DNA of 56,875 nucleotides from a virus: IMG/VR virus record IMGVR_UViG_3300025617_000805, positions 1 through 56,875 of that record; one strand, written 5' to 3'. The position numbers were made by a program, and so were the translations under genes. Below are positions 1 to 56,875 of the stretch, one piece after another. The notes below the pieces were generated by a model that did no database searches, was not told where the DNA came from, and was given only the letters and a program-made list of their open reading frames with translations. The first letter of the stretch is position 1, and every line of letters begins with the position of its first letter.

Positions 1-1
1 G

Positions 2-616
2 TTGGCAAACCGTTTTGTACACTTGGAAATCAAACCTGACTTTGACGATTGGTTTGCGTGGGCAGTAGACAATGATATTCATCAAGATGTTGTTGGCTAT
101 TTGAGCTTTGCCAAGCAAGACTTATATGACTTCGATCCTAAATCGCCAAGCCGTTCATTTGCAACTCCACGTTCGTGGTCTTTTGTATCAGAACTACTAG
201 AAGATGATGTAGATGAAACTGTAATTACTGATCTTACTAGTGGTGCAGTAGGTGAAGGTCTTGCTGTTAAGTTTATGGCTCATCGCAAGATTGCTAGTAA
301 ACTTCCTAATCCTTCAGCAATTTTAGATGGCAAAGTTAAGAAACTTGACACAAATGAAATTTCTGCAAAATATTCACTAACAGTGTCGTTGTGCTACGAA
401 CTGCGTGATAGTGCAGACAAAGATGATAAAAAATTCCATAGTAAAGTAAACAACTTCTTGCGTTTTGCAATGGACAATTTTGATACAGAACTTGTTGTAA
501 TGGGGATTAAACTTGCTCTTACACAATATGCATTACCTATTGATCCGGACGAAGTTGAATGTTTTGATGAATTCCATGAGCGTTACGGCAAATATATTCG
601 GGCGGCACAGTCTTAA
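2..616 (+). CDS. MoxR-like AAA+ ATPase, C-terminal part (5' partial)
   Basis: The visible 204 residues look like the C-terminal lid and adaptor region of a MoxR-family AAA+ ATPase. The recognisable pattern is an NRFVHLEI strand, a DDWFAWA helix, a hydrophobic segment and the conserved FATPRSW motif near residues 54-60. Walker A and B are absent because the gene enters from the left edge. The TTG at position 2 is only the first in-frame start-like codon and should not be taken as the real start. It is followed 11 bases later by a VWA/HExxH protein, the classic partner of MoxR ATPases; such pairs act as chaperones for metal insertion or complex assembly, and T4-like marine phages often carry one. 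Family call is firm; role in the phage is unknown. Confidence 0.75.
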   Translation: MANRFVHLEIKPDFDDWFAWAVDNDIHQDVVGYLSFAKQDLYDFDPKSPSRSFATPRSWSFVSELLEDDVDETVITDLTSGAVGEGLAVKFMAHRKIASKLPNPSAILDGKVKKLDTNEISAKYSLTVSLCYELRDSADKDDKKFHSKVNNFLRFAMDNFDTELVVMGIKLALTQYALPIDPDEVECFDEFHERYGKYIRAAQS

Positions 617-627
617 GGAGACCTGCA

Positions 628-1911
628 ATGTCTAGTACTGAAACTATTAAAAGCAGTTTTGAACCAGACCCAAATATCACAGATGAAGCCCTTGCGGCAA
701 TGCGTGAAGAAGTGCTCGACCGTGTTATTGTTGCACGAGTAGGACTTCTTCTACGTCATCCGTTCTTTGGTAACATTGCTACACGCCTTAATGTACAAGA
801 TTGTGACGACTGGTGTCCTACAGCCGCCACAGACGGACGTAACTTGTATTTTAATACGCAATTTTTTAATGCTCTTTCTAACAAAGAAATTGAATTTGTA
901 ATTGCACACGAAATTATGCATTGTATCTTCGATCATTTAATTCGCAGAGAAGATCGCGATCCTATGCTGTATAATATTGCAGCTGACTACATTGTAAACA
1001 ACACACTAGTACGTGATCGTATTGGAGAAATTCCTAAACTAGTTCCTTGCTTCCAAGATTGGAAATACTCGGACTGGACTTCAGAAGAAGTATATGAAGA
1101 TCTTAAAAAAGAAGCAGAAGAGCGCGGCAAAGAGTTTTTAGAAGAACTTGGCGAACTACTAGACGAGCACGTTGATTGGGAAAGTGATCCAAACGAAGGC
1201 AACGATAGCGAAGACGGAAAGAGCAAAAAGAGCAAGCGTCCTTCTTACTCACGTGAAGAATTAGAAAAAATCCGCGACGAGATTAAAGAAAATATGATGT
1301 CAGCGGCACAAGCCGCAGGTGCAGGTAATGTGCCTAAAGAAGTTGAGCGTATGATCAAAGAGCTTACAGAGCCTAAGATGAATTGGCGTGAAATTTTGCG
1401 TCAACAGATTCAAAGCACTATTCGCAACGACTATACGTTTGCTCGTCCAAGTCGCAGAGGATGGCACTTAGATGCTATTTTGCCCGGTATGAACTTTGAT
1501 GAAACAATTGACATTTGTGTAGCATTAGACATGTCAGGGTCAATCGGTGACGATCAAGCAAAAGACTTCCTAAGTGAAGTAAAAGGCATCATGGAAGAAT
1601 ACAAAGATTACAACATTAAGTTGTGGTGTTTTGACACAGAAGTGTATGGTGAAGAAGACTTTAGTGCAGATTCAGGCAAAGATTTGCTAGAATACAATAT
1701 CAAAGGCGGCGGTGGTACTGACTTTGATGTTAACTGGACCTACATGAAAGAACATGATATTCAACCTAAGAAATTTATCATGTTTACAGACGGATATCCT
1801 TGGGGTAGCTGGGGTGACGATAGTTACTGCGATACAGTATTTGTTATTCATAGTAACAGAGACCAGAGCCTAGTTGCCCCATTTGGAGTAACGGCACACT
1901 ATGAAGGTTGA
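628..1911 (+). CDS. VWA-like/DUF2201-type protein with HExxH metallopeptidase-like motif
   Basis: This 427-residue protein has two parts. The N-terminal half holds a zinc-binding HEIMH motif at residues 94-98, typical of the putative metallopeptidase domain of the DUF2201 family. A charged, low-complexity linker follows (about 150-215). The C-terminal third is a VWA-like domain with a MIDAS-type DMSGS at 301-305 and a GGGGTDF loop. A strong ribosome site (AAGGAG) lies just before the ATG. Together with the upstream MoxR ATPase it forms a well-known two-gene module in which the ATPase remodels a target recruited by the VWA protein. In marine T4-like phages the target is not known. The next gene overlaps its end by 11 bases, suggesting translational coupling. 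Confidence 0.8.
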   Translation: MSSTETIKSSFEPDPNITDEALAAMREEVLDRVIVARVGLLLRHPFFGNIATRLNVQDCDDWCPTAATDGRNLYFNTQFFNALSNKEIEFVIAHEIMHCIFDHLIRREDRDPMLYNIAADYIVNNTLVRDRIGEIPKLVPCFQDWKYSDWTSEEVYEDLKKEAEERGKEFLEELGELLDEHVDWESDPNEGNDSEDGKSKKSKRPSYSREELEKIRDEIKENMMSAAQAAGAGNVPKEVERMIKELTEPKMNWREILRQQIQSTIRNDYTFARPSRRGWHLDAILPGMNFDETIDICVALDMSGSIGDDQAKDFLSEVKGIMEEYKDYNIKLWCFDTEVYGEEDFSADSGKDLLEYNIKGGGGTDFDVNWTYMKEHDIQPKKFIMFTDGYPWGSWGDDSYCDTVFVIHSNRDQSLVAPFGVTAHYEG

Positions 1912-2176
1912 TAGTTTAAGACCGTTAGATGTACTTAATCTTAGGAGGATGGATTACTGTCCTCCTTGGTTTGAGGATATTTGCCTGCCAATACATTATA
2001 ATTTAGAACAGGCAATAATTAACTGGATAGAATCTAATTTAAAAGGACGATTCTACATAGATACTACAATCGGTATCACACACGGGAAAACAAGCCAAAT
2101 TCTTAGAATAGGGTTCGAAGATTCAAAAGAACTAAGTTTTTTCACTTTGGCTTGCCCACACCTAAAATACAAATAA
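1901..2176 (+). CDS. hypothetical phage protein, 91 aa
   Basis: I do not recognise this small protein. It overlaps the VWA gene by 11 bases and is co-directional, so it is probably translated by coupling. It is predicted soluble, with aromatic and proline-rich segments near the start (PPWFEDICLPIHY) and no signal peptide, membrane segment or obvious motif. The late-promoter-like box for the next gene lies at the very end of this gene. Its reality rests on the tight packing and the lack of any competing reading frame. Confidence 0.55.
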   Translation: MKVDSLRPLDVLNLRRMDYCPPWFEDICLPIHYNLEQAIINWIESNLKGRFYIDTTIGITHGKTSQILRIGFEDSKELSFFTLACPHLKYK

Positions 2177-2179
2177 ATA
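2172..2179 (+). promoter_or_regulatory. T4-like late promoter box (AATAAATA variant)
   Basis: AATAAATA lies 27 bases upstream of the ATG at 2207. The same variant stands at a similar distance before two virion genes on the other strand (40811-40818 and 45406-45413), and canonical TATAAATA before two others. No -35 element is visible, as expected for T4 late promoters. In AT-rich DNA one such box could be chance; the recurring placement is the support. Confidence 0.4.
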
Positions 2180-2206
2180 ATATGCGCACTTTAAAGGAGA
2201 TTATTA

Positions 2207-2443
2207 ATGAGCGATGAAACTACTGTAGAAAACACAGAAGCACAAACAGAACAGCCACAAGGCGGTGCTCCTGAATTAACTGTGCAAGATCTTCTTGCAT
2301 TAAAAACTGTTATTGACGTTGCTAGTCAACGTGGTGCTTTTAAGCCAAACGAAATGGTTACTGTAGGTCAAACTTACGGTAAATTAGAAGCATTTTTAGC
2401 CGCTGTAGCAGAACAACAAGGACAAGCTACACAAGGAGAATAA
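2207..2443 (+). CDS. small acidic phage protein, 78 aa
   Basis: This is a short acidic protein with a disordered, Glu/Thr/Gln-rich N-terminal third, a central helical part (TVQDLLALKTVIDVASQRGAF) and an Ala/Gln-rich tail. The start is well defined by AAAGGAG seven bases before the ATG. It ends one base before the next ATG. Small proteins of this type occur in marine T4-like phages, but I cannot assign a function. The late-type promoter box upstream suggests late expression, perhaps as a virion or assembly component; that is inference. Confidence 0.6.
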   Translation: MSDETTVENTEAQTEQPQGGAPELTVQDLLALKTVIDVASQRGAFKPNEMVTVGQTYGKLEAFLAAVAEQQGQATQGE

Positions 2444-2444
2444 T

Positions 2445-3053
2445 ATGGCCGAATTAAAACATGTCGGACGTTTAACGACAAATAAAAGAAAACTAATGGT
2501 AGCATATAGAACTCTTCCAGGCGATCCATATACTGCATTAGTAGTTCACACAGAAAGTTTAGATGCAGACCAGCATGATGCTTTGATTAATTTAGTGCAA
2601 AGTAACACCGGACAAACTGCATATGAGCTTGCAGAAGCAATGGCTCGCACTCGTTTGCCAGATGGTAGAATTATGCTTGCAGCTTTTCATCAACAAGGTA
2701 AGTTGGCTAAAGTTCCTACTAACATTGTAGAAATGACTCCAACTACACAGGCAAGTGTCTTGTTGAGTGAGCTTAATGAAGCAATTGCAAAACAAAAAGG
2801 TGTACCTATTGAAGAACTAGCTATCAAAGATGGTTCTAGTTCTACTCCTGTACAAGAAACAGTTGCCGAGCCTACTCCAGTAGTAGAACCAGCTGTAGAA
2901 CCCTTACAGTCAGCTACGGACGAAGTATTGACAGACGAAGCACTTGCTAAAAAATATCGCAGTGATGCAGATCGTTTAAGCAAAGAAGCTGCTGAACTTC
3001 GTAGACAAGCAGAAGCACTAGTTCCTACTAAAAAGAAAAAAACAAGTGCCTAA
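2445..3053 (+). CDS. hypothetical phage protein with C-terminal coiled coil, 202 aa
   Basis: The N-terminal ~120 residues look like a folded alpha/beta domain (hydrophobic strands around YTALVVHT and a helix QHDALINLVQSN). A Pro/Val/Glu-rich linker (about 130-160) follows, then a charged helix likely to form a coiled coil (RLSKEAAELRRQAEAL) and a Lys-rich end. It follows the 78-aa gene after one base and overlaps the next gene by 8 bases, so the three are probably translated together from the late-type promoter. Architecture is compatible with a virion or assembly protein; no family is recognised with certainty. Confidence 0.6.
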   Translation: MAELKHVGRLTTNKRKLMVAYRTLPGDPYTALVVHTESLDADQHDALINLVQSNTGQTAYELAEAMARTRLPDGRIMLAAFHQQGKLAKVPTNIVEMTPTTQASVLLSELNEAIAKQKGVPIEELAIKDGSSSTPVQETVAEPTPVVEPAVEPLQSATDEVLTDEALAKKYRSDADRLSKEAAELRRQAEALVPTKKKKTSA

Positions 3054-3360
3054 AAAGCCTAACAAGCTACCTAGTGATGTCATCGCGCATTGGCCAGAGG
3101 TATTTAAGGATGTAGAAGTTAAAGCTATTCCCCTTGAATACCTTGAGTCTATTAATGTAACATTTAGCGATGGTAAGATCTGGGTTATTGATTTAAATGA
3201 TCCTAGAAAAAATACTGTAGACAATCTAGGTGAAGTTATCAACGAACTTCTCGACGAATACGACGATAATATCGAAAACATAGATTTTAGGGTCGATGTT
3301 ATAAAGATAAAAGAAGACATTACTCGTCGAACTCACGTTTTTATGAAGAAAAGAAAATAA
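3046..3360 (+). CDS. hypothetical phage protein, 104 aa (GTG start)
   Basis: A basic N-terminus (PKKPNKLPSD) precedes a compact domain in which FSDGKIWVIDLNDP looks like a beta hairpin. The middle is acidic (NELLDEYDDNIENIDF) and the end basic. The start codon is GTG, 8 bases inside the preceding gene. Similar short proteins are common in T4-like marine phages, usually unannotated. No membrane segment or known motif is visible. The Lys-rich ends could suggest nucleic-acid or capsid contact, but that is speculation. Confidence 0.55.
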   Translation: MPKKPNKLPSDVIAHWPEVFKDVEVKAIPLEYLESINVTFSDGKIWVIDLNDPRKNTVDNLGEVINELLDEYDDNIENIDFRVDVIKIKEDITRRTHVFMKKRK

Positions 3361-3375
3361 AATACTTTCTTTTTG

Positions 3376-3383
3376 TATAAATA
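3376..3383 (+). promoter_or_regulatory. T4-like late promoter, canonical TATAAATA
   Basis: TATAAATA is an exact match to the T4 late -10 box and sits 29 bases before the ATG at 3413, in the 52-base gap between 3360 and 3413. Transcription would start shortly downstream, leaving a short leader with the ribosome site CAGGAG. Together with the identical minus-strand box at 39304-39311 it argues that this phage uses a gp55-like late sigma factor. Confidence 0.65.
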
Positions 3384-3412
3384 CTATATATTATTACTGA
3401 TCAGGAGTTACT

Positions 3413-4486
3413 ATGGCACTGCGTCTTAGAAGAGGTACCGAAGCCGAGAGAATTACAATTACGCCACAGGCAGGCGAGTTAATCTATGTTTTAGACACAA
3501 AGAAAGTATATGTAGGTGACGGATTAACACCAGGCGGTAATCCTATTGATACCAATGTTGGTGCATTAAGTATTGACGACTTAACTGATGTTAATACAAG
3601 TGGAGCAGTATCTCCAGTTGACGGCGAAGCTCTTGTTTGGGATGCCGGAGCTGGCGAATGGCAGCCAAAACCAGTGTTGACGTTAGAAACCGATCCAACT
3701 GTTAATGGCGATCTAAAAATCAATATAGTCGGCAGTGATAGTACTCTGTTAGTAGATTCAGATAATAATATTATTACTGGTATTTTTAGGGGTGATCTTA
3801 CAGGTGATGTTTACGGATCATTGTATGCAGATGATTCTACTATTATAATAGATACACTTAACTTAGAAGTGAGCGGGACATTTGTAGGAGATATAAGAAC
3901 ATCTGATACTATTCGATTTGCAACTGATACTACTGATAGAATATTTGATTTACGGTCCGTAACCAACGGAAATCCAGGACCTGCGATGACTTTTAATAGT
4001 TCGAGGGGTACTTTACTATCACCTACAGTAGTAGATCAAGGAGACTCTTGCGTAGATTTGCAGGGTTCTGGCTGGGATGGTAATTCTTATACTGTTGCAT
4101 CTTATATAAAGTTAGCTGTTGATAATAATGTTAGTGTAAGCGACGGAATTATACCAGGAAGAATTGTACTTGGAACATTTGATGCTTCTGGTAATACTGG
4201 ACTGAATAATGTAGCCATTTGGAGTCATACAGGAAGGTTAGGATTATCTGTCATTGAACCTTCTGAAAAATTAGATGTAGACGGGAACGGTAAATTTAAC
4301 GGAAATGTTATTGCTAATTCATTAATAGGTGATTTACAAGGATCTGTTTTTGCGGACGATTCTAACGTATTAGTAGATGCAGTCAACGGAACAATACCGG
4401 GTTATGTAAGTATTGCTGAATTAAAATCTATTACAGCCTCTTCGGCTGATTTTAATGCATTTAAAACAGCAATAGCGAATCTATAA
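3413..4486 (+). CDS. virion fibre-like protein with Mtd-type N-terminus
   Basis: The N-terminus (residues 1-45: LRLRRGT, a GELIYVLDTKKVYVGDG stretch) matches the short attachment domain at the start of major-tropism-determinant-like and many other phage fibre proteins. The remainder is beta-rich with two copies of a G-D-L-x-G-x-V/S-Y/F-A-D-D element (about residues 125-145 and 300-320), typical of trimeric fibres. It ends SADFNAFKTAIANL. A canonical late promoter precedes it. It is likely a head or tail fibre; the exact location on the virion cannot be read from sequence. It meets the next gene tail to tail with no gap, so transcription from the two sides converges here. Confidence 0.65.
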   Translation: MALRLRRGTEAERITITPQAGELIYVLDTKKVYVGDGLTPGGNPIDTNVGALSIDDLTDVNTSGAVSPVDGEALVWDAGAGEWQPKPVLTLETDPTVNGDLKINIVGSDSTLLVDSDNNIITGIFRGDLTGDVYGSLYADDSTIIIDTLNLEVSGTFVGDIRTSDTIRFATDTTDRIFDLRSVTNGNPGPAMTFNSSRGTLLSPTVVDQGDSCVDLQGSGWDGNSYTVASYIKLAVDNNVSVSDGIIPGRIVLGTFDASGNTGLNNVAIWSHTGRLGLSVIEPSEKLDVDGNGKFNGNVIANSLIGDLQGSVFADDSNVLVDAVNGTIPGYVSIAELKSITASSADFNAFKTAIANL

Positions 4487-5113
4487 TTATTTAATTTTTA
4501 AGTTATTAAGAACAAAATTTATACTTTCGTCACAAGTAACAAAATTAAAAACTAACCAAATACTATCTTCATTCGAATAGTTCATCAAAGTATGTTCTAA
4601 ATTAGTATTCACTACATACATCCTACCTATTTTCCAATGTAAAGTTTTATCTTCTAACATAAAGCGAACCCTAGGGGGATCTGTATTAATTATTGGAATA
4701 ATTGCTCTAAATGTAACAGGATATCTCTTATTACTATCTCGGTGAGGAGGAAAATAACCACCAGGTAATAATTTAAGGAAATGAGTCCTTACTGAAAATG
4801 AAAAACAATCTTTCATTAAATTTTGTATTGTTTTAGAAGAATTATAAACTTCAGTAGGTTTATCAAATTGCAATTCGTCTAGACTAGTATTGTACATCTT
4901 GTTCCATTGGGGGATACTATTAAGTGCAGGACCTGGTCCAATTTTTCCTTTTTCATTAATTACACAAAGTCCTTGTCTAGGTATTTCTGGACGTAATGTA
5001 TTATATTGAGTCCAATTATTTTTGAAAGGGCGTAAATCATTTAATATGTCACTTGAGTTTACTTGCAAATTTAATTCTATCTGATTCCCGTATTGAAAAA
5101 TATCATATAACAT
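4487..5113 (-). CDS. 2OG-Fe(II) oxygenase, aspartyl/asparaginyl hydroxylase-like
   Basis: The protein carries the iron-binding facial triad of the 2-oxoglutarate oxygenases: PPHRDS gives H124 and D126, and LEHTLMN gives H174. The surrounding sequence (LLPGGYFPPHRD, then a strand FRAIIPI, then GRMYVVNT before the second His) is characteristic of the cupin-like aspartyl/asparaginyl beta-hydroxylase group. It probably hydroxylates an amino-acid side chain or small molecule using 2OG, O2 and iron. It is the last gene of the minus-strand operon, directly abutting the ANL enzyme upstream. One of three different 2OG oxygenases in the window (others at 11146 and 28601). Substrate unknown. Confidence 0.7.
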   Translation of the reverse strand: MLYDIFQYGNQIELNLQVNSSDILNDLRPFKNNWTQYNTLRPEIPRQGLCVINEKGKIGPGPALNSIPQWNKMYNTSLDELQFDKPTEVYNSSKTIQNLMKDCFSFSVRTHFLKLLPGGYFPPHRDSNKRYPVTFRAIIPIINTDPPRVRFMLEDKTLHWKIGRMYVVNTNLEHTLMNYSNEDSIWLVFNFVTCDESINFVLNNLKIK

Positions 5114-6256
5114 TTATAAAAACTCTTTAATTAATTTAGCTCTAGTAATTTTTCCAGACTCTCTTCTCGGAATACTATTAACTTTAATTATATTAGGATA
5201 TTTATAATCGCGAATCATTGTTTTTAGTTTTTGCTCATCTAAATTCCCTTTCACAAGAGCATTAACAGTATTATATCCGAATACTACACAATCATCTGCT
5301 CCACAAGCAAAAATTGCTTTTTCTACTTCATAAGGCATAATCTTTACTCCGCCTTTGTTTATTACATCTTTTATTCTTCCAGTAATAAACAAAAATCCGT
5401 CATCGTCAATATGTCCTAAATCTCCTGTATGAAACCCATCTACAACTATCTCTCCTTCAATGATTTCTACATTCCTTCCTTCGTTAACGAATCCAACACT
5501 ACCAAACTTTTGAGGATATGTCATAGCACTAATACTTCCTACTTCACTCATACCATAACAATCTGTTGTAATACAATTAAAATATGTCTGTATTGCTTGT
5601 TTTATATCTTTATACATAGGAGAACTATTTGCACGAATTTCTCGTATGCTCATTGTTTCATACGGAACTTCTGTTTCATGAATAATCCTAAGTAAAACAT
5701 TCGGACTGCCAACAACAAATGTAGGATTATACGCAGGCCAATTTTTATATGGTTCTTTCAAAACATAAAAACTTGCATCGATATCATAACAACTGTTAAA
5801 AACTTGTTGGCCTAAAGGAGCCCAGAGCGGAAGACAATTCCAAGTGCTGTCATTTTTGGTTATTCCCGACTGAGTTTTATAACTGTATTCTAATTCGTAT
5901 TCATATCCTTTTTTGTGCCAAGAAATAATTCTAGGTTTATCTGTGCTTCCGCTACTGCAATAACCTACTACTTCATCTTCTTTGCACTGATTGAATCTAG
6001 GAGGAGGTAGTTCATCTATCCAGATGTCGACATCGTAATGGCTCTTTTCATAATCCGATGCTTTTGAATCTATTACTACAACAGAGCAGACATTCATTAT
6101 ACCTCTAATTTTAAAAAGGTTATCATAGTCGCCGTAAACACCTAATCTGCAAGTCCTGTCATAGCCGGCTTGCCTCAACTGTTCACTGTATTGATTTGCA
6201 ATTTCGTCAAATTCTGCTTTTGTATAACTGGAGTCTGTTTTTTCGAAGTATATCAC
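5114..6256 (-). CDS. compact ANL-superfamily adenylating enzyme (complete)
   Basis: This 380-residue protein is a short but complete AMP-forming adenylating enzyme. The P-loop-like A3 motif is SSGSTDKPR (101-109, with Arg where Lys is usual), A5 is YGMSEVG (234-240), the A7 aspartate is in TGD (277-279), the hinge region follows R294 and the catalytic lysine is K369 in ESGKITR. It should activate a carboxylic acid as acyl-AMP. Usual family length is about 500, so the N-terminal subdomain is reduced to about 95 residues. The start is GTG at 6256. No carrier-protein gene is visible nearby. The adjacent upstream fragment is a partial copy of this gene. Confidence 0.75.
   Translation of the reverse strand: MIYFEKTDSSYTKAEFDEIANQYSEQLRQAGYDRTCRLGVYGDYDNLFKIRGIMNVCSVVVIDSKASDYEKSHYDVDIWIDELPPPRFNQCKEDEVVGYCSSGSTDKPRIISWHKKGYEYELEYSYKTQSGITKNDSTWNCLPLWAPLGQQVFNSCYDIDASFYVLKEPYKNWPAYNPTFVVGSPNVLLRIIHETEVPYETMSIREIRANSSPMYKDIKQAIQTYFNCITTDCYGMSEVGSISAMTYPQKFGSVGFVNEGRNVEIIEGEIVVDGFHTGDLGHIDDDGFLFITGRIKDVINKGGVKIMPYEVEKAIFACGADDCVVFGYNTVNALVKGNLDEQKLKTMIRDYKYPNIIKVNSIPRRESGKITRAKLIKEFL
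5930..5956. repeat. 27-base direct repeat within duplicated ANL genes (copy 1)
   Basis: This 27-base stretch is identical to 6669-6695. It encodes the A3 adenylate-binding motif in both the full and the truncated ANL genes. A second exact pair of 20 bases lies at 5565-5584 and 6310-6329. The matches mark a recent gene duplication, not a mobile element. Confidence 0.8.
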
Positions 6257-6731
6257 TTGGATTCCTCATTGTGCTAATGCTACCGATTTCATTCATACCG
6301 TATGTATCGGTTGTAATACAATTAAAATAATTTTGTATTTTTTGTTTGTTTTCTTTAGTTAATGGGCCGCCGATTGTTCTAATATAATTTATGGTCATTA
6401 ACTCATATGGTATTTTTGTGTTTTCTACTAGGTCTAATAATTGAGAAGGTAAACCTAGTAAGAATGTAGGTTTAACTTTTGGCCATTCATAGATATCATC
6501 TAACACATGGAAGTCTGCACCTATTTCTTGAAATACATTAAACACCTGAAGACCTATACTAGACCATAAGGGTAATAAATTAAAAGTTACATCGTCTTTA
6601 GTAAGAGAATTTTTTAAATGACATTCTACTCCTTTATGCAACGACTGATTTAACATCCATGGTATTAGTCTAGGTTTATCTGTGCTTCCGCTACTTACAA
6701 ATGCGGCTATTTCATAATTGTTTTTTGACAC
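6207..6731 (-). pseudogene. truncated ANL adenylating-enzyme copy
   Basis: This 174-residue frame matches only the middle of the neighbouring ANL enzyme: its SSGSTDKPR (13-21) and YGMNEIGS (144-151) align with residues 101-109 and 234-241 there. The N-terminal subdomain and everything after the A5 motif, including the TGD and catalytic-lysine regions, are missing. The last ~16 residues (from about ILRKNR) have no counterpart and run into the start of the next gene, with a 50-base overlap. The start is GTG, inside the end of the TctC gene. Nucleotide identity persists locally (27-base and 20-base exact repeats), so the duplication is recent. It is most likely a decaying partial duplicate; a structural role cannot be excluded. 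Confidence 0.65.
6669..6695. repeat. 27-base direct repeat within duplicated ANL genes (copy 2)
   Basis: Exact copy of 5930-5956, placed at the equivalent motif of the truncated ANL frame. The spacing between copies is 739 bases, which corresponds to the size of the duplicated unit; recombination between the copies would remove one ANL segment. Confidence 0.8.
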
Positions 6732-7746
6732 TGGCTAATCCAAATGCTTCAATGTTAAATGTTACTAAAGTTTGTAAACTACGTTCTGTAACAAATGTCA
6801 TTAATGTATCTCGATGTGAATTACCTGCTTCGCCAATTACCCAATTATATTCACCTACTTTCTTTCGGATGTTTGTTACTGATTTTGGGTCCTGTAACAT
6901 TGCTGTAAGCGCACTACGCAGTTTTTCTGTGTTAGGGTTGCCCTTGTTTACCCAAAGAGCTTTTTGCAAACCGTCACGGAAACTTTTCACTAACTTATAT
7001 GCATCGTATAATTCTCCACTTGGTTTTACGCCATACTTTTTCTCGAATAAGATTTCAAACTGATACCCTGGATAGTTAGGATCGTCAGCGTGTGAGCCGT
7101 CTGCTTGTAATATACCATGATGGAACCAAAGTTCTGCATCGCCAGCATCAATCATTGGCTGAACATGTTTTTTAAATGCCGCCGGATTTTCTCTTGTGCC
7201 AGTAAGCTCTCCACGCTTGAATGCAAGGCGTCTTTCGGATCCGCTCATACCTTTTACCCAAGTTACGTTGTTTCTAAAACATTCAATATAAAAGTTTAAA
7301 TTTCTATCTGGACCGCAAATCAACATTGTCATTGCAAGTCCTTCTGGCACCATACCGGATCCAGCTGCAAAACGCGGATTTACCATATTATTGCCAGCAG
7401 CTTTGCCTGCAATAATATTTAGATTCATTGCGCCGATGCTATCATATTGTCTATAGTCATAATCGACATTTTCTTGTAAAAAACTTACACCATTGCCTCC
7501 ATGACTTACCATTACAGTTTTGTCGTCGAATCGCAACTCATTGTGGAATTTGTCAAATCCTGGAATGTCTCTTGCACCAGGAATATGCTTTATTACAATT
7601 CGTTCTCCTAAAAAAGGCTCTAGTTCTTTAGCAATTATTTCTGCCCAAACTGATGTTCCTCCGCCTGGCTTTTGAGGAACTACAAATGTGTAATCTGCAC
7701 GAACCGCTGTGCTAATTAATAAAAAAAGAATTAAAAAATATTTCAT
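6712..7746 (-). CDS. tctC: TctC-like periplasmic solute-binding protein
   Basis: The 344-residue protein starts with a clear signal peptide (MKYFLILFLLISTAVRA, cleavage after residue 17). The mature part begins YTFVVPQKPGGGTSVWA, the typical start of tripartite tricarboxylate transporter (TTT) binding proteins, and continues with the two-lobed Bug/TctC pattern. It should bind a carboxylate in the periplasm and deliver it to the TctA channel encoded immediately upstream with no spacer. The need for export implies expression in the host envelope during infection. The small TctB subunit is not seen in this window. The ligand cannot be predicted. Its end overlaps the truncated ANL frame by 20 bases. 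Confidence 0.8.
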   Translation of the reverse strand: MKYFLILFLLISTAVRADYTFVVPQKPGGGTSVWAEIIAKELEPFLGERIVIKHIPGARDIPGFDKFHNELRFDDKTVMVSHGGNGVSFLQENVDYDYRQYDSIGAMNLNIIAGKAAGNNMVNPRFAAGSGMVPEGLAMTMLICGPDRNLNFYIECFRNNVTWVKGMSGSERRLAFKRGELTGTRENPAAFKKHVQPMIDAGDAELWFHHGILQADGSHADDPNYPGYQFEILFEKKYGVKPSGELYDAYKLVKSFRDGLQKALWVNKGNPNTEKLRSALTAMLQDPKSVTNIRKKVGEYNWVIGEAGNSHRDTLMTFVTERSLQTLVTFNIEAFGLASVKKQL

Positions 7747-9192
7747 TTATGCATACTCCATGGTTTTGCGTCTAGTAATTCCCACAATGAAAATTACAAG
7801 AATAATAAATGTTAACACCCAAAAAATAGGTCTCTCTAATAATTTATCTAAATTATACAAGCCAAACATTTGAATTGACAGGGCTTCAATCCTATCTGCT
7901 AAAATAAAACCAAATAGTAATGCAGGTCTTGAAAATTTAAGTTTTTTGGAGGCGAACCCGATCATCGACATAATAACTAATATTGCATAGTCTTCCCATC
8001 CACCTGTGTACTGCACACAAGCAATAACAATAAATCCAAACAATAATGGAAAATAATACTTGTAAGAAATTTGAGTTATTTTTGCAATGTAGCGTGTTGT
8101 AAGTAAACACAACAAACCTACAAGTAAAGTAGCAAATAAGAATCCAAATAACATGCTATCAAAAAATTGTTTATCTAGAATTAAATCAATAGTTCCTAAC
8201 TCAAAATTTAAATAAGAGAATAACCCAATGATAATTGCTGCAAATGGTGCTCCTGGAATACCAAACAACACAGTAGGAATCATCGAAGTTGCTTTTTGCG
8301 CATTATTAGCACCTTCAGGACCTATTACGCCTCTAATGTTGCCTTTGCCCATCGGAGGATTGGCCTTTGGTGTAGTTGCTACTGCTTGTCCATACGCCAT
8401 CCAATCTGCCATAACTCCACCGAGTCCAGGCAACACGCCAATAAATGCACCAATAAATCCTCCGCGAATTGCAAGCCATTTGTGTTTCCAAACAGCAACT
8501 ATACCTTCTTTTGTTTGTGTTACATTTTCTACAGGCTGTGCAGTATATTCCCTGTTGCGCAATCCTTCTATCAGTTCAGGTATTGCAAACAGCCCTGCTA
8601 CAACAGGAAGCAGTTGTATACCTGCACCTAAATAATCCCAACCACCTGTCCAACGATCTGCATTAGTCGTAGGATCAACACCGATCATTCCTAAAAATAT
8701 TCCAATCACAAGTGCAATTAAACTTCTAATCCACCATTTGTTAGTAACAAAAGTTACAGTAACCAATGCTAACATTGTAAATGCCCATAGTTCAGGAACA
8801 CCAAAAACAAGAATAAGTTGTGTGTAATAAGGCAAAAAGAAAAACACAACTGAGCCCCAGAATAAACCGTTTAGTGTAGATGTTGTCACTGCGGCACTTA
8901 TTGCATAAGTAGCTCGGCCTTGTAATGCTAAAGGAAATCCGTCTACCATAGTGGCTGCTGCACTGTTAGCACCTGGTATTCCTAGTAGCACACCTGTATA
9001 CGTATCTCCTGTGGTACTTGCGGCTACTACCGCCATAACAAAAATAACTGCAAGATACGGATCAGGAAACATTGTAATTAAAGGAAAAAGAAATATTAAA
9101 CCTGTGGTTGCGCCAGCGCCTGGAATAATTCCGATCGCAAGTCCATACAATGTGCCCAATACTAGAAATATTAACTCTTGCATTTCATCCAC
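7747..9192 (-). CDS. tctA: TctA-like large membrane subunit of TTT transporter
   Basis: About 480 residues with ten or more hydrophobic segments. The family's duplicated signature is visible: GLAIGIIPGAGATTG near the start and GAFIGVLPGLGGVMADW in the second half, plus LLGIPGANSAAATMVDGFPLALQGRA and its counterpart LFGIPGAPFAAIIIG. It is close to full family length. The listed start is GTG; an ATG three codons in (9183) is equally plausible and would reduce the overlap with the methyltransferase gene. TctA forms the transport channel in the inner membrane and works with TctC (next gene) and normally TctB. Presence in a phage suggests boosting of host carboxylate uptake. G+C is visibly higher than in the flanking cargo genes. 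Confidence 0.85.
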   Translation of the reverse strand: MDEMQELIFLVLGTLYGLAIGIIPGAGATTGLIFLFPLITMFPDPYLAVIFVMAVVAASTTGDTYTGVLLGIPGANSAAATMVDGFPLALQGRATYAISAAVTTSTLNGLFWGSVVFFFLPYYTQLILVFGVPELWAFTMLALVTVTFVTNKWWIRSLIALVIGIFLGMIGVDPTTNADRWTGGWDYLGAGIQLLPVVAGLFAIPELIEGLRNREYTAQPVENVTQTKEGIVAVWKHKWLAIRGGFIGAFIGVLPGLGGVMADWMAYGQAVATTPKANPPMGKGNIRGVIGPEGANNAQKATSMIPTVLFGIPGAPFAAIIIGLFSYLNFELGTIDLILDKQFFDSMLFGFLFATLLVGLLCLLTTRYIAKITQISYKYYFPLLFGFIVIACVQYTGGWEDYAILVIMSMIGFASKKLKFSRPALLFGFILADRIEALSIQMFGLYNLDKLLERPIFWVLTFIILVIFIVGITRRKTMEYA

Positions 9193-9701
9193 TCTGCATA
9201 TAATCTATTACAATCTTCGTCTATGAATTCTACTCTACAATTATTCTTATAAGCATAGTTATAATTGTCCATGAATGTCCATTCGTAAAACTTAATGTTT
9301 TTACATTCATTGCTTTTGTGATCGTGATAGCCGGGATTCTGTCTCCAATAAATTTTTCCTCCTGGTTTTAATAAAGAAACTACTTTTTTAATTTGTGATT
9401 CTATCATAGATTGATCACCAAAATTAATCGATCCGAGACAAAAAATTATATCAAATTTTTGCGTAGTTTGATATTCTTCAATCGAAACTATAATATCTGC
9501 ATTAGAATTATAAGGATCAATCCCTATAAGGTTTGGCAAATATTTTTTAAACTCATTAAATCCGCATCCAACATCAAGTATATGTTCATCTTTAGAAACA
9601 CGGTCTAATAATGCCCAGCCGCTATATGTATATTGATCTAAATTAGATTTCCATATAGTTTTAAAATATTTTTCTAAATGTTCAAGATCCAATTCTTTCA
9701 T
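9171..9701 (-). CDS. class I SAM-dependent methyltransferase
   Basis: The 176-residue protein has the Rossmann-type methyltransferase core: motif I is HILDVGCGFNEF, the next acidic strand is LIGIDPYNS, and motif IV/V appears as FDIIFCLGSINFGDQ followed by LLKPGGKIYWRQ. This is the methyltransferase-11/25 pattern, usually acting on small molecules or sugars. It overlaps the upstream gene by 4 bases (ATGA) and the TctA gene by up to 22, so it is part of the same operon. The protein is shorter than many relatives but holds all of the core motifs. Substrate unknown. Confidence 0.75.
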   Translation of the reverse strand: MKELDLEHLEKYFKTIWKSNLDQYTYSGWALLDRVSKDEHILDVGCGFNEFKKYLPNLIGIDPYNSNADIIVSIEEYQTTQKFDIIFCLGSINFGDQSMIESQIKKVVSLLKPGGKIYWRQNPGYHDHKSNECKNIKFYEWTFMDNYNYAYKNNCRVEFIDEDCNRLYAEWMKCKS

Positions 9702-10429
9702 AGATGCGAATACCTTTCAGCAAGCTCAAGAACTTTTTTGTAGTTTACACTGTTAAACTCTAAACTGAGGTTTTCGCACAAACTTTTAAAGTAATCTTCG
9801 TCGTGTAATTTTTTTGCTTCATTGATAACAACATCTTGAGTATCTATATACTGTTTATAGTTGTTAATCTGCGATTCGAAGTCTTTCCTTAAACACTCTC
9901 TTATCGATAGATTTAATTTTTCGGCCTTTTCTGTATATAAATCTCTATACAAAAAAGACTTTTCTTTAGGATTTACATAATAGTAATATGTACTCTTTAA
10001 CCATCTATCTATTAAAAGGTCAATATTTTCAGGAATTATAACAACATGTTTAGAGTTTTTAAAAAAACTTTTAGTCTTGTCAAGATCTGCATGGAGAGTA
10101 TATAACAAGTTATTAGGATAAAGTATCCGTTTCCATTTATCAATATCCTCTACGTTGTATTCTAAGCCTTGTTTTTCTGCCATATCTAAAACAGGAGGAA
10201 CAGTTAGATCGCACACGCCTTTGCCGACAGCGCCTTTGAATCTTTTATTAAAATGTAGTCTTGAAAAATTATAGTCTGTTCCTAGTGTATAAGGAATCCA
10301 AGGGCGGCTTCCGTTTTGTTTGTGATCGTACCAAGCGACATTATCGCAAGATGCAAGGAACCTGCCAACTATGTGTCCACCTGAGCCTTGTGGGAAGTTT
10401 ATTATAACACTGTTATTTTCTTTTGACAT
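9698..10429 (-). CDS. P-loop/sulfotransferase-like protein, 243 aa
   Basis: The N-terminus reads VIINFPQGSGGHIVGRFLA, a glycine-rich loop after a hydrophobic strand that resembles the PAPS-binding 5'-phosphosulfate loop of sulfotransferases or a divergent P-loop. A strand HVVIIPENIDLLIDRW near the middle could be the second phosphate-binding element. The C-terminal half is helical and charged. I can support a nucleotide-binding fold but not the reaction. It lies between a compact ANL enzyme and a methyltransferase with short overlaps on both sides (17 and 4 bases). Confidence 0.45.
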   Translation of the reverse strand: MSKENNSVIINFPQGSGGHIVGRFLASCDNVAWYDHKQNGSRPWIPYTLGTDYNFSRLHFNKRFKGAVGKGVCDLTVPPVLDMAEKQGLEYNVEDIDKWKRILYPNNLLYTLHADLDKTKSFFKNSKHVVIIPENIDLLIDRWLKSTYYYYVNPKEKSFLYRDLYTEKAEKLNLSIRECLRKDFESQINNYKQYIDTQDVVINEAKKLHDEDYFKSLCENLSLEFNSVNYKKVLELAERYSHL

Positions 10430-11171
10430 AATATAAATCTTTCGAATTATTAACTTCTACTACATCACCTGTTGCAACCCATCCGTCATACACACATATG
10501 TCGCCGTTGACATATAGTTCACTATCTCGGATTTTCCAATCAACATACGAAACATTGCCTAGTAATGTAAAATCATGTATGCATCTATTTTTAAAATCTG
10601 TTACCATATTAACGCTAGTAAATGTTGTGTTAATAGCACAAGGGCCGACTTCGGTCATCCCCCAGTTTGTCATAAAAGTTGCTCCGCGATCTACAAATGC
10701 TTCAATTATATCCCATGCAACAGGATCACTTCCGCAGGTTATCCATATTCCAGTAAAGTTGCATTTCCAAAAGTCTTTTGTTCCCATTATAGCACGACAA
10801 TGATTTGGTGTAAGATGAGTATGAGTATATTTGTGAATTTCTTTAACCCAACGATAAGCATTAAAATCTTCTATAACTATATCAGCACCTATACTGTATG
10901 CCGGTAATGTTTGCGCTAATAGACCACCTGCATGCTCTATCTTACAAACTGTATATACTCGACTGTGTTTTGTTAACTGTTGACTGTCTACAGCAACAGC
11001 GTTTGACGCTTGTATTTTCTTAGGTGGTTGAAATATTTCTTTAGGTGTTCCTGTAGTTCCACTGGATTTAAGCACAACACCATTATCGATAATGTGTCTA
11101 AAATTTACAGATCGATTATCATCAAAACAAAGTGCTGACATTAAATCAAACATTGTCTTTCCATTTAGCAT
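10413..11171 (-). CDS. minimal ANL-superfamily protein lacking the C-terminal domain
   Basis: At 252 residues this is about half the usual ANL length. The adenylate-binding motif is canonical (SSGTTGTPKE, 36-45), A5 is WGMTEVGP (170-177) and TGD is at 234-236. The protein stops just after the hinge equivalent (YYVKRK), so the swivelling C-terminal domain with the catalytic lysine is missing. The N-terminal subdomain is also very short (about 33 residues before A3). It is clearly an intact reading frame with good start and overlaps, not a decayed copy. It could catalyse only part of the usual reaction or rely on a partner for the missing domain. Confidence 0.65.
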   Translation of the reverse strand: MLNGKTMFDLMSALCFDDNRSVNFRHIIDNGVVLKSSGTTGTPKEIFQPPKKIQASNAVAVDSQQLTKHSRVYTVCKIEHAGGLLAQTLPAYSIGADIVIEDFNAYRWVKEIHKYTHTHLTPNHCRAIMGTKDFWKCNFTGIWITCGSDPVAWDIIEAFVDRGATFMTNWGMTEVGPCAINTTFTSVNMVTDFKNRCIHDFTLLGNVSYVDWKIRDSELYVNGDICVYDGWVATGDVVEVNNSKDLYYVKRK

Positions 11172-11601
11172 ATTTTATAGACACTGATACTCTTTCAGTT
11201 TCTACCTTTTCAACGTCATGCGGAATGCTAACATTTAACCAATGCCATGTGTGTAAAGGAAATACTTTACTAAAAACTACTTCGTCGCCGGCCCACCAAC
11301 GAGTCTCAATGTTTTCGCCTCCTGGCTGTAAAAGATAGTTGTATGCGAATTCTCTACCGTCATCAGTATGCACAGGCATATCGTTTTCTATGATTTGATA
11401 GATAACAAAAATAGGAAAATCAAAATAAGGTTGTAAAAAATCATCCAACTGTTCTGATATTTCTGGAACTCGCCACGAAGAAAATGTAGTGCTTGGATAT
11501 GGATACATCTGCTTTCCTTTTCGTATTTCAGGTGTACCTAATAAAAATTTATCGGGCAGTTGAGGAAGAAATAATGCCTCCTTAGTGTATACCTGATCCA
11601 A
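11146..11601 (-). CDS. small 2OG-Fe(II) oxygenase-like protein
   Basis: This 151-residue protein shows the double-stranded beta-helix pattern of phage 2OG oxygenases: MPVHTDDGREFAYNYLLQPGG gives the H-x-D (H78, D80), and IPHDVEK gives the distal histidine (H128), followed by an arginine (R137) placed to bind 2-oxoglutarate. The start is TTG, which is unusual; no better start with a ribosome site is visible, and an internal ATG falls too close to the H-x-D motif. It overlaps both neighbours (26 and 20 bases). Substrate unknown; it could act on a metabolite, a protein or a nucleobase. Confidence 0.6.
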   Translation of the reverse strand: MDQVYTKEALFLPQLPDKFLLGTPEIRKGKQMYPYPSTTFSSWRVPEISEQLDDFLQPYFDFPIFVIYQIIENDMPVHTDDGREFAYNYLLQPGGENIETRWWAGDEVVFSKVFPLHTWHWLNVSIPHDVEKVETERVSVSIKYAKWKDNV

Positions 11602-11800
11602 ACTTTTCCTCCGTTTTGTTTACAATATATTTTGCAAGTTTATACGGAGTAAATGTAAACACGAATGGAAAAATACTGTGTATAACTCCTGTAACAAAAA
11701 TTAACAAAGCAAGGAAGTTAAACCATGTAGAGTATAAAAAATGAGTTAGATAATTTGATTTAATATTTTTAAGGTGTTTCCAGTCTATGTCTAACTTCAT
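11582..11800 (-). CDS. small membrane protein, DUF6356-like, 72 aa
   Basis: The pattern NYLTHFLYSTWFNFLALLIFVTGVIHSIFPFVFTFTPYKLAKYIV resembles the DUF6356 family: a short soluble N-terminus, a Tyr-x-x-His motif, a hydrophobic helix, an IHSIFPF turn and a second amphipathic or membrane segment. The protein likely sits in the host inner membrane. It overlaps both neighbours (32 and 20 bases). It is too small and too basic at its ends to be TctB, which has four membrane spans, so it does not complete the transporter. Function unknown. Confidence 0.55.
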   Translation of the reverse strand: MKLDIDWKHLKNIKSNYLTHFLYSTWFNFLALLIFVTGVIHSIFPFVFTFTPYKLAKYIVNKTEEKFGSGIH

Positions 11801-12326
11801 GGTATTTTTCCTTGTTTAATCTCCATACACTTTGATTAGTATTATATATTATAGCATCTTTTATAAAAAGGTCTACCATTCCTTTTTTTGATAGTAAGTG
11901 CATAACTTTATGAGTTTTATGCATTTTTCCACTGTTATCTTTGTATATATTAGTAGTAATAAACAGATCTTTGTCGGCATATTTTTCTATTTGATAAGGC
12001 AGAATATCTCTAAAGGGAACACTGTTCATATGACTGGCATTGAGCCCTACATAAGGACTGTAAAGCTGACATCCTCTATATAATACTCTGTAAGCATTTC
12101 CGCCAACTTCGGGCAACGGATGAGCTCCAGCAATTGCTATTAATTTATTGTTGTGCCAAGCACCCCAAAATTCACCCCAGGACTTTGTCCTTTCCCAGCG
12201 TATTTCTTTTAAACTAGCATTATTTTTGTACCCTAGCATACTACATGTTTGACAAAAATTTTCAAGTTCGTACAATTTTTTTTCATCTAAAATGTTTACT
12301 GTAATTTTAGTACTCATAAATAACAC
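11769..12326 (-). CDS. GNAT-like acetyltransferase-fold protein
   Basis: The stretch GEFWGAWHNNKLIAIAGAHPLPEVG followed by YRVLYRGCQL and a later HKVMHLLSKKGMV fits the strand-4/5 and acyl-CoA-binding layout of phage GNAT-like proteins, although the classic Q/R-x-x-G-x-G/A loop is not clear. The 12326 start is a GTG; an ATG three codons in (12317) is more likely and gives MSTKITVNIL. It is the first gene of the minus-strand operon that runs to 4487. Upstream lies a 68-base divergent region containing a TATAAT at 12335-12340 in the right orientation but no good -35. Acceptor unknown. Confidence 0.45.
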   Translation of the reverse strand: MLFMSTKITVNILDEKKLYELENFCQTCSMLGYKNNASLKEIRWERTKSWGEFWGAWHNNKLIAIAGAHPLPEVGGNAYRVLYRGCQLYSPYVGLNASHMNSVPFRDILPYQIEKYADKDLFITTNIYKDNSGKMHKTHKVMHLLSKKGMVDLFIKDAIIYNTNQSVWRLNKEKYHEVRHRLETP

Positions 12327-12394
12327 TCATTGATATTATATACTACTATATATTATATTACGAGTAAACAAACGTTAGTTATGATAAATTATAA
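12327..12394. promoter_or_regulatory. AT-rich divergent intergenic region between two large operons
   Basis: This 68-base gap separates the leftward operon (to 4487) from the rightward island (to 26603) and must hold both promoters. A minus-strand TATAAT is at 12335-12340 and another at 12352-12357; a plus-strand TATGAT is at 12380-12385. None has a convincing -35 at the right distance, so I report the region but do not fix a promoter. Confidence 0.4.
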
Positions 12395-13252
12395 ATGATA
12401 AACATTGTTGTTACAAGCAAACCTGTAGACGGTCTATTCTATTATAGTTATGAATATTGCTCACTGCTAAATGATGCTGGAATAGATGCACAAGTAGTGG
12501 TAATACCGCATCGTAAATTTACTCCTAAAGACTACCTCAATGTAATTACAAACAAATACATTCATTGTAAAAATATCCAAGTCGATACATATCTTCCATA
12601 TGACGACGATATTACTTTAATAATGGGTCGAAGCATGATGACTCTTTCGTGGCAGGAGTTTAATGACTATGATGCAGAATATCAAATGTCATTAAGTAAA
12701 TTATTTGGTGGCAAGGTAATAAGTGTATATTCAGAAAACCATCCTACTAAATATCCCCTTGCAGTGAAGTTTTACAAACCTACACAGATTGTAAATTTAT
12801 GCGATACAGAAGTTTATCCTAATGGAGTAGGTGCTTACTTTGAAAAACGCATTAACTTTGATATTTACAAACCGCATACCAACGATATACAATTTAAATA
12901 TTTGTTCTTCGGCACTAATGACAAGTACTATGCGGCTGCCGAAAAACTTTTACACAAATATTCTGATTATGGAATCTTGACATATGATACAGAGTATGTT
13001 AATATAAAAAATAATAATGTTTTTGTACCCGTACCTAATATTTTAGGCATGTTTGACACATATGTGTATACTAAAGAAACATTCGATCCTGCACCAAGAA
13101 TAATACAGGAATGCAAATATTACGGCAAGAACATGATATACGAAAGAGATGAATCAATAGTAGATGGCGGCAGTGTGTATTGGCAGAGAGATATTCAAAA
13201 ACCTAATATACAATCGATATTAAAAGCAGTAGAGGCATTAAATGAAAATTGA
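12395..13252 (+). CDS. glycosyltransferase-like protein (GT-B type), 285 aa
   Basis: First gene of the plus-strand biosynthetic island. The N-terminal half (IVVTSKPVDGLFYYSYEYCSLLNDAG) looks like a Rossmann-like acceptor domain that starts with a glycine-containing loop; the C-terminal part has FDPAPRIIQECKYYGK, which resembles the donor-binding D-x-x-P-R-x-x-x-E element of GT-B enzymes. Proteins of this type recur in marine T4-like phages. The ATG has no strong ribosome site and a TATGAT lies only 9 bases upstream, so promoter and leader are uncertain. The next gene overlaps by 11 bases. Confidence 0.45.
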   Translation: MINIVVTSKPVDGLFYYSYEYCSLLNDAGIDAQVVVIPHRKFTPKDYLNVITNKYIHCKNIQVDTYLPYDDDITLIMGRSMMTLSWQEFNDYDAEYQMSLSKLFGGKVISVYSENHPTKYPLAVKFYKPTQIVNLCDTEVYPNGVGAYFEKRINFDIYKPHTNDIQFKYLFFGTNDKYYAAAEKLLHKYSDYGILTYDTEYVNIKNNNVFVPVPNILGMFDTYVYTKETFDPAPRIIQECKYYGKNMIYERDESIVDGGSVYWQRDIQKPNIQSILKAVEALNEN

Positions 13253-13589
13253 TCCTAAATGTTTAAAGTTTTCAAAAGATAACAAAGGAGCAGCATACAC
13301 GTCAGATGGATTTATGCTTCCTTGTTGTTGGATGGATGATCCTCCTGTTTATCGTTATATAAAAGCCTGTGGATTAAAAGACGAAGAACTTTTATTATCG
13401 AATAACGAACGATTAGAAGATATCTTTACATCCGACCAATGGGAAAAATTTTTCCAAACCCTTTTAAATGATCCAGAAAATGCATCTTATATGTGTAAAA
13501 AGAAATGCGGGGTTGATATAGACATGGAAAAAGTAAGGGCAGAAGAAAAAATAGAAGTAATGGAGCAAAGTAGTGGAAAGAATTACTGA
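13242..13589 (+). CDS. free-standing SPASM-like Fe-S protein (copy 1)
   Basis: A 115-residue protein resembling the auxiliary-cluster domain normally fused to the C-terminus of SPASM radical SAM enzymes: K-C (C7), then a strand and turn SDGFMLPCCWMDD (C28, C29), C43, and a late CKKKC (C85, C89). The same arrangement is seen in the 110-aa protein at 23190 (C8, C26-C27, C80-x3-C84) and, fused in one chain, in the enzyme at 30437. It overlaps the radical SAM gene that follows by 17 bases, so the two are probably made together and form a split enzyme. Cluster content is inferred. Confidence 0.6.
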   Translation: MKIDPKCLKFSKDNKGAAYTSDGFMLPCCWMDDPPVYRYIKACGLKDEELLLSNNERLEDIFTSDQWEKFFQTLLNDPENASYMCKKKCGVDIDMEKVRAEEKIEVMEQSSGKNY

Positions 13590-14310
13590 CAAGTATGTAG
13601 AATTTCAACGATATTGCAGACCTAACATAGATGCTTCACATAGATGTATTTTTCAATGTCCACAGTGTATTAGACAAAGAACTAGTAGTCAAAGTCAAAT
13701 TAAAAGAAGTTTTGATTTAGAACCAGAACAATTTAAAAAAATACTTAGCTACTACGACTGCGGACTTACATTTTGCGGTCAGATATCTGATCCTATATAT
13801 CATAAAGACTTTTTATCTTTATTAAAATTGTGCAACGGACAGGGTAAAGCTGTCAGAATTGCTACCGTCGGTAGTGGCAAATCTGATGCTTGGTGGGAAG
13901 AAGCATATAGCTACGGGGTTGGCGAAAATGCTTGGTATTTTGGCGTAGACGGCATTGACGAAAAAAGTGAACTTTATCGTATAGGTTCAAATTTTCAAGA
14001 TGTTTGGTCAAGAATGAAACAAGGCAGAGATCTAGGACATGCAATAGTGTGGCAATATATTATTTTTGGATATAATGAACACGAAATAGATCGTGCAATT
14101 GAAATTGCCAAGGAAGAAGATTTTAGTCTATTATTTGTCAATACTAATAGGGGGTTTAATCCTGATAGCCCATTACTTAGAAAAAATGTAGATTTTAAAT
14201 TAACCAGTCCAGCTAACAAACATAGAGAGGATCGTGTTAAAAAGGAATGGTGGGGACATAAAACTAAAACATTCGAAAAATGGCGCGAAGTAGAAGCAAG
14301 GAGGCGTTAG
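13573..14310 (+). CDS. radical SAM protein, CX3CX2C (split from its SPASM-like partner)
   Basis: The [4Fe-4S] motif is C25-x3-C29-x2-C32 in a HRCIFQCPQCIRQR context. Downstream signatures FCGQISDPIYH, WYFGVDGIDEKSELYRI and WQYIIFGYNEHEIDRAIEIAKE are shared with the C-terminal half of the PP-loop fusion at 21809 and, more loosely, with the SPASM enzyme at 30437, so the three form one subfamily. At 245 residues it lacks an auxiliary-cluster domain of its own; the overlapping upstream gene supplies one. Start is GTG. It should generate a 5'-deoxyadenosyl radical; substrate unknown. Confidence 0.75.
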   Translation: MERITDKYVEFQRYCRPNIDASHRCIFQCPQCIRQRTSSQSQIKRSFDLEPEQFKKILSYYDCGLTFCGQISDPIYHKDFLSLLKLCNGQGKAVRIATVGSGKSDAWWEEAYSYGVGENAWYFGVDGIDEKSELYRIGSNFQDVWSRMKQGRDLGHAIVWQYIIFGYNEHEIDRAIEIAKEEDFSLLFVNTNRGFNPDSPLLRKNVDFKLTSPANKHREDRVKKEWWGHKTKTFEKWREVEARRR

Positions 14311-14317
14311 AAAAAAT

Positions 14318-15016
14318 ATGATTGAAGATTCATTAGGTAAAAGAAAACACGTTGTACATTACGACACTGAAATAATTCCTTCACGATCTGAAGTAGAAGA
14401 AATATTAAAAATAGGGTATTCACTTTCTACTTCTAAACAAAAAGCATTTCCCTATAAATTTTATGTTCTAGGTCCAGATAAAAATAGAAGTAAAAAGTTA
14501 TGGGATATGGCCGAAGGAAGAAAAATAGATGTAGATCGCGAAGCTTATGGTACAACACCTGATTCTGAAGAATATAATTCTAATCCAGGCCTTTACCATT
14601 TAAAAAGTGCTCCATATACGTTTATTATTACTCCTAGAATAGCTCCTCCAAATCCTCATTTTAAATGGCATTTCGAAGAAACAAACAGTATGTGGCAATT
14701 AGAAGACTATAATTTTGTGAACACAAAAAATAGAGAGTCATGTGCTATCGAAATAGGAATGTGCGCAAAGGCTATAACAGGAGCAGCATTAGATAGAGGG
14801 TGGGATGTTTCTTATAACGTATGCTTTTTTAAAGACAGAGAAAAATGGAGTTTTCTTCCTTGTATAGATTTTAGACCTGTGTTAATGATGACTTTAGGAA
14901 AAGGTAAAAGTTATTTTTACGAGCGGTTAATTCCAGATGGGAGTTTTAAAAATGATCCTAAATTTAATACATCGCCTCCGTTCGAAGATATTTTTCAATT
15001 TATAGACAATGAATAA
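14318..15016 (+). CDS. nitroreductase-family flavoprotein-like (copy 1)
   Basis: The 232-residue protein follows the nitroreductase layout: basic start LGKRKHVVHYD, then STSKQKAFPYKFYVLGP matching the FMN-binding S-x-x-N-x-Q-P-w segment, a central hydrophobic strand APYTFIITPR, and an Ala/Gly helix EIGMCAKAITGAALDRGWDVSY typical of the dimer-interface helix. It is one of three paralogues in this operon (16653, 17346). FMN-dependent reduction or dehydrogenation with NAD(P)H is the family activity; the real substrate is unknown. GGAGG lies about 15 bases before the start. Confidence 0.6.
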   Translation: MIEDSLGKRKHVVHYDTEIIPSRSEVEEILKIGYSLSTSKQKAFPYKFYVLGPDKNRSKKLWDMAEGRKIDVDREAYGTTPDSEEYNSNPGLYHLKSAPYTFIITPRIAPPNPHFKWHFEETNSMWQLEDYNFVNTKNRESCAIEIGMCAKAITGAALDRGWDVSYNVCFFKDREKWSFLPCIDFRPVLMMTLGKGKSYFYERLIPDGSFKNDPKFNTSPPFEDIFQFIDNE

Positions 15017-15572
15017 TTTAGTTATCTTAAATCATTTTTACGGATATCCTGCATTAGAAGACGAGTTTTCTAATATGCAAAGGTATGCAAAATTATTAAA
15101 GTTAGTTGATATCATAGATTCAGAAAATACTATATTTTTAACTAATTTTATTAAAGGTCAAGATAGCAAACTAGAAAGTATTAGACAAATTTCTGAAAGT
15201 TATAATCATAAATGGTTAGACTACAAAGATAATCAAAGTATCGAAGAAATTATTAGTGCAATTAACGAAGTTTATCATGTAACAATTTCTCCAGAAACAA
15301 CAAACATAGTATTAGGCGGCACTAATACTGCTGGGTGCTTATTAAGAACTAGTTTTGTATCTGCAAAAGAATGGGCTTCTAGAAATTTTAATGTACATTT
15401 TTGTTTATCAATGTGTGCAGATTACGAATTAGACGGTGTTAATACAGCAGAAAAAAATCAAATAGCTTCTGCTATAATGTATCGTTTTATAAAAAATAAC
15501 AAATTAACGAATAACATAAATGTATGTTATGATCCTAGAGAACTAGACATAAAAGAAAATATTAACAGGTAA
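15009..15572 (+). CDS. isochorismatase/cysteine-hydrolase-fold protein
   Basis: Residues 99-115 (NIVLGGTNTAGCLLRTS) match the nucleophile strand of isochorismatase-like cysteine hydrolases, with C110 in place of the catalytic cysteine, and FNVHFCLSMCADYELDG corresponds to the following strand and acidic loop. The first strand reads LVILNHF, so the usual catalytic Asp is replaced by Asn (N8) and no clear catalytic Lys is seen. Either the enzyme is altered or the fold is used for binding. It overlaps the nitroreductase-like gene by 8 bases and lies 5 bases from the DegT gene. Confidence 0.5.
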   Translation: MNNLVILNHFYGYPALEDEFSNMQRYAKLLKLVDIIDSENTIFLTNFIKGQDSKLESIRQISESYNHKWLDYKDNQSIEEIISAINEVYHVTISPETTNIVLGGTNTAGCLLRTSFVSAKEWASRNFNVHFCLSMCADYELDGVNTAEKNQIASAIMYRFIKNNKLTNNINVCYDPRELDIKENINR

Positions 15573-15577
15573 TTAAA

Positions 15578-16675
15578 ATGATATCGTACGACGGATGGGA
15601 CAGAGAGTACCAAGAGAATCGAGATGCCTACTTAGAAATCTTTGACCAGTTCATGAGTCAAATGAACTACGAAAACAACGAAGAATGGGAACGCAACTTT
15701 GCCCAACGTATAGGCCGTAAGCACTGTGTAAGTGTTGCTAGTGCTACAGACGCATTGCACTTTGCACTACTAGCACATGGTATAGGTCCTGGTGACGAAG
15801 TTCTAGTAACTAACTTCAGCTGGATCTCTAGTTCAAGTTGTGTTGACATGGTAGGTGCTACTCCTGTGTTTTGTGACATTGACTTAGACACTTATCAAAT
15901 GTCCTTAGACAGCGTACAACGCATGTACAGCGACCGTGTAAAGGCGATAGTATATGTACACTTGTTTGGTGCTATGACGGACACAATCGCACTACAAGCG
16001 TTCTGTAAGGATCGTAACATAGTATTTATAGAAGATGCAGCACAAGCACTAGGCAGCAGTTTAGACGGAGTACATGCTGGAACTATTGGTGATTGCAGTG
16101 TGTTTAGTTTTAACAGCAACAAGGTAATAGCAGGCATCAATGGCGGAGGTGTTGTTCTTACAGACTATGACGAAATTGCTAAACGTGTAAAACAGATTCG
16201 CAGGCACGGTAAGGATAAAACATTTGATATTTTAGGTTATAATAGTCGCATGTATGTTCTCAATGCACGTATCATTGATCAACGTATGAAAAGTATCGAG
16301 GCTAATCAATCAAAACGTCAAGATATTGCTCGCCAATACAACGAAGCATTTAAGGATTTACCGATCGCAACACAAAAAGTTTCAAATGGCCTTAATCATA
16401 ACTACCACAAGTATGTTGTACGCTTTGTAGACAAAGATACTCGCAAACGTGTCAAAGATGCACTACAAGCAAGCATACACTACGAAACTCCTCTGAGTGC
16501 TAACGATATGTATAACAACATAGAACACAGGAGAGACGCTTGTACAGCATCTAAGACAGTTGCAAATACAGTATTGTCATTACCCATACATCCATGGCTT
16601 ACTCAGGAAGAGATAAGTAATGTCATAAAGACAGTTAAAAAGGAATTTATTCATGAGTGTGTTCGATATACTTGA
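15578..16675 (+). CDS. DegT/DnrJ/EryC1/StrS-family PLP aminotransferase
   Basis: The 365-residue protein is a full-length fold-type I sugar aminotransferase. Substrate-side signature: ASATDALHFALLAHGIGPGDEVLVTNFSW is split over residues 54-82; FIEDAAQALG carries the PLP-binding D153, and SFNSNK carries the Schiff-base lysine K182. Members transaminate nucleotide-linked keto-sugars, giving amino sugars for surface glycans. The gene is compositionally unlike its neighbours: two 60-base lines counted by hand (15721-15780 and 16021-16080) have 29 and 27 G+C, against 17 at 17041-17100 and 8 at 18781-18840. It ends 23 bases inside the next gene. Likely a separate acquisition. Confidence 0.85.
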   Translation: MISYDGWDREYQENRDAYLEIFDQFMSQMNYENNEEWERNFAQRIGRKHCVSVASATDALHFALLAHGIGPGDEVLVTNFSWISSSSCVDMVGATPVFCDIDLDTYQMSLDSVQRMYSDRVKAIVYVHLFGAMTDTIALQAFCKDRNIVFIEDAAQALGSSLDGVHAGTIGDCSVFSFNSNKVIAGINGGGVVLTDYDEIAKRVKQIRRHGKDKTFDILGYNSRMYVLNARIIDQRMKSIEANQSKRQDIARQYNEAFKDLPIATQKVSNGLNHNYHKYVVRFVDKDTRKRVKDALQASIHYETPLSANDMYNNIEHRRDACTASKTVANTVLSLPIHPWLTQEEISNVIKTVKKEFIHECVRYT

Positions 16676-17342
16676 TAAAAGGCAGCACGTACAAGAATTT
16701 GATCTACAGAATATACCAAAAAAATCATTAATCGAAGAGTGTTTACGGAAAGCATGGAAAGTTACTCCTTCTAAACAAAATTTTATGCCTTATACAATAA
16801 ATGTATTTGGTCCAGATAATGAAGAAGATAAATTAAAAATTTGGAGTTTAGCTAAATTTAATCAAAAAGATATAAATGAAAATAACACAAAAGAACACAA
16901 AGAGGATGGTGATAATCCAAATTTTCTTTATTTAAAAACTGCGCCATATATTCTTGTTATAAATCAAAGAGTATGTAAACCTAATCCTTTTGTTCAAACG
17001 CTTGTAGATATCAACAAATGTCATTTTGAACAAATGCATAGTGATCAAAAAAATCTTAGAAATGTAATGAAAACTACTGCGTTTGAAGTAGGATTGTTTA
17101 TTTCTAATCTGTGGTCATTTGCATTAGAATACAATATTGATCTAAATTGTAATGCATGTTTTCCTACAAATAAAAACGCTTGGCAAGAATTTCCTAATGT
17201 AGAACACGACGTTATAATGATATGCGCATTAGGATATTGTAAAATTCCTAGACGTAATAAACATACACAAGAACGTTTTCAACAAGATTTAAAGCCGGCT
17301 CCCCAAGAAATTATAAAATGGATTAATAAGAAAGGAGTTTAA
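16653..17342 (+). CDS. nitroreductase-family flavoprotein-like (copy 2)
   Basis: A 229-residue paralogue of the proteins at 14318 and 17346. It opens with LDKRQHVQEFD, has the FMN-site segment TPSKQNFMPYTINVFGP (38-54), the strand APYILVINQR and the helix FEVGLFISNLWSFALEYNID. The start lies 23 bases inside the DegT gene, with AAGGA upstream. Its C-terminus is polar and ends in a short Lys-rich helix. Sequence divergence from the other two copies is large outside the shared motifs, so the duplications are old and functions may differ. Confidence 0.6.
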   Translation: MSVFDILDKRQHVQEFDLQNIPKKSLIEECLRKAWKVTPSKQNFMPYTINVFGPDNEEDKLKIWSLAKFNQKDINENNTKEHKEDGDNPNFLYLKTAPYILVINQRVCKPNPFVQTLVDINKCHFEQMHSDQKNLRNVMKTTAFEVGLFISNLWSFALEYNIDLNCNACFPTNKNAWQEFPNVEHDVIMICALGYCKIPRRNKHTQERFQQDLKPAPQEIIKWINKKGV

Positions 17343-17345
17343 TTT

Positions 17346-18137
17346 ATGATGGAGGAACTATTTTCAAAAAGAAGACAGATAAGAGCTGCATGGGATCAAC
17401 AAAAATTACCCAGTACAGAATTAGTAAAAGATCTACTTAAACGATCTTTAAACATATCTCCATCTAAACAAAATTTGTATCCGTTTAAAATTCATGTATT
17501 CGGTCCGCATAATCCTGAGGAGAAACGAATAGTCGGCCAAATTTGTAATTTATTTAAAACCGGATCTGTTAATCACTGGGACGACGAAATAAAGGACGGG
17601 GACTTTAAAAGTTACCATGGAGAATTTAATTCTAAAGATCTTATGCTTGATGATAAGGGAAACGACTATCGTCTAGCGCCATGGGTGCTTGTTTTCGAGC
17701 AAAGACTTGCAAAGCCAAATAATTTTGTTTTAGAGCATAGTAAATTACACGGCGACAAGCCTGAAGATAGATTTACACAAGTTAATCCGGATAGATTTCG
17801 AGACATATGCAACACAAAATTAACATGCATAGAAATCGGAATGTTTATACAGAGTCTTGCAGGGTTATGTTTAGAAAATAAATTAGGTATAAGTTATATT
17901 CGATCATTCCCTGAGTGGTACTGGAACAAATTTACAAACAGTTATGTAAAAGATGTTAATACTATAGGAATGAATTGGTCTGATTTACCTGAGATTTCTG
18001 AAACTCCGTTAATGGTTTGTCAATTAGGATACGTTGCAGATGTTGAAGATTATTTACAGAGCAATAGTGTAAATCCAGAACTCCATCATTGGGAAAATAA
18101 ACCAGATCTAAACGAAATAATAAATTTTAAGACATAA
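17346..18137 (+). CDS. nitroreductase-family flavoprotein-like (copy 3)
   Basis: At 263 residues this is the longest of the three paralogues. FSKRRQIRAAWD at the start and SPSKQNLYPFKIHVFGP (38-54) mark the flavin site. The strand APWVLVFEQRLAKPNNFV and helix IEIGMFIQSLAGLCLENKLGISYIRSF correspond to the same elements in the others. The extra length lies in an insertion around residues 75-110. AAAGGAG precedes the start, where two ATG codons are adjacent (17346 and 17349). The gene is followed directly by a twitch-type radical SAM enzyme, which could receive electrons from or feed product to this flavoprotein; that is inference. Confidence 0.6.
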   Translation: MMEELFSKRRQIRAAWDQQKLPSTELVKDLLKRSLNISPSKQNLYPFKIHVFGPHNPEEKRIVGQICNLFKTGSVNHWDDEIKDGDFKSYHGEFNSKDLMLDDKGNDYRLAPWVLVFEQRLAKPNNFVLEHSKLHGDKPEDRFTQVNPDRFRDICNTKLTCIEIGMFIQSLAGLCLENKLGISYIRSFPEWYWNKFTNSYVKDVNTIGMNWSDLPEISETPLMVCQLGYVADVEDYLQSNSVNPELHHWENKPDLNEIINFKT

Positions 18138-18145
18138 ATTAGAAT

Positions 18146-19549
18146 ATGACTGATAGATTACCTAAATCTTTGACCAAAGGCGGTCCGGGTGATAAATTCT
18201 TAGGCAATGGCAAAGTAGATACTACAGAATGGTTTCAAGATATTGAGATTTTAGAAAATCAAATTAAAAATCAAGAGATTTGGTTTTGTACTGCTCCATT
18301 CCAACAAGTATATACAAACACAGACGGTTCTTGGGCTCCGTGTTCTTGGGCTTCTTGCGATTCGACCGGTCCGAATATTTATAATACGTCTTTAGAAAAC
18401 TGGTTTAAATACAATAATAACTTAAATCAACTTCGGCAAGAAATGATTACTCCTGGTAGCGATTTAACTTTATGTAAAAAATGGTGTCAATCTTGTATCA
18501 AACAAGAGTCAACATATGGCCGGTCTAGGAGACAGACTTCTTTAAAAATACAAACTAACGATCATGCACTATGGCCTAACATTAGGAATGCTGTTGAGGA
18601 TTTTAAAAAAACACAGTCAGGTATAGGAAAGATATCACATAAAGTTTTAGAGGTTCAAATAAAAGCATTTGGAAATCAATGTAATTTAGATTGTTTTATG
18701 TGTATGCCTAGTGATTCTAGTACAAGGATAACAACATTATCTAGTGAAGATTTAGCTGCACAAGAAGTCTTTGATAAAGAAAGATTAAAAATAGATAAAA
18801 ATATTAGTTCAAAAACATTTAATTTAAACGATATAATAGAACAAATAGTAAAAATAGCTCCGTACATATATAATTTAAAACTAATAGGCGGAGAACCATT
18901 AGTAATGAAACAGTATTATGAGCTGTTAGATAAAATTGTAAAATCTGGATATAGCCAAAAAATAATGGTAAAATATCAAACAAATATGTCAATTTTAAAT
19001 TTTGATAAAATAAAACTTAGTGATTATATTCCAAAATTTGAATCTTTTGAATTTACTGTGTCATTAGATAGTATAGGAATTGCGAATAATTATATTAGAA
19101 GAAGATCTACCTGGGAGGATATTGTTTCAAATATAAAAACTGTAAGTCAATATCCTAATGTAAGGATTAATATAAACGGTGCAATATCGTTTTTAAGTGT
19201 GTTAAGGTTTTACGAATTAATAGACTGGTACAACGATAATATTGAAATCTTTGGTAATGATTCACAAATAAATTGGTCTAATATAAGGAATCCTGCAAAG
19301 TTAAGTGCAAATGTTTTACCAATAGAGATAAAAGAATATCTTATCCCTAAGTACAAAAATTTTCCAGATATACAAAATTTGTTAAAAGAAGATTCTGGCG
19401 GTCTTGATTATCAAGATACTCTCGAGTACCTGCTGATGAACGATAAGTATTATAGAGACACTAAATGGAATTATAACTTATTTGACGTTTTTCCTGAATT
19501 AGAAAAATTCTATCAACCTGAGATTAAACCTATAAGGATTATTGAATGA
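18146..19549 (+). CDS. twitch/SPASM-type radical SAM enzyme (copy 1 of paralogous pair)
   Basis: The radical SAM motif is C179-x3-C183-x2-C186 (CNLDCFMC). Before it lies a Cys-rich N-terminal region (C48, C66, C71, C110, C114, C117) that probably binds an auxiliary Fe-S cluster, as in twitch-domain radical SAM proteins of marine phages. GGEPLVMKQYYELLDKIV is the conserved GGE strand-loop. The extreme N-terminus shares the nine-residue motif SLTKGGPGD (8-16) with the paralogue at 20325. The stop overlaps the next start (ATGA), coupling it to the PP-loop ATPase. Base composition here is extremely AT-rich. Confidence 0.75.
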   Translation: MTDRLPKSLTKGGPGDKFLGNGKVDTTEWFQDIEILENQIKNQEIWFCTAPFQQVYTNTDGSWAPCSWASCDSTGPNIYNTSLENWFKYNNNLNQLRQEMITPGSDLTLCKKWCQSCIKQESTYGRSRRQTSLKIQTNDHALWPNIRNAVEDFKKTQSGIGKISHKVLEVQIKAFGNQCNLDCFMCMPSDSSTRITTLSSEDLAAQEVFDKERLKIDKNISSKTFNLNDIIEQIVKIAPYIYNLKLIGGEPLVMKQYYELLDKIVKSGYSQKIMVKYQTNMSILNFDKIKLSDYIPKFESFEFTVSLDSIGIANNYIRRRSTWEDIVSNIKTVSQYPNVRININGAISFLSVLRFYELIDWYNDNIEIFGNDSQINWSNIRNPAKLSANVLPIEIKEYLIPKYKNFPDIQNLLKEDSGGLDYQDTLEYLLMNDKYYRDTKWNYNLFDVFPELEKFYQPEIKPIRIIE

Positions 19550-20328
19550 AAATTACACATGGGGGTCAAACAATAGACCTATTTCCAAAATATATTCCAA
19601 AATTAGCGCCAATATCGTTATCAGGAGGACTGGATTCAGCATCTTTATGCTATCTTGTATTAACACATTTTCCTGAAATAGAAATTTTTCCGTATACATG
19701 CAGAGATCAAAATGCTCCTAAAGATGCCGAATCTGCAGAAATGATTGTAAAATGGATGCAACAAACCTTTCCTAATAGTAATCTGCAAGATTTACAAATT
19801 TTTGATTTTAACGACAGAACAGAAGATTTTGTATCGTGGAAAGAAGTAAATGAAGTAAGAAAAAAATATCCTAAGTTTGAAAGTTTAACTGATATAGGTA
19901 TATCTAAACTTATTCAAGTTGATAGAATATCATGGAATCTTATGAAAAAATATCCAGGAGCGGTGCGATTAGACGGAATGACTAGAAATCCGCCTACCTC
20001 CGATATGAAAAAATTGGGATTTTTTGAAAAAGCCGAAAGACGCAGAGATAAGGAGCAACCATTAGTACAGGAATGGCGTACTGATTATGATAATAAAGTA
20101 TTATACATTTATCAAGCATATGCAAATGTAGATAAAAAATTTGTCGCAGGCGTATATAAAGACTATAATTTAATGGACAGTCTTTTTCCTTTGACAAGAT
20201 CATGTACAGGAACAGCTAAACAAACTGATAATTTTACTAAAGAATGTCATAAATGTTTTTGGTGCCACGAAAAGAAATGGGCGTTTGACTTAGAATGGAA
20301 AGAAGAAAAGGACAAACAGATAGCATGA
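19546..20328 (+). CDS. QueC/ExsB-like PP-loop ATP pyrophosphatase
   Basis: The ATP-binding PP-loop is SGGLDSAS at residues 26-33. The C-terminus carries a four-cysteine site C220-x13-C234-x2-C237-x2-C240 followed by WAFD, resembling the zinc site of QueC. N-type ATP pyrophosphatases adenylate a carbonyl or carboxyl group so that a nitrogen or sulfur nucleophile can replace it. A closely related domain is fused to a radical SAM domain at 21809. It is bracketed by ATGA overlaps with two twitch radical SAM genes, so the three are a translationally coupled unit. It need not act in queuosine or 7-deazaguanine synthesis; no QueD, FolE or transglycosylase is seen here. Confidence 0.7.
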   Translation: MKITHGGQTIDLFPKYIPKLAPISLSGGLDSASLCYLVLTHFPEIEIFPYTCRDQNAPKDAESAEMIVKWMQQTFPNSNLQDLQIFDFNDRTEDFVSWKEVNEVRKKYPKFESLTDIGISKLIQVDRISWNLMKKYPGAVRLDGMTRNPPTSDMKKLGFFEKAERRRDKEQPLVQEWRTDYDNKVLYIYQAYANVDKKFVAGVYKDYNLMDSLFPLTRSCTGTAKQTDNFTKECHKCFWCHEKKWAFDLEWKEEKDKQIA

Positions 20329-21806
20329 GTAAAAAAGATTTACCAGAATCGTTGACTAAAGGCGGGCCAGGCGATAATTCTAAGCCTGGAGAAGTTAACA
20401 CAGAAGAATGGTGGAGAAAACTTGACGAAGAAGGTGAAATAATTGCTAAACAAGAAAATTCTATCGTACAGCAAGCAAAAAATAAAGATATTTATTTTTG
20501 TACTATTCCCTTTACTCAAATTTATTCAGAGATTGATGGACAATATTGTGCCTGTTGTTTCGGAGCACCTAGTGGACTAACAATAGAAGATACTACCTTA
20601 AAAGAGTGGATGGAAGATAGTAAATATATGAACGATCTCCGTAGAGAAATGACTACTCCAGGAAGTGATTTAAAAACGGTTGATCAACATTGTAGACGGT
20701 GTAGAGCAGATGAAGCACGGTACGGTAGATCTCGTCGAACAAATTGTTTAAAAATTCATACAAACGACCCTAAGTTTTGGAATAAAATTGAAAGACAAGT
20801 TTCTAAATACAAAGAATCTGGAGAATTTAAAATTGCAGATGAACGTATATTTGAAGTTCAGTTAAAAATATATGGATCGGAATGTAACTTAGATTGCTAC
20901 ATGTGCCAACATGCTAATTCAACTACACGCATGAATGTAGCAAAAAAAGGCGTTTACAGCGATTTAATTTTTGGAGAAATTAACCAAGAAAGGGAAGAAT
21001 ATTTTTCAATAGTAATGAAAGATAAAACTAAAGGAATTACAGAGCAAATTTTAGAAATAGCACCGTATATAAAAAGTATTAAAGTTATAGGCGGCGAACC
21101 TCTTATCATGAAGAAGCATTATGAACTTTTAGACAAATTAATTGAATCAGGAGATTCAAAAAGAATACGTATTAAATATCAAACAAATTTGACAGAAACA
21201 AAAGCAGGTAAACATAATTTATTTAAATATATACCACACTTTGATAGAGTAACAGTTGTAGCATCTGTAGACGGCATTGGTGCTCCTATAGAATATATGC
21301 GGAGAAGAACTGTTTGGGATAAAGTTGTTGAAAATATAGAGTTTTGCAAAGAATATCCTAACGTGGTTATCGATTTTAACGGTTTAGTATCTTTTCTAAG
21401 TGTATTAAGATTTTACGAGGTAGTAGATTGGTGCAAAGAAAATCCAGTAGTGCATCAATTGAACTGGGCTCATGTAGACAATCCAAAACACCTACGTCCT
21501 AATAATTTGCCGGAAAAATTAAAAAAACAACTCATACCAAAGTATCAAGACTGGCCCGATATAATTGCAGCTTTAGAAATGCCGCAAGATCCTGATATTA
21601 ATATTCAAGATATATTTGAATATCTTTTAAGAGCTGATGAATTTTACAAAGGAACAAAATGGGAAATGAATTTATTTGACGTCTTTCCTGAATTAGAAGA
21701 GTTTTATGTCCCGCAAGAGATTACTCCAGAAAAAGAAGAAATGTTTAAATCTTGGGACTATAGCGTTAAAAAACAAGAAGAGTTAGCTGATAAGAATATT
21801 CTTTAA
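20325..21806 (+). CDS. twitch/SPASM-type radical SAM enzyme (copy 2 of paralogous pair)
   Basis: I place the start at ATG 20325, overlapping the previous stop as ATGA, rather than at an upstream ATG (20295). This gives MSKKDLPESLTKGGPGD, which aligns with the start of the enzyme at 18146. The radical SAM motif is C187-x3-C191-x2-C194 (CNLDCYMC); N-terminal cysteines C59, C75, C77, C78, C123 and C126 probably bind an auxiliary cluster. GGEPLIMKKHYELLDKLI is the GGE motif. The whole 493-residue protein is paralogous to the 18146 product. It is followed after two bases by the PP-loop/radical SAM fusion. Confidence 0.75.
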   Translation: MSKKDLPESLTKGGPGDNSKPGEVNTEEWWRKLDEEGEIIAKQENSIVQQAKNKDIYFCTIPFTQIYSEIDGQYCACCFGAPSGLTIEDTTLKEWMEDSKYMNDLRREMTTPGSDLKTVDQHCRRCRADEARYGRSRRTNCLKIHTNDPKFWNKIERQVSKYKESGEFKIADERIFEVQLKIYGSECNLDCYMCQHANSTTRMNVAKKGVYSDLIFGEINQEREEYFSIVMKDKTKGITEQILEIAPYIKSIKVIGGEPLIMKKHYELLDKLIESGDSKRIRIKYQTNLTETKAGKHNLFKYIPHFDRVTVVASVDGIGAPIEYMRRRTVWDKVVENIEFCKEYPNVVIDFNGLVSFLSVLRFYEVVDWCKENPVVHQLNWAHVDNPKHLRPNNLPEKLKKQLIPKYQDWPDIIAALEMPQDPDINIQDIFEYLLRADEFYKGTKWEMNLFDVFPELEEFYVPQEITPEKEEMFKSWDYSVKKQEELADKNIL

Positions 21807-21808
21807 AA

Positions 21809-23185
21809 ATGATTTTAACATATAATCAAAAATCAATTGATTTTTTTAACTTTGATGTTCCAAATAAAGTGCTACTTTCGTTATCTGGGGGTTTAGATTC
21901 TGCATCACTTTTATACATCATTTGTTATTATATTCCACGAATCGAAGTCATTCCATTTTGTGCAAAAGATATAAGGTCTCCTAATGATTATTATTGCGCG
22001 GAAAAAATTGTAAAATGGATACAAAAAGAATTTCCTAATAATAAAATTAATAATTTACATGTATTTGATTTTGACATGTACGATCTTAAAATGAAAAAAG
22101 AAATACGTACAGCTCGGAAAAAATTTTCTTACATGAAAGAGTTACCAGATCCGGGCGTTTCTAAGATAATTCAATTAGATAACATTTTAAAAAATATACA
22201 AGAAAAATATCCTGACGCATTGTTAGTAGACGGTATTACAAAAAATCCTCCCTTAAAGGTTATGAAAAAGAATAATGTATTTTTGGAAAAAGCAGAAAAA
22301 AGAAGAAATTATACAAAAATACAAGCACAATTAAATAACGGAATTTATAAACCATTTGTAAACGTGGATAAAAAATTTGTTGCAGATATTTACAAACACC
22401 ACAATTTGTTAAAAACTTTATATCCTTTAACAAACTCATGTGTTGGATCAGCAGAAGATACTAATAACCATACAAAAGAGTGTCATAATTGTTTTTGGTG
22501 CTATGAAAAAGGATGGGCATTTGATTTAGATTGGTGTAAAGAATTTTTTCCATGTAAAGAAAACAAAAAATTTAAAAGAAATTTTTTCCACAGAACTGAT
22601 CGTCTTAATCTCGATCTTTCATATAGATGTCCTTTAGAATGTCCACATTGTTCAAGGCAACGTGATTATGTTGAAAAAGGAGAAAAAATTCCAGGAGAGG
22701 ATCTTACATATGAAAATTTTGTCAAAATTACAAAATTTTCTAAGAAAATACATTTTTGTGGACAACTTTCAGATCCTGTACATCATCCTAATTTAATAGA
22801 TTTTTTAAAACTCTGTTATGAGAGAAACATAGATACAAGTATTGCGACTGCATCTTCTTTTAAATCAAAAAATTGGTATATAGAAGCATTTAAATCTAAT
22901 CCAGATGCTAAATGGTTTTTTGGAATCGACGGACTACCAAAAGACAGTTCTAAATACAGGATAAATCAGGACGGCGAAAAACTATACAATATAATGTGCG
23001 AATCAACAAAATATCTTAATCATAAACCATTCTGGCAATATATTTTATTTCGATATAACCAGGACGATATTAATACTGCAATAAAACTATCTAAAGAACA
23101 CAATGTAAATTTCTTATTAATTAATTCTGCCAGATGGCGAGACTCTAATGACAAACTCATACCTACAAAAAACATAAAAATTTAA
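21809..23185 (+). CDS. fusion of PP-loop ATP pyrophosphatase and radical SAM domain
   Basis: Residues 1-245 are a PP-loop domain paralogous to the 19546 product: SGGLDSAS at 26-33, zinc-type cysteines C211, C225, C228, C231, then WAFDLDW. Residues 258-458 are a radical SAM domain with C274-x3-C278-x2-C281 in SYRCPLECPHCSRQR, plus FCGQLSDPVHH, WFFGIDG and FWQYILFRYNQDDI, matching the protein at 13573. I know of no standard family with this domain order. The frame is continuous with no sign of a joining error, and the two halves occur as separate genes elsewhere in the operon. The free SPASM-like protein follows after 4 bases. Confidence 0.75.
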   Translation: MILTYNQKSIDFFNFDVPNKVLLSLSGGLDSASLLYIICYYIPRIEVIPFCAKDIRSPNDYYCAEKIVKWIQKEFPNNKINNLHVFDFDMYDLKMKKEIRTARKKFSYMKELPDPGVSKIIQLDNILKNIQEKYPDALLVDGITKNPPLKVMKKNNVFLEKAEKRRNYTKIQAQLNNGIYKPFVNVDKKFVADIYKHHNLLKTLYPLTNSCVGSAEDTNNHTKECHNCFWCYEKGWAFDLDWCKEFFPCKENKKFKRNFFHRTDRLNLDLSYRCPLECPHCSRQRDYVEKGEKIPGEDLTYENFVKITKFSKKIHFCGQLSDPVHHPNLIDFLKLCYERNIDTSIATASSFKSKNWYIEAFKSNPDAKWFFGIDGLPKDSSKYRINQDGEKLYNIMCESTKYLNHKPFWQYILFRYNQDDINTAIKLSKEHNVNFLLINSARWRDSNDKLIPTKNIKI

Positions 23186-23189
23186 ATAT

Positions 23190-23522
23190 ATGAAAAAATT
23201 AAATCCTATGTGTTTTGATCAAAAGATCGGATATGCTATAACAAATCGGGGACATTTAATACCTTGTTGTCGCTGTGATCATATTATGAACGACAACGAT
23301 ATTGACTTTCAAAAATTACTGGCAGTTAGTAATATTTCTGATTATGAAAATATTGAGGATATTTTAAAAACTAAAGAATGGAAAAGATTTTATAAAAATT
23401 TATCCAAAGACATTGGACCACCATCGTGTTATAAATCCTGTAGTGCAGATAATAAAAAAAAGCAAATTAGTTACGGTATAGATCCATTAACTAAAGAAAA
23501 ATTAATTTATAGCGAAAGATAA
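23190..23522 (+). CDS. free-standing SPASM-like Fe-S protein (copy 2)
   Basis: A 110-residue counterpart of the protein at 13242: C8, a strand ITNRGHLIPCCRCD with C26, C27 and C29, a helix EDILKTKEWKRFYKNL, and a late C80-x3-C84. The helix before the last cysteines (DILK.KEWKRFYKNL here, DIFTSDQWEKFFQTLL in the other) aligns well, supporting common origin. It stands 4 bases after the fusion gene, so each CX3CX2C radical SAM protein of this subfamily in the island has its own separate SPASM-like partner. It is the last gene before the sigma70-type promoter at 23525-23553. Confidence 0.6.
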   Translation: MKKLNPMCFDQKIGYAITNRGHLIPCCRCDHIMNDNDIDFQKLLAVSNISDYENIEDILKTKEWKRFYKNLSKDIGPPSCYKSCSADNKKKQISYGIDPLTKEKLIYSER

Positions 23523-23524
23523 CA

Positions 23525-23553
23525 TTGACATTTATTCAAATATACTATATACT
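23525..23553 (+). promoter_or_regulatory. sigma70-type promoter (TTGACA-N17-TATACT)
   Basis: A consensus -35 box (23525-23530) and a 5/6 -10 box (23548-23553) are separated by exactly 17 bases in the 53-base gap before the radical SAM gene at 23576. The leader would be about 16 bases, with a TAGGAAA ribosome site. It would drive the radical SAM, carbamoyltransferase and methyltransferase-like genes separately from the rest of the island. Confidence 0.65.
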
Positions 23554-23575
23554 TAATAATAATTAGGAAATTTTA

Positions 23576-24436
23576 ATGGCTATAAAAACTTTAGAAGATT
23601 TAAAAGGATCAGAATACAGGACTGTTGATTTTTATCTTACTAAGTCATGTAATAAATCTTGTCACTATTGCACTGCATGGACTCTTGAAATGCGTAATCT
23701 CGAAGTTGATATGGAGTTTTTGCGTACAATTTTAGAAGGTCTCTCTCCATACAAAACACGTATTTGTTTATTAGGAGGAGAGCCAGGACTTATTAAAAAT
23801 TTAGATGAAGTAATTGCTGAAATAAAAAAGCATGAAAATCTTATAGTACAAGTTCTTTCAAATAGTCTTATTCGTAAATTTTATCCTAGTGTATTAGAAG
23901 ATCCAGACATTATATACATTGAACACCTTGTGTTAGATTTTTATGAAGATAGAATTGAAAAACTAGGTAGTTATGACTTTTTGCCAGAAAATGATAAAAA
24001 TAACTATAACTTGATCATAGAAACTCCTAACTACTTCAAATATAGAGAAAATTTTGATTTAAGTGAAATAGATCATAAAAACACAGAGTTTAAAGAATAT
24101 AATTCACGTTCGCCTGATTTTTATAAAGATCACGAACTTGTACAAGCACCTGAAATAGAAAGACGTATTTGTGCAAAGTTTCCGTTGGTTCCTGTTTTTG
24201 ATTTTGAAATACAAAAGATTAGACATTGCAGTAGAAAGGTTATTAACGGAAGTAGACAATTTGACGTTACAAAAGAAAACATTGATAAAATGATGACCTA
24301 CGAACTTTTTGAATTTGAAAATTATTGTGTAAATTGTTACGACATTATTCCGCCTAGACCACAAATGCGAAGAGAACAAATTTTAGAACAACTTAAAAAA
24401 GAAGAAGCAAACAAAATACAGACCCTGATGCTATGA
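23576..24436 (+). CDS. radical SAM protein with C-terminal cysteine cluster, 286 aa
   Basis: The radical SAM motif is C25-x3-C29-x2-C32 (CNKSCHYC), with LLGGEPGLIKNLDEVI as the GGE region. Three cysteines near the end (HCSRKV, then YCVNCYD) suggest a reduced auxiliary-cluster site. It belongs to neither the twitch pair nor the 13573 subfamily. It is followed with an ATGA overlap by the carbamoyltransferase, which in turn overlaps the methyltransferase-like gene in the same way, so these three form a coupled unit with their own sigma70-type promoter. Substrate unknown; context points to sugar or small-molecule tailoring. Confidence 0.7.
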   Translation: MAIKTLEDLKGSEYRTVDFYLTKSCNKSCHYCTAWTLEMRNLEVDMEFLRTILEGLSPYKTRICLLGGEPGLIKNLDEVIAEIKKHENLIVQVLSNSLIRKFYPSVLEDPDIIYIEHLVLDFYEDRIEKLGSYDFLPENDKNNYNLIIETPNYFKYRENFDLSEIDHKNTEFKEYNSRSPDFYKDHELVQAPEIERRICAKFPLVPVFDFEIQKIRHCSRKVINGSRQFDVTKENIDKMMTYELFEFENYCVNCYDIIPPRPQMRREQILEQLKKEEANKIQTLML

Positions 24437-25944
24437 ATATATTTGCAATTGCATTAAACATACATGATCATAATTGGTATGACGGTAAAACACACTATCT
24501 TGCAGAGCGTTATACTCGATGGAAACATAATTTAAATCCTGATAATCCGCAGGACCCTACTCCTAGCAGACATTTTTTTCTAGAACATTTTTTACCAAAC
24601 TACAAAAATCAAACAAACGATAATACATTTGCGTTTACTTGTTCAAATCTAGGACAACAATTTGTTATTGATCTTGTAGAAGAACACATAGGTGATAAAA
24701 GTTTCTTAGACTTTAAGCCTAAGAATTTATGGGATTATTACCAAACTGACAACTACTATTATATAGATCATCACCAAAGTCATGCTGTATATGCTTTGTT
24801 AAGTTCTGGATTTAGTAAAAGTGATGTTCTAGCCATAGATGGACGTGGATGGCAATTTAATTGCATCTTTGTTGACACAGAAGGAAACATTACAGACTTA
24901 TCAGACAAAGTTTCTATTGGCGGGTTATGGAACAGGTTATCGCAGGATCTTGGATTTGGATATCTAGGAGCAGGCAAAACTATGGGGCTCGCTGGCTTTG
25001 GAAAGTATAATCAAGACGTACATAGAATAATCGACGAATATCTTGAAAATCCTAATCATAAATTACCTAAAGATGCATACGGAGTATTAGAAACTACACC
25101 CAAAGAAGATGTAGCATTTACATTACAAGAATATACTGTAAACTTAATTAAAGAACACGTATATCCTTTAAAAACATCTGACAACTTGTGCATTGCAGGC
25201 GGAGTTGCATACAACGGTTACATGAACGAAGAATTTACAAAACACTATAAAAAAGTTCATGTGCCGCCTGCAGCAGGAGATGAAGGACAGGCAATTGGTG
25301 CATATATGCATGCTGACTTTGTTTTAAATAACACAATAAGTTCTCCTTCAGTTTATGCAGGATTAGAACACGACATAGATCCTATTATCTTTAGTGGATT
25401 AAATCGAGAAGAACTTCCGTTTGATAAACTTTGCATTCATGTTGCAGACGCTATTGCAAATGGTAAAATTGTAGGATGGTATCAAAGCAAATCAGAGAGT
25501 GGTAATAGAGCATTAGGTAATCGTAGTATCCTAGCCGATCCTCGAAATCCTAATATCAAAGATATTATTAACAGTAAAATTAAACTACGCGAAGACTTTC
25601 GTCCATTTGCTCCTAGTGTATTAGCAGAGCATTATAAAGATTATTTTGACACTAACCAATCGTCACCTTATATGAGTCGCATTATGCCTGTAACAAGTAA
25701 TGCTATTCCCGGTGTTACACACATAGACGGTACAGCAAGAATTCAAACCGTAACAAAACAATTTAATGAAAAATATTATAATTTAATAAATGAATTTTAT
25801 AAATTAACTGGCATTCCTATGCTACTTAATACTAGTTTTAATTGTCAAGAACCAATTGTAGAAACACCAGAAGATGCTGTTGCTACATTTAAAAAGTGTG
25901 GATTGGATATTCTAGTTATAGATAACTATTTGGTGAGAAAATGA
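24433..25944 (+). CDS. NodU/CmcH/TobZ-family O-carbamoyltransferase
   Basis: A complete 503-residue enzyme. The N-terminal Kae1-like domain has the metal site HHQSH (H113, H114, H117), AIDGRGW, and a GAGKTMGLAGFG loop; LCIAGGVAYNGYMNEEF and PPAAGDEGQAIGAY are the later ATP-site elements. The YrdC-like C-terminal domain has SESGNRALGNRSILADPR and REDFRPFAPSVL. Family members make O-carbamoyladenylate from carbamoyl phosphate and ATP and pass the carbamoyl group to a hydroxyl of a sugar, antibiotic or Nod factor. Relatives are carried by some marine phages. The acceptor is unknown but a sugar is a reasonable guess given the DegT enzyme and glycosyltransferases. Confidence 0.85.
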   Translation: MNIFAIALNIHDHNWYDGKTHYLAERYTRWKHNLNPDNPQDPTPSRHFFLEHFLPNYKNQTNDNTFAFTCSNLGQQFVIDLVEEHIGDKSFLDFKPKNLWDYYQTDNYYYIDHHQSHAVYALLSSGFSKSDVLAIDGRGWQFNCIFVDTEGNITDLSDKVSIGGLWNRLSQDLGFGYLGAGKTMGLAGFGKYNQDVHRIIDEYLENPNHKLPKDAYGVLETTPKEDVAFTLQEYTVNLIKEHVYPLKTSDNLCIAGGVAYNGYMNEEFTKHYKKVHVPPAAGDEGQAIGAYMHADFVLNNTISSPSVYAGLEHDIDPIIFSGLNREELPFDKLCIHVADAIANGKIVGWYQSKSESGNRALGNRSILADPRNPNIKDIINSKIKLREDFRPFAPSVLAEHYKDYFDTNQSSPYMSRIMPVTSNAIPGVTHIDGTARIQTVTKQFNEKYYNLINEFYKLTGIPMLLNTSFNCQEPIVETPEDAVATFKKCGLDILVIDNYLVRK

Positions 25945-26603
25945 TAGACGAAACTATTTTTAGAAATGTATTAAAAACTATAAAAGATAACCCAGAGTAC
26001 AGTGAAGATATTATTGATTCTTTTAGTGATAATCAGTTTGCATCTAAAGATGCGCTTCTTCATGCTATAGATTATCTTAATATTTTAAATAAAAATTCTA
26101 CAGTTGTACTTTGGGGGAGTTGGTACGGAAGCATTCTTATTCCTAAACTTGCAAATAAGATTAAAAGAATTGTATTAATTGATCTAGATTCAAAACCGCT
26201 CCAAATTTCAAAAAACAAAATGTTTCCTAATTATAAAAATGTTGATTACATATGTGACGATGTGTTTAAAACACGAAGAAAACTTTATAAAGAAACAAAC
26301 CTTATAATTAATACATCCTGTGAACATATGTCTCCTATGAAAGAGTGGCCTTGGTTTGGTCCAGGCGCATTACTAGCAGATGGATTGTCAGAAAAAGATC
26401 CTAGTATTTCAGATAACTGTTATTTTGCATTCCAGTCTAATAATATGTTTGGAATTGATGGACATGTTAATTGTGTAAATAGTTTAGAAGAATTTAAAGA
26501 TCAATTACCTGAACGAGCAAAAGTATTATACGAAGAAGAAGTAGAAGACACTAGAGGCACACGTTACATGCTAGTTGGTAAATTACTACCTATTACTTTA
26601 TAA
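25941..26603 (+). CDS. SAM-dependent methyltransferase-like protein
   Basis: The 220-residue protein has a Rossmann-type pattern: STVVLWGSWYGSILIPKLA as the first strand and turn, RIVLIDLDSKPLQISKNK as the acidic second strand, and a later DYICDDVFK. The next segment, LIINTSCEHMSPM, replaces the usual motif IV. It lacks a canonical G-x-G-x-G, so methyltransferase activity is probable but not certain. It overlaps the carbamoyltransferase stop as ATGA. Its last 40 bases overlap tail to tail with the SGNH gene on the other strand. Confidence 0.5.
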   Translation: MIDETIFRNVLKTIKDNPEYSEDIIDSFSDNQFASKDALLHAIDYLNILNKNSTVVLWGSWYGSILIPKLANKIKRIVLIDLDSKPLQISKNKMFPNYKNVDYICDDVFKTRRKLYKETNLIINTSCEHMSPMKEWPWFGPGALLADGLSEKDPSISDNCYFAFQSNNMFGIDGHVNCVNSLEEFKDQLPERAKVLYEEEVEDTRGTRYMLVGKLLPITL

Positions 26604-27238
26604 ATTTTATTAGCAAAATCTTGATGTGCAAGGACACTAGGATGATCATTGTCTGATGCTAAATCGTCAATAAATTCTAAAGGTTGTAACTTTGTTGTAA
26701 ACCATATAGGTTGTTTTATATTATTAATAGGTAGTGGACTTCTTTTGGAATTTCTAAAAAATGTAAAATGATAGTTTTCTATATTTTTTTCATCTAAATA
26801 TTTTTTTACGTGATCTATACATAAAAAACTTTCTAAATTTAAATTTTCTTCAAAGAAAAAATTATTGTAATAATTTCTATTAAAATTATATTCGTCTTTA
26901 GGCCTTTTGTGTTTTTTATCTGCCCATGAAGGCAATATACGATACGTAGTATCCGATGTAGAGAAAAAACAAGTTCTATAAAAAGATGTCCATAAAATTA
27001 CTACTATATCAGTTTTTTTAAACTCTTGATTTAATATTAATTTCCATATTTGTTTATTAGATCCGCCAGGTATTCCTAAATTTACAACATCAGTTCCAAT
27101 TTTATTACCCAAAAATACAGGCCAGGAATATTTACTAGGTTCAGGAATAGCAAGCGAAGGATTACTAGCATTACGTTCGGCATCAGGTAAACCTTCTCCA
27201 AATGTATTACTGCATCCAAATGTAATTAATCTACTCAT
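26564..27238 (-). CDS. SGNH/GDSL-type hydrolase-like protein
   Basis: The N-terminus LITFGCSNTFGEGL carries the nucleophile serine (S10) of block I. NLGIPGGSNKQIW supplies the block II glycine, ILWTSFYR is near block III, and DNDHPS near the end gives the D-x-x-H pair (D196, H199). These hydrolases remove acyl groups from sugars or other esters; phage relatives are common and mostly uncharacterised. The gene faces the island and overlaps the previous gene's end by 40 bases. Its start overlaps the stop of the GT-A-like gene upstream by 8 bases. Confidence 0.65.
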   Translation of the reverse strand: MSRLITFGCSNTFGEGLPDAERNASNPSLAIPEPSKYSWPVFLGNKIGTDVVNLGIPGGSNKQIWKLILNQEFKKTDIVVILWTSFYRTCFFSTSDTTYRILPSWADKKHKRPKDEYNFNRNYYNNFFFEENLNLESFLCIDHVKKYLDEKNIENYHFTFFRNSKRSPLPINNIKQPIWFTTKLQPLEFIDDLASDNDHPSVLAHQDFANKIYKVIGSNLPTSM

Positions 27239-27902
27239 TAAATTTCTCTTTTAACCAATCAAAATCATTAATCAAAGAGATATCAGCTTTATTATCTATA
27301 CCAAACTTTTTACCAGCTTTGGCACCTTCTAAGGCATACTCACTATAGTCCGCATTATTGTGAATAGTTGTCCAAACATCTAATCTATAATTTGTTTCTA
27401 CACTATCCTGTCTGTCAATAGTTTGACTTGCAAGTTTAGCACATTCTCTAAATGCACTTTTCCATGTATTAAAAGGATCTGTATTAAATTCTGTGATATT
27501 TGAAACTTCAGGCAATGGAACAAATTTTTCACTAATACTTGTAGTCATATCAAACGTGTTCGTTTTCATTTTACGAGTAAGTTTAGTTGGTAGTAATTTT
27601 ACTCCGCCGTAACCGTAAACTAAATTATTAACAGGATTTTTACTTTTACAAACATATACTGTATCATAGTCTATGTCCTTATATGCGGCGCTGTATTCAA
27701 AGGTAAACTCTGAGAGTATAACAGCATCAGCGTCTACTACCCAAAACATTTTTGTAAGAGCTATATTAGCAGCTTCTTTATGTGCATTGTGAATGCCTTT
27801 TATGCCATGCACCCGCTGTGCTGACGGGAATCTATTTTTTAGATCTTCCCAATTTTTATCTGCATTAGGCTCGTTATAAGAAATAAAAATAATATCAAAC
27901 AT
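27231..27902 (-). CDS. GT-A-fold transferase-like protein (paralogue of 34601)
   Basis: The protein begins FDIIFISYNEPNADKNWEDLK and continues with RVHGIKGIHNAHKEAANIA and WVVDADAV, with the D-x-D at residues 57-59. The same elements in the same order occur in the 34601 product (DIIYLSYDEPNAEENYADL, RVHGVHGSDAAHKACANIS, TVDGDN). This matches a nucleotide-sugar-binding GT-A layout. The ATG is supported by that alignment. A consensus sigma70 promoter lies so close that the transcript is expected to begin at or near the ATG, so it may be leaderless. Confidence 0.55.
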   Translation of the reverse strand: MFDIIFISYNEPNADKNWEDLKNRFPSAQRVHGIKGIHNAHKEAANIALTKMFWVVDADAVILSEFTFEYSAAYKDIDYDTVYVCKSKNPVNNLVYGYGGVKLLPTKLTRKMKTNTFDMTTSISEKFVPLPEVSNITEFNTDPFNTWKSAFRECAKLASQTIDRQDSVETNYRLDVWTTIHNNADYSEYALEGAKAGKKFGIDNKADISLINDFDWLKEKFNE

Positions 27903-27907
27903 AGCTT

Positions 27908-27936
27908 ATTATAACAACGTTTTTTTACTTTGTCAA
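27908..27936 (-). promoter_or_regulatory. consensus sigma70 promoter, possibly leaderless transcript
   Basis: On the minus strand, TTGACA (27931-27936) and TATAAT (27908-27913) are both perfect and separated by 17 bases. Only five bases lie between the -10 box and the ATG at 27902, so the expected start point (about 7 bases downstream) falls on the start codon. No ribosome site can exist in such a transcript. Confidence 0.75.
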
Positions 27937-27945
27937 TTATTATAT

Positions 27946-28614
27946 ATGCAAAAATGTTATTGGGTAAATATTTTTATGAAAAATTCTTTAATAATTGGTG
28001 GCGGTTCTAAATGGGGTGCTGTTTTAACTAAAACTTTAACTCAGAATAATTATCATGTTGATCTTATATCTAGTAGTAACTATGTAAACGATAATGTTAC
28101 TACATATTCTATTGATTGGCATAATTGTAAGGAACAAGATGTAAAAGATATTATATCTAGCATACAAACAGAATCTTACGATCTAATATTTTTTAATCAA
28201 AATTCAGGAGGAGGACCCAATGACGAGTTCTATGCTCCTGGTAACGACTTTCCTATAGAGTACTGGAATAAAGCATTTTGGTTAGATTGTCAAATTACCT
28301 ATTATATTGTAAAAGGACTCACAACAAAAATTAATGATAACACTAAGATAGGTTGGATGCTTACAGGTTTAATAAACGGTGCAGATCCTGATTATTGGAA
28401 GTTTGCCGGTTATGCTAGTTCAAAATCTACAAACTTACATATAATGCGAGGTTTTGCAAAATATCATCCAGGTATATTTTTTTGTATTCAGCCGATATGG
28501 TTTCCCGAAGGAGAAGAAGAAAAAGACGCCAAGGATATTTTAAATGTAGTCGAAAACTTGCAATTAAAAGATTCCGGTTACGTTTTTAATAAGGACGGGT
28601 CTAAGTGGGTTTAA
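27946..28614 (+). CDS. short-chain dehydrogenase/reductase (SDR) fold protein
   Basis: The Rossmann start SLIIGGGSKWGAVL gives the cofactor glycines, and the SDR catalytic pair is Y-x-x-x-K in AGYASSKS. The strand DLIFFNQNSGGG replaces the usual NNAG. The first ATG is at 27946, but the internal ATG at 27976 gives MKNSLIIGGG, the standard SDR start, and is the more likely initiation site (212 residues; then Y146 and K150). Probably an NAD(P)-dependent oxidoreductase or sugar epimerase/dehydratase-like protein. It is isolated on the plus strand, and its last 14 bases overlap the following minus-strand gene. Confidence 0.6.
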   Translation: MQKCYWVNIFMKNSLIIGGGSKWGAVLTKTLTQNNYHVDLISSSNYVNDNVTTYSIDWHNCKEQDVKDIISSIQTESYDLIFFNQNSGGGPNDEFYAPGNDFPIEYWNKAFWLDCQITYYIVKGLTTKINDNTKIGWMLTGLINGADPDYWKFAGYASSKSTNLHIMRGFAKYHPGIFFCIQPIWFPEGEEEKDAKDILNVVENLQLKDSGYVFNKDGSKWV

Positions 28615-29245
28615 GAGCAGTAGCGCACATCCATTGATTACACAACAGAATTCGCCTGTCTTCTTGTACCTCAGGAAGCATATGCCAGGTATGTTCGGTG
28701 TTTAACCAAAAAGTTCCAGTCCATTTTGTTCCTATTGTCTTGTGGTATAATTTATAATCGTATTCGCCGATACGATGATACATTTCTGTAGTTGTTGAGT
28801 TATCTTGTAAATTAATTACTCCTGCCCACAAAACAAATCTGTTGTCTATATGATATCCTTGACTAAATCCTGGCTTGTCTAATACTATTAACCCGTGTCT
28901 TTTATCCCATAGTTGCTGTTCATCGTACCATTGCGATAAAAGAGAATCTTCAGATTTAACGTCTCCATAATAAATAGGATAATTTACAGGATCTAACTTA
29001 ATAATATATTTTGTTATTTCTTCAAAACAAAGAGTTGCATTATAAGAAAGTTTTTCAGCAATTTTATTTTTATTTTTGTATGAAAATCTATTTGATATTT
29101 GTGTTAATTCTTTATTATAATTTATTTCTTCGAAATTGTTAGTATCTTGATATATTTTGTTTAATTTGTCGTCAGACATTAACGGCTCAAATTCAACTTG
29201 AATTACCGGAGGATTAGTATTAATGGTTTTAATATTTTTTACCAC
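28601..29245 (-). CDS. 2OG-Fe(II) oxygenase-like protein, 214 aa
   Basis: Iron-site motif H132-x-D134 in SQGYHIDNRF, followed by WAGVINLQDN, and a distal histidine in NTEHTWHML (H185 or H188); R198 is placed to bind 2-oxoglutarate. The overall pattern is that of prolyl-hydroxylase-like phage oxygenases. The start is GTG, 7 bases inside the preceding gene, so it is translationally coupled to the twitch radical SAM enzyme upstream. Third 2OG oxygenase of the window, with little similarity to the other two outside the metal site. Confidence 0.6.
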   Translation of the reverse strand: MVKNIKTINTNPPVIQVEFEPLMSDDKLNKIYQDTNNFEEINYNKELTQISNRFSYKNKNKIAEKLSYNATLCFEEITKYIIKLDPVNYPIYYGDVKSEDSLLSQWYDEQQLWDKRHGLIVLDKPGFSQGYHIDNRFVLWAGVINLQDNSTTTEMYHRIGEYDYKLYHKTIGTKWTGTFWLNTEHTWHMLPEVQEDRRILLCNQWMCATALKPT

Positions 29246-30453
29246 GGATCTATATTATACTCGTCTGCTAGTTTTAAAAACCAAGGCATTGTATTAAACA
29301 AATTTTGTTTCCTTGACTTGTCAAAATCTTTTGTTATACTAAAAAATTTGTGTATCCTGGCTATATCTATTGGTTGCTCATATGCATTTTCTAAAGTTTT
29401 TATAAGACTGTGTACATGCTGATGGATAAATTTCATATTTTTTAATTTTGTAATTTGTTCTAATAAAATATATTTTGGAACTAAGTTAAGTTGATTTGTA
29501 CCCATTATGTCTATGAAATAAAAACAAGTTTGTTTTCCGCCGATGCTGCCTAATTCACTATGAATTAAATCATAATAATTATGAGCATTTAGATTTTGCA
29601 TAGTAGTTGATATACCTACATTAATAGTGCTATGATCAACTATTTTTTCTATTTCTTTCCAGTTTTTTACAAGTTTAGTATAATTACCAGGCCACCTTAT
29701 GTAATTATACGTGTCACCTTCTCCATCAACACTAACAGAAATTCTGTTACTTTTAAATTTAGAAAATCTATCTATATATGAACTTATTTTATTAGTATAT
29801 AAATTAGTATTAAATTGCAAATCTATATTTTTTGCAGATCCATTTTTTATTAACAAATCTAAAATTTCATCAAAGAATTCGTTAACTAACGGCTCGCCTC
29901 CTACAGCATATATACCTGTTAAATTTTTACAACGATCAATAAATTCTAAAATAGAATCTTTTAATTTACGTGAAGGATTGTGATCAATTTCTCCTGTCCA
30001 TCTTCCAATATCTTTTAAATTTTTAGCAAGCAGTGTACTACTAGTTGCATCACACATTCTACATGCTAAATTACATTTGTTTCCTAGATTTAGATCTATA
30101 TATCTAATATCTTCGCAAGATAATTCTTTTTTAAAAGTTGATTCACTATAATGGATATGGCCGTTTGGATTAGTAGGATCGATAGCAGTTTTTCTAAAAC
30201 TTCTTGCGCCTATATCGTCAGCATTCCAACATCTAACACAAGTGGGATGTCTTTTATTTTCTAAAAAAGCAGACCTCACATCTTGCATGTAATTGTTATT
30301 TAAAATGTCGTCAATATTATCTACATCAAAATAATAAGGTTTTGGAATATCAAACGCACAACTACAACATTGACGCACTGAACCATATTGATCTAAACTA
30401 ACTGATATGAACGGAAAGGTACAATAATTTGTATACTTATTTAGATCGATCAA
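29239..30453 (-). CDS. twitch-type radical SAM enzyme, 404 aa
   Basis: Radical SAM motif C127-x3-C131-x2-C134 (CNLACRMC). The N-terminal region carries C11, C29, C30, C32, C72 and C75, in a layout of the type seen in other N-terminal-cluster enzymes here (CxxC-W after a helix). AVGGEPLVNEFFDEIL is the GGE motif and SVSVDGEGDTYNYIRWPG the later conserved strand. It overlaps the neighbouring radical SAM gene upstream by 17 bases. Together with 30437, 31657 and 33066 it makes a run of four consecutive radical SAM genes. Confidence 0.75.
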   Translation of the reverse strand: MIDLNKYTNYCTFPFISVSLDQYGSVRQCCSCAFDIPKPYYFDVDNIDDILNNNYMQDVRSAFLENKRHPTCVRCWNADDIGARSFRKTAIDPTNPNGHIHYSESTFKKELSCEDIRYIDLNLGNKCNLACRMCDATSSTLLAKNLKDIGRWTGEIDHNPSRKLKDSILEFIDRCKNLTGIYAVGGEPLVNEFFDEILDLLIKNGSAKNIDLQFNTNLYTNKISSYIDRFSKFKSNRISVSVDGEGDTYNYIRWPGNYTKLVKNWKEIEKIVDHSTINVGISTTMQNLNAHNYYDLIHSELGSIGGKQTCFYFIDIMGTNQLNLVPKYILLEQITKLKNMKFIHQHVHSLIKTLENAYEQPIDIARIHKFFSITKDFDKSRKQNLFNTMPWFLKLADEYNIDPW

Positions 30454-31657
30454 GATATGCTCCTAATTTATCTCCTAGTTCTCCAAAATCTAAGCCGTTA
30501 TATTCTCTGCCGCAACAACTGCCGCATTTAAAAGGACGCATCCGGTTACTCGATTTCCCGTCAACCTTCCATGTATCAGGTATAAATTTTTTAAATGCTG
30601 GTCTTTCAAGAATTTCATACAAATCATAACGATGCATATTAAATAATTCTAAACCGCCAGATAAATCTAAAATTTTAATATAATTTTCGTCTCTTCTTTC
30701 GTTCTTAGGAAAAAATGGTTCTGAACCAAGAAAACAACACGGCGAAACAGTGCCGTCTGCTCCAATATAAATTTCATTTGTTGAATCTTTTCTAGTTCCG
30801 GCAACTGATCTGCAATCTACATTTAGATCATTTAATCGAACTTCTTTATACTCTCCATTTACAAAAACACGCTGAACGTTATCTTTACCTTTTACTTTAC
30901 GTAATTGTTTTAAGGTAAAACTTTGTCGTTCTTCATTTTGGAAAAGTGTAGCATCTTCAAAATTATGCTGGAAAGATTTATCTGAAGGTTGTTCTAGGTT
31001 ATATAAAAATTTGCCTTTGTGATAAACTTTATGATAGCCTAAACCATTTTCATCGTAGCCACCCCAGCGGGTAGTTTTTTTGATATTAAAATTTTCAAAT
31101 CCCATTTTGATAGCAATATTTTTTGCTTCTTCTACTTGATGCTCGTTGTGTTTAAAAACAATATAATCCCAATGGGCAACTCCACCGGCATCGATAAAGG
31201 CTTCAGCATTTTCCATAATTTTTTTGAAATTAGTATTTCTTCTATATAAGTGATTTGTATCGTCTAACCCATCAATGCTAAATGTACAATAGTTTGCTTT
31301 ACTTTGTTCTTTACGCATAACTGAACCTAGTTGTGCCCACCAATCAGGTGTCCTTAAACTAGCATTAGTATTGACTGCAAGACCTATAGTAGGATTTATA
31401 CTTCTTACATATTTGTAAATATCTGAAAAGTCTCTACAAGCACAAGGATCACCGAAATTGCCGCAACTTAAAATTTTCTTTAAGTCTTTAAGGAATTGTT
31501 CCGGCCATGCATTTATAAATCCATCTAATGTCCATTCTGTGTTTACCAGTGCAGGATTTTCAAAGCCGTCGCTGGTATATCTAGGACACATAGGGCATGC
31601 ACTATTACACTTATCGCTAGGTTCCCAGTGAACTTGATCTATTTTACCGTTCCACAT
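30437..31657 (-). CDS. radical SAM enzyme with fused C-terminal SPASM-like domain
   Basis: Motif C17-x3-C21-x2-C24 (CNSACPMC). CGNFGDP, FSIDGLDDTNHLYR and DYIVFKHNEHQVEEAKNIA align with the CX3CX2C proteins at 13573 and 21809. The C-terminal 110 residues contain IGADGTVSPCCFLGSE and FKCGSCCGREY, an auxiliary-cluster domain that corresponds to the free-standing proteins at 13242 and 23190. It is therefore the intact, one-chain version of the split systems in the island. The start overlaps the upstream stop as TAATG. Substrate unknown. Confidence 0.75.
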   Translation of the reverse strand: MWNGKIDQVHWEPSDKCNSACPMCPRYTSDGFENPALVNTEWTLDGFINAWPEQFLKDLKKILSCGNFGDPCACRDFSDIYKYVRSINPTIGLAVNTNASLRTPDWWAQLGSVMRKEQSKANYCTFSIDGLDDTNHLYRRNTNFKKIMENAEAFIDAGGVAHWDYIVFKHNEHQVEEAKNIAIKMGFENFNIKKTTRWGGYDENGLGYHKVYHKGKFLYNLEQPSDKSFQHNFEDATLFQNEERQSFTLKQLRKVKGKDNVQRVFVNGEYKEVRLNDLNVDCRSVAGTRKDSTNEIYIGADGTVSPCCFLGSEPFFPKNERRDENYIKILDLSGGLELFNMHRYDLYEILERPAFKKFIPDTWKVDGKSSNRMRPFKCGSCCGREYNGLDFGELGDKLGAYLDRSK

Positions 31658-33015
31658 TACACTTTCTCGTATGTTTCATAAATTGTTTTGCAATGATCGT
31701 AAAAATCACTGTATTCTGGAAATACTTCTAATAAGTTAGTTCCTAATCTTTTATCGTTTTCTGTAAAGAACGAATAAAAGTCTCGTTGTCCTTGTGTTAT
31801 TCTGTCAGATGCAATAGGATGTGTTTTCATGTAGTTTGTTACACGTTTAAATTTTTCGTATTCTTGAGGATTAAACCAATCCATATTGTTATCAATAAAA
31901 GACAAAGTATCATCCATGTAAGATATAAAACTTTGCGGAAGAATGTTAATCATCCAATGTGGTGGTTCTTTTAAATACGGAACATCAAATCTAATAGCAT
32001 GTTTTCCATATTCATTTCTCCATTCAATCATTTTTTCCATTAAACTTTTATAGTTAGTTACACAGAGTACATTAAATGTACACATTAAACTTACTTCGAA
32101 GCCCATATCTAACGCTTTTTTAAGATTACGTTCCCAATGATCTAATTTAAGACCTGTACGCATATACTCTGCTTGTGGACCCCAGGTATCAATGCTAGTA
32201 AACAATGTAAATTTTTTAATTTTATTGTTATCAAGTAAACTTTGAATACGAGTGTACATTCTATCCATTTTAGCAGTAGTAACGCCAAGATTGCTATTTA
32301 AACTAATCTCTAGTTGCGGAGCTGGCTCGTCTTCTAATAAGTCAAAGAACTGCATTGCTCCTGGATTCATTAAAGGTTCGCCGCCTGTAATACGTAGTGT
32401 GTGCAAGTCTTTACGTAAACTAGGCCACCATTTCCAAAATGCTTCTACATAAGGGTTATCATCTTTGGGTCCGTAGTATGTACCGTGCTCTAAAAATTCA
32501 ATACCGTACTGATTATATGTTAGATCATAATTACCATGTTTTTGTATTTCATCCATCCAAAGAGTACTTGCTTGCGGACAACAATAACCACAGCGATAGT
32601 TACATCCGTTACCGAAACTCACTTCTAAATATCTTGGATTAATAGGAGCGTCCCATGGTAATTCTGCTAGTTCCTCAATCATAGGTTCAGCAAAGCTACT
32701 TGCACTGTGAAACATTCTATCAGATAAATGTTCACCTTCTAAATCTTCAATGTTCCAGCAGTAATAACATTCTTCAGGACGACCGCCTTCTAGCATTGTT
32801 TTACGTTGCTGCTTCTTCCACTCTGTATTGTGTAAGGCACTAGGATCTGCTTCAATTTCTTTTAACGGAATATGATGCGGGCGAGGATGATAACAACTAT
32901 GATTATCTCCTGTATGCAAATACAATGTTTGATGCAACCATTTCATTGCACAAAATCCTGGTCCGATCTTGTTTAATCGTTTTGCAACATCGTCTACTCG
33001 TTTATCTCTACTCAT
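31657..33015 (-). CDS. twitch domain-containing radical SAM enzyme, 452 aa
   Basis: The N-terminal cluster domain has FCAMKWLHQTLYLHTGDNHSCYHPR and EECYYCWNIED (C22, C41, C83, C86); the radical SAM motif is C138-x3-C142-x2-C145 in NGCNYRCGYC. ITGGEPLMNPGAMQFF is the GGE motif. It is paralogous to the 33066 product, which keeps the same Cys pattern and the CYHP and CxxCWNIED signatures. Such proteins are widespread in marine phages and bacteria, with unknown substrates. The start is an ATG at 33015. A 50-base gap separates it from 33066, containing no convincing promoter. Confidence 0.8.
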   Translation of the reverse strand: MSRDKRVDDVAKRLNKIGPGFCAMKWLHQTLYLHTGDNHSCYHPRPHHIPLKEIEADPSALHNTEWKKQQRKTMLEGGRPEECYYCWNIEDLEGEHLSDRMFHSASSFAEPMIEELAELPWDAPINPRYLEVSFGNGCNYRCGYCCPQASTLWMDEIQKHGNYDLTYNQYGIEFLEHGTYYGPKDDNPYVEAFWKWWPSLRKDLHTLRITGGEPLMNPGAMQFFDLLEDEPAPQLEISLNSNLGVTTAKMDRMYTRIQSLLDNNKIKKFTLFTSIDTWGPQAEYMRTGLKLDHWERNLKKALDMGFEVSLMCTFNVLCVTNYKSLMEKMIEWRNEYGKHAIRFDVPYLKEPPHWMINILPQSFISYMDDTLSFIDNNMDWFNPQEYEKFKRVTNYMKTHPIASDRITQGQRDFYSFFTENDKRLGTNLLEVFPEYSDFYDHCKTIYETYEKV

Positions 33016-33065
33016 TCATACACCATTTTGTTAAAGTTATTTACGTTACGCTCTTAAAATTATAG

Positions 33066-34604
33066 CTATGTTTGGCTGCAATCATTATACCATGTTTCTA
33101 ATTCAGGAAATGTTTTACTAAAATTCCTGTTACGCCTAGAATCCAACGCATTAAAGTATTTTTTAAAACTTTGTTTTCTTTCACTTTTTGTAGTTTCAGA
33201 CATATGTATAAAACTTTGTTTCATATGTGCAATATTTCTACGTAATTTATCAATTTCATATTCTTTAAATCCATGAAACGTTTTAGAGTAATTCTCGTCT
33301 TCTCGATTCTTTATCATAAAGTCTAAGCACTCATTTAAAGTATCTGTGTATTCTTTATATTCAAAAAGATTTTCTACAGCCATCCAATCTGGAGATCTTA
33401 GATAAGGAATATCAAACCAAATACGTTGTCTACGTTTTCTTACAAAAGGAGGATGTGTTAAATTTCCCTGTTTAGGAGGTGTTATTTCTAGCTCTGACTG
33501 ATTTTCAAATCCAAATTCTACTCTTAGATCAAGAATTAATTGTAAAAAATCTTTAAGTCTAGGAACACTCATTAAATTAAATGTATTAATAAATGTAATT
33601 TCTGTTCCGTGAGTATTGTTAAGAACAGATTTTACATTTTCTATCATTCTAGCAAAATCTAGTCCTTCTCTTATGTACTCAGCATGTTCTCCTACACTGT
33701 CTACACTTACAAATAAACTAAAATGTTTACAAGCAGGTGATACATACCAATTATTTCCTGTATGGGGATTTATCTTTTCTTGATCTTCCCAGATCCGAAC
33801 TTCTTCTAGTTTTTGCAACTTAGAAATAAATTTATCAAACAGTTCTTGGCTAGGAGGACACATATTACTAGTAATACTTAGATCTAAAAATGCATTAGGA
33901 TTTTTGTCTACATAGTCTAATACCTTAAAGGTATTTTTGTCCATTAACGGCTCTCCGCCTGTCATTCTAAATACTTTTAATTCTTTGTACAGATCAGGCC
34001 ACCATTTCCAAAATGCTTGTACATAAGGATTTTCGCTATTAGAAACTTTTATCGGCATTAATCCTTTGTGATCTAAACTGTTTATATCATTATGAAACCC
34101 ATTTGCTGTTGGCACTGCACCGTGTTCTTTTACTTCAGTTTCCCATGCTGTGCTTAAATGGGGACTGCAATATACACATTTAAAATTACATGCTTGGTTA
34201 AAGTTAACTTCTACATAGCGAGGTAGTGCCGTCCATGTTTCTTTTTTTGCATCACGTAGTTTATCTTCTACCCACCATTCACTGCTTCTATAATGTCTAT
34301 CGCTATAGTGGGGGCCACTTGGAGCGTCTTCTATATTCCAGCAGTATTGACATCCAGAGGGTCTTTCGCCTTTTAGCATCTGTTTTCTTTGTTCTATTTT
34401 TTCAGGTGTGTTATGCAGAACACCCGGATTATCATCTAATTGTACAACAGGAATTAAATGAGTCGGAGGGTGGTAACAACTTTGTGTAAGACCTTGCGGA
34501 AGATGTAGACTAACTTGATACCATTTAGCCAAACACATGGTAGAAGATATTGTTTCTAAATCTTCTTTAGTCTTTTTTACGTTATCGTAGTACTTACTGC
34601 TCAT
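33066..34604 (-). CDS. twitch domain-containing radical SAM enzyme, 512 aa
   Basis: Largest radical SAM protein of the window. N-terminal cluster cysteines C24, C43, C85 and C88 (SCYHPP, CQYCWNIED), radical SAM motif C139-x3-C143-x2-C146 (CNFKCVYC), and MTGGEPLMDKNTFKVLD. Compared with the 31657 product it has an insertion after the GGE region (about residues 265-290) and another around EITPPKQG. The stop of the upstream gene overlaps its start by 4 bases. The two enzymes may act in sequence or form a heteromer; this is inferred only from adjacency and homology. Confidence 0.8.
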   Translation of the reverse strand: MSSKYYDNVKKTKEDLETISSTMCLAKWYQVSLHLPQGLTQSCYHPPTHLIPVVQLDDNPGVLHNTPEKIEQRKQMLKGERPSGCQYCWNIEDAPSGPHYSDRHYRSSEWWVEDKLRDAKKETWTALPRYVEVNFNQACNFKCVYCSPHLSTAWETEVKEHGAVPTANGFHNDINSLDHKGLMPIKVSNSENPYVQAFWKWWPDLYKELKVFRMTGGEPLMDKNTFKVLDYVDKNPNAFLDLSITSNMCPPSQELFDKFISKLQKLEEVRIWEDQEKINPHTGNNWYVSPACKHFSLFVSVDSVGEHAEYIREGLDFARMIENVKSVLNNTHGTEITFINTFNLMSVPRLKDFLQLILDLRVEFGFENQSELEITPPKQGNLTHPPFVRKRRQRIWFDIPYLRSPDWMAVENLFEYKEYTDTLNECLDFMIKNREDENYSKTFHGFKEYEIDKLRRNIAHMKQSFIHMSETTKSERKQSFKKYFNALDSRRNRNFSKTFPELETWYNDCSQT

Positions 34605-35527
34605 TCCGGATCTATAATTAGCTGTTCTAACTTGCGGTTTCTTTTTGGATTTTGATACAAATGTTTAAAAAACTTGCTTTGTCCTGGAGATAACGGATGA
34701 TCAATAGTTATACCTAATTGTTCTACTAAAACATCTGTATATTTACACGCTTCTTCGTAAACTGCACTACTTTGAATAGTTGCAAATTCTTCTGACCATA
34801 AGTTATTAAGATGTTCAAAATCACGAACTTGCACATAATCCCATTCTGTACACATAGTTTTATACAATCCTGCTCTAGTTCCTAAAATTGCATAATCTCC
34901 GTTCTTTATATCGGCACCTATCATTGCCCACACATATAACATGTGTAAGTTTTTCCAGTGCGCCTTTTGTAAAAATTCTGATTTACCTACTCTTACACCT
35001 CTGTCAAGTGCAAGTTTTACACCTTCTCTAAACCCTGCTCGCCAGGCTTGCTGTGGAGTTGCATTATTATATACTGTAGAATAGCAACTATTCATTTGGA
35101 TATATTTTGCGTCCCAACAAAAATCTACCTGTGCATGTTCGTTGTTAGGATCAGCATTTTCATGAGTGCGCATGTTAAGCACATATTCTTTAGGCCAACA
35201 TTTTAATCCGCCATTACCGTACATTAAACTATTAATAACATTTTGTCCGCACCAACTAATTACTGTTTTTTCTAAACTTTTGTGCTCTGTAAAATCAATT
35301 TCTTGATTGATAAAATTTTCATCAATGATGTTATCACCATCAACTGTAATAAATCTATCTGTTTCTGAAATATTTGCACACGCTTTATGTGCTGCATCGC
35401 TTCCGTGAACTCCATGAACTCTTTTTGCCCAGGGAACTTTTGTGCATAAATCTGCGTAATTTTCTTCAGCGTTCGGCTCGTCGTAACTTAAATAAATTAT
35501 ATCACAATCTGCTACTCTAAACTTCAT
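34601..35527 (-). CDS. GT-A-fold transferase-like protein, 308 aa
   Basis: Starts MKFRVADCDIIYLSYDEPNAEENY; RVHGVHGSDAAHKACANIS and ITVDGDNIID follow, with the D-x-D-type DGD at 63-65. It shares these elements with the shorter protein at 27231. The C-terminal half is longer (RAGFREGVKLALDRGVRVGKSEF and an Ile/Leu-rich helix) and contains two conserved-looking aromatic segments. A nucleotide-sugar-dependent transferase is the best guess. It overlaps both neighbours (11 and 4 bases). Confidence 0.5.
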   Translation of the reverse strand: MKFRVADCDIIYLSYDEPNAEENYADLCTKVPWAKRVHGVHGSDAAHKACANISETDRFITVDGDNIIDENFINQEIDFTEHKSLEKTVISWCGQNVINSLMYGNGGLKCWPKEYVLNMRTHENADPNNEHAQVDFCWDAKYIQMNSCYSTVYNNATPQQAWRAGFREGVKLALDRGVRVGKSEFLQKAHWKNLHMLYVWAMIGADIKNGDYAILGTRAGLYKTMCTEWDYVQVRDFEHLNNLWSEEFATIQSSAVYEEACKYTDVLVEQLGITIDHPLSPGQSKFFKHLYQNPKRNRKLEQLIIDPE

Positions 35528-36095
35528 TTTCTACCTTTCTGTATGCATATACATCAAATTTTTTATTAGTATATAGGCTTATAGCAGTATTGTCAAGTTC
35601 AAAATTATCCGTAAATGGAAAGTCTAATCCACCTCTGCTAATTAATTGACGCATGTCAAATTCTAAACGTCTGTAAAAAATATTAGGATTTCTTTTTTTT
35701 GTAATGCTAAAGTCAAATACTCTATCAAAATGTGCGCCCGACAAGGCTGTCTGCAATTCTTTACCTATTAAAATTTTCCAGCATTTTTCTTTACAATTTT
35801 GCTCAATTAAAATATCATAATCTTTAGAATATCTATCCGGTACTTCATATAAAAATTCGTTTACATCACTGTTGTCAGTTGCATCTTCTACATTCTTTTT
35901 ATTTTTTAAAACAAATTTTTTAGTTTTAATATCCATTACTACTGATAAGAATTTAAAAGGAACAATTCCTAACATTGCTTCTTTTACTTCTTCATGATCA
36001 ACTACAATGTAAGATCCGTGTTCTTTGTTTTCAACATTAGATATTCCTATCACTTCTCCTGTTTCAGTATCGTAATAAACATAACTCTTAAACAT
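35517..36095 (-). CDS. hypothetical phage protein, 192 aa
   Basis: I do not recognise this protein. It begins with beta-rich sequence (YVYYDTETGEVIGISNVENKEHGSYIVVD), has a charged middle with KNKKNVEDATDNSD, and ends with a possible beta sheet domain (FYRRLEFDMRQLISRGGLDFPFTDNFELDNT). No membrane segment or Cys pair pattern is seen. Its start shares one base with the stop of the glycosyltransferase-like gene upstream and its end overlaps the next gene by 11 bases, so it is in the same operon as three transferase-like proteins. Confidence 0.5.
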   Translation of the reverse strand: MFKSYVYYDTETGEVIGISNVENKEHGSYIVVDHEEVKEAMLGIVPFKFLSVVMDIKTKKFVLKNKKNVEDATDNSDVNEFLYEVPDRYSKDYDILIEQNCKEKCWKILIGKELQTALSGAHFDRVFDFSITKKRNPNIFYRRLEFDMRQLISRGGLDFPFTDNFELDNTAISLYTNKKFDVYAYRKVENEV

Positions 36096-36925
36096 TATTC
36101 TAATCCTATTGCATTAGCATATCTATCTAAAAACTCTTGTCGAACAAAGTCATTTTCTGTGTAATGAAATACGCCTTGTTGCAAGGTATTTCCTATTGTT
36201 AACAAGCAATCGTCTGTTAAGTATGCACCTACCTTTGTTTGCCAACTAGTTGGCATGTGTCTCCATTCTTGTATTCTTGGCTTCATATGTACTAACATAG
36301 GAAATTTTGATTTAGAATTTACTACTTCAGTGTCAATATCTAAAATTTTACTTACAATAGCATATGTTATATCCATGCTCGGTAGTTTGGGATAAAATTC
36401 TTTGCAAAATTGTCCATAGAAAAATTCCCAGTTGTTAGATACTAATTCTACCCATTTATAAAAATTATGTGCTTCTGGTCCTTTTTTGAAGTAATGTACA
36501 GCACTATATAGATTAGGTAGTTTGTTTTTAGTAAATGCTTTTCTATAATAATCGCTTGTAACTTCTTTATGACGATATGTATGTGCTGTTGTTAAAAAGT
36601 ATAAATTATAATTTGCAAGTGTCTTCCAAAAATCATTTAAACTTTGTAAAACTAATATGTCAGTGTCTAAAACTATAGTTTCTTCATAAGGACTTGCATG
36701 ATATATTTTCCATCTATCTGTGGTGGCAAATCTATCTACTTTATTATTAGACCAAGGTATCTTTACAATTTTATCAAATAATTTTTTATATTTGGATGGA
36801 ATTTTATCGTTGGTTATAACACTTATAGGAAACATATTTCCTGTATGTTTAATGCTCATAGCACAAAGACATGCTTGTAATACATAGTCTTTGCCAACTG
36901 CCATCATAACAAATCCTTTAGACAT
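36095..36925 (-). CDS. GT8-like glycosyltransferase, 276 aa
   Basis: N-terminal MSKGFVMMAVGKDYVLQACLCAMSIKHTG is the first strand and helix of GT-A/GT8 enzymes; SPYEETIVLDTDILVL carries the metal-binding D-x-D at 87-89. A later YSAVHYFKKG and a conserved histidine-rich end (VHMKPRIQEWRHM) fit the family. It is paralogous to the 36918 product (same MSKG start and SPY-D/E-ET-x-x-LDxDI element). It probably transfers a sugar to a phage or host glycan. The two genes overlap by 8 bases. Confidence 0.6.
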   Translation of the reverse strand: MSKGFVMMAVGKDYVLQACLCAMSIKHTGNMFPISVITNDKIPSKYKKLFDKIVKIPWSNNKVDRFATTDRWKIYHASPYEETIVLDTDILVLQSLNDFWKTLANYNLYFLTTAHTYRHKEVTSDYYRKAFTKNKLPNLYSAVHYFKKGPEAHNFYKWVELVSNNWEFFYGQFCKEFYPKLPSMDITYAIVSKILDIDTEVVNSKSKFPMLVHMKPRIQEWRHMPTSWQTKVGAYLTDDCLLTIGNTLQQGVFHYTENDFVRQEFLDRYANAIGLE

Positions 36926-37814
36926 CGAGTACCTCGTCTATACATCTGTTTAAACTAAATTTATTCATTACATGAATATTATAATGTTTGAATCTTGCCG
37001 CAGTATATTCTCCACGATGCGATTGTTTCTCTAATAAAAACAGCATTTCGTCGTTGTCTATTTTATGCAAAATATCTTTGTCAGTGGTGTAAAAAAGTTT
37101 TCCTGGCATTTCTTTTGCAAACATAGTTCCTGATTGAAATCCGTTCATAATATGAATTGCTATACTAAATGCATGATCATTTCTATACACTACTCTGTTA
37201 AGTTGATACACGTTTTTATAGTGAGTCCAATTTTCTTGTATGTGTTGTACTAGGTCAAAGAAAATTTTATTAGACTCAGTTTTTCTAAAAAATACACAAG
37301 TAGCCCAATAAAAATCTATACTCGAGTCACTAATATATTCAAATTCTCTATAATCTCTAAAATCGGCTAAGTCGTATGCTGTTTTATAAATTAAAAAATT
37401 ATTAGGCTGTGTGAAACACCATTTATATAAGTCGTTGTTAACAACAATATCGCTATCTAACAAAAGAGTTTCGTCATAAGGACTAACATCATATGCCAGT
37501 GTCCTAGTTTCGTTTTTAAATTCTAATTTCTTTTCTACTAAAGTTCCGTCGTGGTATCTTTTAAATGTGTGATTTTCTGTCTTACTGAGTGTTGTATCTT
37601 TAGATAAATCTTTTTTATTCCATACAATATTAATAACTCTGTCAAACACAGTTTCGTAATCTGGAAAGGACAATCGCAGATAATCACCACTATCTGTAAC
37701 AATAGTAGTAGGTAGTTGTAAGTATTTTTTTACCTGCTTTGCTAAAAAGTACGCTTGTTTTACATAGTCTACGGTATTGTTGTTTCTAGCAAATACTAAA
37801 ACGCCTTTACTCAT
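36918..37814 (-). CDS. GT8-like glycosyltransferase, 298 aa
   Basis: Begins MSKGVLVFARNNNTVDYVKQAYFLAKQVKK; SPYDETLLLDSDIVVNNDLYKW carries the D-x-D at 120-122, and FYWATCVFFRKTESNKIFFDLV is a later family-like segment. It differs from its paralogue by an insertion of about 30 residues before the D-x-D element. It overlaps the small upstream gene by 4 bases. These two enzymes sit between the virion genes and the radical SAM run; glycosylation of virion fibres or host surface is possible but not shown. Confidence 0.6.
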   Translation of the reverse strand: MSKGVLVFARNNNTVDYVKQAYFLAKQVKKYLQLPTTIVTDSGDYLRLSFPDYETVFDRVINIVWNKKDLSKDTTLSKTENHTFKRYHDGTLVEKKLEFKNETRTLAYDVSPYDETLLLDSDIVVNNDLYKWCFTQPNNFLIYKTAYDLADFRDYREFEYISDSSIDFYWATCVFFRKTESNKIFFDLVQHIQENWTHYKNVYQLNRVVYRNDHAFSIAIHIMNGFQSGTMFAKEMPGKLFYTTDKDILHKIDNDEMLFLLEKQSHRGEYTAARFKHYNIHVMNKFSLNRCIDEVLDV

Positions 37815-38158
37815 AGTTCTACTAATTTTTCTACACTTCGGTTAGATTTTAATTTTTGATATTCTGTGTTAAATTTATTAGTTGCAATAAAATATGTGTC
37901 TAAAATATCTTCTAAAAATTTGTTTATGTCATCTATTTTTACAGGAATATCGTTGTCGTCAATTAACACCACGGATTCTCTTTTAAAATTTACAAGAGTA
38001 GAACAGAAGCATATGAGCTCTCGGTTTACTGTAAATTTACTACCGCTGGTATAATAAATAAGATCTTGATAAACGCTTTCTTGCAGGATACGTTTTTGAT
38101 TATTAAGCGTAATCATGTAATTAGAAAAGTCAAGTGCTTTTTCTAATCTTTCGTCCAT
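37811..38158 (-). CDS. small conserved phage protein, 115 aa
   Basis: Helical protein beginning MDERLEKALDFSNYMITLNNQKRILQESVYQDLIYY, with a beta hairpin KFTVNRELICFC, a stretch VVLIDDNDIPVKIDDINKFLEDIL and a final charged helix. I recall close relatives in marine T4-like phages near glycosyltransferase genes, but they have no assigned function. It is the first gene of the minus-strand operon that runs to 28601. Its ribosome site (TAAGGAG) lies inside one arm of a perfect inverted repeat that surrounds the promoter, suggesting special control of its translation. Confidence 0.6.
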   Translation of the reverse strand: MDERLEKALDFSNYMITLNNQKRILQESVYQDLIYYTSGSKFTVNRELICFCSTLVNFKRESVVLIDDNDIPVKIDDINKFLEDILDTYFIATNKFNTEYQKLKSNRSVEKLVEL

Positions 38159-38166
38159 AATATTCT

Positions 38167-38207
38167 CCTTAGACTATAAATTGTATTATAGCAAATATAG
38201 TCTAAGG
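38167..38207 (-). promoter_or_regulatory. perfect 12-bp inverted repeat around the -10 box; SD-sequestering hairpin or operator
   Basis: On the plus strand 38167-38178 (CCTTAGACTATA) is the exact reverse complement of 38196-38207, with a 17-base loop holding the -10 box. The arm nearest the gene contains AAGG of the ribosome site. A transcript reading through from the virion gene upstream would contain both arms and could hide the ribosome site. A transcript starting at the local promoter would lack the upstream arm. The arrangement could also be a DNA operator for a repressor. Confidence 0.75.
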
Positions 38208-38213
38208 TGTCAA
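38185..38213 (-). promoter_or_regulatory. consensus sigma70 promoter (TTGACA-N17-TATAAT)
   Basis: On the minus strand, the -35 (38208-38213) and -10 (38185-38190) are perfect and 17 bases apart. The -35 box starts four bases after the stop of the virion gene upstream. The predicted start point is near 38178, within the right arm of the inverted repeat. It would serve the 115-aa gene, both glycosyltransferases and probably the radical SAM run. Confidence 0.8.
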
Positions 38214-38216
38214 GTA

Positions 38217-39269
38217 TTAAAGTGTGGAAATGTTAGTACCAGTAGGGGCAGCAACATCTACATAGTCGCCCGATGGTCTAAAATATTTTACAATGCTTTT
38301 TACAGGAGCAGTAACTGACTCGTCTGTTGCATAATTATAACCATCAGCAATTTGATCGTCACCTTGGTCGTCATCGTTGAATTCAATTCTTATGTAAATT
38401 TTAAACACACCTGTAGTAGGATCTGCAGGAACAGCATCTCTACGTGCATAAATTGTGTAATCATTTTCTGCGTATACAGATCCTAGTTCGCCTTCTTTAG
38501 AATAAACTACTTGATTAGTTTCTGTTAAGTCCCAGAAACCTATGTTAGTAGCTGCATAATTACGATTTAAGTAAACAGTATCACCGTCTGCGTCAGGGTC
38601 TTGGCTAGTTGTAGCATTAGGGCCAAAACTTATAATACCCATATTTAAAAGCATTAAATACCAATCGCGCTGTTTAGTATTTTGCGTTGTTCCTTGAGCT
38701 ACTTCTGCTTGCATGTTAATTCTGCCGCCAGCGTTGAAGTAATGTCTTGCATGATCGTAGTTTGTAAAATTCACTGAAAACTCATGGACTAGATTATCTT
38801 GTCCTGCTGTCCAAGCTGAACTTTTAGTAGAAGAAACTGGTTGGTTTGTACTAGTTTTTAATTCAAGATTTTCAGCTTGGCTGGTAGCTAATTTAAAACG
38901 TTCTGCATCAGATTTAATAGTTGCTGTTAGATCTTCGTAATTAACATAACCTTTTAAATCTCCATCTGCTGGAAGAACTCCTGGAGTATCAGTTCCGCCA
39001 GTATCATCTGTAATTAAGTCGCCTGGCTGAACATTTGCAATAACATCTGAAGGTAATAATCCTGTTTGATGTACTCTACATTTAATTAAATCGTTATAAA
39101 GTTTTTGCATGTCAGTAGCTTCTACTAACTTTACATTGCCGCCTTGTACTTGGACACTTTCTACCGTTTGTCCGTATCCAAAATTGCCAGAACCATTTCC
39201 TAGCACTAGAGATATATCTGTTTGTATGTTATTGTATCGGGTGGCGGTTAAAAGATCACCTTGGGCCAT
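38217..39269 (-). CDS. virion structural protein, fibre/baseplate-like, 350 aa
   Basis: Starts MAQGDLLTATRYNNIQTDISLVLGNGSGNFGYGQ, a start I associate with virion proteins of marine T4-like phages. It is beta-rich, acidic and Cys-free except for one residue, with repeated short turns (NPSG-, DDDQGDDQ). The sequence FNAGGRINMQAEVAQG with TTQNTKQRDWYLML suggests a carbohydrate-binding-like or spike domain. A canonical late promoter precedes it. Placement next to the tail fibres argues for a tail or neck component; the precise role is unknown. Confidence 0.6.
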   Translation of the reverse strand: MAQGDLLTATRYNNIQTDISLVLGNGSGNFGYGQTVESVQVQGGNVKLVEATDMQKLYNDLIKCRVHQTGLLPSDVIANVQPGDLITDDTGGTDTPGVLPADGDLKGYVNYEDLTATIKSDAERFKLATSQAENLELKTSTNQPVSSTKSSAWTAGQDNLVHEFSVNFTNYDHARHYFNAGGRINMQAEVAQGTTQNTKQRDWYLMLLNMGIISFGPNATTSQDPDADGDTVYLNRNYAATNIGFWDLTETNQVVYSKEGELGSVYAENDYTIYARRDAVPADPTTGVFKIYIRIEFNDDDQGDDQIADGYNYATDESVTAPVKSIVKYFRPSGDYVDVAAPTGTNISTL

Positions 39270-39291
39270 AATGTAGTACTCCTATTACATT

Positions 39292-39303
39292 AACTACGTA
39301 GTT
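39292..39303. repeat. 12-bp perfect palindrome abutting the late promoter box
   Basis: AACTACGTAGTT is its own reverse complement and lies directly downstream (minus strand) of the TATAAATA box, at the expected transcription start. It could be chance, a protein-binding site or a short hairpin at the 5' end of the late transcript. Just further downstream a near-perfect hairpin (39272-39291) exposes the GGAG ribosome site in its loop. Confidence 0.45.
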
Positions 39304-39311
39304 TATTTATA
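39304..39311 (-). promoter_or_regulatory. T4-like late promoter, canonical TATAAATA
   Basis: Exact T4 late -10 box on the minus strand, 34 bases before the ATG at 39269. It would drive the 350-aa virion gene. Its position overlaps the stop-codon region of the fibre gene upstream. Confidence 0.65.
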
Positions 39312-40785
39312 CTTTTAGGAAACATTCAACTAATTTTTCTGAAACATCAGAGTTAGTTTCTAATGCTACTCCTACAAGCTCTCCCTGGCCCTCAATGCTT
39401 GCTAGCCCATCTTGGGCTACAAAAACTTTATCCCCTTTCTTAACAGCACCTATAATTCTAACAGGTACTCTTCCTTTTAATGCTACTGCTTGTCCTTGTG
39501 CTTCTGCATTCATTAAGAAAGCAGGCTTTTCTGAAATTACACCAGCTACAACACTTGCAGGTGTTGCTAATGCCATTTCGTGTTCTTCGTGCTCACAAAC
39601 TGCGACTACTGTGCCTACTGAATATTCAGCTTCTGTAGTATATTTTTCTGCTAAATCAGCATATTTTGCACCAGTAGATATACCGTTAAAGAAATTTGCT
39701 GTTAAATTGCCGCTTCCATCTCTTAAAGCAACAGTGTTTACACCAGAATTAATACTAGGTAGATAAGTTGTTGTTCCGCTATCCGGAGTCAATCCTCCTG
39801 CTACTGTTGCAACACCGACAAAATTATCAGCATAAACATTGCTCCATTTTAAAACGGAGGTTCCTAGACTAAAGGCAGAGCTAGAGGCAGGATTAATTCC
39901 TGTGCTTTGAATTGTTACACTATGTACTGCTGTTCCAGATTGGTTGTTTGCTTTAAATTTAATTAGGTTATTATTGCCAACGGCGTTTTGTATTACACCT
40001 TGATTATCGTTTTCGATGTAAATTTTTAAATCTAAGCCATCACCGATTGCAATACCATCATCTGTAAATTCAGCAATACCAGTAAACGCTGCTGCGCCAG
40101 CTCTTATATAGTCAGAAGCTTCGAAGCCGCCTAATCTATCTGAGTCAGCTGCTGTGCCCCAATATCTGTGACCAGTTGTAGTAACACCTGTCTGATAATT
40201 TGTATTAACAAGAGTTAAGCCTTGTTTAATATGAGTAAATCCTGGAATAGCGTTTTCTTGATCTGAAGAGTCAATTTCAAAACTATCAGCAGAAACTGTG
40301 TATATTGGATTATTTTCTGCATATGCTATCATAACATTATGATTTACCGCAAGCACGTCTCTTACTTGACGTGTAACCATTTGTGTAATGTTACCAGCAG
40401 TTCCCTGGGGGCCGACTAAAACATATCCGCCACTACCTAAAGCATATAATTGTTCGTTAGCAGTGTCCCACCAAAAATCACCTATGGTCAAGCCAGTCGG
40501 TGCTGTAGCACTTACTTCCGCTCCACCTGTGGTACGGAACTTTGTTCCATCGTAAAACTTTAATTTTGAACTACCACTGTCGTACCATATTTGTCCTGAT
40601 ATTGCCTTAGGCGGTTCGTTAGCACTAGAAAAGTTTTCTAATAAAAATAAAAAGTTTTCGTTTTGGATTTCACCATATCCTGCGTAGTTTTTTCCTATGA
40701 ACTTAAGATCAGTTGTTTGATCTACTGTTCCATCTTCTACAACAGTTATTGGTGTGTTGTTGTAACGATCAATTTGATAAGCCAT
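39307..40785 (-). CDS. tail fibre protein with C-terminal chaperone-like domain, 492 aa
   Basis: The first ~85 residues follow the marine-phage fibre attachment pattern (DGTVDQTTDLKFIGKNYAGYGEIQNENF, split here as in its neighbours; SGQIWYD; KLKFYDG). The middle is a beta-rich shaft. The C-terminus begins ADLAEKYTTEAEYSVGTVV and ends in repeated short beta strands, as in the intramolecular-chaperone (peptidase G2-like) domains that finish many phage fibres. One of three tandem paralogues. A variant late promoter box stands 25 bases before its ATG. Confidence 0.75.
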   Translation of the reverse strand: MAYQIDRYNNTPITVVEDGTVDQTTDLKFIGKNYAGYGEIQNENFLFLLENFSSANEPPKAISGQIWYDSGSSKLKFYDGTKFRTTGGAEVSATAPTGLTIGDFWWDTANEQLYALGSGGYVLVGPQGTAGNITQMVTRQVRDVLAVNHNVMIAYAENNPIYTVSADSFEIDSSDQENAIPGFTHIKQGLTLVNTNYQTGVTTTGHRYWGTAADSDRLGGFEASDYIRAGAAAFTGIAEFTDDGIAIGDGLDLKIYIENDNQGVIQNAVGNNNLIKFKANNQSGTAVHSVTIQSTGINPASSSAFSLGTSVLKWSNVYADNFVGVATVAGGLTPDSGTTTYLPSINSGVNTVALRDGSGNLTANFFNGISTGAKYADLAEKYTTEAEYSVGTVVAVCEHEEHEMALATPASVVAGVISEKPAFLMNAEAQGQAVALKGRVPVRIIGAVKKGDKVFVAQDGLASIEGQGELVGVALETNSDVSEKLVECFLKV

Positions 40786-40810
40786 GTTTCTTTAACCCCA
40801 TATACACATG

Positions 40811-40818
40811 TATTTATT
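40811..40818 (-). promoter_or_regulatory. T4-like late promoter box (AATAAATA variant)
   Basis: AATAAATA on the minus strand, 25 bases before the ATG at 40785, in the 37-base gap between two fibre genes. Same variant as at 2172 and 45406. Confidence 0.5.
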
Positions 40819-40822
40819 CATA

Positions 40823-42673
40823 TTAAACACTAGACGCTGGTCCAGATGTTAGCTGCCACTCATTAGTTCCACCGTTGTCTACCACTATATAGTGTTTTAG
40901 ATCACGTGTAATAGTTACATTTACAGAACCTGTTGCATCTGTACCTTGTGACACTGACTGTATTACTGTTTTATTATTAGTTCCGTTACTGTCAACTGCT
41001 GTTGTTGCAACTACAATATTTCCTGAAGTATTAGGTTGCTGTGAAACTGTAACCTCAATACCTGTAACTGTTGCTCCAGCAAGAGATGTAGTATGAATGC
41101 TTGCTGTTCTACCAACTGCTGAATCTGCGGGCGAATATAAATCGCTTAAAACACTTATAATATTTGCTGGTGATAATCCTGTAACATCTAAACTAAATCC
41201 TACGTGGGAACTTGCTAGAAGATCGTCAACATATCCTTTATTTGTTGCATGTGTTGATCCGCTAGGTGATGCTACATTTGTTATTTGATTATTGTTAACA
41301 TTAATAACACCTGTTGGATTTAAATTTAAATCCCCCGAAGTAGTGGAAATAGTATTAGCAGAATCTACACCTACTTCAATAGAGCCAGCTGTTACATTAG
41401 TTAATGCACCTACACTTGTTACAGCAGGAGCACTGGTAACATTGTATAATGTAGTAGAATCTAACATTAAGGATCCGTCAATATAATATCCCTTATTATT
41501 TGGAATATTAAGATCCGTACTAATTTGCCAGGCGTCAGTGCCAAAATCCCAAGTTATAGTTTTGTCATCGCCCTGCACTTTAACAAGAATACCTGCACCA
41601 TCTGCTTGTGCTTCAGTTAGCATAGTACTATCGTCTGTAATACCTAATTCAATATTTTTGTCTGCTATTCTTAATATAGTACTATCAACACTTGTAGTAG
41701 TTCCTTCAACTATTAAGTTGCCGGCAATTCTAGCATCACCTTCTACGTCTAATGTATGTGACGGAGTAGCTGTAAATATGCCAACTCTTTCTTCCTGAGC
41801 ATCAACAAATATAGCATTTTTTGTAATACCTTCAGCATTCACTGTTACTGCAAAGTCTTGGTTTTTAAGTCTACTTTCTAAAACTATCCTAGTACCACTT
41901 ACTTTAAGAGATGTATTAGAACCTGTACCAATTGTTAAACCATTATTATTATCTATAAACAATGTACCTGTCATTGTTCCTGCTCTATCTGCTGGAACAA
42001 ATTGGTCGGCACTAATAACTTCGCCTGCTTGATTGATAACATTTTGTGCTAGTTTTGCAGTACCGTGATAGACGAATCCTGTTTCATCTATAAAATTAAA
42101 TCCTTTAAGAATATTCTCTGAAAGTTCTGCAGGTAAACTTGCACTAGGATTAGGTGTAAATTCTTGGTTACTTAAAATAGCAACTAATTGTCCGGCGAGA
42201 TATAATTCTGCAACTGTACGTTCTCTTTCTAGTGTATCAGTTATTGTTCTAATTTTAAATCCGCTTTCACCTTGCTGTTCAGTATATATTGGACCTGCAA
42301 GAATTGGTCCTGAACTAGGACTAGTTGCAAAGAACAATTGTTTAGTAAACGGATTAATGTATAGATCACCTTCTGTAAGAGTAGGAGTGTCTGAACTTAC
42401 AATAGGGGCGCCGGCAGTTTCAAAATCTTCACCGTTGTATACTTTAATACGTCCATTGTTTGTATCATACCATATTTGTCCTCTAATAGGATTACTAGGA
42501 GCAAAACCAGCAGCAAAATTTTCTAATAATTTTACAAAATTTTCGTTAAACTGTTCGCCGAATCCTACATAGTTTCTGCCTATTAATGTTAAATCAGTAG
42601 AATTAGTATCTACTATTCCATCAATTAGATCAACTAATAAAGATCCGTCACTTTTATTAATTTGATAACTCAT
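40823..42673 (-). CDS. tail fibre protein, 616 aa
   Basis: Has the same attachment pattern at the N-terminus as its neighbours: DGIVDTNSTDLTLIGRNYVGFGE, then FNENFVKLLENF and RGQIWYD. The shaft contains a GDARIAGNLIVEGTTTSVDST element typical of trimeric fibres. The last ~110 residues are Thr/Val/Asn-rich beta structure and may form the receptor-binding tip. Its start overlaps the upstream fibre gene by 4 bases, so it is co-translated with it. No collar domain is seen. Confidence 0.7.
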   Translation of the reverse strand: MSYQINKSDGSLLVDLIDGIVDTNSTDLTLIGRNYVGFGEQFNENFVKLLENFAAGFAPSNPIRGQIWYDTNNGRIKVYNGEDFETAGAPIVSSDTPTLTEGDLYINPFTKQLFFATSPSSGPILAGPIYTEQQGESGFKIRTITDTLERERTVAELYLAGQLVAILSNQEFTPNPSASLPAELSENILKGFNFIDETGFVYHGTAKLAQNVINQAGEVISADQFVPADRAGTMTGTLFIDNNNGLTIGTGSNTSLKVSGTRIVLESRLKNQDFAVTVNAEGITKNAIFVDAQEERVGIFTATPSHTLDVEGDARIAGNLIVEGTTTSVDSTILRIADKNIELGITDDSTMLTEAQADGAGILVKVQGDDKTITWDFGTDAWQISTDLNIPNNKGYYIDGSLMLDSTTLYNVTSAPAVTSVGALTNVTAGSIEVGVDSANTISTTSGDLNLNPTGVINVNNNQITNVASPSGSTHATNKGYVDDLLASSHVGFSLDVTGLSPANIISVLSDLYSPADSAVGRTASIHTTSLAGATVTGIEVTVSQQPNTSGNIVVATTAVDSNGTNNKTVIQSVSQGTDATGSVNVTITRDLKHYIVVDNGGTNEWQLTSGPASSV

Positions 42674-44781
42674 AATTCAATTTTCCCAGTAAATATGATA
42701 TAGTTGATTGCTAAAAATGGATTCATTACATCTAACGCATTGCCAAGATTTTTAATCGTATCTCCTGTGACAGGATCGGGAATCACATCAGCTAAAACTC
42801 CGCCTGATCTTGGATATCCTTGTCCTTGATTATCATCTGCAGAATCAATTGTATAAGGCTGACTTATTGATTCTGCCGGGCTTGTTCCGTCGTTTAACTT
42901 AGGATCTTTACTCATTGCATAAAACTGTTTTACAATATCTCCTTCGACATCAGATTGTAATGTATGTTCATGCTCTGGTAAATTATCTATATCAATTGTA
43001 ACTTCTTGTGAGCCTTCTTTATTACCTAGCTCTGCAGCTCTTTGGCCTGTAACTACTCCTGCGGCAGTACCTCCCATATTGTCAAGACCTAAAGGTAATC
43101 GTCCTCTTAAATCTGGTAGACCAAATTTATTTTCACTAGGATTATCTTTAAATGCTGTTCCTATTGTGTCGAACAATAGTTCGTAGGTTTCTTCGTCCAC
43201 TTCTCTTCCGTCGCATACTAACCATATTCCGCCATTGTATAATACTCTACCATCTGATGGAATAATTCCTGCATATGGTACTACAGTTCCTGGAGGAGTA
43301 ACTGGGACTAAATTTAAAAGTGTACGTGTACTTGTCTTTTTTAATCCAGTGTCATTGCCAGAAATTCGATTAATTAACAATTCGTCATCGAACAAATTAG
43401 TTACGACAGGATTTTTTCCTGAAATAAACGTATTAGCAACAGAAGTAGTAAATGTTTTTGTGTTTCCGCCTGTCGAACCATCAAACGATATTTGATTTGC
43501 TGTTATATCACCTGTGATTATAAATGTAGTAGCACTAGTGATTCTATTTGCCCTAGTAGCTGTTCCGGAAAGTGTACCTGTTACATCACCTTCTAAATCA
43601 CCAATAAATTTGTTAGCGTAAACATTTCTATATTTTAATAATTGTGTTCCAATGTCACGAGTAAGAGAACCGTCTGGTAAAATGTTTGTAAAAGTAGTAT
43701 CTCCTGCAACATTTAAATCGCCGCCGATATATGTATTTTTTGCAACACCTAGCCCACCTTTGGTTACAATTGCTCCAGATCCAAATGTTGTACTTTCTGC
43801 TACTCCGTTTACAAGTAACGAATCACTTGCTTGAATTGTACCTGTTACATCTAATGCGTATCCTGGATTTTGATTATTAATACCAACATTAGTAGATGCA
43901 TCTACTTTAATTACAGTTTTGTTAATGCCTTCGTCATTAACTCTTATATCAATTGCAGCTCCACTTGTGTTATGTTGAATAATTGCAGACTCGCCTTCGA
44001 CGCCGACAGTTAATTGGCCTCCACTACCTACTAATAATCCGCTGTTGTTCTTTATTCTAAGCTGTTGATTTGTAGTAGAAATAACATCGCTTCTTAAAAA
44101 GTTACTTGCTAATACTGTTTCTGCACCAACTAGTAAATTTTCTGCTTTTTCTGCTGTACCAATTATTTTAGGTATTCCGCTGGCTCCGAATGTATTGAAA
44201 CTAAGATTTATTCCTGCTTTTAAACTTGAAAATCCTGGTATAGTTGTCTTAGGGGTAAATGCTTCTCCGCTAATTATAGCAACTGGAACTGCATCTACTT
44301 CTACTCGTATAATACTGTGCTCTAAATTATCTATACCTATAATTCTTTCTGGAGAGGCTCCTGTTGCTAGTCCATCACTAAATTGCGGTCCTACTAGAGT
44401 CCAGCCTGCACCTGTAAACAAATAAAGTTGTTGATTATCAGTATCTGACCATAAGTCGCCAGCAACACTAGCACTTGCTTCAGGTTGTGTATCTCCTTTC
44501 TTTAAATTGCCAGCGGCAACAAATTGAGTAGAGTCGTAAATTTTTAATTGCGGAGATGCTGCGTTTGTATCGTACCATAATTGTCCTGTTACAGGCCTAC
44601 TAGGTTCAGTAGAACTTGCAAAATTTTCTAGTAGATGTAAAAAGTTTTCTGCTATTGCTTCGCCGTAGCTCGTTACACTTCTACCAGGAAATTTTAAATC
44701 TGTTTCCTGATTAATAGTTCCATCTTCTATAATTATAGTGCCATTGTCTACCGCATTTGTAAAACTAATAGTATATGCCAT
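42670..44781 (-). CDS. tail fibre protein with phage tail-collar domain, 703 aa
   Basis: N-terminal attachment pattern (DGTINQETDLKFPGRSVTSYGE; TGQLWYD) shared with the two fibres downstream, a long beta-rich shaft with GDLNVAGDTTFTNILPDGS, and a C-terminal collar domain of the T4 gp12 short-fibre type: GGIWLVCDGREVDEETYELLF, then GLPDLRGRLPLGLDNMGG. That domain contacts or irreversibly binds host receptors in known phages. It follows the 200-aa gene after 3 bases and precedes the 616-aa fibre with a 4-base overlap. Confidence 0.8.
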   Translation of the reverse strand: MAYTISFTNAVDNGTIIIEDGTINQETDLKFPGRSVTSYGEAIAENFLHLLENFASSTEPSRPVTGQLWYDTNAASPQLKIYDSTQFVAAGNLKKGDTQPEASASVAGDLWSDTDNQQLYLFTGAGWTLVGPQFSDGLATGASPERIIGIDNLEHSIIRVEVDAVPVAIISGEAFTPKTTIPGFSSLKAGINLSFNTFGASGIPKIIGTAEKAENLLVGAETVLASNFLRSDVISTTNQQLRIKNNSGLLVGSGGQLTVGVEGESAIIQHNTSGAAIDIRVNDEGINKTVIKVDASTNVGINNQNPGYALDVTGTIQASDSLLVNGVAESTTFGSGAIVTKGGLGVAKNTYIGGDLNVAGDTTFTNILPDGSLTRDIGTQLLKYRNVYANKFIGDLEGDVTGTLSGTATRANRITSATTFIITGDITANQISFDGSTGGNTKTFTTSVANTFISGKNPVVTNLFDDELLINRISGNDTGLKKTSTRTLLNLVPVTPPGTVVPYAGIIPSDGRVLYNGGIWLVCDGREVDEETYELLFDTIGTAFKDNPSENKFGLPDLRGRLPLGLDNMGGTAAGVVTGQRAAELGNKEGSQEVTIDIDNLPEHEHTLQSDVEGDIVKQFYAMSKDPKLNDGTSPAESISQPYTIDSADDNQGQGYPRSGGVLADVIPDPVTGDTIKNLGNALDVMNPFLAINYIIFTGKIEL

Positions 44782-44784
44782 TTA

Positions 44785-45387
44785 TTATACCCCCGATAGA
44801 CTCTGAATACGCACTGTGTAGTCGATTTGTATAAGTCTGTTGAGTGACTTTTGTACAGGATGGAAAATTACATGGGTTAATAATCTACCAGAACCGCTAG
44901 GATCGTATGCCCTTAATCCTAGTTCATCAAATACATATAAACTATCACTTTGCGTTGCTGTGTCAAACGCATCCTGGCCGTTTGGCTCACTATAATCTAA
45001 CAAACAACTTACTACTACATCTGTATAGTTTGTGCCACTTACGTGTCTTGTTTCTATTTTATTACGCACAGGATCAACATTGTTAACACTCCTGTCGTCA
45101 ACAATTTTAGTATACGTTTGATTGTATAAACTTGCATTTGTTCCTGTAGAGTTTGGAGTTAGGTATGTAATTATACCTGTTTCGTCTACGCTAGTTCCGC
45201 CATTTCCAAAACTCATTTCATAAATCCAGCTAGTGCCAGCATTTGCTACACTTTCTGCAAGACTTATACTCATGTTTTCATAATGGATTGCATTTCTTTT
45301 ATTGACATATTCAACATCATTCTCTGGATCGAAAATCCGAATGTGCCCTTGTATCAATAAGCTCTGTGAATCTTGTAATTTTTCCAT
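44785..45387 (-). CDS. small virion structural protein, 200 aa
   Basis: Begins MEKLQDSQSLLIQGHIRIFDPENDVEYVNKRNAIHYENM, then an Ala/Gly/Ser region ISLAESVANAGTSWIYEMSFGNGGTSVDETG and a beta-rich end with LRAYDPSGSGRLLTHVIFHPVQKSLNR. I associate this protein type with the tail or baseplate region of marine T4-like phages. It stands between the giant protein and the fibres. A late promoter variant lies 18 bases before the ATG and a ribosome site (AAGGA) in between. Confidence 0.6.
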   Translation of the reverse strand: MEKLQDSQSLLIQGHIRIFDPENDVEYVNKRNAIHYENMSISLAESVANAGTSWIYEMSFGNGGTSVDETGIITYLTPNSTGTNASLYNQTYTKIVDDRSVNNVDPVRNKIETRHVSGTNYTDVVVSCLLDYSEPNGQDAFDTATQSDSLYVFDELGLRAYDPSGSGRLLTHVIFHPVQKSLNRLIQIDYTVRIQSLSGV

Positions 45388-45405
45388 TTTAATTCCTTGA
45401 CATCG

Positions 45406-45413
45406 TATTTATT
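45406..45413 (-). promoter_or_regulatory. T4-like late promoter box (AATAAATA variant)
   Basis: Minus-strand AATAAATA overlapping the stop codon of the giant gene and 18 bases before the ATG at 45387. It could start the fibre transcript independently of the giant gene. Confidence 0.5.
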
Positions 45414-48400
45414 AAGGTAAGTCCACCTCTACTGATCTTATAAATCTTGCTACTTCAGATTCTGAATTTCTTAATGAAACACCCGGTAAACTAAAGGTTT
45501 TACCTGTTTTCTTAACAAACTGGATTCTTGCATTAGCATTTGGTGCATCTACTAAAGTAACTGTATTAGTTGCTGTGTCTACACTGTACTGTGCAGGTAA
45601 TGTTATATCTCCTGCCGGAGAATCTTGATCTACGGTATAATCATAAACATTTATGTCATATTTACGTAATCTAGTACCGCCTACAAAAACTTCTAACTCA
45701 TCTATACTAGAAATATCAAAGTTTACTGTATATGTTGTTCCGCCAGTATTTTCAGCTGTATCTACAATTGTTTCGTCTTTGTAAGGTATAGTTTCTGTAA
45801 CACCCTGATTGTAAACTCTGGTTCCTGCTTCGTGTAATTCTTTGATACCTGTTCCTAGAGTGCCTCGTCTAAGTTGTCTTAAACGATTATCTTGAATTAC
45901 AAAGTATTCGATACGTTCGCCATTGATAAACACAACACCTGGTATATTTTTTGCCTTGTTTGGTTCAGGCAATCCTTCTACCGAATCTAATTCAATAGCA
46001 GTGTCATACCAATTTAAATCTTGTGCAAGAGTATATCTATATGTATCGTTAAGACGCTTGTAGTGTGTTCTATTAAGCATATCTTTAAATACTCTATATC
46101 CAAACTTGCCAGATATCGGCGTTCCTCTAACTTGTAGGATGTCTATTACATCATTTTCTGTTAAATCTTTTTCAATTCTTAGATATTGTCTATCATCAGT
46201 TAGTGTATAATCAACATTAGGTGTTAATCTACTTCCGTTAACTAAAACAAAAACATATTGTACATCTGTTGCAGCTTCAGATAGTTTGATCAATCCGTTA
46301 GTTAAGCTACGATATTCGTTGTAATCAGTTAAACTAGGATCTAGTGTAATTTTTGAAACAACTTCTAAATTAAATCTATCAAAGTTTTGTAAATCGTGGT
46401 TTGTAAACGTTACAATTTTTATTTGAGCATCTTGAGCTGGTGCTGTGTTAAATTGTATTGTTCCATTATTAACCGTGTATTCTCCGGTGTGTACGTAAAC
46501 TTTTAATCTATCTCCTGTATTACCAACGCCAGTAGACAACTCTATACTAGAATTTGCACTGCTCCATCGATATTGAATATTTTTTGTAAGTAATTCGTCG
46601 TTTAAGAAAACAGAAATATTTTCAGCTACAATTGTACTAGGTTCTTGTTGATATTGTCTTAGCACATATTCTCTAGTAGAACTTACAGTAAATGTTTCAT
46701 TATAATCTGCTATTAATGCAAGATTATCTACAAAAACAAGCATATTTTGTTCTACAGGAGATTTATATAAAGGTACATTGTCTAATACAAAGTTCACAGT
46801 ATTTCCGTCGCCTACTTCTAATTGTTCTGCAACAACACTGTATGACTGATCTCCTGCGCCGAATACACTGTATCTTATAATATTACCAGCAAACGGAGGT
46901 TCATCAAATCTTAATACTAATCTGCCTTGATCATCACCGAATGTTTCGTCGGCTTCCACTAATGTAACATTAACAGGTATACCGGCTACAGTAACATACA
47001 CTTGTAAGTCTTCCGCAAACGGAACCTGAGTAATATAGTTATTAACTGCTTCTTCTGCAACAAATTCATCAATATCGTAAATGTTTGCTCCAGCTTGATC
47101 CATCAATACAATACTTACTAGATTTTCTCCAGTAATAATACCATTTCCTGATTCAGGTAACGTAACTGTACTATTTGCCATATTAAGTGTTATGTCACTA
47201 GTGTTTATCACTGTATCATTAATTTTTGCAAATATACTTGCTGTATTTGCAGGAAGATTATCAACTGTGAATACACTAGTATAAGGATCTACCTTGAATG
47301 TGTAAACATACATTTTACTAGAGCCGTCACCTGGGCGATCGTACACTTTAATATCTAGTGTATCTACAACGTGTCCTGGAACTACTTCTTCTGGTCCAGA
47401 AGTATTAGTTATAGTTACTATTCCGTCTCCGTCTACAATAATGTCTTCTGCTCGAAGCCCTGTTGCTGTAGAATAATTAAGATCACCGCCCTGTAATTGA
47501 GTATCATAACTTGTAGGATCTGGTGTAATAGATCCGTCGCTGGTAATTTTTCTTACTACAAACAAATCGTCAGACGCAGAACTAATACCATAATCGTCTA
47601 AGTCTAGATAATCCGTAACGCCGTCACCTGTTAAACTTGGCATCAATGCATTGGCATTAGTTTGATCCTGTGTGCCATAGTTTTCGTCATCTATGCGTAC
47701 ACCATTTTTATAAACATTGTACACAACACCGTTTTCTAATGGTTGACTTAATTGTAATCTAATAGTACTACCATCTAATTGGAATACTTCGTCTTCATAA
47801 GTTGTGTCATAGTCATCCCAAGTACTGGTATACCAACCATCTAATTCTGTCATCCATCCTGCTGCTCCAGCAAAACTGAAACTTGTAATTTCAACTCCGC
47901 CGTAGTCTACACCTGTCATTAACTGTGGTAAATCTTTGCCCAACTGTCCAGTTGTAGGATTATAGTAATGTTGTATTCTATCAGCTGCTGAAAGAACACT
48001 GATGTCTTTATTATAAGATACAACAATTTCACTTCCACTAGCAGGCGGTGTAGTAAATTCTATTTCTCCTAGCTGTCTAGTAAATCCTAGGCTTGTGTCT
48101 TCTTTATTATAATAGGTGTAATTATTTTGTAAAACTTCTACACCGTTAACTTTTATGTCAATAGCAGTAACATCATAAGATATAGGCCATTTTAATGTAA
48201 ACACTGTGGTATTTGTTCCGCCTACAAATGTTTCTGTTTCTGCGATTTCATTAATTTCGTATCTGCCTTGAATTCTATCGAACTTAAGAACTGTTCTAGC
48301 AGAGCGGACTACGTTATCTCCGATGATAGCAACTGCTCTAGCTGCCGTGCCACCTTCGTCTAATCCGCCTTCGATTGTAATTACAGGTGTTTTTGTAAAT

Positions 48401-51400
48401 CCATTGCCTACATCAAGTATTTCTATTGCATTTACTTTTCCGTTGCTTACATATGCTACTGCTTTAGCTGTTGTTTCAACGTCAAATACAACCTGCGGAG
48501 CTTGAATATATCCGTTGCCGCTGTCTGCAATTTTGATATCCACAAGTTGGAACTTGTTATTTTCTTGCCACGCTAAGTCTGGATAACTTAATGCTCCTTC
48601 ACTTACACTAGATATTGTTCCGTTGTCATATGTAAAATTACGTGTGGTAATTTTTCTTAACGATTCATTATAATAAGGCGGTAAATCAAAATCACTAACA
48701 AAATTTTGAGCAGTATCAGCGGATTCGTAAGAACTTATAAACTCTCTTACTTTAGTTCTAAAAGGTTTAGCTTCGTTGATAAAGTCTTCATAATTTTCTA
48801 AATTGTCATTTTCAAAATTAATTTTTTGCTCAAGATTTCCTACATTATGTTTTGCTTTTACAAAACTAGATTTAAATGCCCAATCTATGTAATTTTGTTC
48901 GCTGAACGCATATCTTACACTTGCAAAGAACAACTCATTATAATGTATAGCAAGCTCATCAACAAAAATACTATCTCGTAAAGTTTCTAAGATAACACGA
49001 GTTTCTGTGATAGGTAGATTATCATAGAATGTTAAATCAAACGTATCACTATCATAACCTATTTTATTTGCAGCTGTATCATAAAGAGTATTCTTAAACT
49101 GGATAGTACCGTTCTGTCTACCTACTGTCTTAAAGTTTACTGTGTAGTCAACATTTTCTTGATCGTCTATTTGTTCTAATAATAGCCAGCCACCTGTACC
49201 TACATTATTAATCTTCACGAGATCGCCTACTTCAGATTCTAAGAAATCTAATTCGTAACTTTGATCTATTATATAATCTATTTTACTAAACTCGCTGTAT
49301 GTGTCGGCATACCAATCTACATAGTTCCAATACTGACTTGTATCATATTGCTGTGCAGTAATCTTTTCCCATTCTTCTAAATCAAAATTCCATCTAGATA
49401 GTGTCCAACGTCCTCTAGCACTAGAGTCAGCATTTACAAGAACACTAAAGTTTCTTAAAGTAACCGTTGTTTCGTCGGTGTATTTGTCTCCGCCTGACAC
49501 AACAACTACGTTTGCTATTCCGCCAGACGAGTTTAGTTCAAACTCTAATACTGCTCCTGATCCAATACCGTCTACTTTATACGACGGTGGCACTAGATAT
49601 CCTCTGCCTGGATCAACAATGTCAACTCTAGTAATAGATCCTTCAACAATTACAGGTGTTAATTGTGCAGTTTTTAATCTAGCTGTACCTACAAATTGAA
49701 GTTCTTGTTCTGTATCTAAAATTAAATCGTATAAATTTGTAGATATAGACGGTGGTGCTTCTTTTTCAAACAATCTATCCAAGTCATAATCATCTACAAT
49801 TAAATAGTTTTTAAGAGTAGAATTAGTTCTTTCTATAAGTTGTTTTAGAGCTTCTACCTTATTGACAAACATACTTTGTCTTGGTTTATTAAGTACTCCG
49901 TATTGTTGTTTTGCCTTTAAATTAATATCAGGAACTGGCCTGTCATAAGCGTCATAACCAACTAAACTATCAAACCATTTTTGTTCTATATCTCTATTCG
50001 GAGTGCTGGTTGCAAGTCCTTCTGTGATAATTTGATACTGAGAGTGAATATTTCTAGTTGTATCATCTACTGTCCAATATTGGAAATTAATAGCAACATC
50101 TCTGTCAGATAATAATCCATCGCAGTTATGAACTATAAATTTATTATCTTTTAATAGGCTTACAAATTTATATCCTTGGATATGCGGGTTTCTAATTAAG
50201 TTTTCTACTTCGTTACAACTAATTGTTCTTGGTGCTAGATCAGGAACAATAACTTTGTCTGACACCCAGAAATAATACTTATTAGAGAATGTTTGCGAAA
50301 CTGAGTCAAAAATTGATTTTTGTACGTAAATTTCATCACCGTATTTAGGTTGTCCGCTTATACCTTCATTAAGACCTTCTTCTGTGTCTGCCAATTCTGC
50401 CCATTCTGAAGGAAGATAATTACTTTCTACCCATTCGCATACTTCTACATCTGTACCTTCAAATAATGTATTCCATGTATTTGTTTGATATATTGTATTT
50501 CCTTGGTAAGGATTAACCCACAGTCCTTGACTAAGATTCCACCATAGTTGTCCAACTTGTCGTTCTCCCCAAGTTGCTAGTTCGTCTACAGTAACTTGAG
50601 TTGTTCCTACAGAATACACAGCAGGATCATAGTGTACTTTATAACTAATATTTTGATCAGCTATTCCTGCAATTTTGCCTTGAATAGGATCTATAAAGTC
50701 TAGTCGTTCTATCAGCTGATTAGTATCCGTATTGTATAAAAATATTCCTTTTATCTTTTCTAAATCTACCATGTCAATTGGCGATCTAATTATTTCAATA
50801 CATTTACTATTTCTTTCTTTTCTAAAATCTTGTACAATTCCCTGATATGTTTCGCTATCAGTATATGTAGGATTAGCAATGTATACGTGATTATTATTGA
50901 ATAATATTTCTTTGCCGTAGCCTACCATGTCTTCCAGATCTGTTTCTAAAGACTGTGCAGGAATATATGTAGTATCTACTTTTTCAAATACATGCACACT
51001 TCCGATATTCTTATTAGTTTTAAAGAAAGTTGTAAAGCCATTGTCAAATAAGGTTTCTTGTCCGCTTAACTCACTATCTTTGTCTAAAACATAATCAGTT
51101 CCATATATTAAATTTGAAAATTCTACTAGTTGTGAGTGTACATTAAATGTTGTATCTAAAGTAATGTCTCCACGACTGCTAGTGACAGCAACACTGTCGT
51201 TTAATCCATGTACTTTAAATCCAAACTGATCGTCTACTTCTACATTTGGACTTATTAATCGTTGAGTTAAGTCAAATCCAGAGTCTTTTAATTCGTAAAC
51301 ACTTACTGTGCCTTTATTTGCAACAGTATTAATTACATTGCCTTCTTCGTCTTTGTCGACATCGTTGTACGGTTCGCCTACAAACAAAGTTTTTCCGTCA

Positions 51401-54400
51401 GGGCTTAAACTAATACTACTACCGAATCGTGTATCAGCAATGTCTGCATCAATAACTTGATCTAAAATAAACTTACCGTCTTGTTTTCTATAAACCACCA
51501 ATGTTTCATCTGTAACACTATCAGTAAGTTGTTTTGATACTGCACAAACTAAAACATCTCCAGTTGTATCAACAGTAAAGTTATCTGCGAATCGTAAAAT
51601 ATCTAAATCTTCTCTAATAGAGTAATAAGTGTCATCACCGATTGTAACTTGTGCATTGCTAGGAAGATAACCTAAGTAAGTTACTGGAGTGGTAATTTCT
51701 TCCCAATCATTTGCATCAAATGCTCCAGGTGATACATTTGTAATTGCAACATATAAAGTATCGCTGTTTACTACAATTTCACCTATACGGTAGAACAATT
51801 CTGAATCGAATGCTCCTCTATAATTTTCATCACGATCTAATGCATATCCTAGTTCTTCGGTGTGTTTGACAAAGAATAATTTTCCTATGCCGCCGCGAGC
51901 GCCTACAAAAATATTTGTTGTATCGCCGTTGATGCTTATTTTTACAGAAGAACCTAATTCTAAATCTTGAGCTGTTTCAGGAACAACATAAGCACCTACT
52001 AGGGTAAATGTGGTGCCTGATTTTTCATAAACAAAATATGCTCCTTGATCTGTGTACCCTTGATCTGTGGTTCCTAAATCTGATAAGGGAATATTGTATA
52101 CCTGTGTCCAGTCATTGTTGTTACTACTAGGAATATTAGGTTCTCTAGGAACTCCAGACACTGTAGTTTTATCATAAAACCAATATTCGCCGTCTACGAT
52201 AGTTGGTACTGTTGCAAGATTAAATTCTTCGTTTGGATTTCTAACTACAAACAACGGACCTATATTGCTGTTAGCTAAACTAGTTCCAACTATGTCACCC
52301 ATAGGCTGTAGCGCACCGGCCTGCACGTAATCTTTGTATATTATTTCTGAAGGTTCTCCGTAGCTTCCTCCATCAGTCCATGATCCTGTTACATTCTTAA
52401 CATATATTCTTACATCGTTAAAATTACGTTGATAGAACATTACTTCAGCTTCTGCACCTGTAGTAGAATCTTTAACAATAGTTCCGCTACCGTTATCTAC
52501 AAATGTACCCGATCCTGAATCATATTCGTATCTAGGAGTAGGTTCAAACGGATCTCTAGTCTCTGGATCAAATTCTTCAAACGTAAAATCAATGTATCCG
52601 TCCCAGATGTCAAAAATTGCATGCTCGTCATTGATATAATCTGCATCTATTCTTGCAAGTGGAAGATTTGTTGCTCCTGGAACTTGAATTCTAAATGAAT
52701 CGCCTATGTTTTTAGAACTAGCAAAGTCTACATCTGATCTTACTGTCCAGAAATTATTGTTATAAACTCTACGTAAATTATTATTGTCGCCTTCCCATGT
52801 TAATTGTGCAAGAAAACTTGCTTGATCGTTGAGTGTGATTTGTAGGCCTATATCCGCAACTTTGTCTAGAATATTATAGTAATCAAATGCATTTCTTGTA
52901 TCTGTGTCTAACAAATAATCTACAAATACTAGACCCTTACCTTCATCTATTTTATCACCTGTTGGTATTTCGTAAGATGGAGTGTTTATCATCCAAAAAC
53001 CATTTGTAGAATTGTAAACATCTCTGAATTGTTCTGCATATTCTCCTACAAATAATCCATTTGCTAGATCAATTCGACCAGTTTCGTCAAAACGTCCACT
53101 TACATTTTTAAGATAAATTATAGAAGAATTAAAAATTTCTCTTGCATATGCAACTTCACCGCTGGCTGTATCGCTGGTTACAATATCTCCAGCAATAACA
53201 GAATTATCTGTATTAGCAACTACAATGACTTGCTCAATCTTATCAACAATTGTATGAGTTCCACTCACAAATGTTTCTAATTCTGGTATTGCTCCTGCAA
53301 ACGGTGTATAACCAAATGTGTTAATGAAACTGTTAATATTCCAACGTAGAACAGTTCTGTCACCTGCTTTACTACCGTTGTATTGGTCTTCTGGCGCTAC
53401 TACTAACATATGCGAAGTAGTTTCGCCGTCAAAGATGTTATCGCCTACAATCAATAAATTTAAAGCAGTACTGTCTTGTACAGCCATGTTTTCGTAGAAG
53501 TTAAAACTTTCGAAAGTTTGCGATGCTAAGCCAGGTTCAATTGTTCTTACAGCCTGCCATAACGTATTTTTATAAGTTACTATTTGATTCTTTGTATACT
53601 GGTTAGTTTCTACAAAGTTACCTTGATAGTAAGACTTTGCATTAGATAGCTTAGGTGCGCCTACTATTAATTTTTGATTATCTTTTGACATAGCTACGCT
53701 AATACCAAATTGATCAATTGTATCGGCGAATCCGCTAAAAGGCTCTAGTGTTTCACTTAAAAACCAATTTGCTCCGTCAGACGCTCTTCTATAAATGTAA
53801 ACTTTATTATCTTCTGGGGCTCCTACTGCCATCCATGTATTAGATGCGTCCACATCAAAACTAGTACCAAAATTTTCAAAAGTAGAACTGTTATAATATG
53901 CATTATTTTCTATTTTATTAAGCTCAGTAAATTGTTTTGTTTGATTAATGACATTCCATTTGCCGTTTGAATCGCTATCGATCCAAAACTTATTGCCTTC
54001 TTCGGTTAGTTGCATGGTTTTAATTGTTTCGTAATCAGCAAGTCTAACAGATTCAAATACACTTACAAATGCATTAACTGTTTCTAATTCTGCAAATTCA
54101 GCGTCAATGATTATTACATTATTACTAACTGTTACAACTTTATAAAATGCATCGTTGTCTTCAGCATTATATAAACCTATAACATCGCCCTCGGACACAC
54201 CTGTTACTGTTCTAGTAGCGTTTAGTATCATACCAGTGCTATCTGCAATAATGCTTGATATTTTTATAGTTGTGCTAACATGTTTTAGAACATCCCAGTC
54301 ATTGTTTTTATTTGCTACCCAAATAAAATTATCAACATTTACGTCGTCGATGTTTAAGTTTATAATGTCATCGTATAGATAAACACTGTGATCTACATCT

Positions 54401-56875
54401 TCCATGTTTACATAGCCAGCAGTCTTACTAAATTCTTGCTGTGTATATTTTGTAGGAAATGGCGCAGTATTATAATTAGTAGGTTGTACAAGTGTATCTG
54501 CGTCGTTGACACGATAAATTAAATCTAACGGATTACTAGGTTTTAAGGTTACAATCTCTACTGCTTGCGGTTGAGCTTTAAATTGTGATTCATCTAACAC
54601 ATATTCTACTTCTTCAAAACCGTCGGCAACACCATATTGACCTTGTTTAATTGCCCATTCTTCGTAAAACTCTAAACTATCTTTGTCTGAACTTCCAAGT
54701 ACGTCAAATAATTTGTCAAATGCATTACGAGTACCTTTCTCTCTAATAAATCCTTGGTAGAATTTGTACTGGCTAACGTCATCGTTGATTATATTTGCTA
54801 GATAATCACGTTTTTGATAGCCTATTAAATGTTGAGCAAGTTTTTGTTGACTTGCGTCAAAATTATCAGTATCTAAATCGTAAAAATCTGCAAACTGTAC
54901 TGTTCTATAATCTAAATTTGTAGTCAGTTGACTTGTAGGTTTTTCATCTAACTTAATGTATTCGTTTTCGTTAAAAGTTTCTTCGCCAGGATTTTTAAAT
55001 TTAGAAATATAATAGTACTCTTTATATTTTACTACATCGCCTACATTATAATCTGTATACGGAGACCAATCTTGGATAACAACTTCGTCATATAAGAAGC
55101 CAGGAATATTTACACTGCCGTCCCAGCTGGTGCTCTTGTAGCCTATTGCAAAAATTCTATCTTGTCTATACCCTAGTTCAGCATTATATAAAACATCATT
55201 AAAAACAGTTCTGCTATCAAGAACTAAAACATGTTCTTTTTGTACTAAAGGTAATTGCAGTGAATAAATTCCTGCAGCAGTATTTTTTAGAGTTAATGTA
55301 AATTCGTTGCCGTCTCTAGCAATAGAAATAAATCGTCTATCTAGAGGTTGACCATTAATATCTAATATGCTATAGTCATAGAAATTATCAAAAATATTAT
55401 CTACAATTCTATAAGGCTTTTGGAATTTAATTTGACTTGCACACGGACTTAGTGATATTAGAGAGCCTTCGCCCCATTCTTGTGTTGTCCAGAATAAAAA
55501 TTCTTTAACACTTAGGTCCCAATTTTCTACAGTTTCTAAATTATCGTTAAATCTGTCAAATGCAAACCCTTGTAATTCTAAATACGCCTGATACCCTAAT
55601 AAAAAGTCTACTACTTCTTGTATTTCTGTAAAAAGAGTACCGTACGGAACTTCTAAAGTTCTTTCTGCAAAACTTCTGCGGAATAAAGCATCTCTGCCTC
55701 CTACTGTAGGTAAAAACGGAAGTTTAGCAAATTTATCTATATCAAACGTTGCTTCACTCACATGCTGCGTTTTTACACGGTAATACTCGCTGTTATACCT
55801 TACATTTAACCCTGCAACATATTGTTGATCTTCTGCCCACTCTATAAACTCTTCTGTAACTCCACCTACGTTAATAGTTGGATCTGTGGTTTTAGTTATT
55901 GGTTCTAGAACTGTAAAACTAGAAGTAGTCCTGTCGTATCCTTGAACAATATATCCAGCACCTGTTCTTTCTATGATTACGCCACTATATGTAATTGTTT
56001 CTATTGGACTACTTGTATTGAATTTAATTTCGTAGTTTTCTTGTGGTACAAATACGTTTCCTTTATTCAGCGGAGTTCTACTATCTAATACAAGATTAAA
56101 TTTAGAAATGTCCGAATAGCCGCCTAGTTTATAACCTAGCTTTACATCTAAGTTTTGACAATAGGTTTTGTATTCTTCGTATGATTTTACAACATCGCTA
56201 TTTAGATAATCGCTTACAAAATTTACAAGACCTCTTGTAGCAATTCTTGCAGTATCAGAATACACATTAGGAAAAACTAAATCTTGTATTTTTATAGGCT
56301 GTTCTGTATCAACATGAACAATTTGATCTGCTAAATTAACTTTTAATCTAGAAAGATCGAATAATTTTGTAATTAATTCGCCAGGTTTATTTAAAAGCAT
56401 TGCTTTTAATAAACTGTATCTATAATGACTAGAGCGCCTCCATGCTGTTTCAGCAGGAGCTTCGTCGCCAAATTTCCACTCTGCTTTTGCTAGTTTTTGT
56501 ACATAACCTTGAGCATATCCAGTATTATAAGGACTTAGTAAATTTCCTTGTGCATCTACAGGAATATAGGAAGTTAAATTTGTTCTTGCATACTTAGGAA
56601 TTTCTTCTGCAGGTACGCCAGGCGCTCTGATAATTCCTTGCTCTATATCTTCCCACATTAGCAAGTTGTTGCTAGTGTAAGGCGCTGCACCATACTCGTC
56701 TTCCCACCAACTTGGCATAATTGAAAAACCAAGACATTCCCAAGGATGAGTATGCGGACGATCAGTGTCTAAATAATTTTTGTATATAGATCTCCAAAAT
56801 CCTGGTAACACATTATCATTAGGATCAACCATACTAGAATAGTTATAAGTAAACGAATTGAATTCATTAAAAATT
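45412..56875 (-). CDS. giant virion structural protein (5' partial, at least 3,820 aa in window)
   Basis: The frame is open to the right edge: upstream of the ATG at 56832 the codons continue without a stop (INEFNSFTYNYSS before MVDPN) and no ribosome site precedes that ATG, so the true start is outside. The N-terminal part in view is Trp- and Tyr-rich (PHTHPWECLGF, MPSWWEDEYG). Between about 50,850 and 53,880 there are several integrin-like FG-GAP/beta-propeller elements (MAVGAPEDNKVYIYRR, LIVGAPKLSN, FVGARGGIGKLFFV, LFVGEPYND). The last third has many short beta domains with VNGVEVLQNNYTY-type turns, like fibronectin or tail-associated modules. Likely a baseplate or tail-associated protein in the position of the T4 wedge genes; function is inferred from size and place. 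Confidence 0.7.
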   Translation of the reverse strand, partial: IFNEFNSFTYNYSSMVDPNDNVLPGFWRSIYKNYLDTDRPHTHPWECLGFSIMPSWWEDEYGAAPYTSNNLLMWEDIEQGIIRAPGVPAEEIPKYARTNLTSYIPVDAQGNLLSPYNTGYAQGYVQKLAKAEWKFGDEAPAETAWRRSSHYRYSLLKAMLLNKPGELITKLFDLSRLKVNLADQIVHVDTEQPIKIQDLVFPNVYSDTARIATRGLVNFVSDYLNSDVVKSYEEYKTYCQNLDVKLGYKLGGYSDISKFNLVLDSRTPLNKGNVFVPQENYEIKFNTSSPIETITYSGVIIERTGAGYIVQGYDRTTSSFTVLEPITKTTDPTINVGGVTEEFIEWAEDQQYVAGLNVRYNSEYYRVKTQHVSEATFDIDKFAKLPFLPTVGGRDALFRRSFAERTLEVPYGTLFTEIQEVVDFLLGYQAYLELQGFAFDRFNDNLETVENWDLSVKEFLFWTTQEWGEGSLISLSPCASQIKFQKPYRIVDNIFDNFYDYSILDINGQPLDRRFISIARDGNEFTLTLKNTAAGIYSLQLPLVQKEHVLVLDSRTVFNDVLYNAELGYRQDRIFAIGYKSTSWDGSVNIPGFLYDEVVIQDWSPYTDYNVGDVVKYKEYYYISKFKNPGEETFNENEYIKLDEKPTSQLTTNLDYRTVQFADFYDLDTDNFDASQQKLAQHLIGYQKRDYLANIINDDVSQYKFYQGFIREKGTRNAFDKLFDVLGSSDKDSLEFYEEWAIKQGQYGVADGFEEVEYVLDESQFKAQPQAVEIVTLKPSNPLDLIYRVNDADTLVQPTNYNTAPFPTKYTQQEFSKTAGYVNMEDVDHSVYLYDDIINLNIDDVNVDNFIWVANKNNDWDVLKHVSTTIKISSIIADSTGMILNATRTVTGVSEGDVIGLYNAEDNDAFYKVVTVSNNVIIIDAEFAELETVNAFVSVFESVRLADYETIKTMQLTEEGNKFWIDSDSNGKWNVINQTKQFTELNKIENNAYYNSSTFENFGTSFDVDASNTWMAVGAPEDNKVYIYRRASDGANWFLSETLEPFSGFADTIDQFGISVAMSKDNQKLIVGAPKLSNAKSYYQGNFVETNQYTKNQIVTYKNTLWQAVRTIEPGLASQTFESFNFYENMAVQDSTALNLLIVGDNIFDGETTSHMLVVAPEDQYNGSKAGDRTVLRWNINSFINTFGYTPFAGAIPELETFVSGTHTIVDKIEQVIVVANTDNSVIAGDIVTSDTASGEVAYAREIFNSSIIYLKNVSGRFDETGRIDLANGLFVGEYAEQFRDVYNSTNGFWMINTPSYEIPTGDKIDEGKGLVFVDYLLDTDTRNAFDYYNILDKVADIGLQITLNDQASFLAQLTWEGDNNNLRRVYNNNFWTVRSDVDFASSKNIGDSFRIQVPGATNLPLARIDADYINDEHAIFDIWDGYIDFTFEEFDPETRDPFEPTPRYEYDSGSGTFVDNGSGTIVKDSTTGAEAEVMFYQRNFNDVRIYVKNVTGSWTDGGSYGEPSEIIYKDYVQAGALQPMGDIVGTSLANSNIGPLFVVRNPNEEFNLATVPTIVDGEYWFYDKTTVSGVPREPNIPSSNNNDWTQVYNIPLSDLGTTDQGYTDQGAYFVYEKSGTTFTLVGAYVVPETAQDLELGSSVKISINGDTTNIFVGARGGIGKLFFVKHTEELGYALDRDENYRGAFDSELFYRIGEIVVNSDTLYVAITNVSPGAFDANDWEEITTPVTYLGYLPSNAQVTIGDDTYYSIREDLDILRFADNFTVDTTGDVLVCAVSKQLTDSVTDETLVVYRKQDGKFILDQVIDADIADTRFGSSISLSPDGKTLFVGEPYNDVDKDEEGNVINTVANKGTVSVYELKDSGFDLTQRLISPNVEVDDQFGFKVHGLNDSVAVTSSRGDITLDTTFNVHSQLVEFSNLIYGTDYVLDKDSELSGQETLFDNGFTTFFKTNKNIGSVHVFEKVDTTYIPAQSLETDLEDMVGYGKEILFNNNHVYIANPTYTDSETYQGIVQDFRKERNSKCIEIIRSPIDMVDLEKIKGIFLYNTDTNQLIERLDFIDPIQGKIAGIADQNISYKVHYDPAVYSVGTTQVTVDELATWGERQVGQLWWNLSQGLWVNPYQGNTIYQTNTWNTLFEGTDVEVCEWVESNYLPSEWAELADTEEGLNEGISGQPKYGDEIYVQKSIFDSVSQTFSNKYYFWVSDKVIVPDLAPRTISCNEVENLIRNPHIQGYKFVSLLKDNKFIVHNCDGLLSDRDVAINFQYWTVDDTTRNIHSQYQIITEGLATSTPNRDIEQKWFDSLVGYDAYDRPVPDINLKAKQQYGVLNKPRQSMFVNKVEALKQLIERTNSTLKNYLIVDDYDLDRLFEKEAPPSISTNLYDLILDTEQELQFVGTARLKTAQLTPVIVEGSITRVDIVDPGRGYLVPPSYKVDGIGSGAVLEFELNSSGGIANVVVVSGGDKYTDETTVTLRNFSVLVNADSSARGRWTLSRWNFDLEEWEKITAQQYDTSQYWNYVDWYADTYSEFSKIDYIIDQSYELDFLESEVGDLVKINNVGTGGWLLLEQIDDQENVDYTVNFKTVGRQNGTIQFKNTLYDTAANKIGYDSDTFDLTFYDNLPITETRVILETLRDSIFVDELAIHYNELFFASVRYAFSEQNYIDWAFKSSFVKAKHNVGNLEQKINFENDNLENYEDFINEAKPFRTKVREFISSYESADTAQNFVSDFDLPPYYNESLRKITTRNFTYDNGTISSVSEGALSYPDLAWQENNKFQLVDIKIADSGNGYIQAPQVVFDVETTAKAVAYVSNGKVNAIEILDVGNGFTKTPVITIEGGLDEGGTAARAVAIIGDNVVRSARTVLKFDRIQGRYEINEIAETETFVGGTNTTVFTLKWPISYDVTAIDIKVNGVEVLQNNYTYYNKEDTSLGFTRQLGEIEFTTPPASGSEIVVSYNKDISVLSAADRIQHYYNPTTGQLGKDLPQLMTGVDYGGVEITSFSFAGAAGWMTELDGWYTSTWDDYDTTYEDEVFQLDGSTIRLQLSQPLENGVVYNVYKNGVRIDDENYGTQDQTNANALMPSLTGDGVTDYLDLDDYGISSASDDLFVVRKITSDGSITPDPTSYDTQLQGGDLNYSTATGLRAEDIIVDGDGIVTITNTSGPEEVVPGHVVDTLDIKVYDRPGDGSSKMYVYTFKVDPYTSVFTVDNLPANTASIFAKINDTVINTSDITLNMANSTVTLPESGNGIITGENLVSIVLMDQAGANIYDIDEFVAEEAVNNYITQVPFAEDLQVYVTVAGIPVNVTLVEADETFGDDQGRLVLRFDEPPFAGNIIRYSVFGAGDQSYSVVAEQLEVGDGNTVNFVLDNVPLYKSPVEQNMLVFVDNLALIADYNETFTVSSTREYVLRQYQQEPSTIVAENISVFLNDELLTKNIQYRWSSANSSIELSTGVGNTGDRLKVYVHTGEYTVNNGTIQFNTAPAQDAQIKIVTFTNHDLQNFDRFNLEVVSKITLDPSLTDYNEYRSLTNGLIKLSEAATDVQYVFVLVNGSRLTPNVDYTLTDDRQYLRIEKDLTENDVIDILQVRGTPISGKFGYRVFKDMLNRTHYKRLNDTYRYTLAQDLNWYDTAIELDSVEGLPEPNKAKNIPGVVFINGERIEYFVIQDNRLRQLRRGTLGTGIKELHEAGTRVYNQGVTETIPYKDETIVDTAENTGGTTYTVNFDISSIDELEVFVGGTRLRKYDINVYDYTVDQDSPAGDITLPAQYSVDTATNTVTLVDAPNANARIQFVKKTGKTFSLPGVSLRNSESEVARFIRSVEVDLP

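Follow-up and report, generated by a model that had tools for sequence, protein, structure and literature searches.

Related systems in phages and bacteria

In pelagimyophages, the host recognition cluster has been noted before to contain radical SAM (rSAM) cassettes, which were mentioned in passing and left unanalysed (Zaragoza-Solas 2020, PMC7029224), and islands of this tail-fibre region are hypervariable (PMC7029224). An interchangeable radical SAM gene cluster, together with glycosyltransferase-like genes, is also known from the large myophage Campylobacter phage CP220/CPt10 (PMC2853527). Consecutive radical SAM and PP-loop ATPase chemistry occurs in the preQ0 pathway (QueE and QueC), and the QueC family (PF06508) further includes Cap9 of type IV CBASS and QatC of qatABCD. 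Proteins of family NF033640 consist of an N-terminal twitch domain followed by a radical SAM barrel.

The window considered here is the whole analysed stretch of 56,875 nucleotides, virus record IMGVR_UViG_3300025617_000805, in which an island of such genes sits among tail-type genes. A homologous island, likewise in the tail-fibre region, is carried by Pelagibacter phage Mosig EXVC030M (MT647606), with a glycosyltransferase (GT), the radical SAM RS3b and its free SPASM partner SPb, a DegT aminotransferase, the radical SAM R88, a carbamoyltransferase, and a methyltransferase in the window's order (40-56% identical); however, no QueC-like PP-loop gene, twitch rSAM with an LTKGGPGD motif, or RS3a pair was seen there. 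In CP220, three proteins of about 330 aa are homologues of the window's RS3 proteins without a free SPASM, whereas no PP-loop gene was detected in CP220/CPt10, and an amidinotransferase-like gene is present instead of the carbamoyltransferase. The window's PP-loop ATPase (PP) shares with the QueC family its predicted fold, the SGGxDS loop, and a C-terminal four-cysteine metal site, but it has C-x13 rather than C-x8 spacing, is viral, and either is fused to radical SAM enzymes or shares an operon with them. The window's twitch rSAMs (TW) have the NF033640 layout, yet differ in an additional conserved N-terminal GGPGD motif and in their association and fusion with a QueC-like domain. As the preliminary description had anticipated, the combination fits no described pathway in the literature searched, and the PP/twitch/split-rSAM module is not described there.

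Gene content of the island

The genes of the island lie on the plus strand and are named below by their first position. Its backbone begins with a GT-B fold glycosyltransferase (12395..13252; AlphaFold pLDDT 91.2) that is 54% identical to Mosig_00083, and whose predicted model gives VIA-align Z scores of 15.3 to the GT4 enzyme BshA and 15.0 to PimA over about 245-254 residues. A DegT-type sugar/cyclitol aminotransferase (15578..16675; Pfam DegT E 4.5e-86) stands between module genes, as first described, and its closest solved structure is 7b0d, a glutamine--scyllo-inositol transaminase (220 bits). Downstream are R88 (23576..24436; Pfam Radical_SAM 33.5 bits), 55% identical to Mosig_00088, which has a MoaA-like annotation in Mosig; an O-carbamoyltransferase of the GdmN/TobZ/NodU family (24433..25944; Pfam Carbam_trans_C E 3.8e-67), with GdmN and TobZ as best solved relatives; and a methyltransferase-like gene (25941..26603) that has no Pfam match and is 51% identical to Mosig_00090, annotated as a putative methyltransferase. 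A GT-B fold and a DegT enzyme are by themselves no proof of a glycan.

Within this backbone lie the module genes. All seven that had been named at the outset are present as intact open reading frames: SPa (13242..13589), RS3a (13573..14310), TW1 (18146..19549), PP (19546..20328), TW2 (20325..21806), a second PP domain fused to RS3b (21809..23185), and SPb (23190..23522). The four proposed paralogue pairs were likewise recovered by blastp, namely 18146 with 20325 (44% identity, E 5e-134), 19546 with the N-half of 21809 (47%, E 1e-78), 13573 with the C-half of 21809 (37%, E 7e-38), and 13242 with 23190 (30%, E 2e-7). Three flavoproteins had also been described. One (16653..17342) is recognized by Pfam as a nitroreductase (PF00881, 36.2 bits; cut-off 23.5), while the other two were assigned only by homology to it: 17346..18137 (29%, E 5e-23; own Pfam score 18.3 bits, below threshold) and 14318..15016 (31%, E 6e-31; no Pfam match of its own).

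A probable split radical SAM enzyme

Both RS3a and the C-half of 21809 contain the CX3CX2C motif, and RS3a has no auxiliary-cluster domain of its own. The adjacent small proteins had been called free SPASM-like. Their scores against SPASM (PF13186) are 13.9 bits (13242) and 19.7 bits (23190), both under the Pfam gathering cut-off of 21.5, but the cysteines are near-invariant among 134 free homologues, 131 of which keep a cysteine pattern shared with the twitch domain; in addition, the N-terminal twitch region of 23190 gives a weak NF033640 match. These proteins are reassigned as what appears to be the iron-sulfur (twitch) domain belonging to the type-three radical SAM but encoded by a gene of its own. 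SPa overlaps the RS3a gene and is its likely partner, and SPb, by adjacency and weak profile matches, would be that of the fused RS3b.

One-chain RS3-SPASM fusions occur in two other loci (L010 and L122), and these fusion homologues argue for a functional split rSAM/SPASM enzyme. The window itself encodes an unsplit paralogue on the minus strand (30437..31657), homologous to the RS3 domain and above the Pfam cut-off for both Radical_SAM (31.9 bits) and SPASM (27.2 bits). A free SPASM is found in 56 of 57 non-redundant RS3a loci. RS3 and the free SPASM therefore probably constitute one split enzyme, the obligate unit of the system, whose parts nearly always travel together.

A QueC-like clade of PP-loop ATPases

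Gene 19546 and the N-half of 21809 both carry SGGxDS (SGGLDS in each) and C-x13-C-x2-C-x2-C, the latter ending in CFWC in 19546. Across the PP family, the SGGxDS phosphate loop is present in 86 of 89 proteins, and some form of C-x(5-22)-CxxCxxC in 82; the window copies, C(x)13CxxCxxC, do not match the canonical QueC zinc motif C(x)8CxxCxxC. Against QueC PF06508 (gathering 22 bits), the translated-protein scan gave 19.1 bits for 19546 and 25.5 for 21809, and the genome scan gave nothing above the cut-off. The predicted model of 19546 (AlphaFold pLDDT 88.5) aligns by VIA with Cap9 (Z 14.0) and QueC (13.1 and 12.2) over 170-190 residues, and with QatC (12.7), so PP is predicted to adopt a QueC fold, the similarity spanning most of the domain. 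The ATP-dependent carbonyl activation originally assigned to PP is not supported as written, its source being the QueC fold and the SGGxDS motif.

Since QueE catalyses a radical SAM step that the PP-loop enzyme QueC follows directly, marine viruses commonly carry preQ0 genes, and QueC is the nearest named family of PP, the module might be taken for 7-deazaguanine (queuosine/preQ0) metabolism serving DNA or tRNA modification, with the rSAM as QueE and PP as QueC. This is highly improbable: the canonical QueC motifs YxQxHxxE, VPxRN, and YPDC (as defined in PMC13329287) each occur in 0 of 89 PP-family proteins, QueD/PTPS was found in none of 11 phage records by a search that was positive in 9 of 14 control genomes, and the partners differ, the neighbours of the module being sugar-type enzymes. 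A further candidate for PP is a sulfur transferase of the NcsA/TtuA/LarE kind with an iron-sulfur cluster, in which case the module would insert sulfur instead of making an amide or nitrile: NcsA, which has a [4Fe-4S] cluster, and TtuA are among the leading Foldseek matches, and VIA gives LarE and TtuA Z scores of about 11-12. Here Cap9, QueC, and QatC nevertheless lead the VIA ranking (NcsA is within about 2 Z of the best matches), and the C-terminal C-x13-C-x2-C-x2-C fits the position and spacing type of the QueC zinc site; we regard sulfur insertion as quite unlikely.

Searches for characterized relatives gave little. PP had zero matches among 50,697 known-phage records, and a PDB sequence search with PP and RS3 returned no useful relative. 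No cellular PP relative of known function was found; a genome scan with exact short patterns yielded three loci only, which look phage-derived from their genes, and a cellular origin was rejected on that ground. No CD-NTase or QatB partner gene, as in Cap9 or QatC defence, was seen among the neighbours annotated here, and nine core proteins run through PADLOC drew nothing beyond weak viperin/QueC matches.

Twitch radical SAMs and fusions

TW1 and TW2, each with an N-terminal LTKGGPGD motif, are assigned to NF033640 (twitch domain-containing radical SAM, NCBIfam; cut-off 170) with 281.9 and 296.4 bits, and TW2 is 84% identical to homologues in loci L010 and L011. Viperin was rejected as their identity (NCBIfam viperin_w_prok, cut-off 180; 22.9 bits for 18146 and 14.3 for 20325).

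The 21809 gene is, as reported initially, a single continuous chain of 458 codons, in which a PP domain (~1-248) precedes RS3b (~250-458). No in-frame ATG, GTG, or TTG occurs in the 200 bases scanned around the fusion junction. Two further IMG/VR contigs of this virus, set apart from the window by 2-3 SNPs elsewhere, carry the gene unchanged (0 mismatches over 1,377 bp); because these SNP-distinct contigs have the same fusion, an assembly join is ruled out. This PP-RS3 fusion is private to the window's virus, and its PP domain forms a deep branch of its own in the PP tree. The commoner fusion partner of PP is the twitch rSAM, with 13 other distinct PP-TW proteins; the PP tree requires five switches of PP-TW state, four of them forced by well-supported branches. 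In locus L013, PP terminates in LTKGGPGDKKLEYA followed by the stop and looks like the remnant of a broken PP-TW fusion. The earlier argument that fusion marks the split genes as partners holds in part, in that the PP-loop/twitch rSAM and rSAM/SPASM fusions join the same partners, whereas the PP-loop/type-three fusion from which it was drawn is unique to this virus.

Co-occurrence and phage lineages

The 57 RS3a loci come from a scan that was unselected for PP or TW. PP is present in 43 of them, and the LTKGGPGD twitch rSAM in 33 of 43 PP-positive versus 0 of 14 PP-negative loci (Fisher p 2.5e-7). When ancestry is controlled, TW changes in the same direction as PP in 3.4 contrasts on average and never in the opposite one (p about 0.25), a comparison that is underpowered because only four independent PP contrasts are available. 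Since 14 of the 57 loci and the cultured Mosig do without PP and TW, the backbone does not depend on the module, and PP with the LTKGGPGD twitch rSAM is an optional add-on to the RS3/SPASM unit. The four protein types accordingly do not form an obligate set, contrary to the preliminary description: SPASM and the type-three rSAM are nearly always paired, and the PP-loop and twitch proteins are optional. Its expectation that the parts recur together elsewhere was borne out in many other viruses of two unrelated phage lineages.

Both lineages consist of myophages, one being the window's jumbo-type phage and the other T4-like pelagiphage relatives. No record carries both the window's giant structural protein and a T4-type baseplate hub, and PP occurs in records of either kind. 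In the T4-like phages, the module is a separate operon adjoining the baseplate hub, with the backbone about 30 kb away; the carbamoyltransferase is present in 8 of 10 module-bearing T4-like records, among them every one of the five that are 50 kb or longer. An assignment of the window to the T4-like pelagimyophages was rejected, as the structural genes tested match no structural gene of Mosig, VrlC included, and the giant protein matches jumbo phages; the island, lying among tail-type genes, is analogous to the pelagimyophage host recognition cluster (between VrlC and gp14) but occupies a different locus. The module seems to be movable among unrelated ocean phages.

Such recurrence could also arise passively, with unrelated cassettes hitch-hiking in a hypervariable tail-fibre island (PMC7029224) through shared ancestry and recombination hot spots. 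Variable gene order, the low power of the ancestry-controlled test, and a modest excess in the neighbour shuffle (PP beside RS3, SP, or TW in 19 of 41 versus 13.9 +/- 2.4 expected) are compatible with this. Against it, PP is fused to two kinds of rSAM; overlaps, usually of 4 or 17 bases, are the rule for the SP, RS3a, and PP genes, which we read as translational coupling; motifs are intact and rough dN/dS is low (0.04-0.21), indicating purifying selection (dS being near or above saturation); and module and backbone share genomes in both lineages in differing arrangements. Passive hitch-hiking is on balance unlikely.

A proposed tailoring pathway

We favour the reading, with a probability of roughly 0.5, that the phage encodes an aminosugar or glycoconjugate pathway, of which the module is an optional tailoring branch. 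The backbone (GT-B enzyme, split rSAM with SPASM, DegT, second rSAM, O-carbamoyltransferase, and methyltransferase-like protein) would build and decorate an aminosugar-type compound or glycoconjugate, and the QueC-fold ATPase, LTKGGPGD twitch rSAM, and nitroreductase-type flavoproteins would act in the same pathway alongside the split rSAM. RS3, holding the SAM cluster, and the free SPASM, supplying the auxiliary cluster in trans, would first assemble into the split enzyme; radical SAM and flavin enzymes may then uncover a carboxyl or carbonyl group by oxidising or rearranging the substrate; the QueC-like domain would adenylate this group with ATP, and displacement of AMP by ammonia or an amine would yield an amide, amidine, or nitrile. 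Where the ATPase is fused to one of the radical SAMs, the intermediate could be handed over directly, and the product may be destined for the host surface or the virion. More tentatively, and as a possibility to which we give less than even odds, this would be an undescribed virus-specific pathway, exchanged between jumbo and T4-like marine phages, in which a trans-acting twitch/SPASM rSAM, the LTKGGPGD rSAM, flavoproteins, and a new QueC-like clade equip an aminosugar conjugate made by the phage with a group not seen before (amide, amidine, or nitrile).

A protein of the virion or host, rather than a sugar, could instead be the target, through Cap9-like conjugation by the QueC-like enzyme and action of the SPASM/twitch rSAMs on peptides, the substrates of many related enzymes. 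The top fold matches include Cap9, with its deazaguanylated partner, and QatC; the partners of these enzymes carry, or have been proposed to carry, an N-terminal modification. The operon also adjoins baseplate genes in T4-like phages. However, the operons are tightly packed, their genes overlapping or abutting, and showed no obvious gene for a precursor peptide or a conserved partner; the genes co-occur with sugar-type enzymes; and PP-TW fusions turn the LTKGGPGD tail into an internal linker, so an N-terminal modification site there is unlikely. Protein modification is judged unlikely.

Unexplained radical SAM genes are numerous in the phages of abundant ocean bacteria, and part of them now form a defined, testable unit common to two unrelated lineages: a split radical SAM, a QueC-like clade without the recently mapped canonical QueC motifs, and a sugar-type backbone. 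If the tailoring chemistry were confirmed, it would give the QueC fold a further role beyond tRNA modification and defence, reveal a radical SAM enzyme with its auxiliary cluster on a separate protein, and offer a handle on how these phages change the host surface or virion. As the backbone is present in the isolate Mosig (on Pelagibacter HTCC1062), part of this is testable in culture. The island also encodes a small protein of unknown function (15009..15572), and a similar-looking ORF, compared by eye only, stands in the same order in locus L122.

Components of the module and a probable split radical SAM enzyme

All genes that the preliminary description had assigned to a recurring radical SAM/PP-loop/SPASM-like set are present with open reading frames, and each of the paralogue pairs claimed among them was borne out by self-comparison (E-values from 5e-134 to 2e-7). 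Both twitch radical SAM proteins, 18146 and 20325 (genes are named by start coordinate), exceed the NF033640 cut-off. The PP-loop protein 19546 and residues 1-248 of 21809 have in common SGGLDS and a C-x13-C-x2-C-x2-C site, and CX3CX2C occurs both in 13573 and in the C-terminal half of 21809.

The CX3CX2C radical SAM (RS3) and free SPASM-like proteins had been described as separate types; they are better regarded as halves of one enzyme. A free SPASM gene adjoins 133 of 149 short RS3 genes (counted without de-duplication), usually upstream with overlapping genes in the 13573-like type (RS3a) and usually downstream in the type resembling the C-terminal half of 21809 (RS3b). All 134 distinct free SPASM proteins keep PCC and the last cysteine, 132 have the first cysteine, and 129 have the remaining one; the matching pattern C-x-[PA]C[CS]-x-CxxC lies within the N-terminal twitch domain of all 70 LTKGGPGD twitch proteins. 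Moreover, RS3 and SPASM parts form a single chain in two other viral loci (L010 and L122) and in 30437 of the window. Given this adjacency, the conserved cysteines, and the one-chain forms, the two types are best interpreted as a single radical SAM enzyme with a separately encoded auxiliary-cluster domain. Rough dN/dS values between the window and L010/L011 were 0.04-0.21 for the PP-loop gene, RS3a, RS3b, and the two SPASM genes, at dS values close to or beyond saturation.

A QueC-fold ATPase and its fusions

An AlphaFold model of the PP-loop protein (PP), built from a 25-sequence alignment, was confident (pLDDT 88.5), and its best structural matches were Cap9 (Z 14.0), QueC (13.1 and 12.2), and QatC (12.7), with NcsA, LarE, and TtuA trailing the best by about 2-3 Z. 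Although PP shares its predicted fold with canonical QueC, the substrate motifs defined for the QueC family (PMC13329287) were found in 0 of 89 PP family members; by model and sequence, PP is a predicted QueC-fold enzyme, not a canonical QueC. No PP match was detected among 50,697 phage records, and a scan of the genome collection gave only three loci, which appear phage-like in gene content. A second PP-loop group has a terminal CWWC in place of CFWC and often occurs in the same islands (L012 7847-8518, L013 6730-7383, L018 4359-5048, and L042 9273-10687).

In 21809, PP and RS3b form one chain. Since the junction lacks any in-frame start codon across 200 scanned bases and the fusion is identical at every base in two further IMG/VR contigs, it is real, and the suspicion of an assembly join fails. 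These contigs, which elsewhere show 2-3 SNPs relative to the window, are the same virus; the fusion is thus not unique to one contig, only to one virus, and no PP-RS3 fusion was found in any other virus. Fusions of PP with the twitch radical SAM comprise 13 distinct proteins, and the PP tree requires five switches of this fusion state, of which well-supported branches impose four. The PP protein of L013, directly followed by a nitroreductase-like gene, carries a C-terminal LTKGGPGDKKLEYA, which resembles a remnant left by a lost fusion.

In an RS3a scan with no selection for PP or the twitch protein, PP was present in 43 of 57 non-redundant loci. The LTKGGPGD twitch radical SAM accompanied it in 33 of these 43, versus 0 of the 14 loci lacking PP (Fisher p 2.5e-7, the loci being related to each other). 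On independent tree contrasts, the two genes agreed on average in 3.4 of 4 and opposed each other in none, a number too small for significance. Where both are absent, the slot between the aminotransferase and the radical SAM gene R88 (23576) usually holds nitroreductase genes.

Two phage lineages sharing the module

The window is a virus record whose island lies among tail-type genes. Its giant structural gene (45412-56832 (-); 3,806 codons in the window, with an open frame of ~4,926 aa in a longer contig of the same virus) encodes a protein with ~30% identity to jumbo myophages, e.g., Agrobacterium Atu_ph07 and the Pseudomonas phage Cassandra/Paride group. The structural genes tested had no match among those of Pelagibacter phage Mosig. 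Among 24 records searched, nine contain the giant protein, while a T4-type baseplate hub matches strongly in six and weakly in three more; none contains both, and PP is present in both groups.

There are two lineages with two ARRANGEMENTS of the module relative to a backbone of glycosyltransferase (GT; 12395), paired radical SAM and free SPASM, DegT aminotransferase (15578), R88, O-carbamoyltransferase (24433), and methyltransferase-like (25941) genes. In the jumbo-type group, PP and the twitch protein (TW) are embedded within the backbone; T4-like records instead carry them in a separate operon, [nitroreductase]-TW-(nitroreductase)-SPASM-RS3a-PP, which adjoins the baseplate hub and has A-type iron-sulfur carrier and ferredoxin-like genes close by. 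Such neighbors could supply clusters or electrons to the operon. In the T4-like L274 and L275, the backbone GT-RS3b-SPASM-DegT-R88-carbamoyltransferase lies about 30 kb from this operon. The carbamoyltransferase occurs in 8/10 separate-operon T4-like records and 5/5 of those of at least 50 kb. By eye, A-type carrier-like genes adjoin the separate operon in L187, L173, L174, and L200, some of which also have 2[4Fe-4S] ferredoxin-like genes beside it. A sulfotransferase-like gene (PILISMPRxGSHYV, by eye; L187 11588-12409 (-) and equivalents) is convergent to PP in most T4-like separate operons.

Among named phage records, the core GT was found only in Mosig, a T4-like phage of Pelagibacter, which carries the window's backbone genes in the same order (GT, radical SAM, free SPASM, DegT, radical SAM, carbamoyltransferase, methyltransferase). 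Such pelagimyophage islands have been named host recognition clusters, with radical SAM cassettes mentioned in passing (PMC7029224); such cassettes have also been mentioned for Campylobacter phages (PMC2853527). The individual superfamilies are already known; the module that combines the split radical SAM/SPASM pair with a QueC-like ATPase, the fusions within it, and its occurrence in two lineages were not found in the open-access papers searched.

Proposed chemistry

The nearest solved relative of the DegT aminotransferase is glutamine--scyllo-inositol transaminase, the O-carbamoyltransferase is nearest to GdmN and TobZ, and the core glycosyltransferase is GT-B; these families suggest a conjugate of aminosugar or aminocyclitol type. 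The radical SAM and flavin enzymes would oxidize or rearrange this conjugate, the QueC-like domain may use ATP to activate a carboxyl or carbonyl group for nitrogen attack, and the fusions would keep reaction steps together. The main rival to a conjugate is a protein substrate, given that proteins are the known or proposed targets of Cap9 and QatC.

Other genes in the window

Tripartite tricarboxylate transporter parts occupy 6712-9192 (-) (TctA, Pfam E 1.7e-94; a TctC-like periplasmic protein by eye), and pairs of similar appearance are also present in L123 (4727-7931) and L275 (17696-19787). Two AMP-binding (adenylate-forming) enzyme genes (5114-6256 and 10413-11171, both (-)) exceed the Pfam cut-off; a fragment at 6207-6731 (-), overlapping the former and 49% identical to it, is perhaps a decaying duplicate. 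A second radical SAM block (29239, 30437, 31657, and 33066; 29239-34604 (-)), on the opposite strand to the island, has no PP-loop genes and adjoins glycosyltransferase-like genes.
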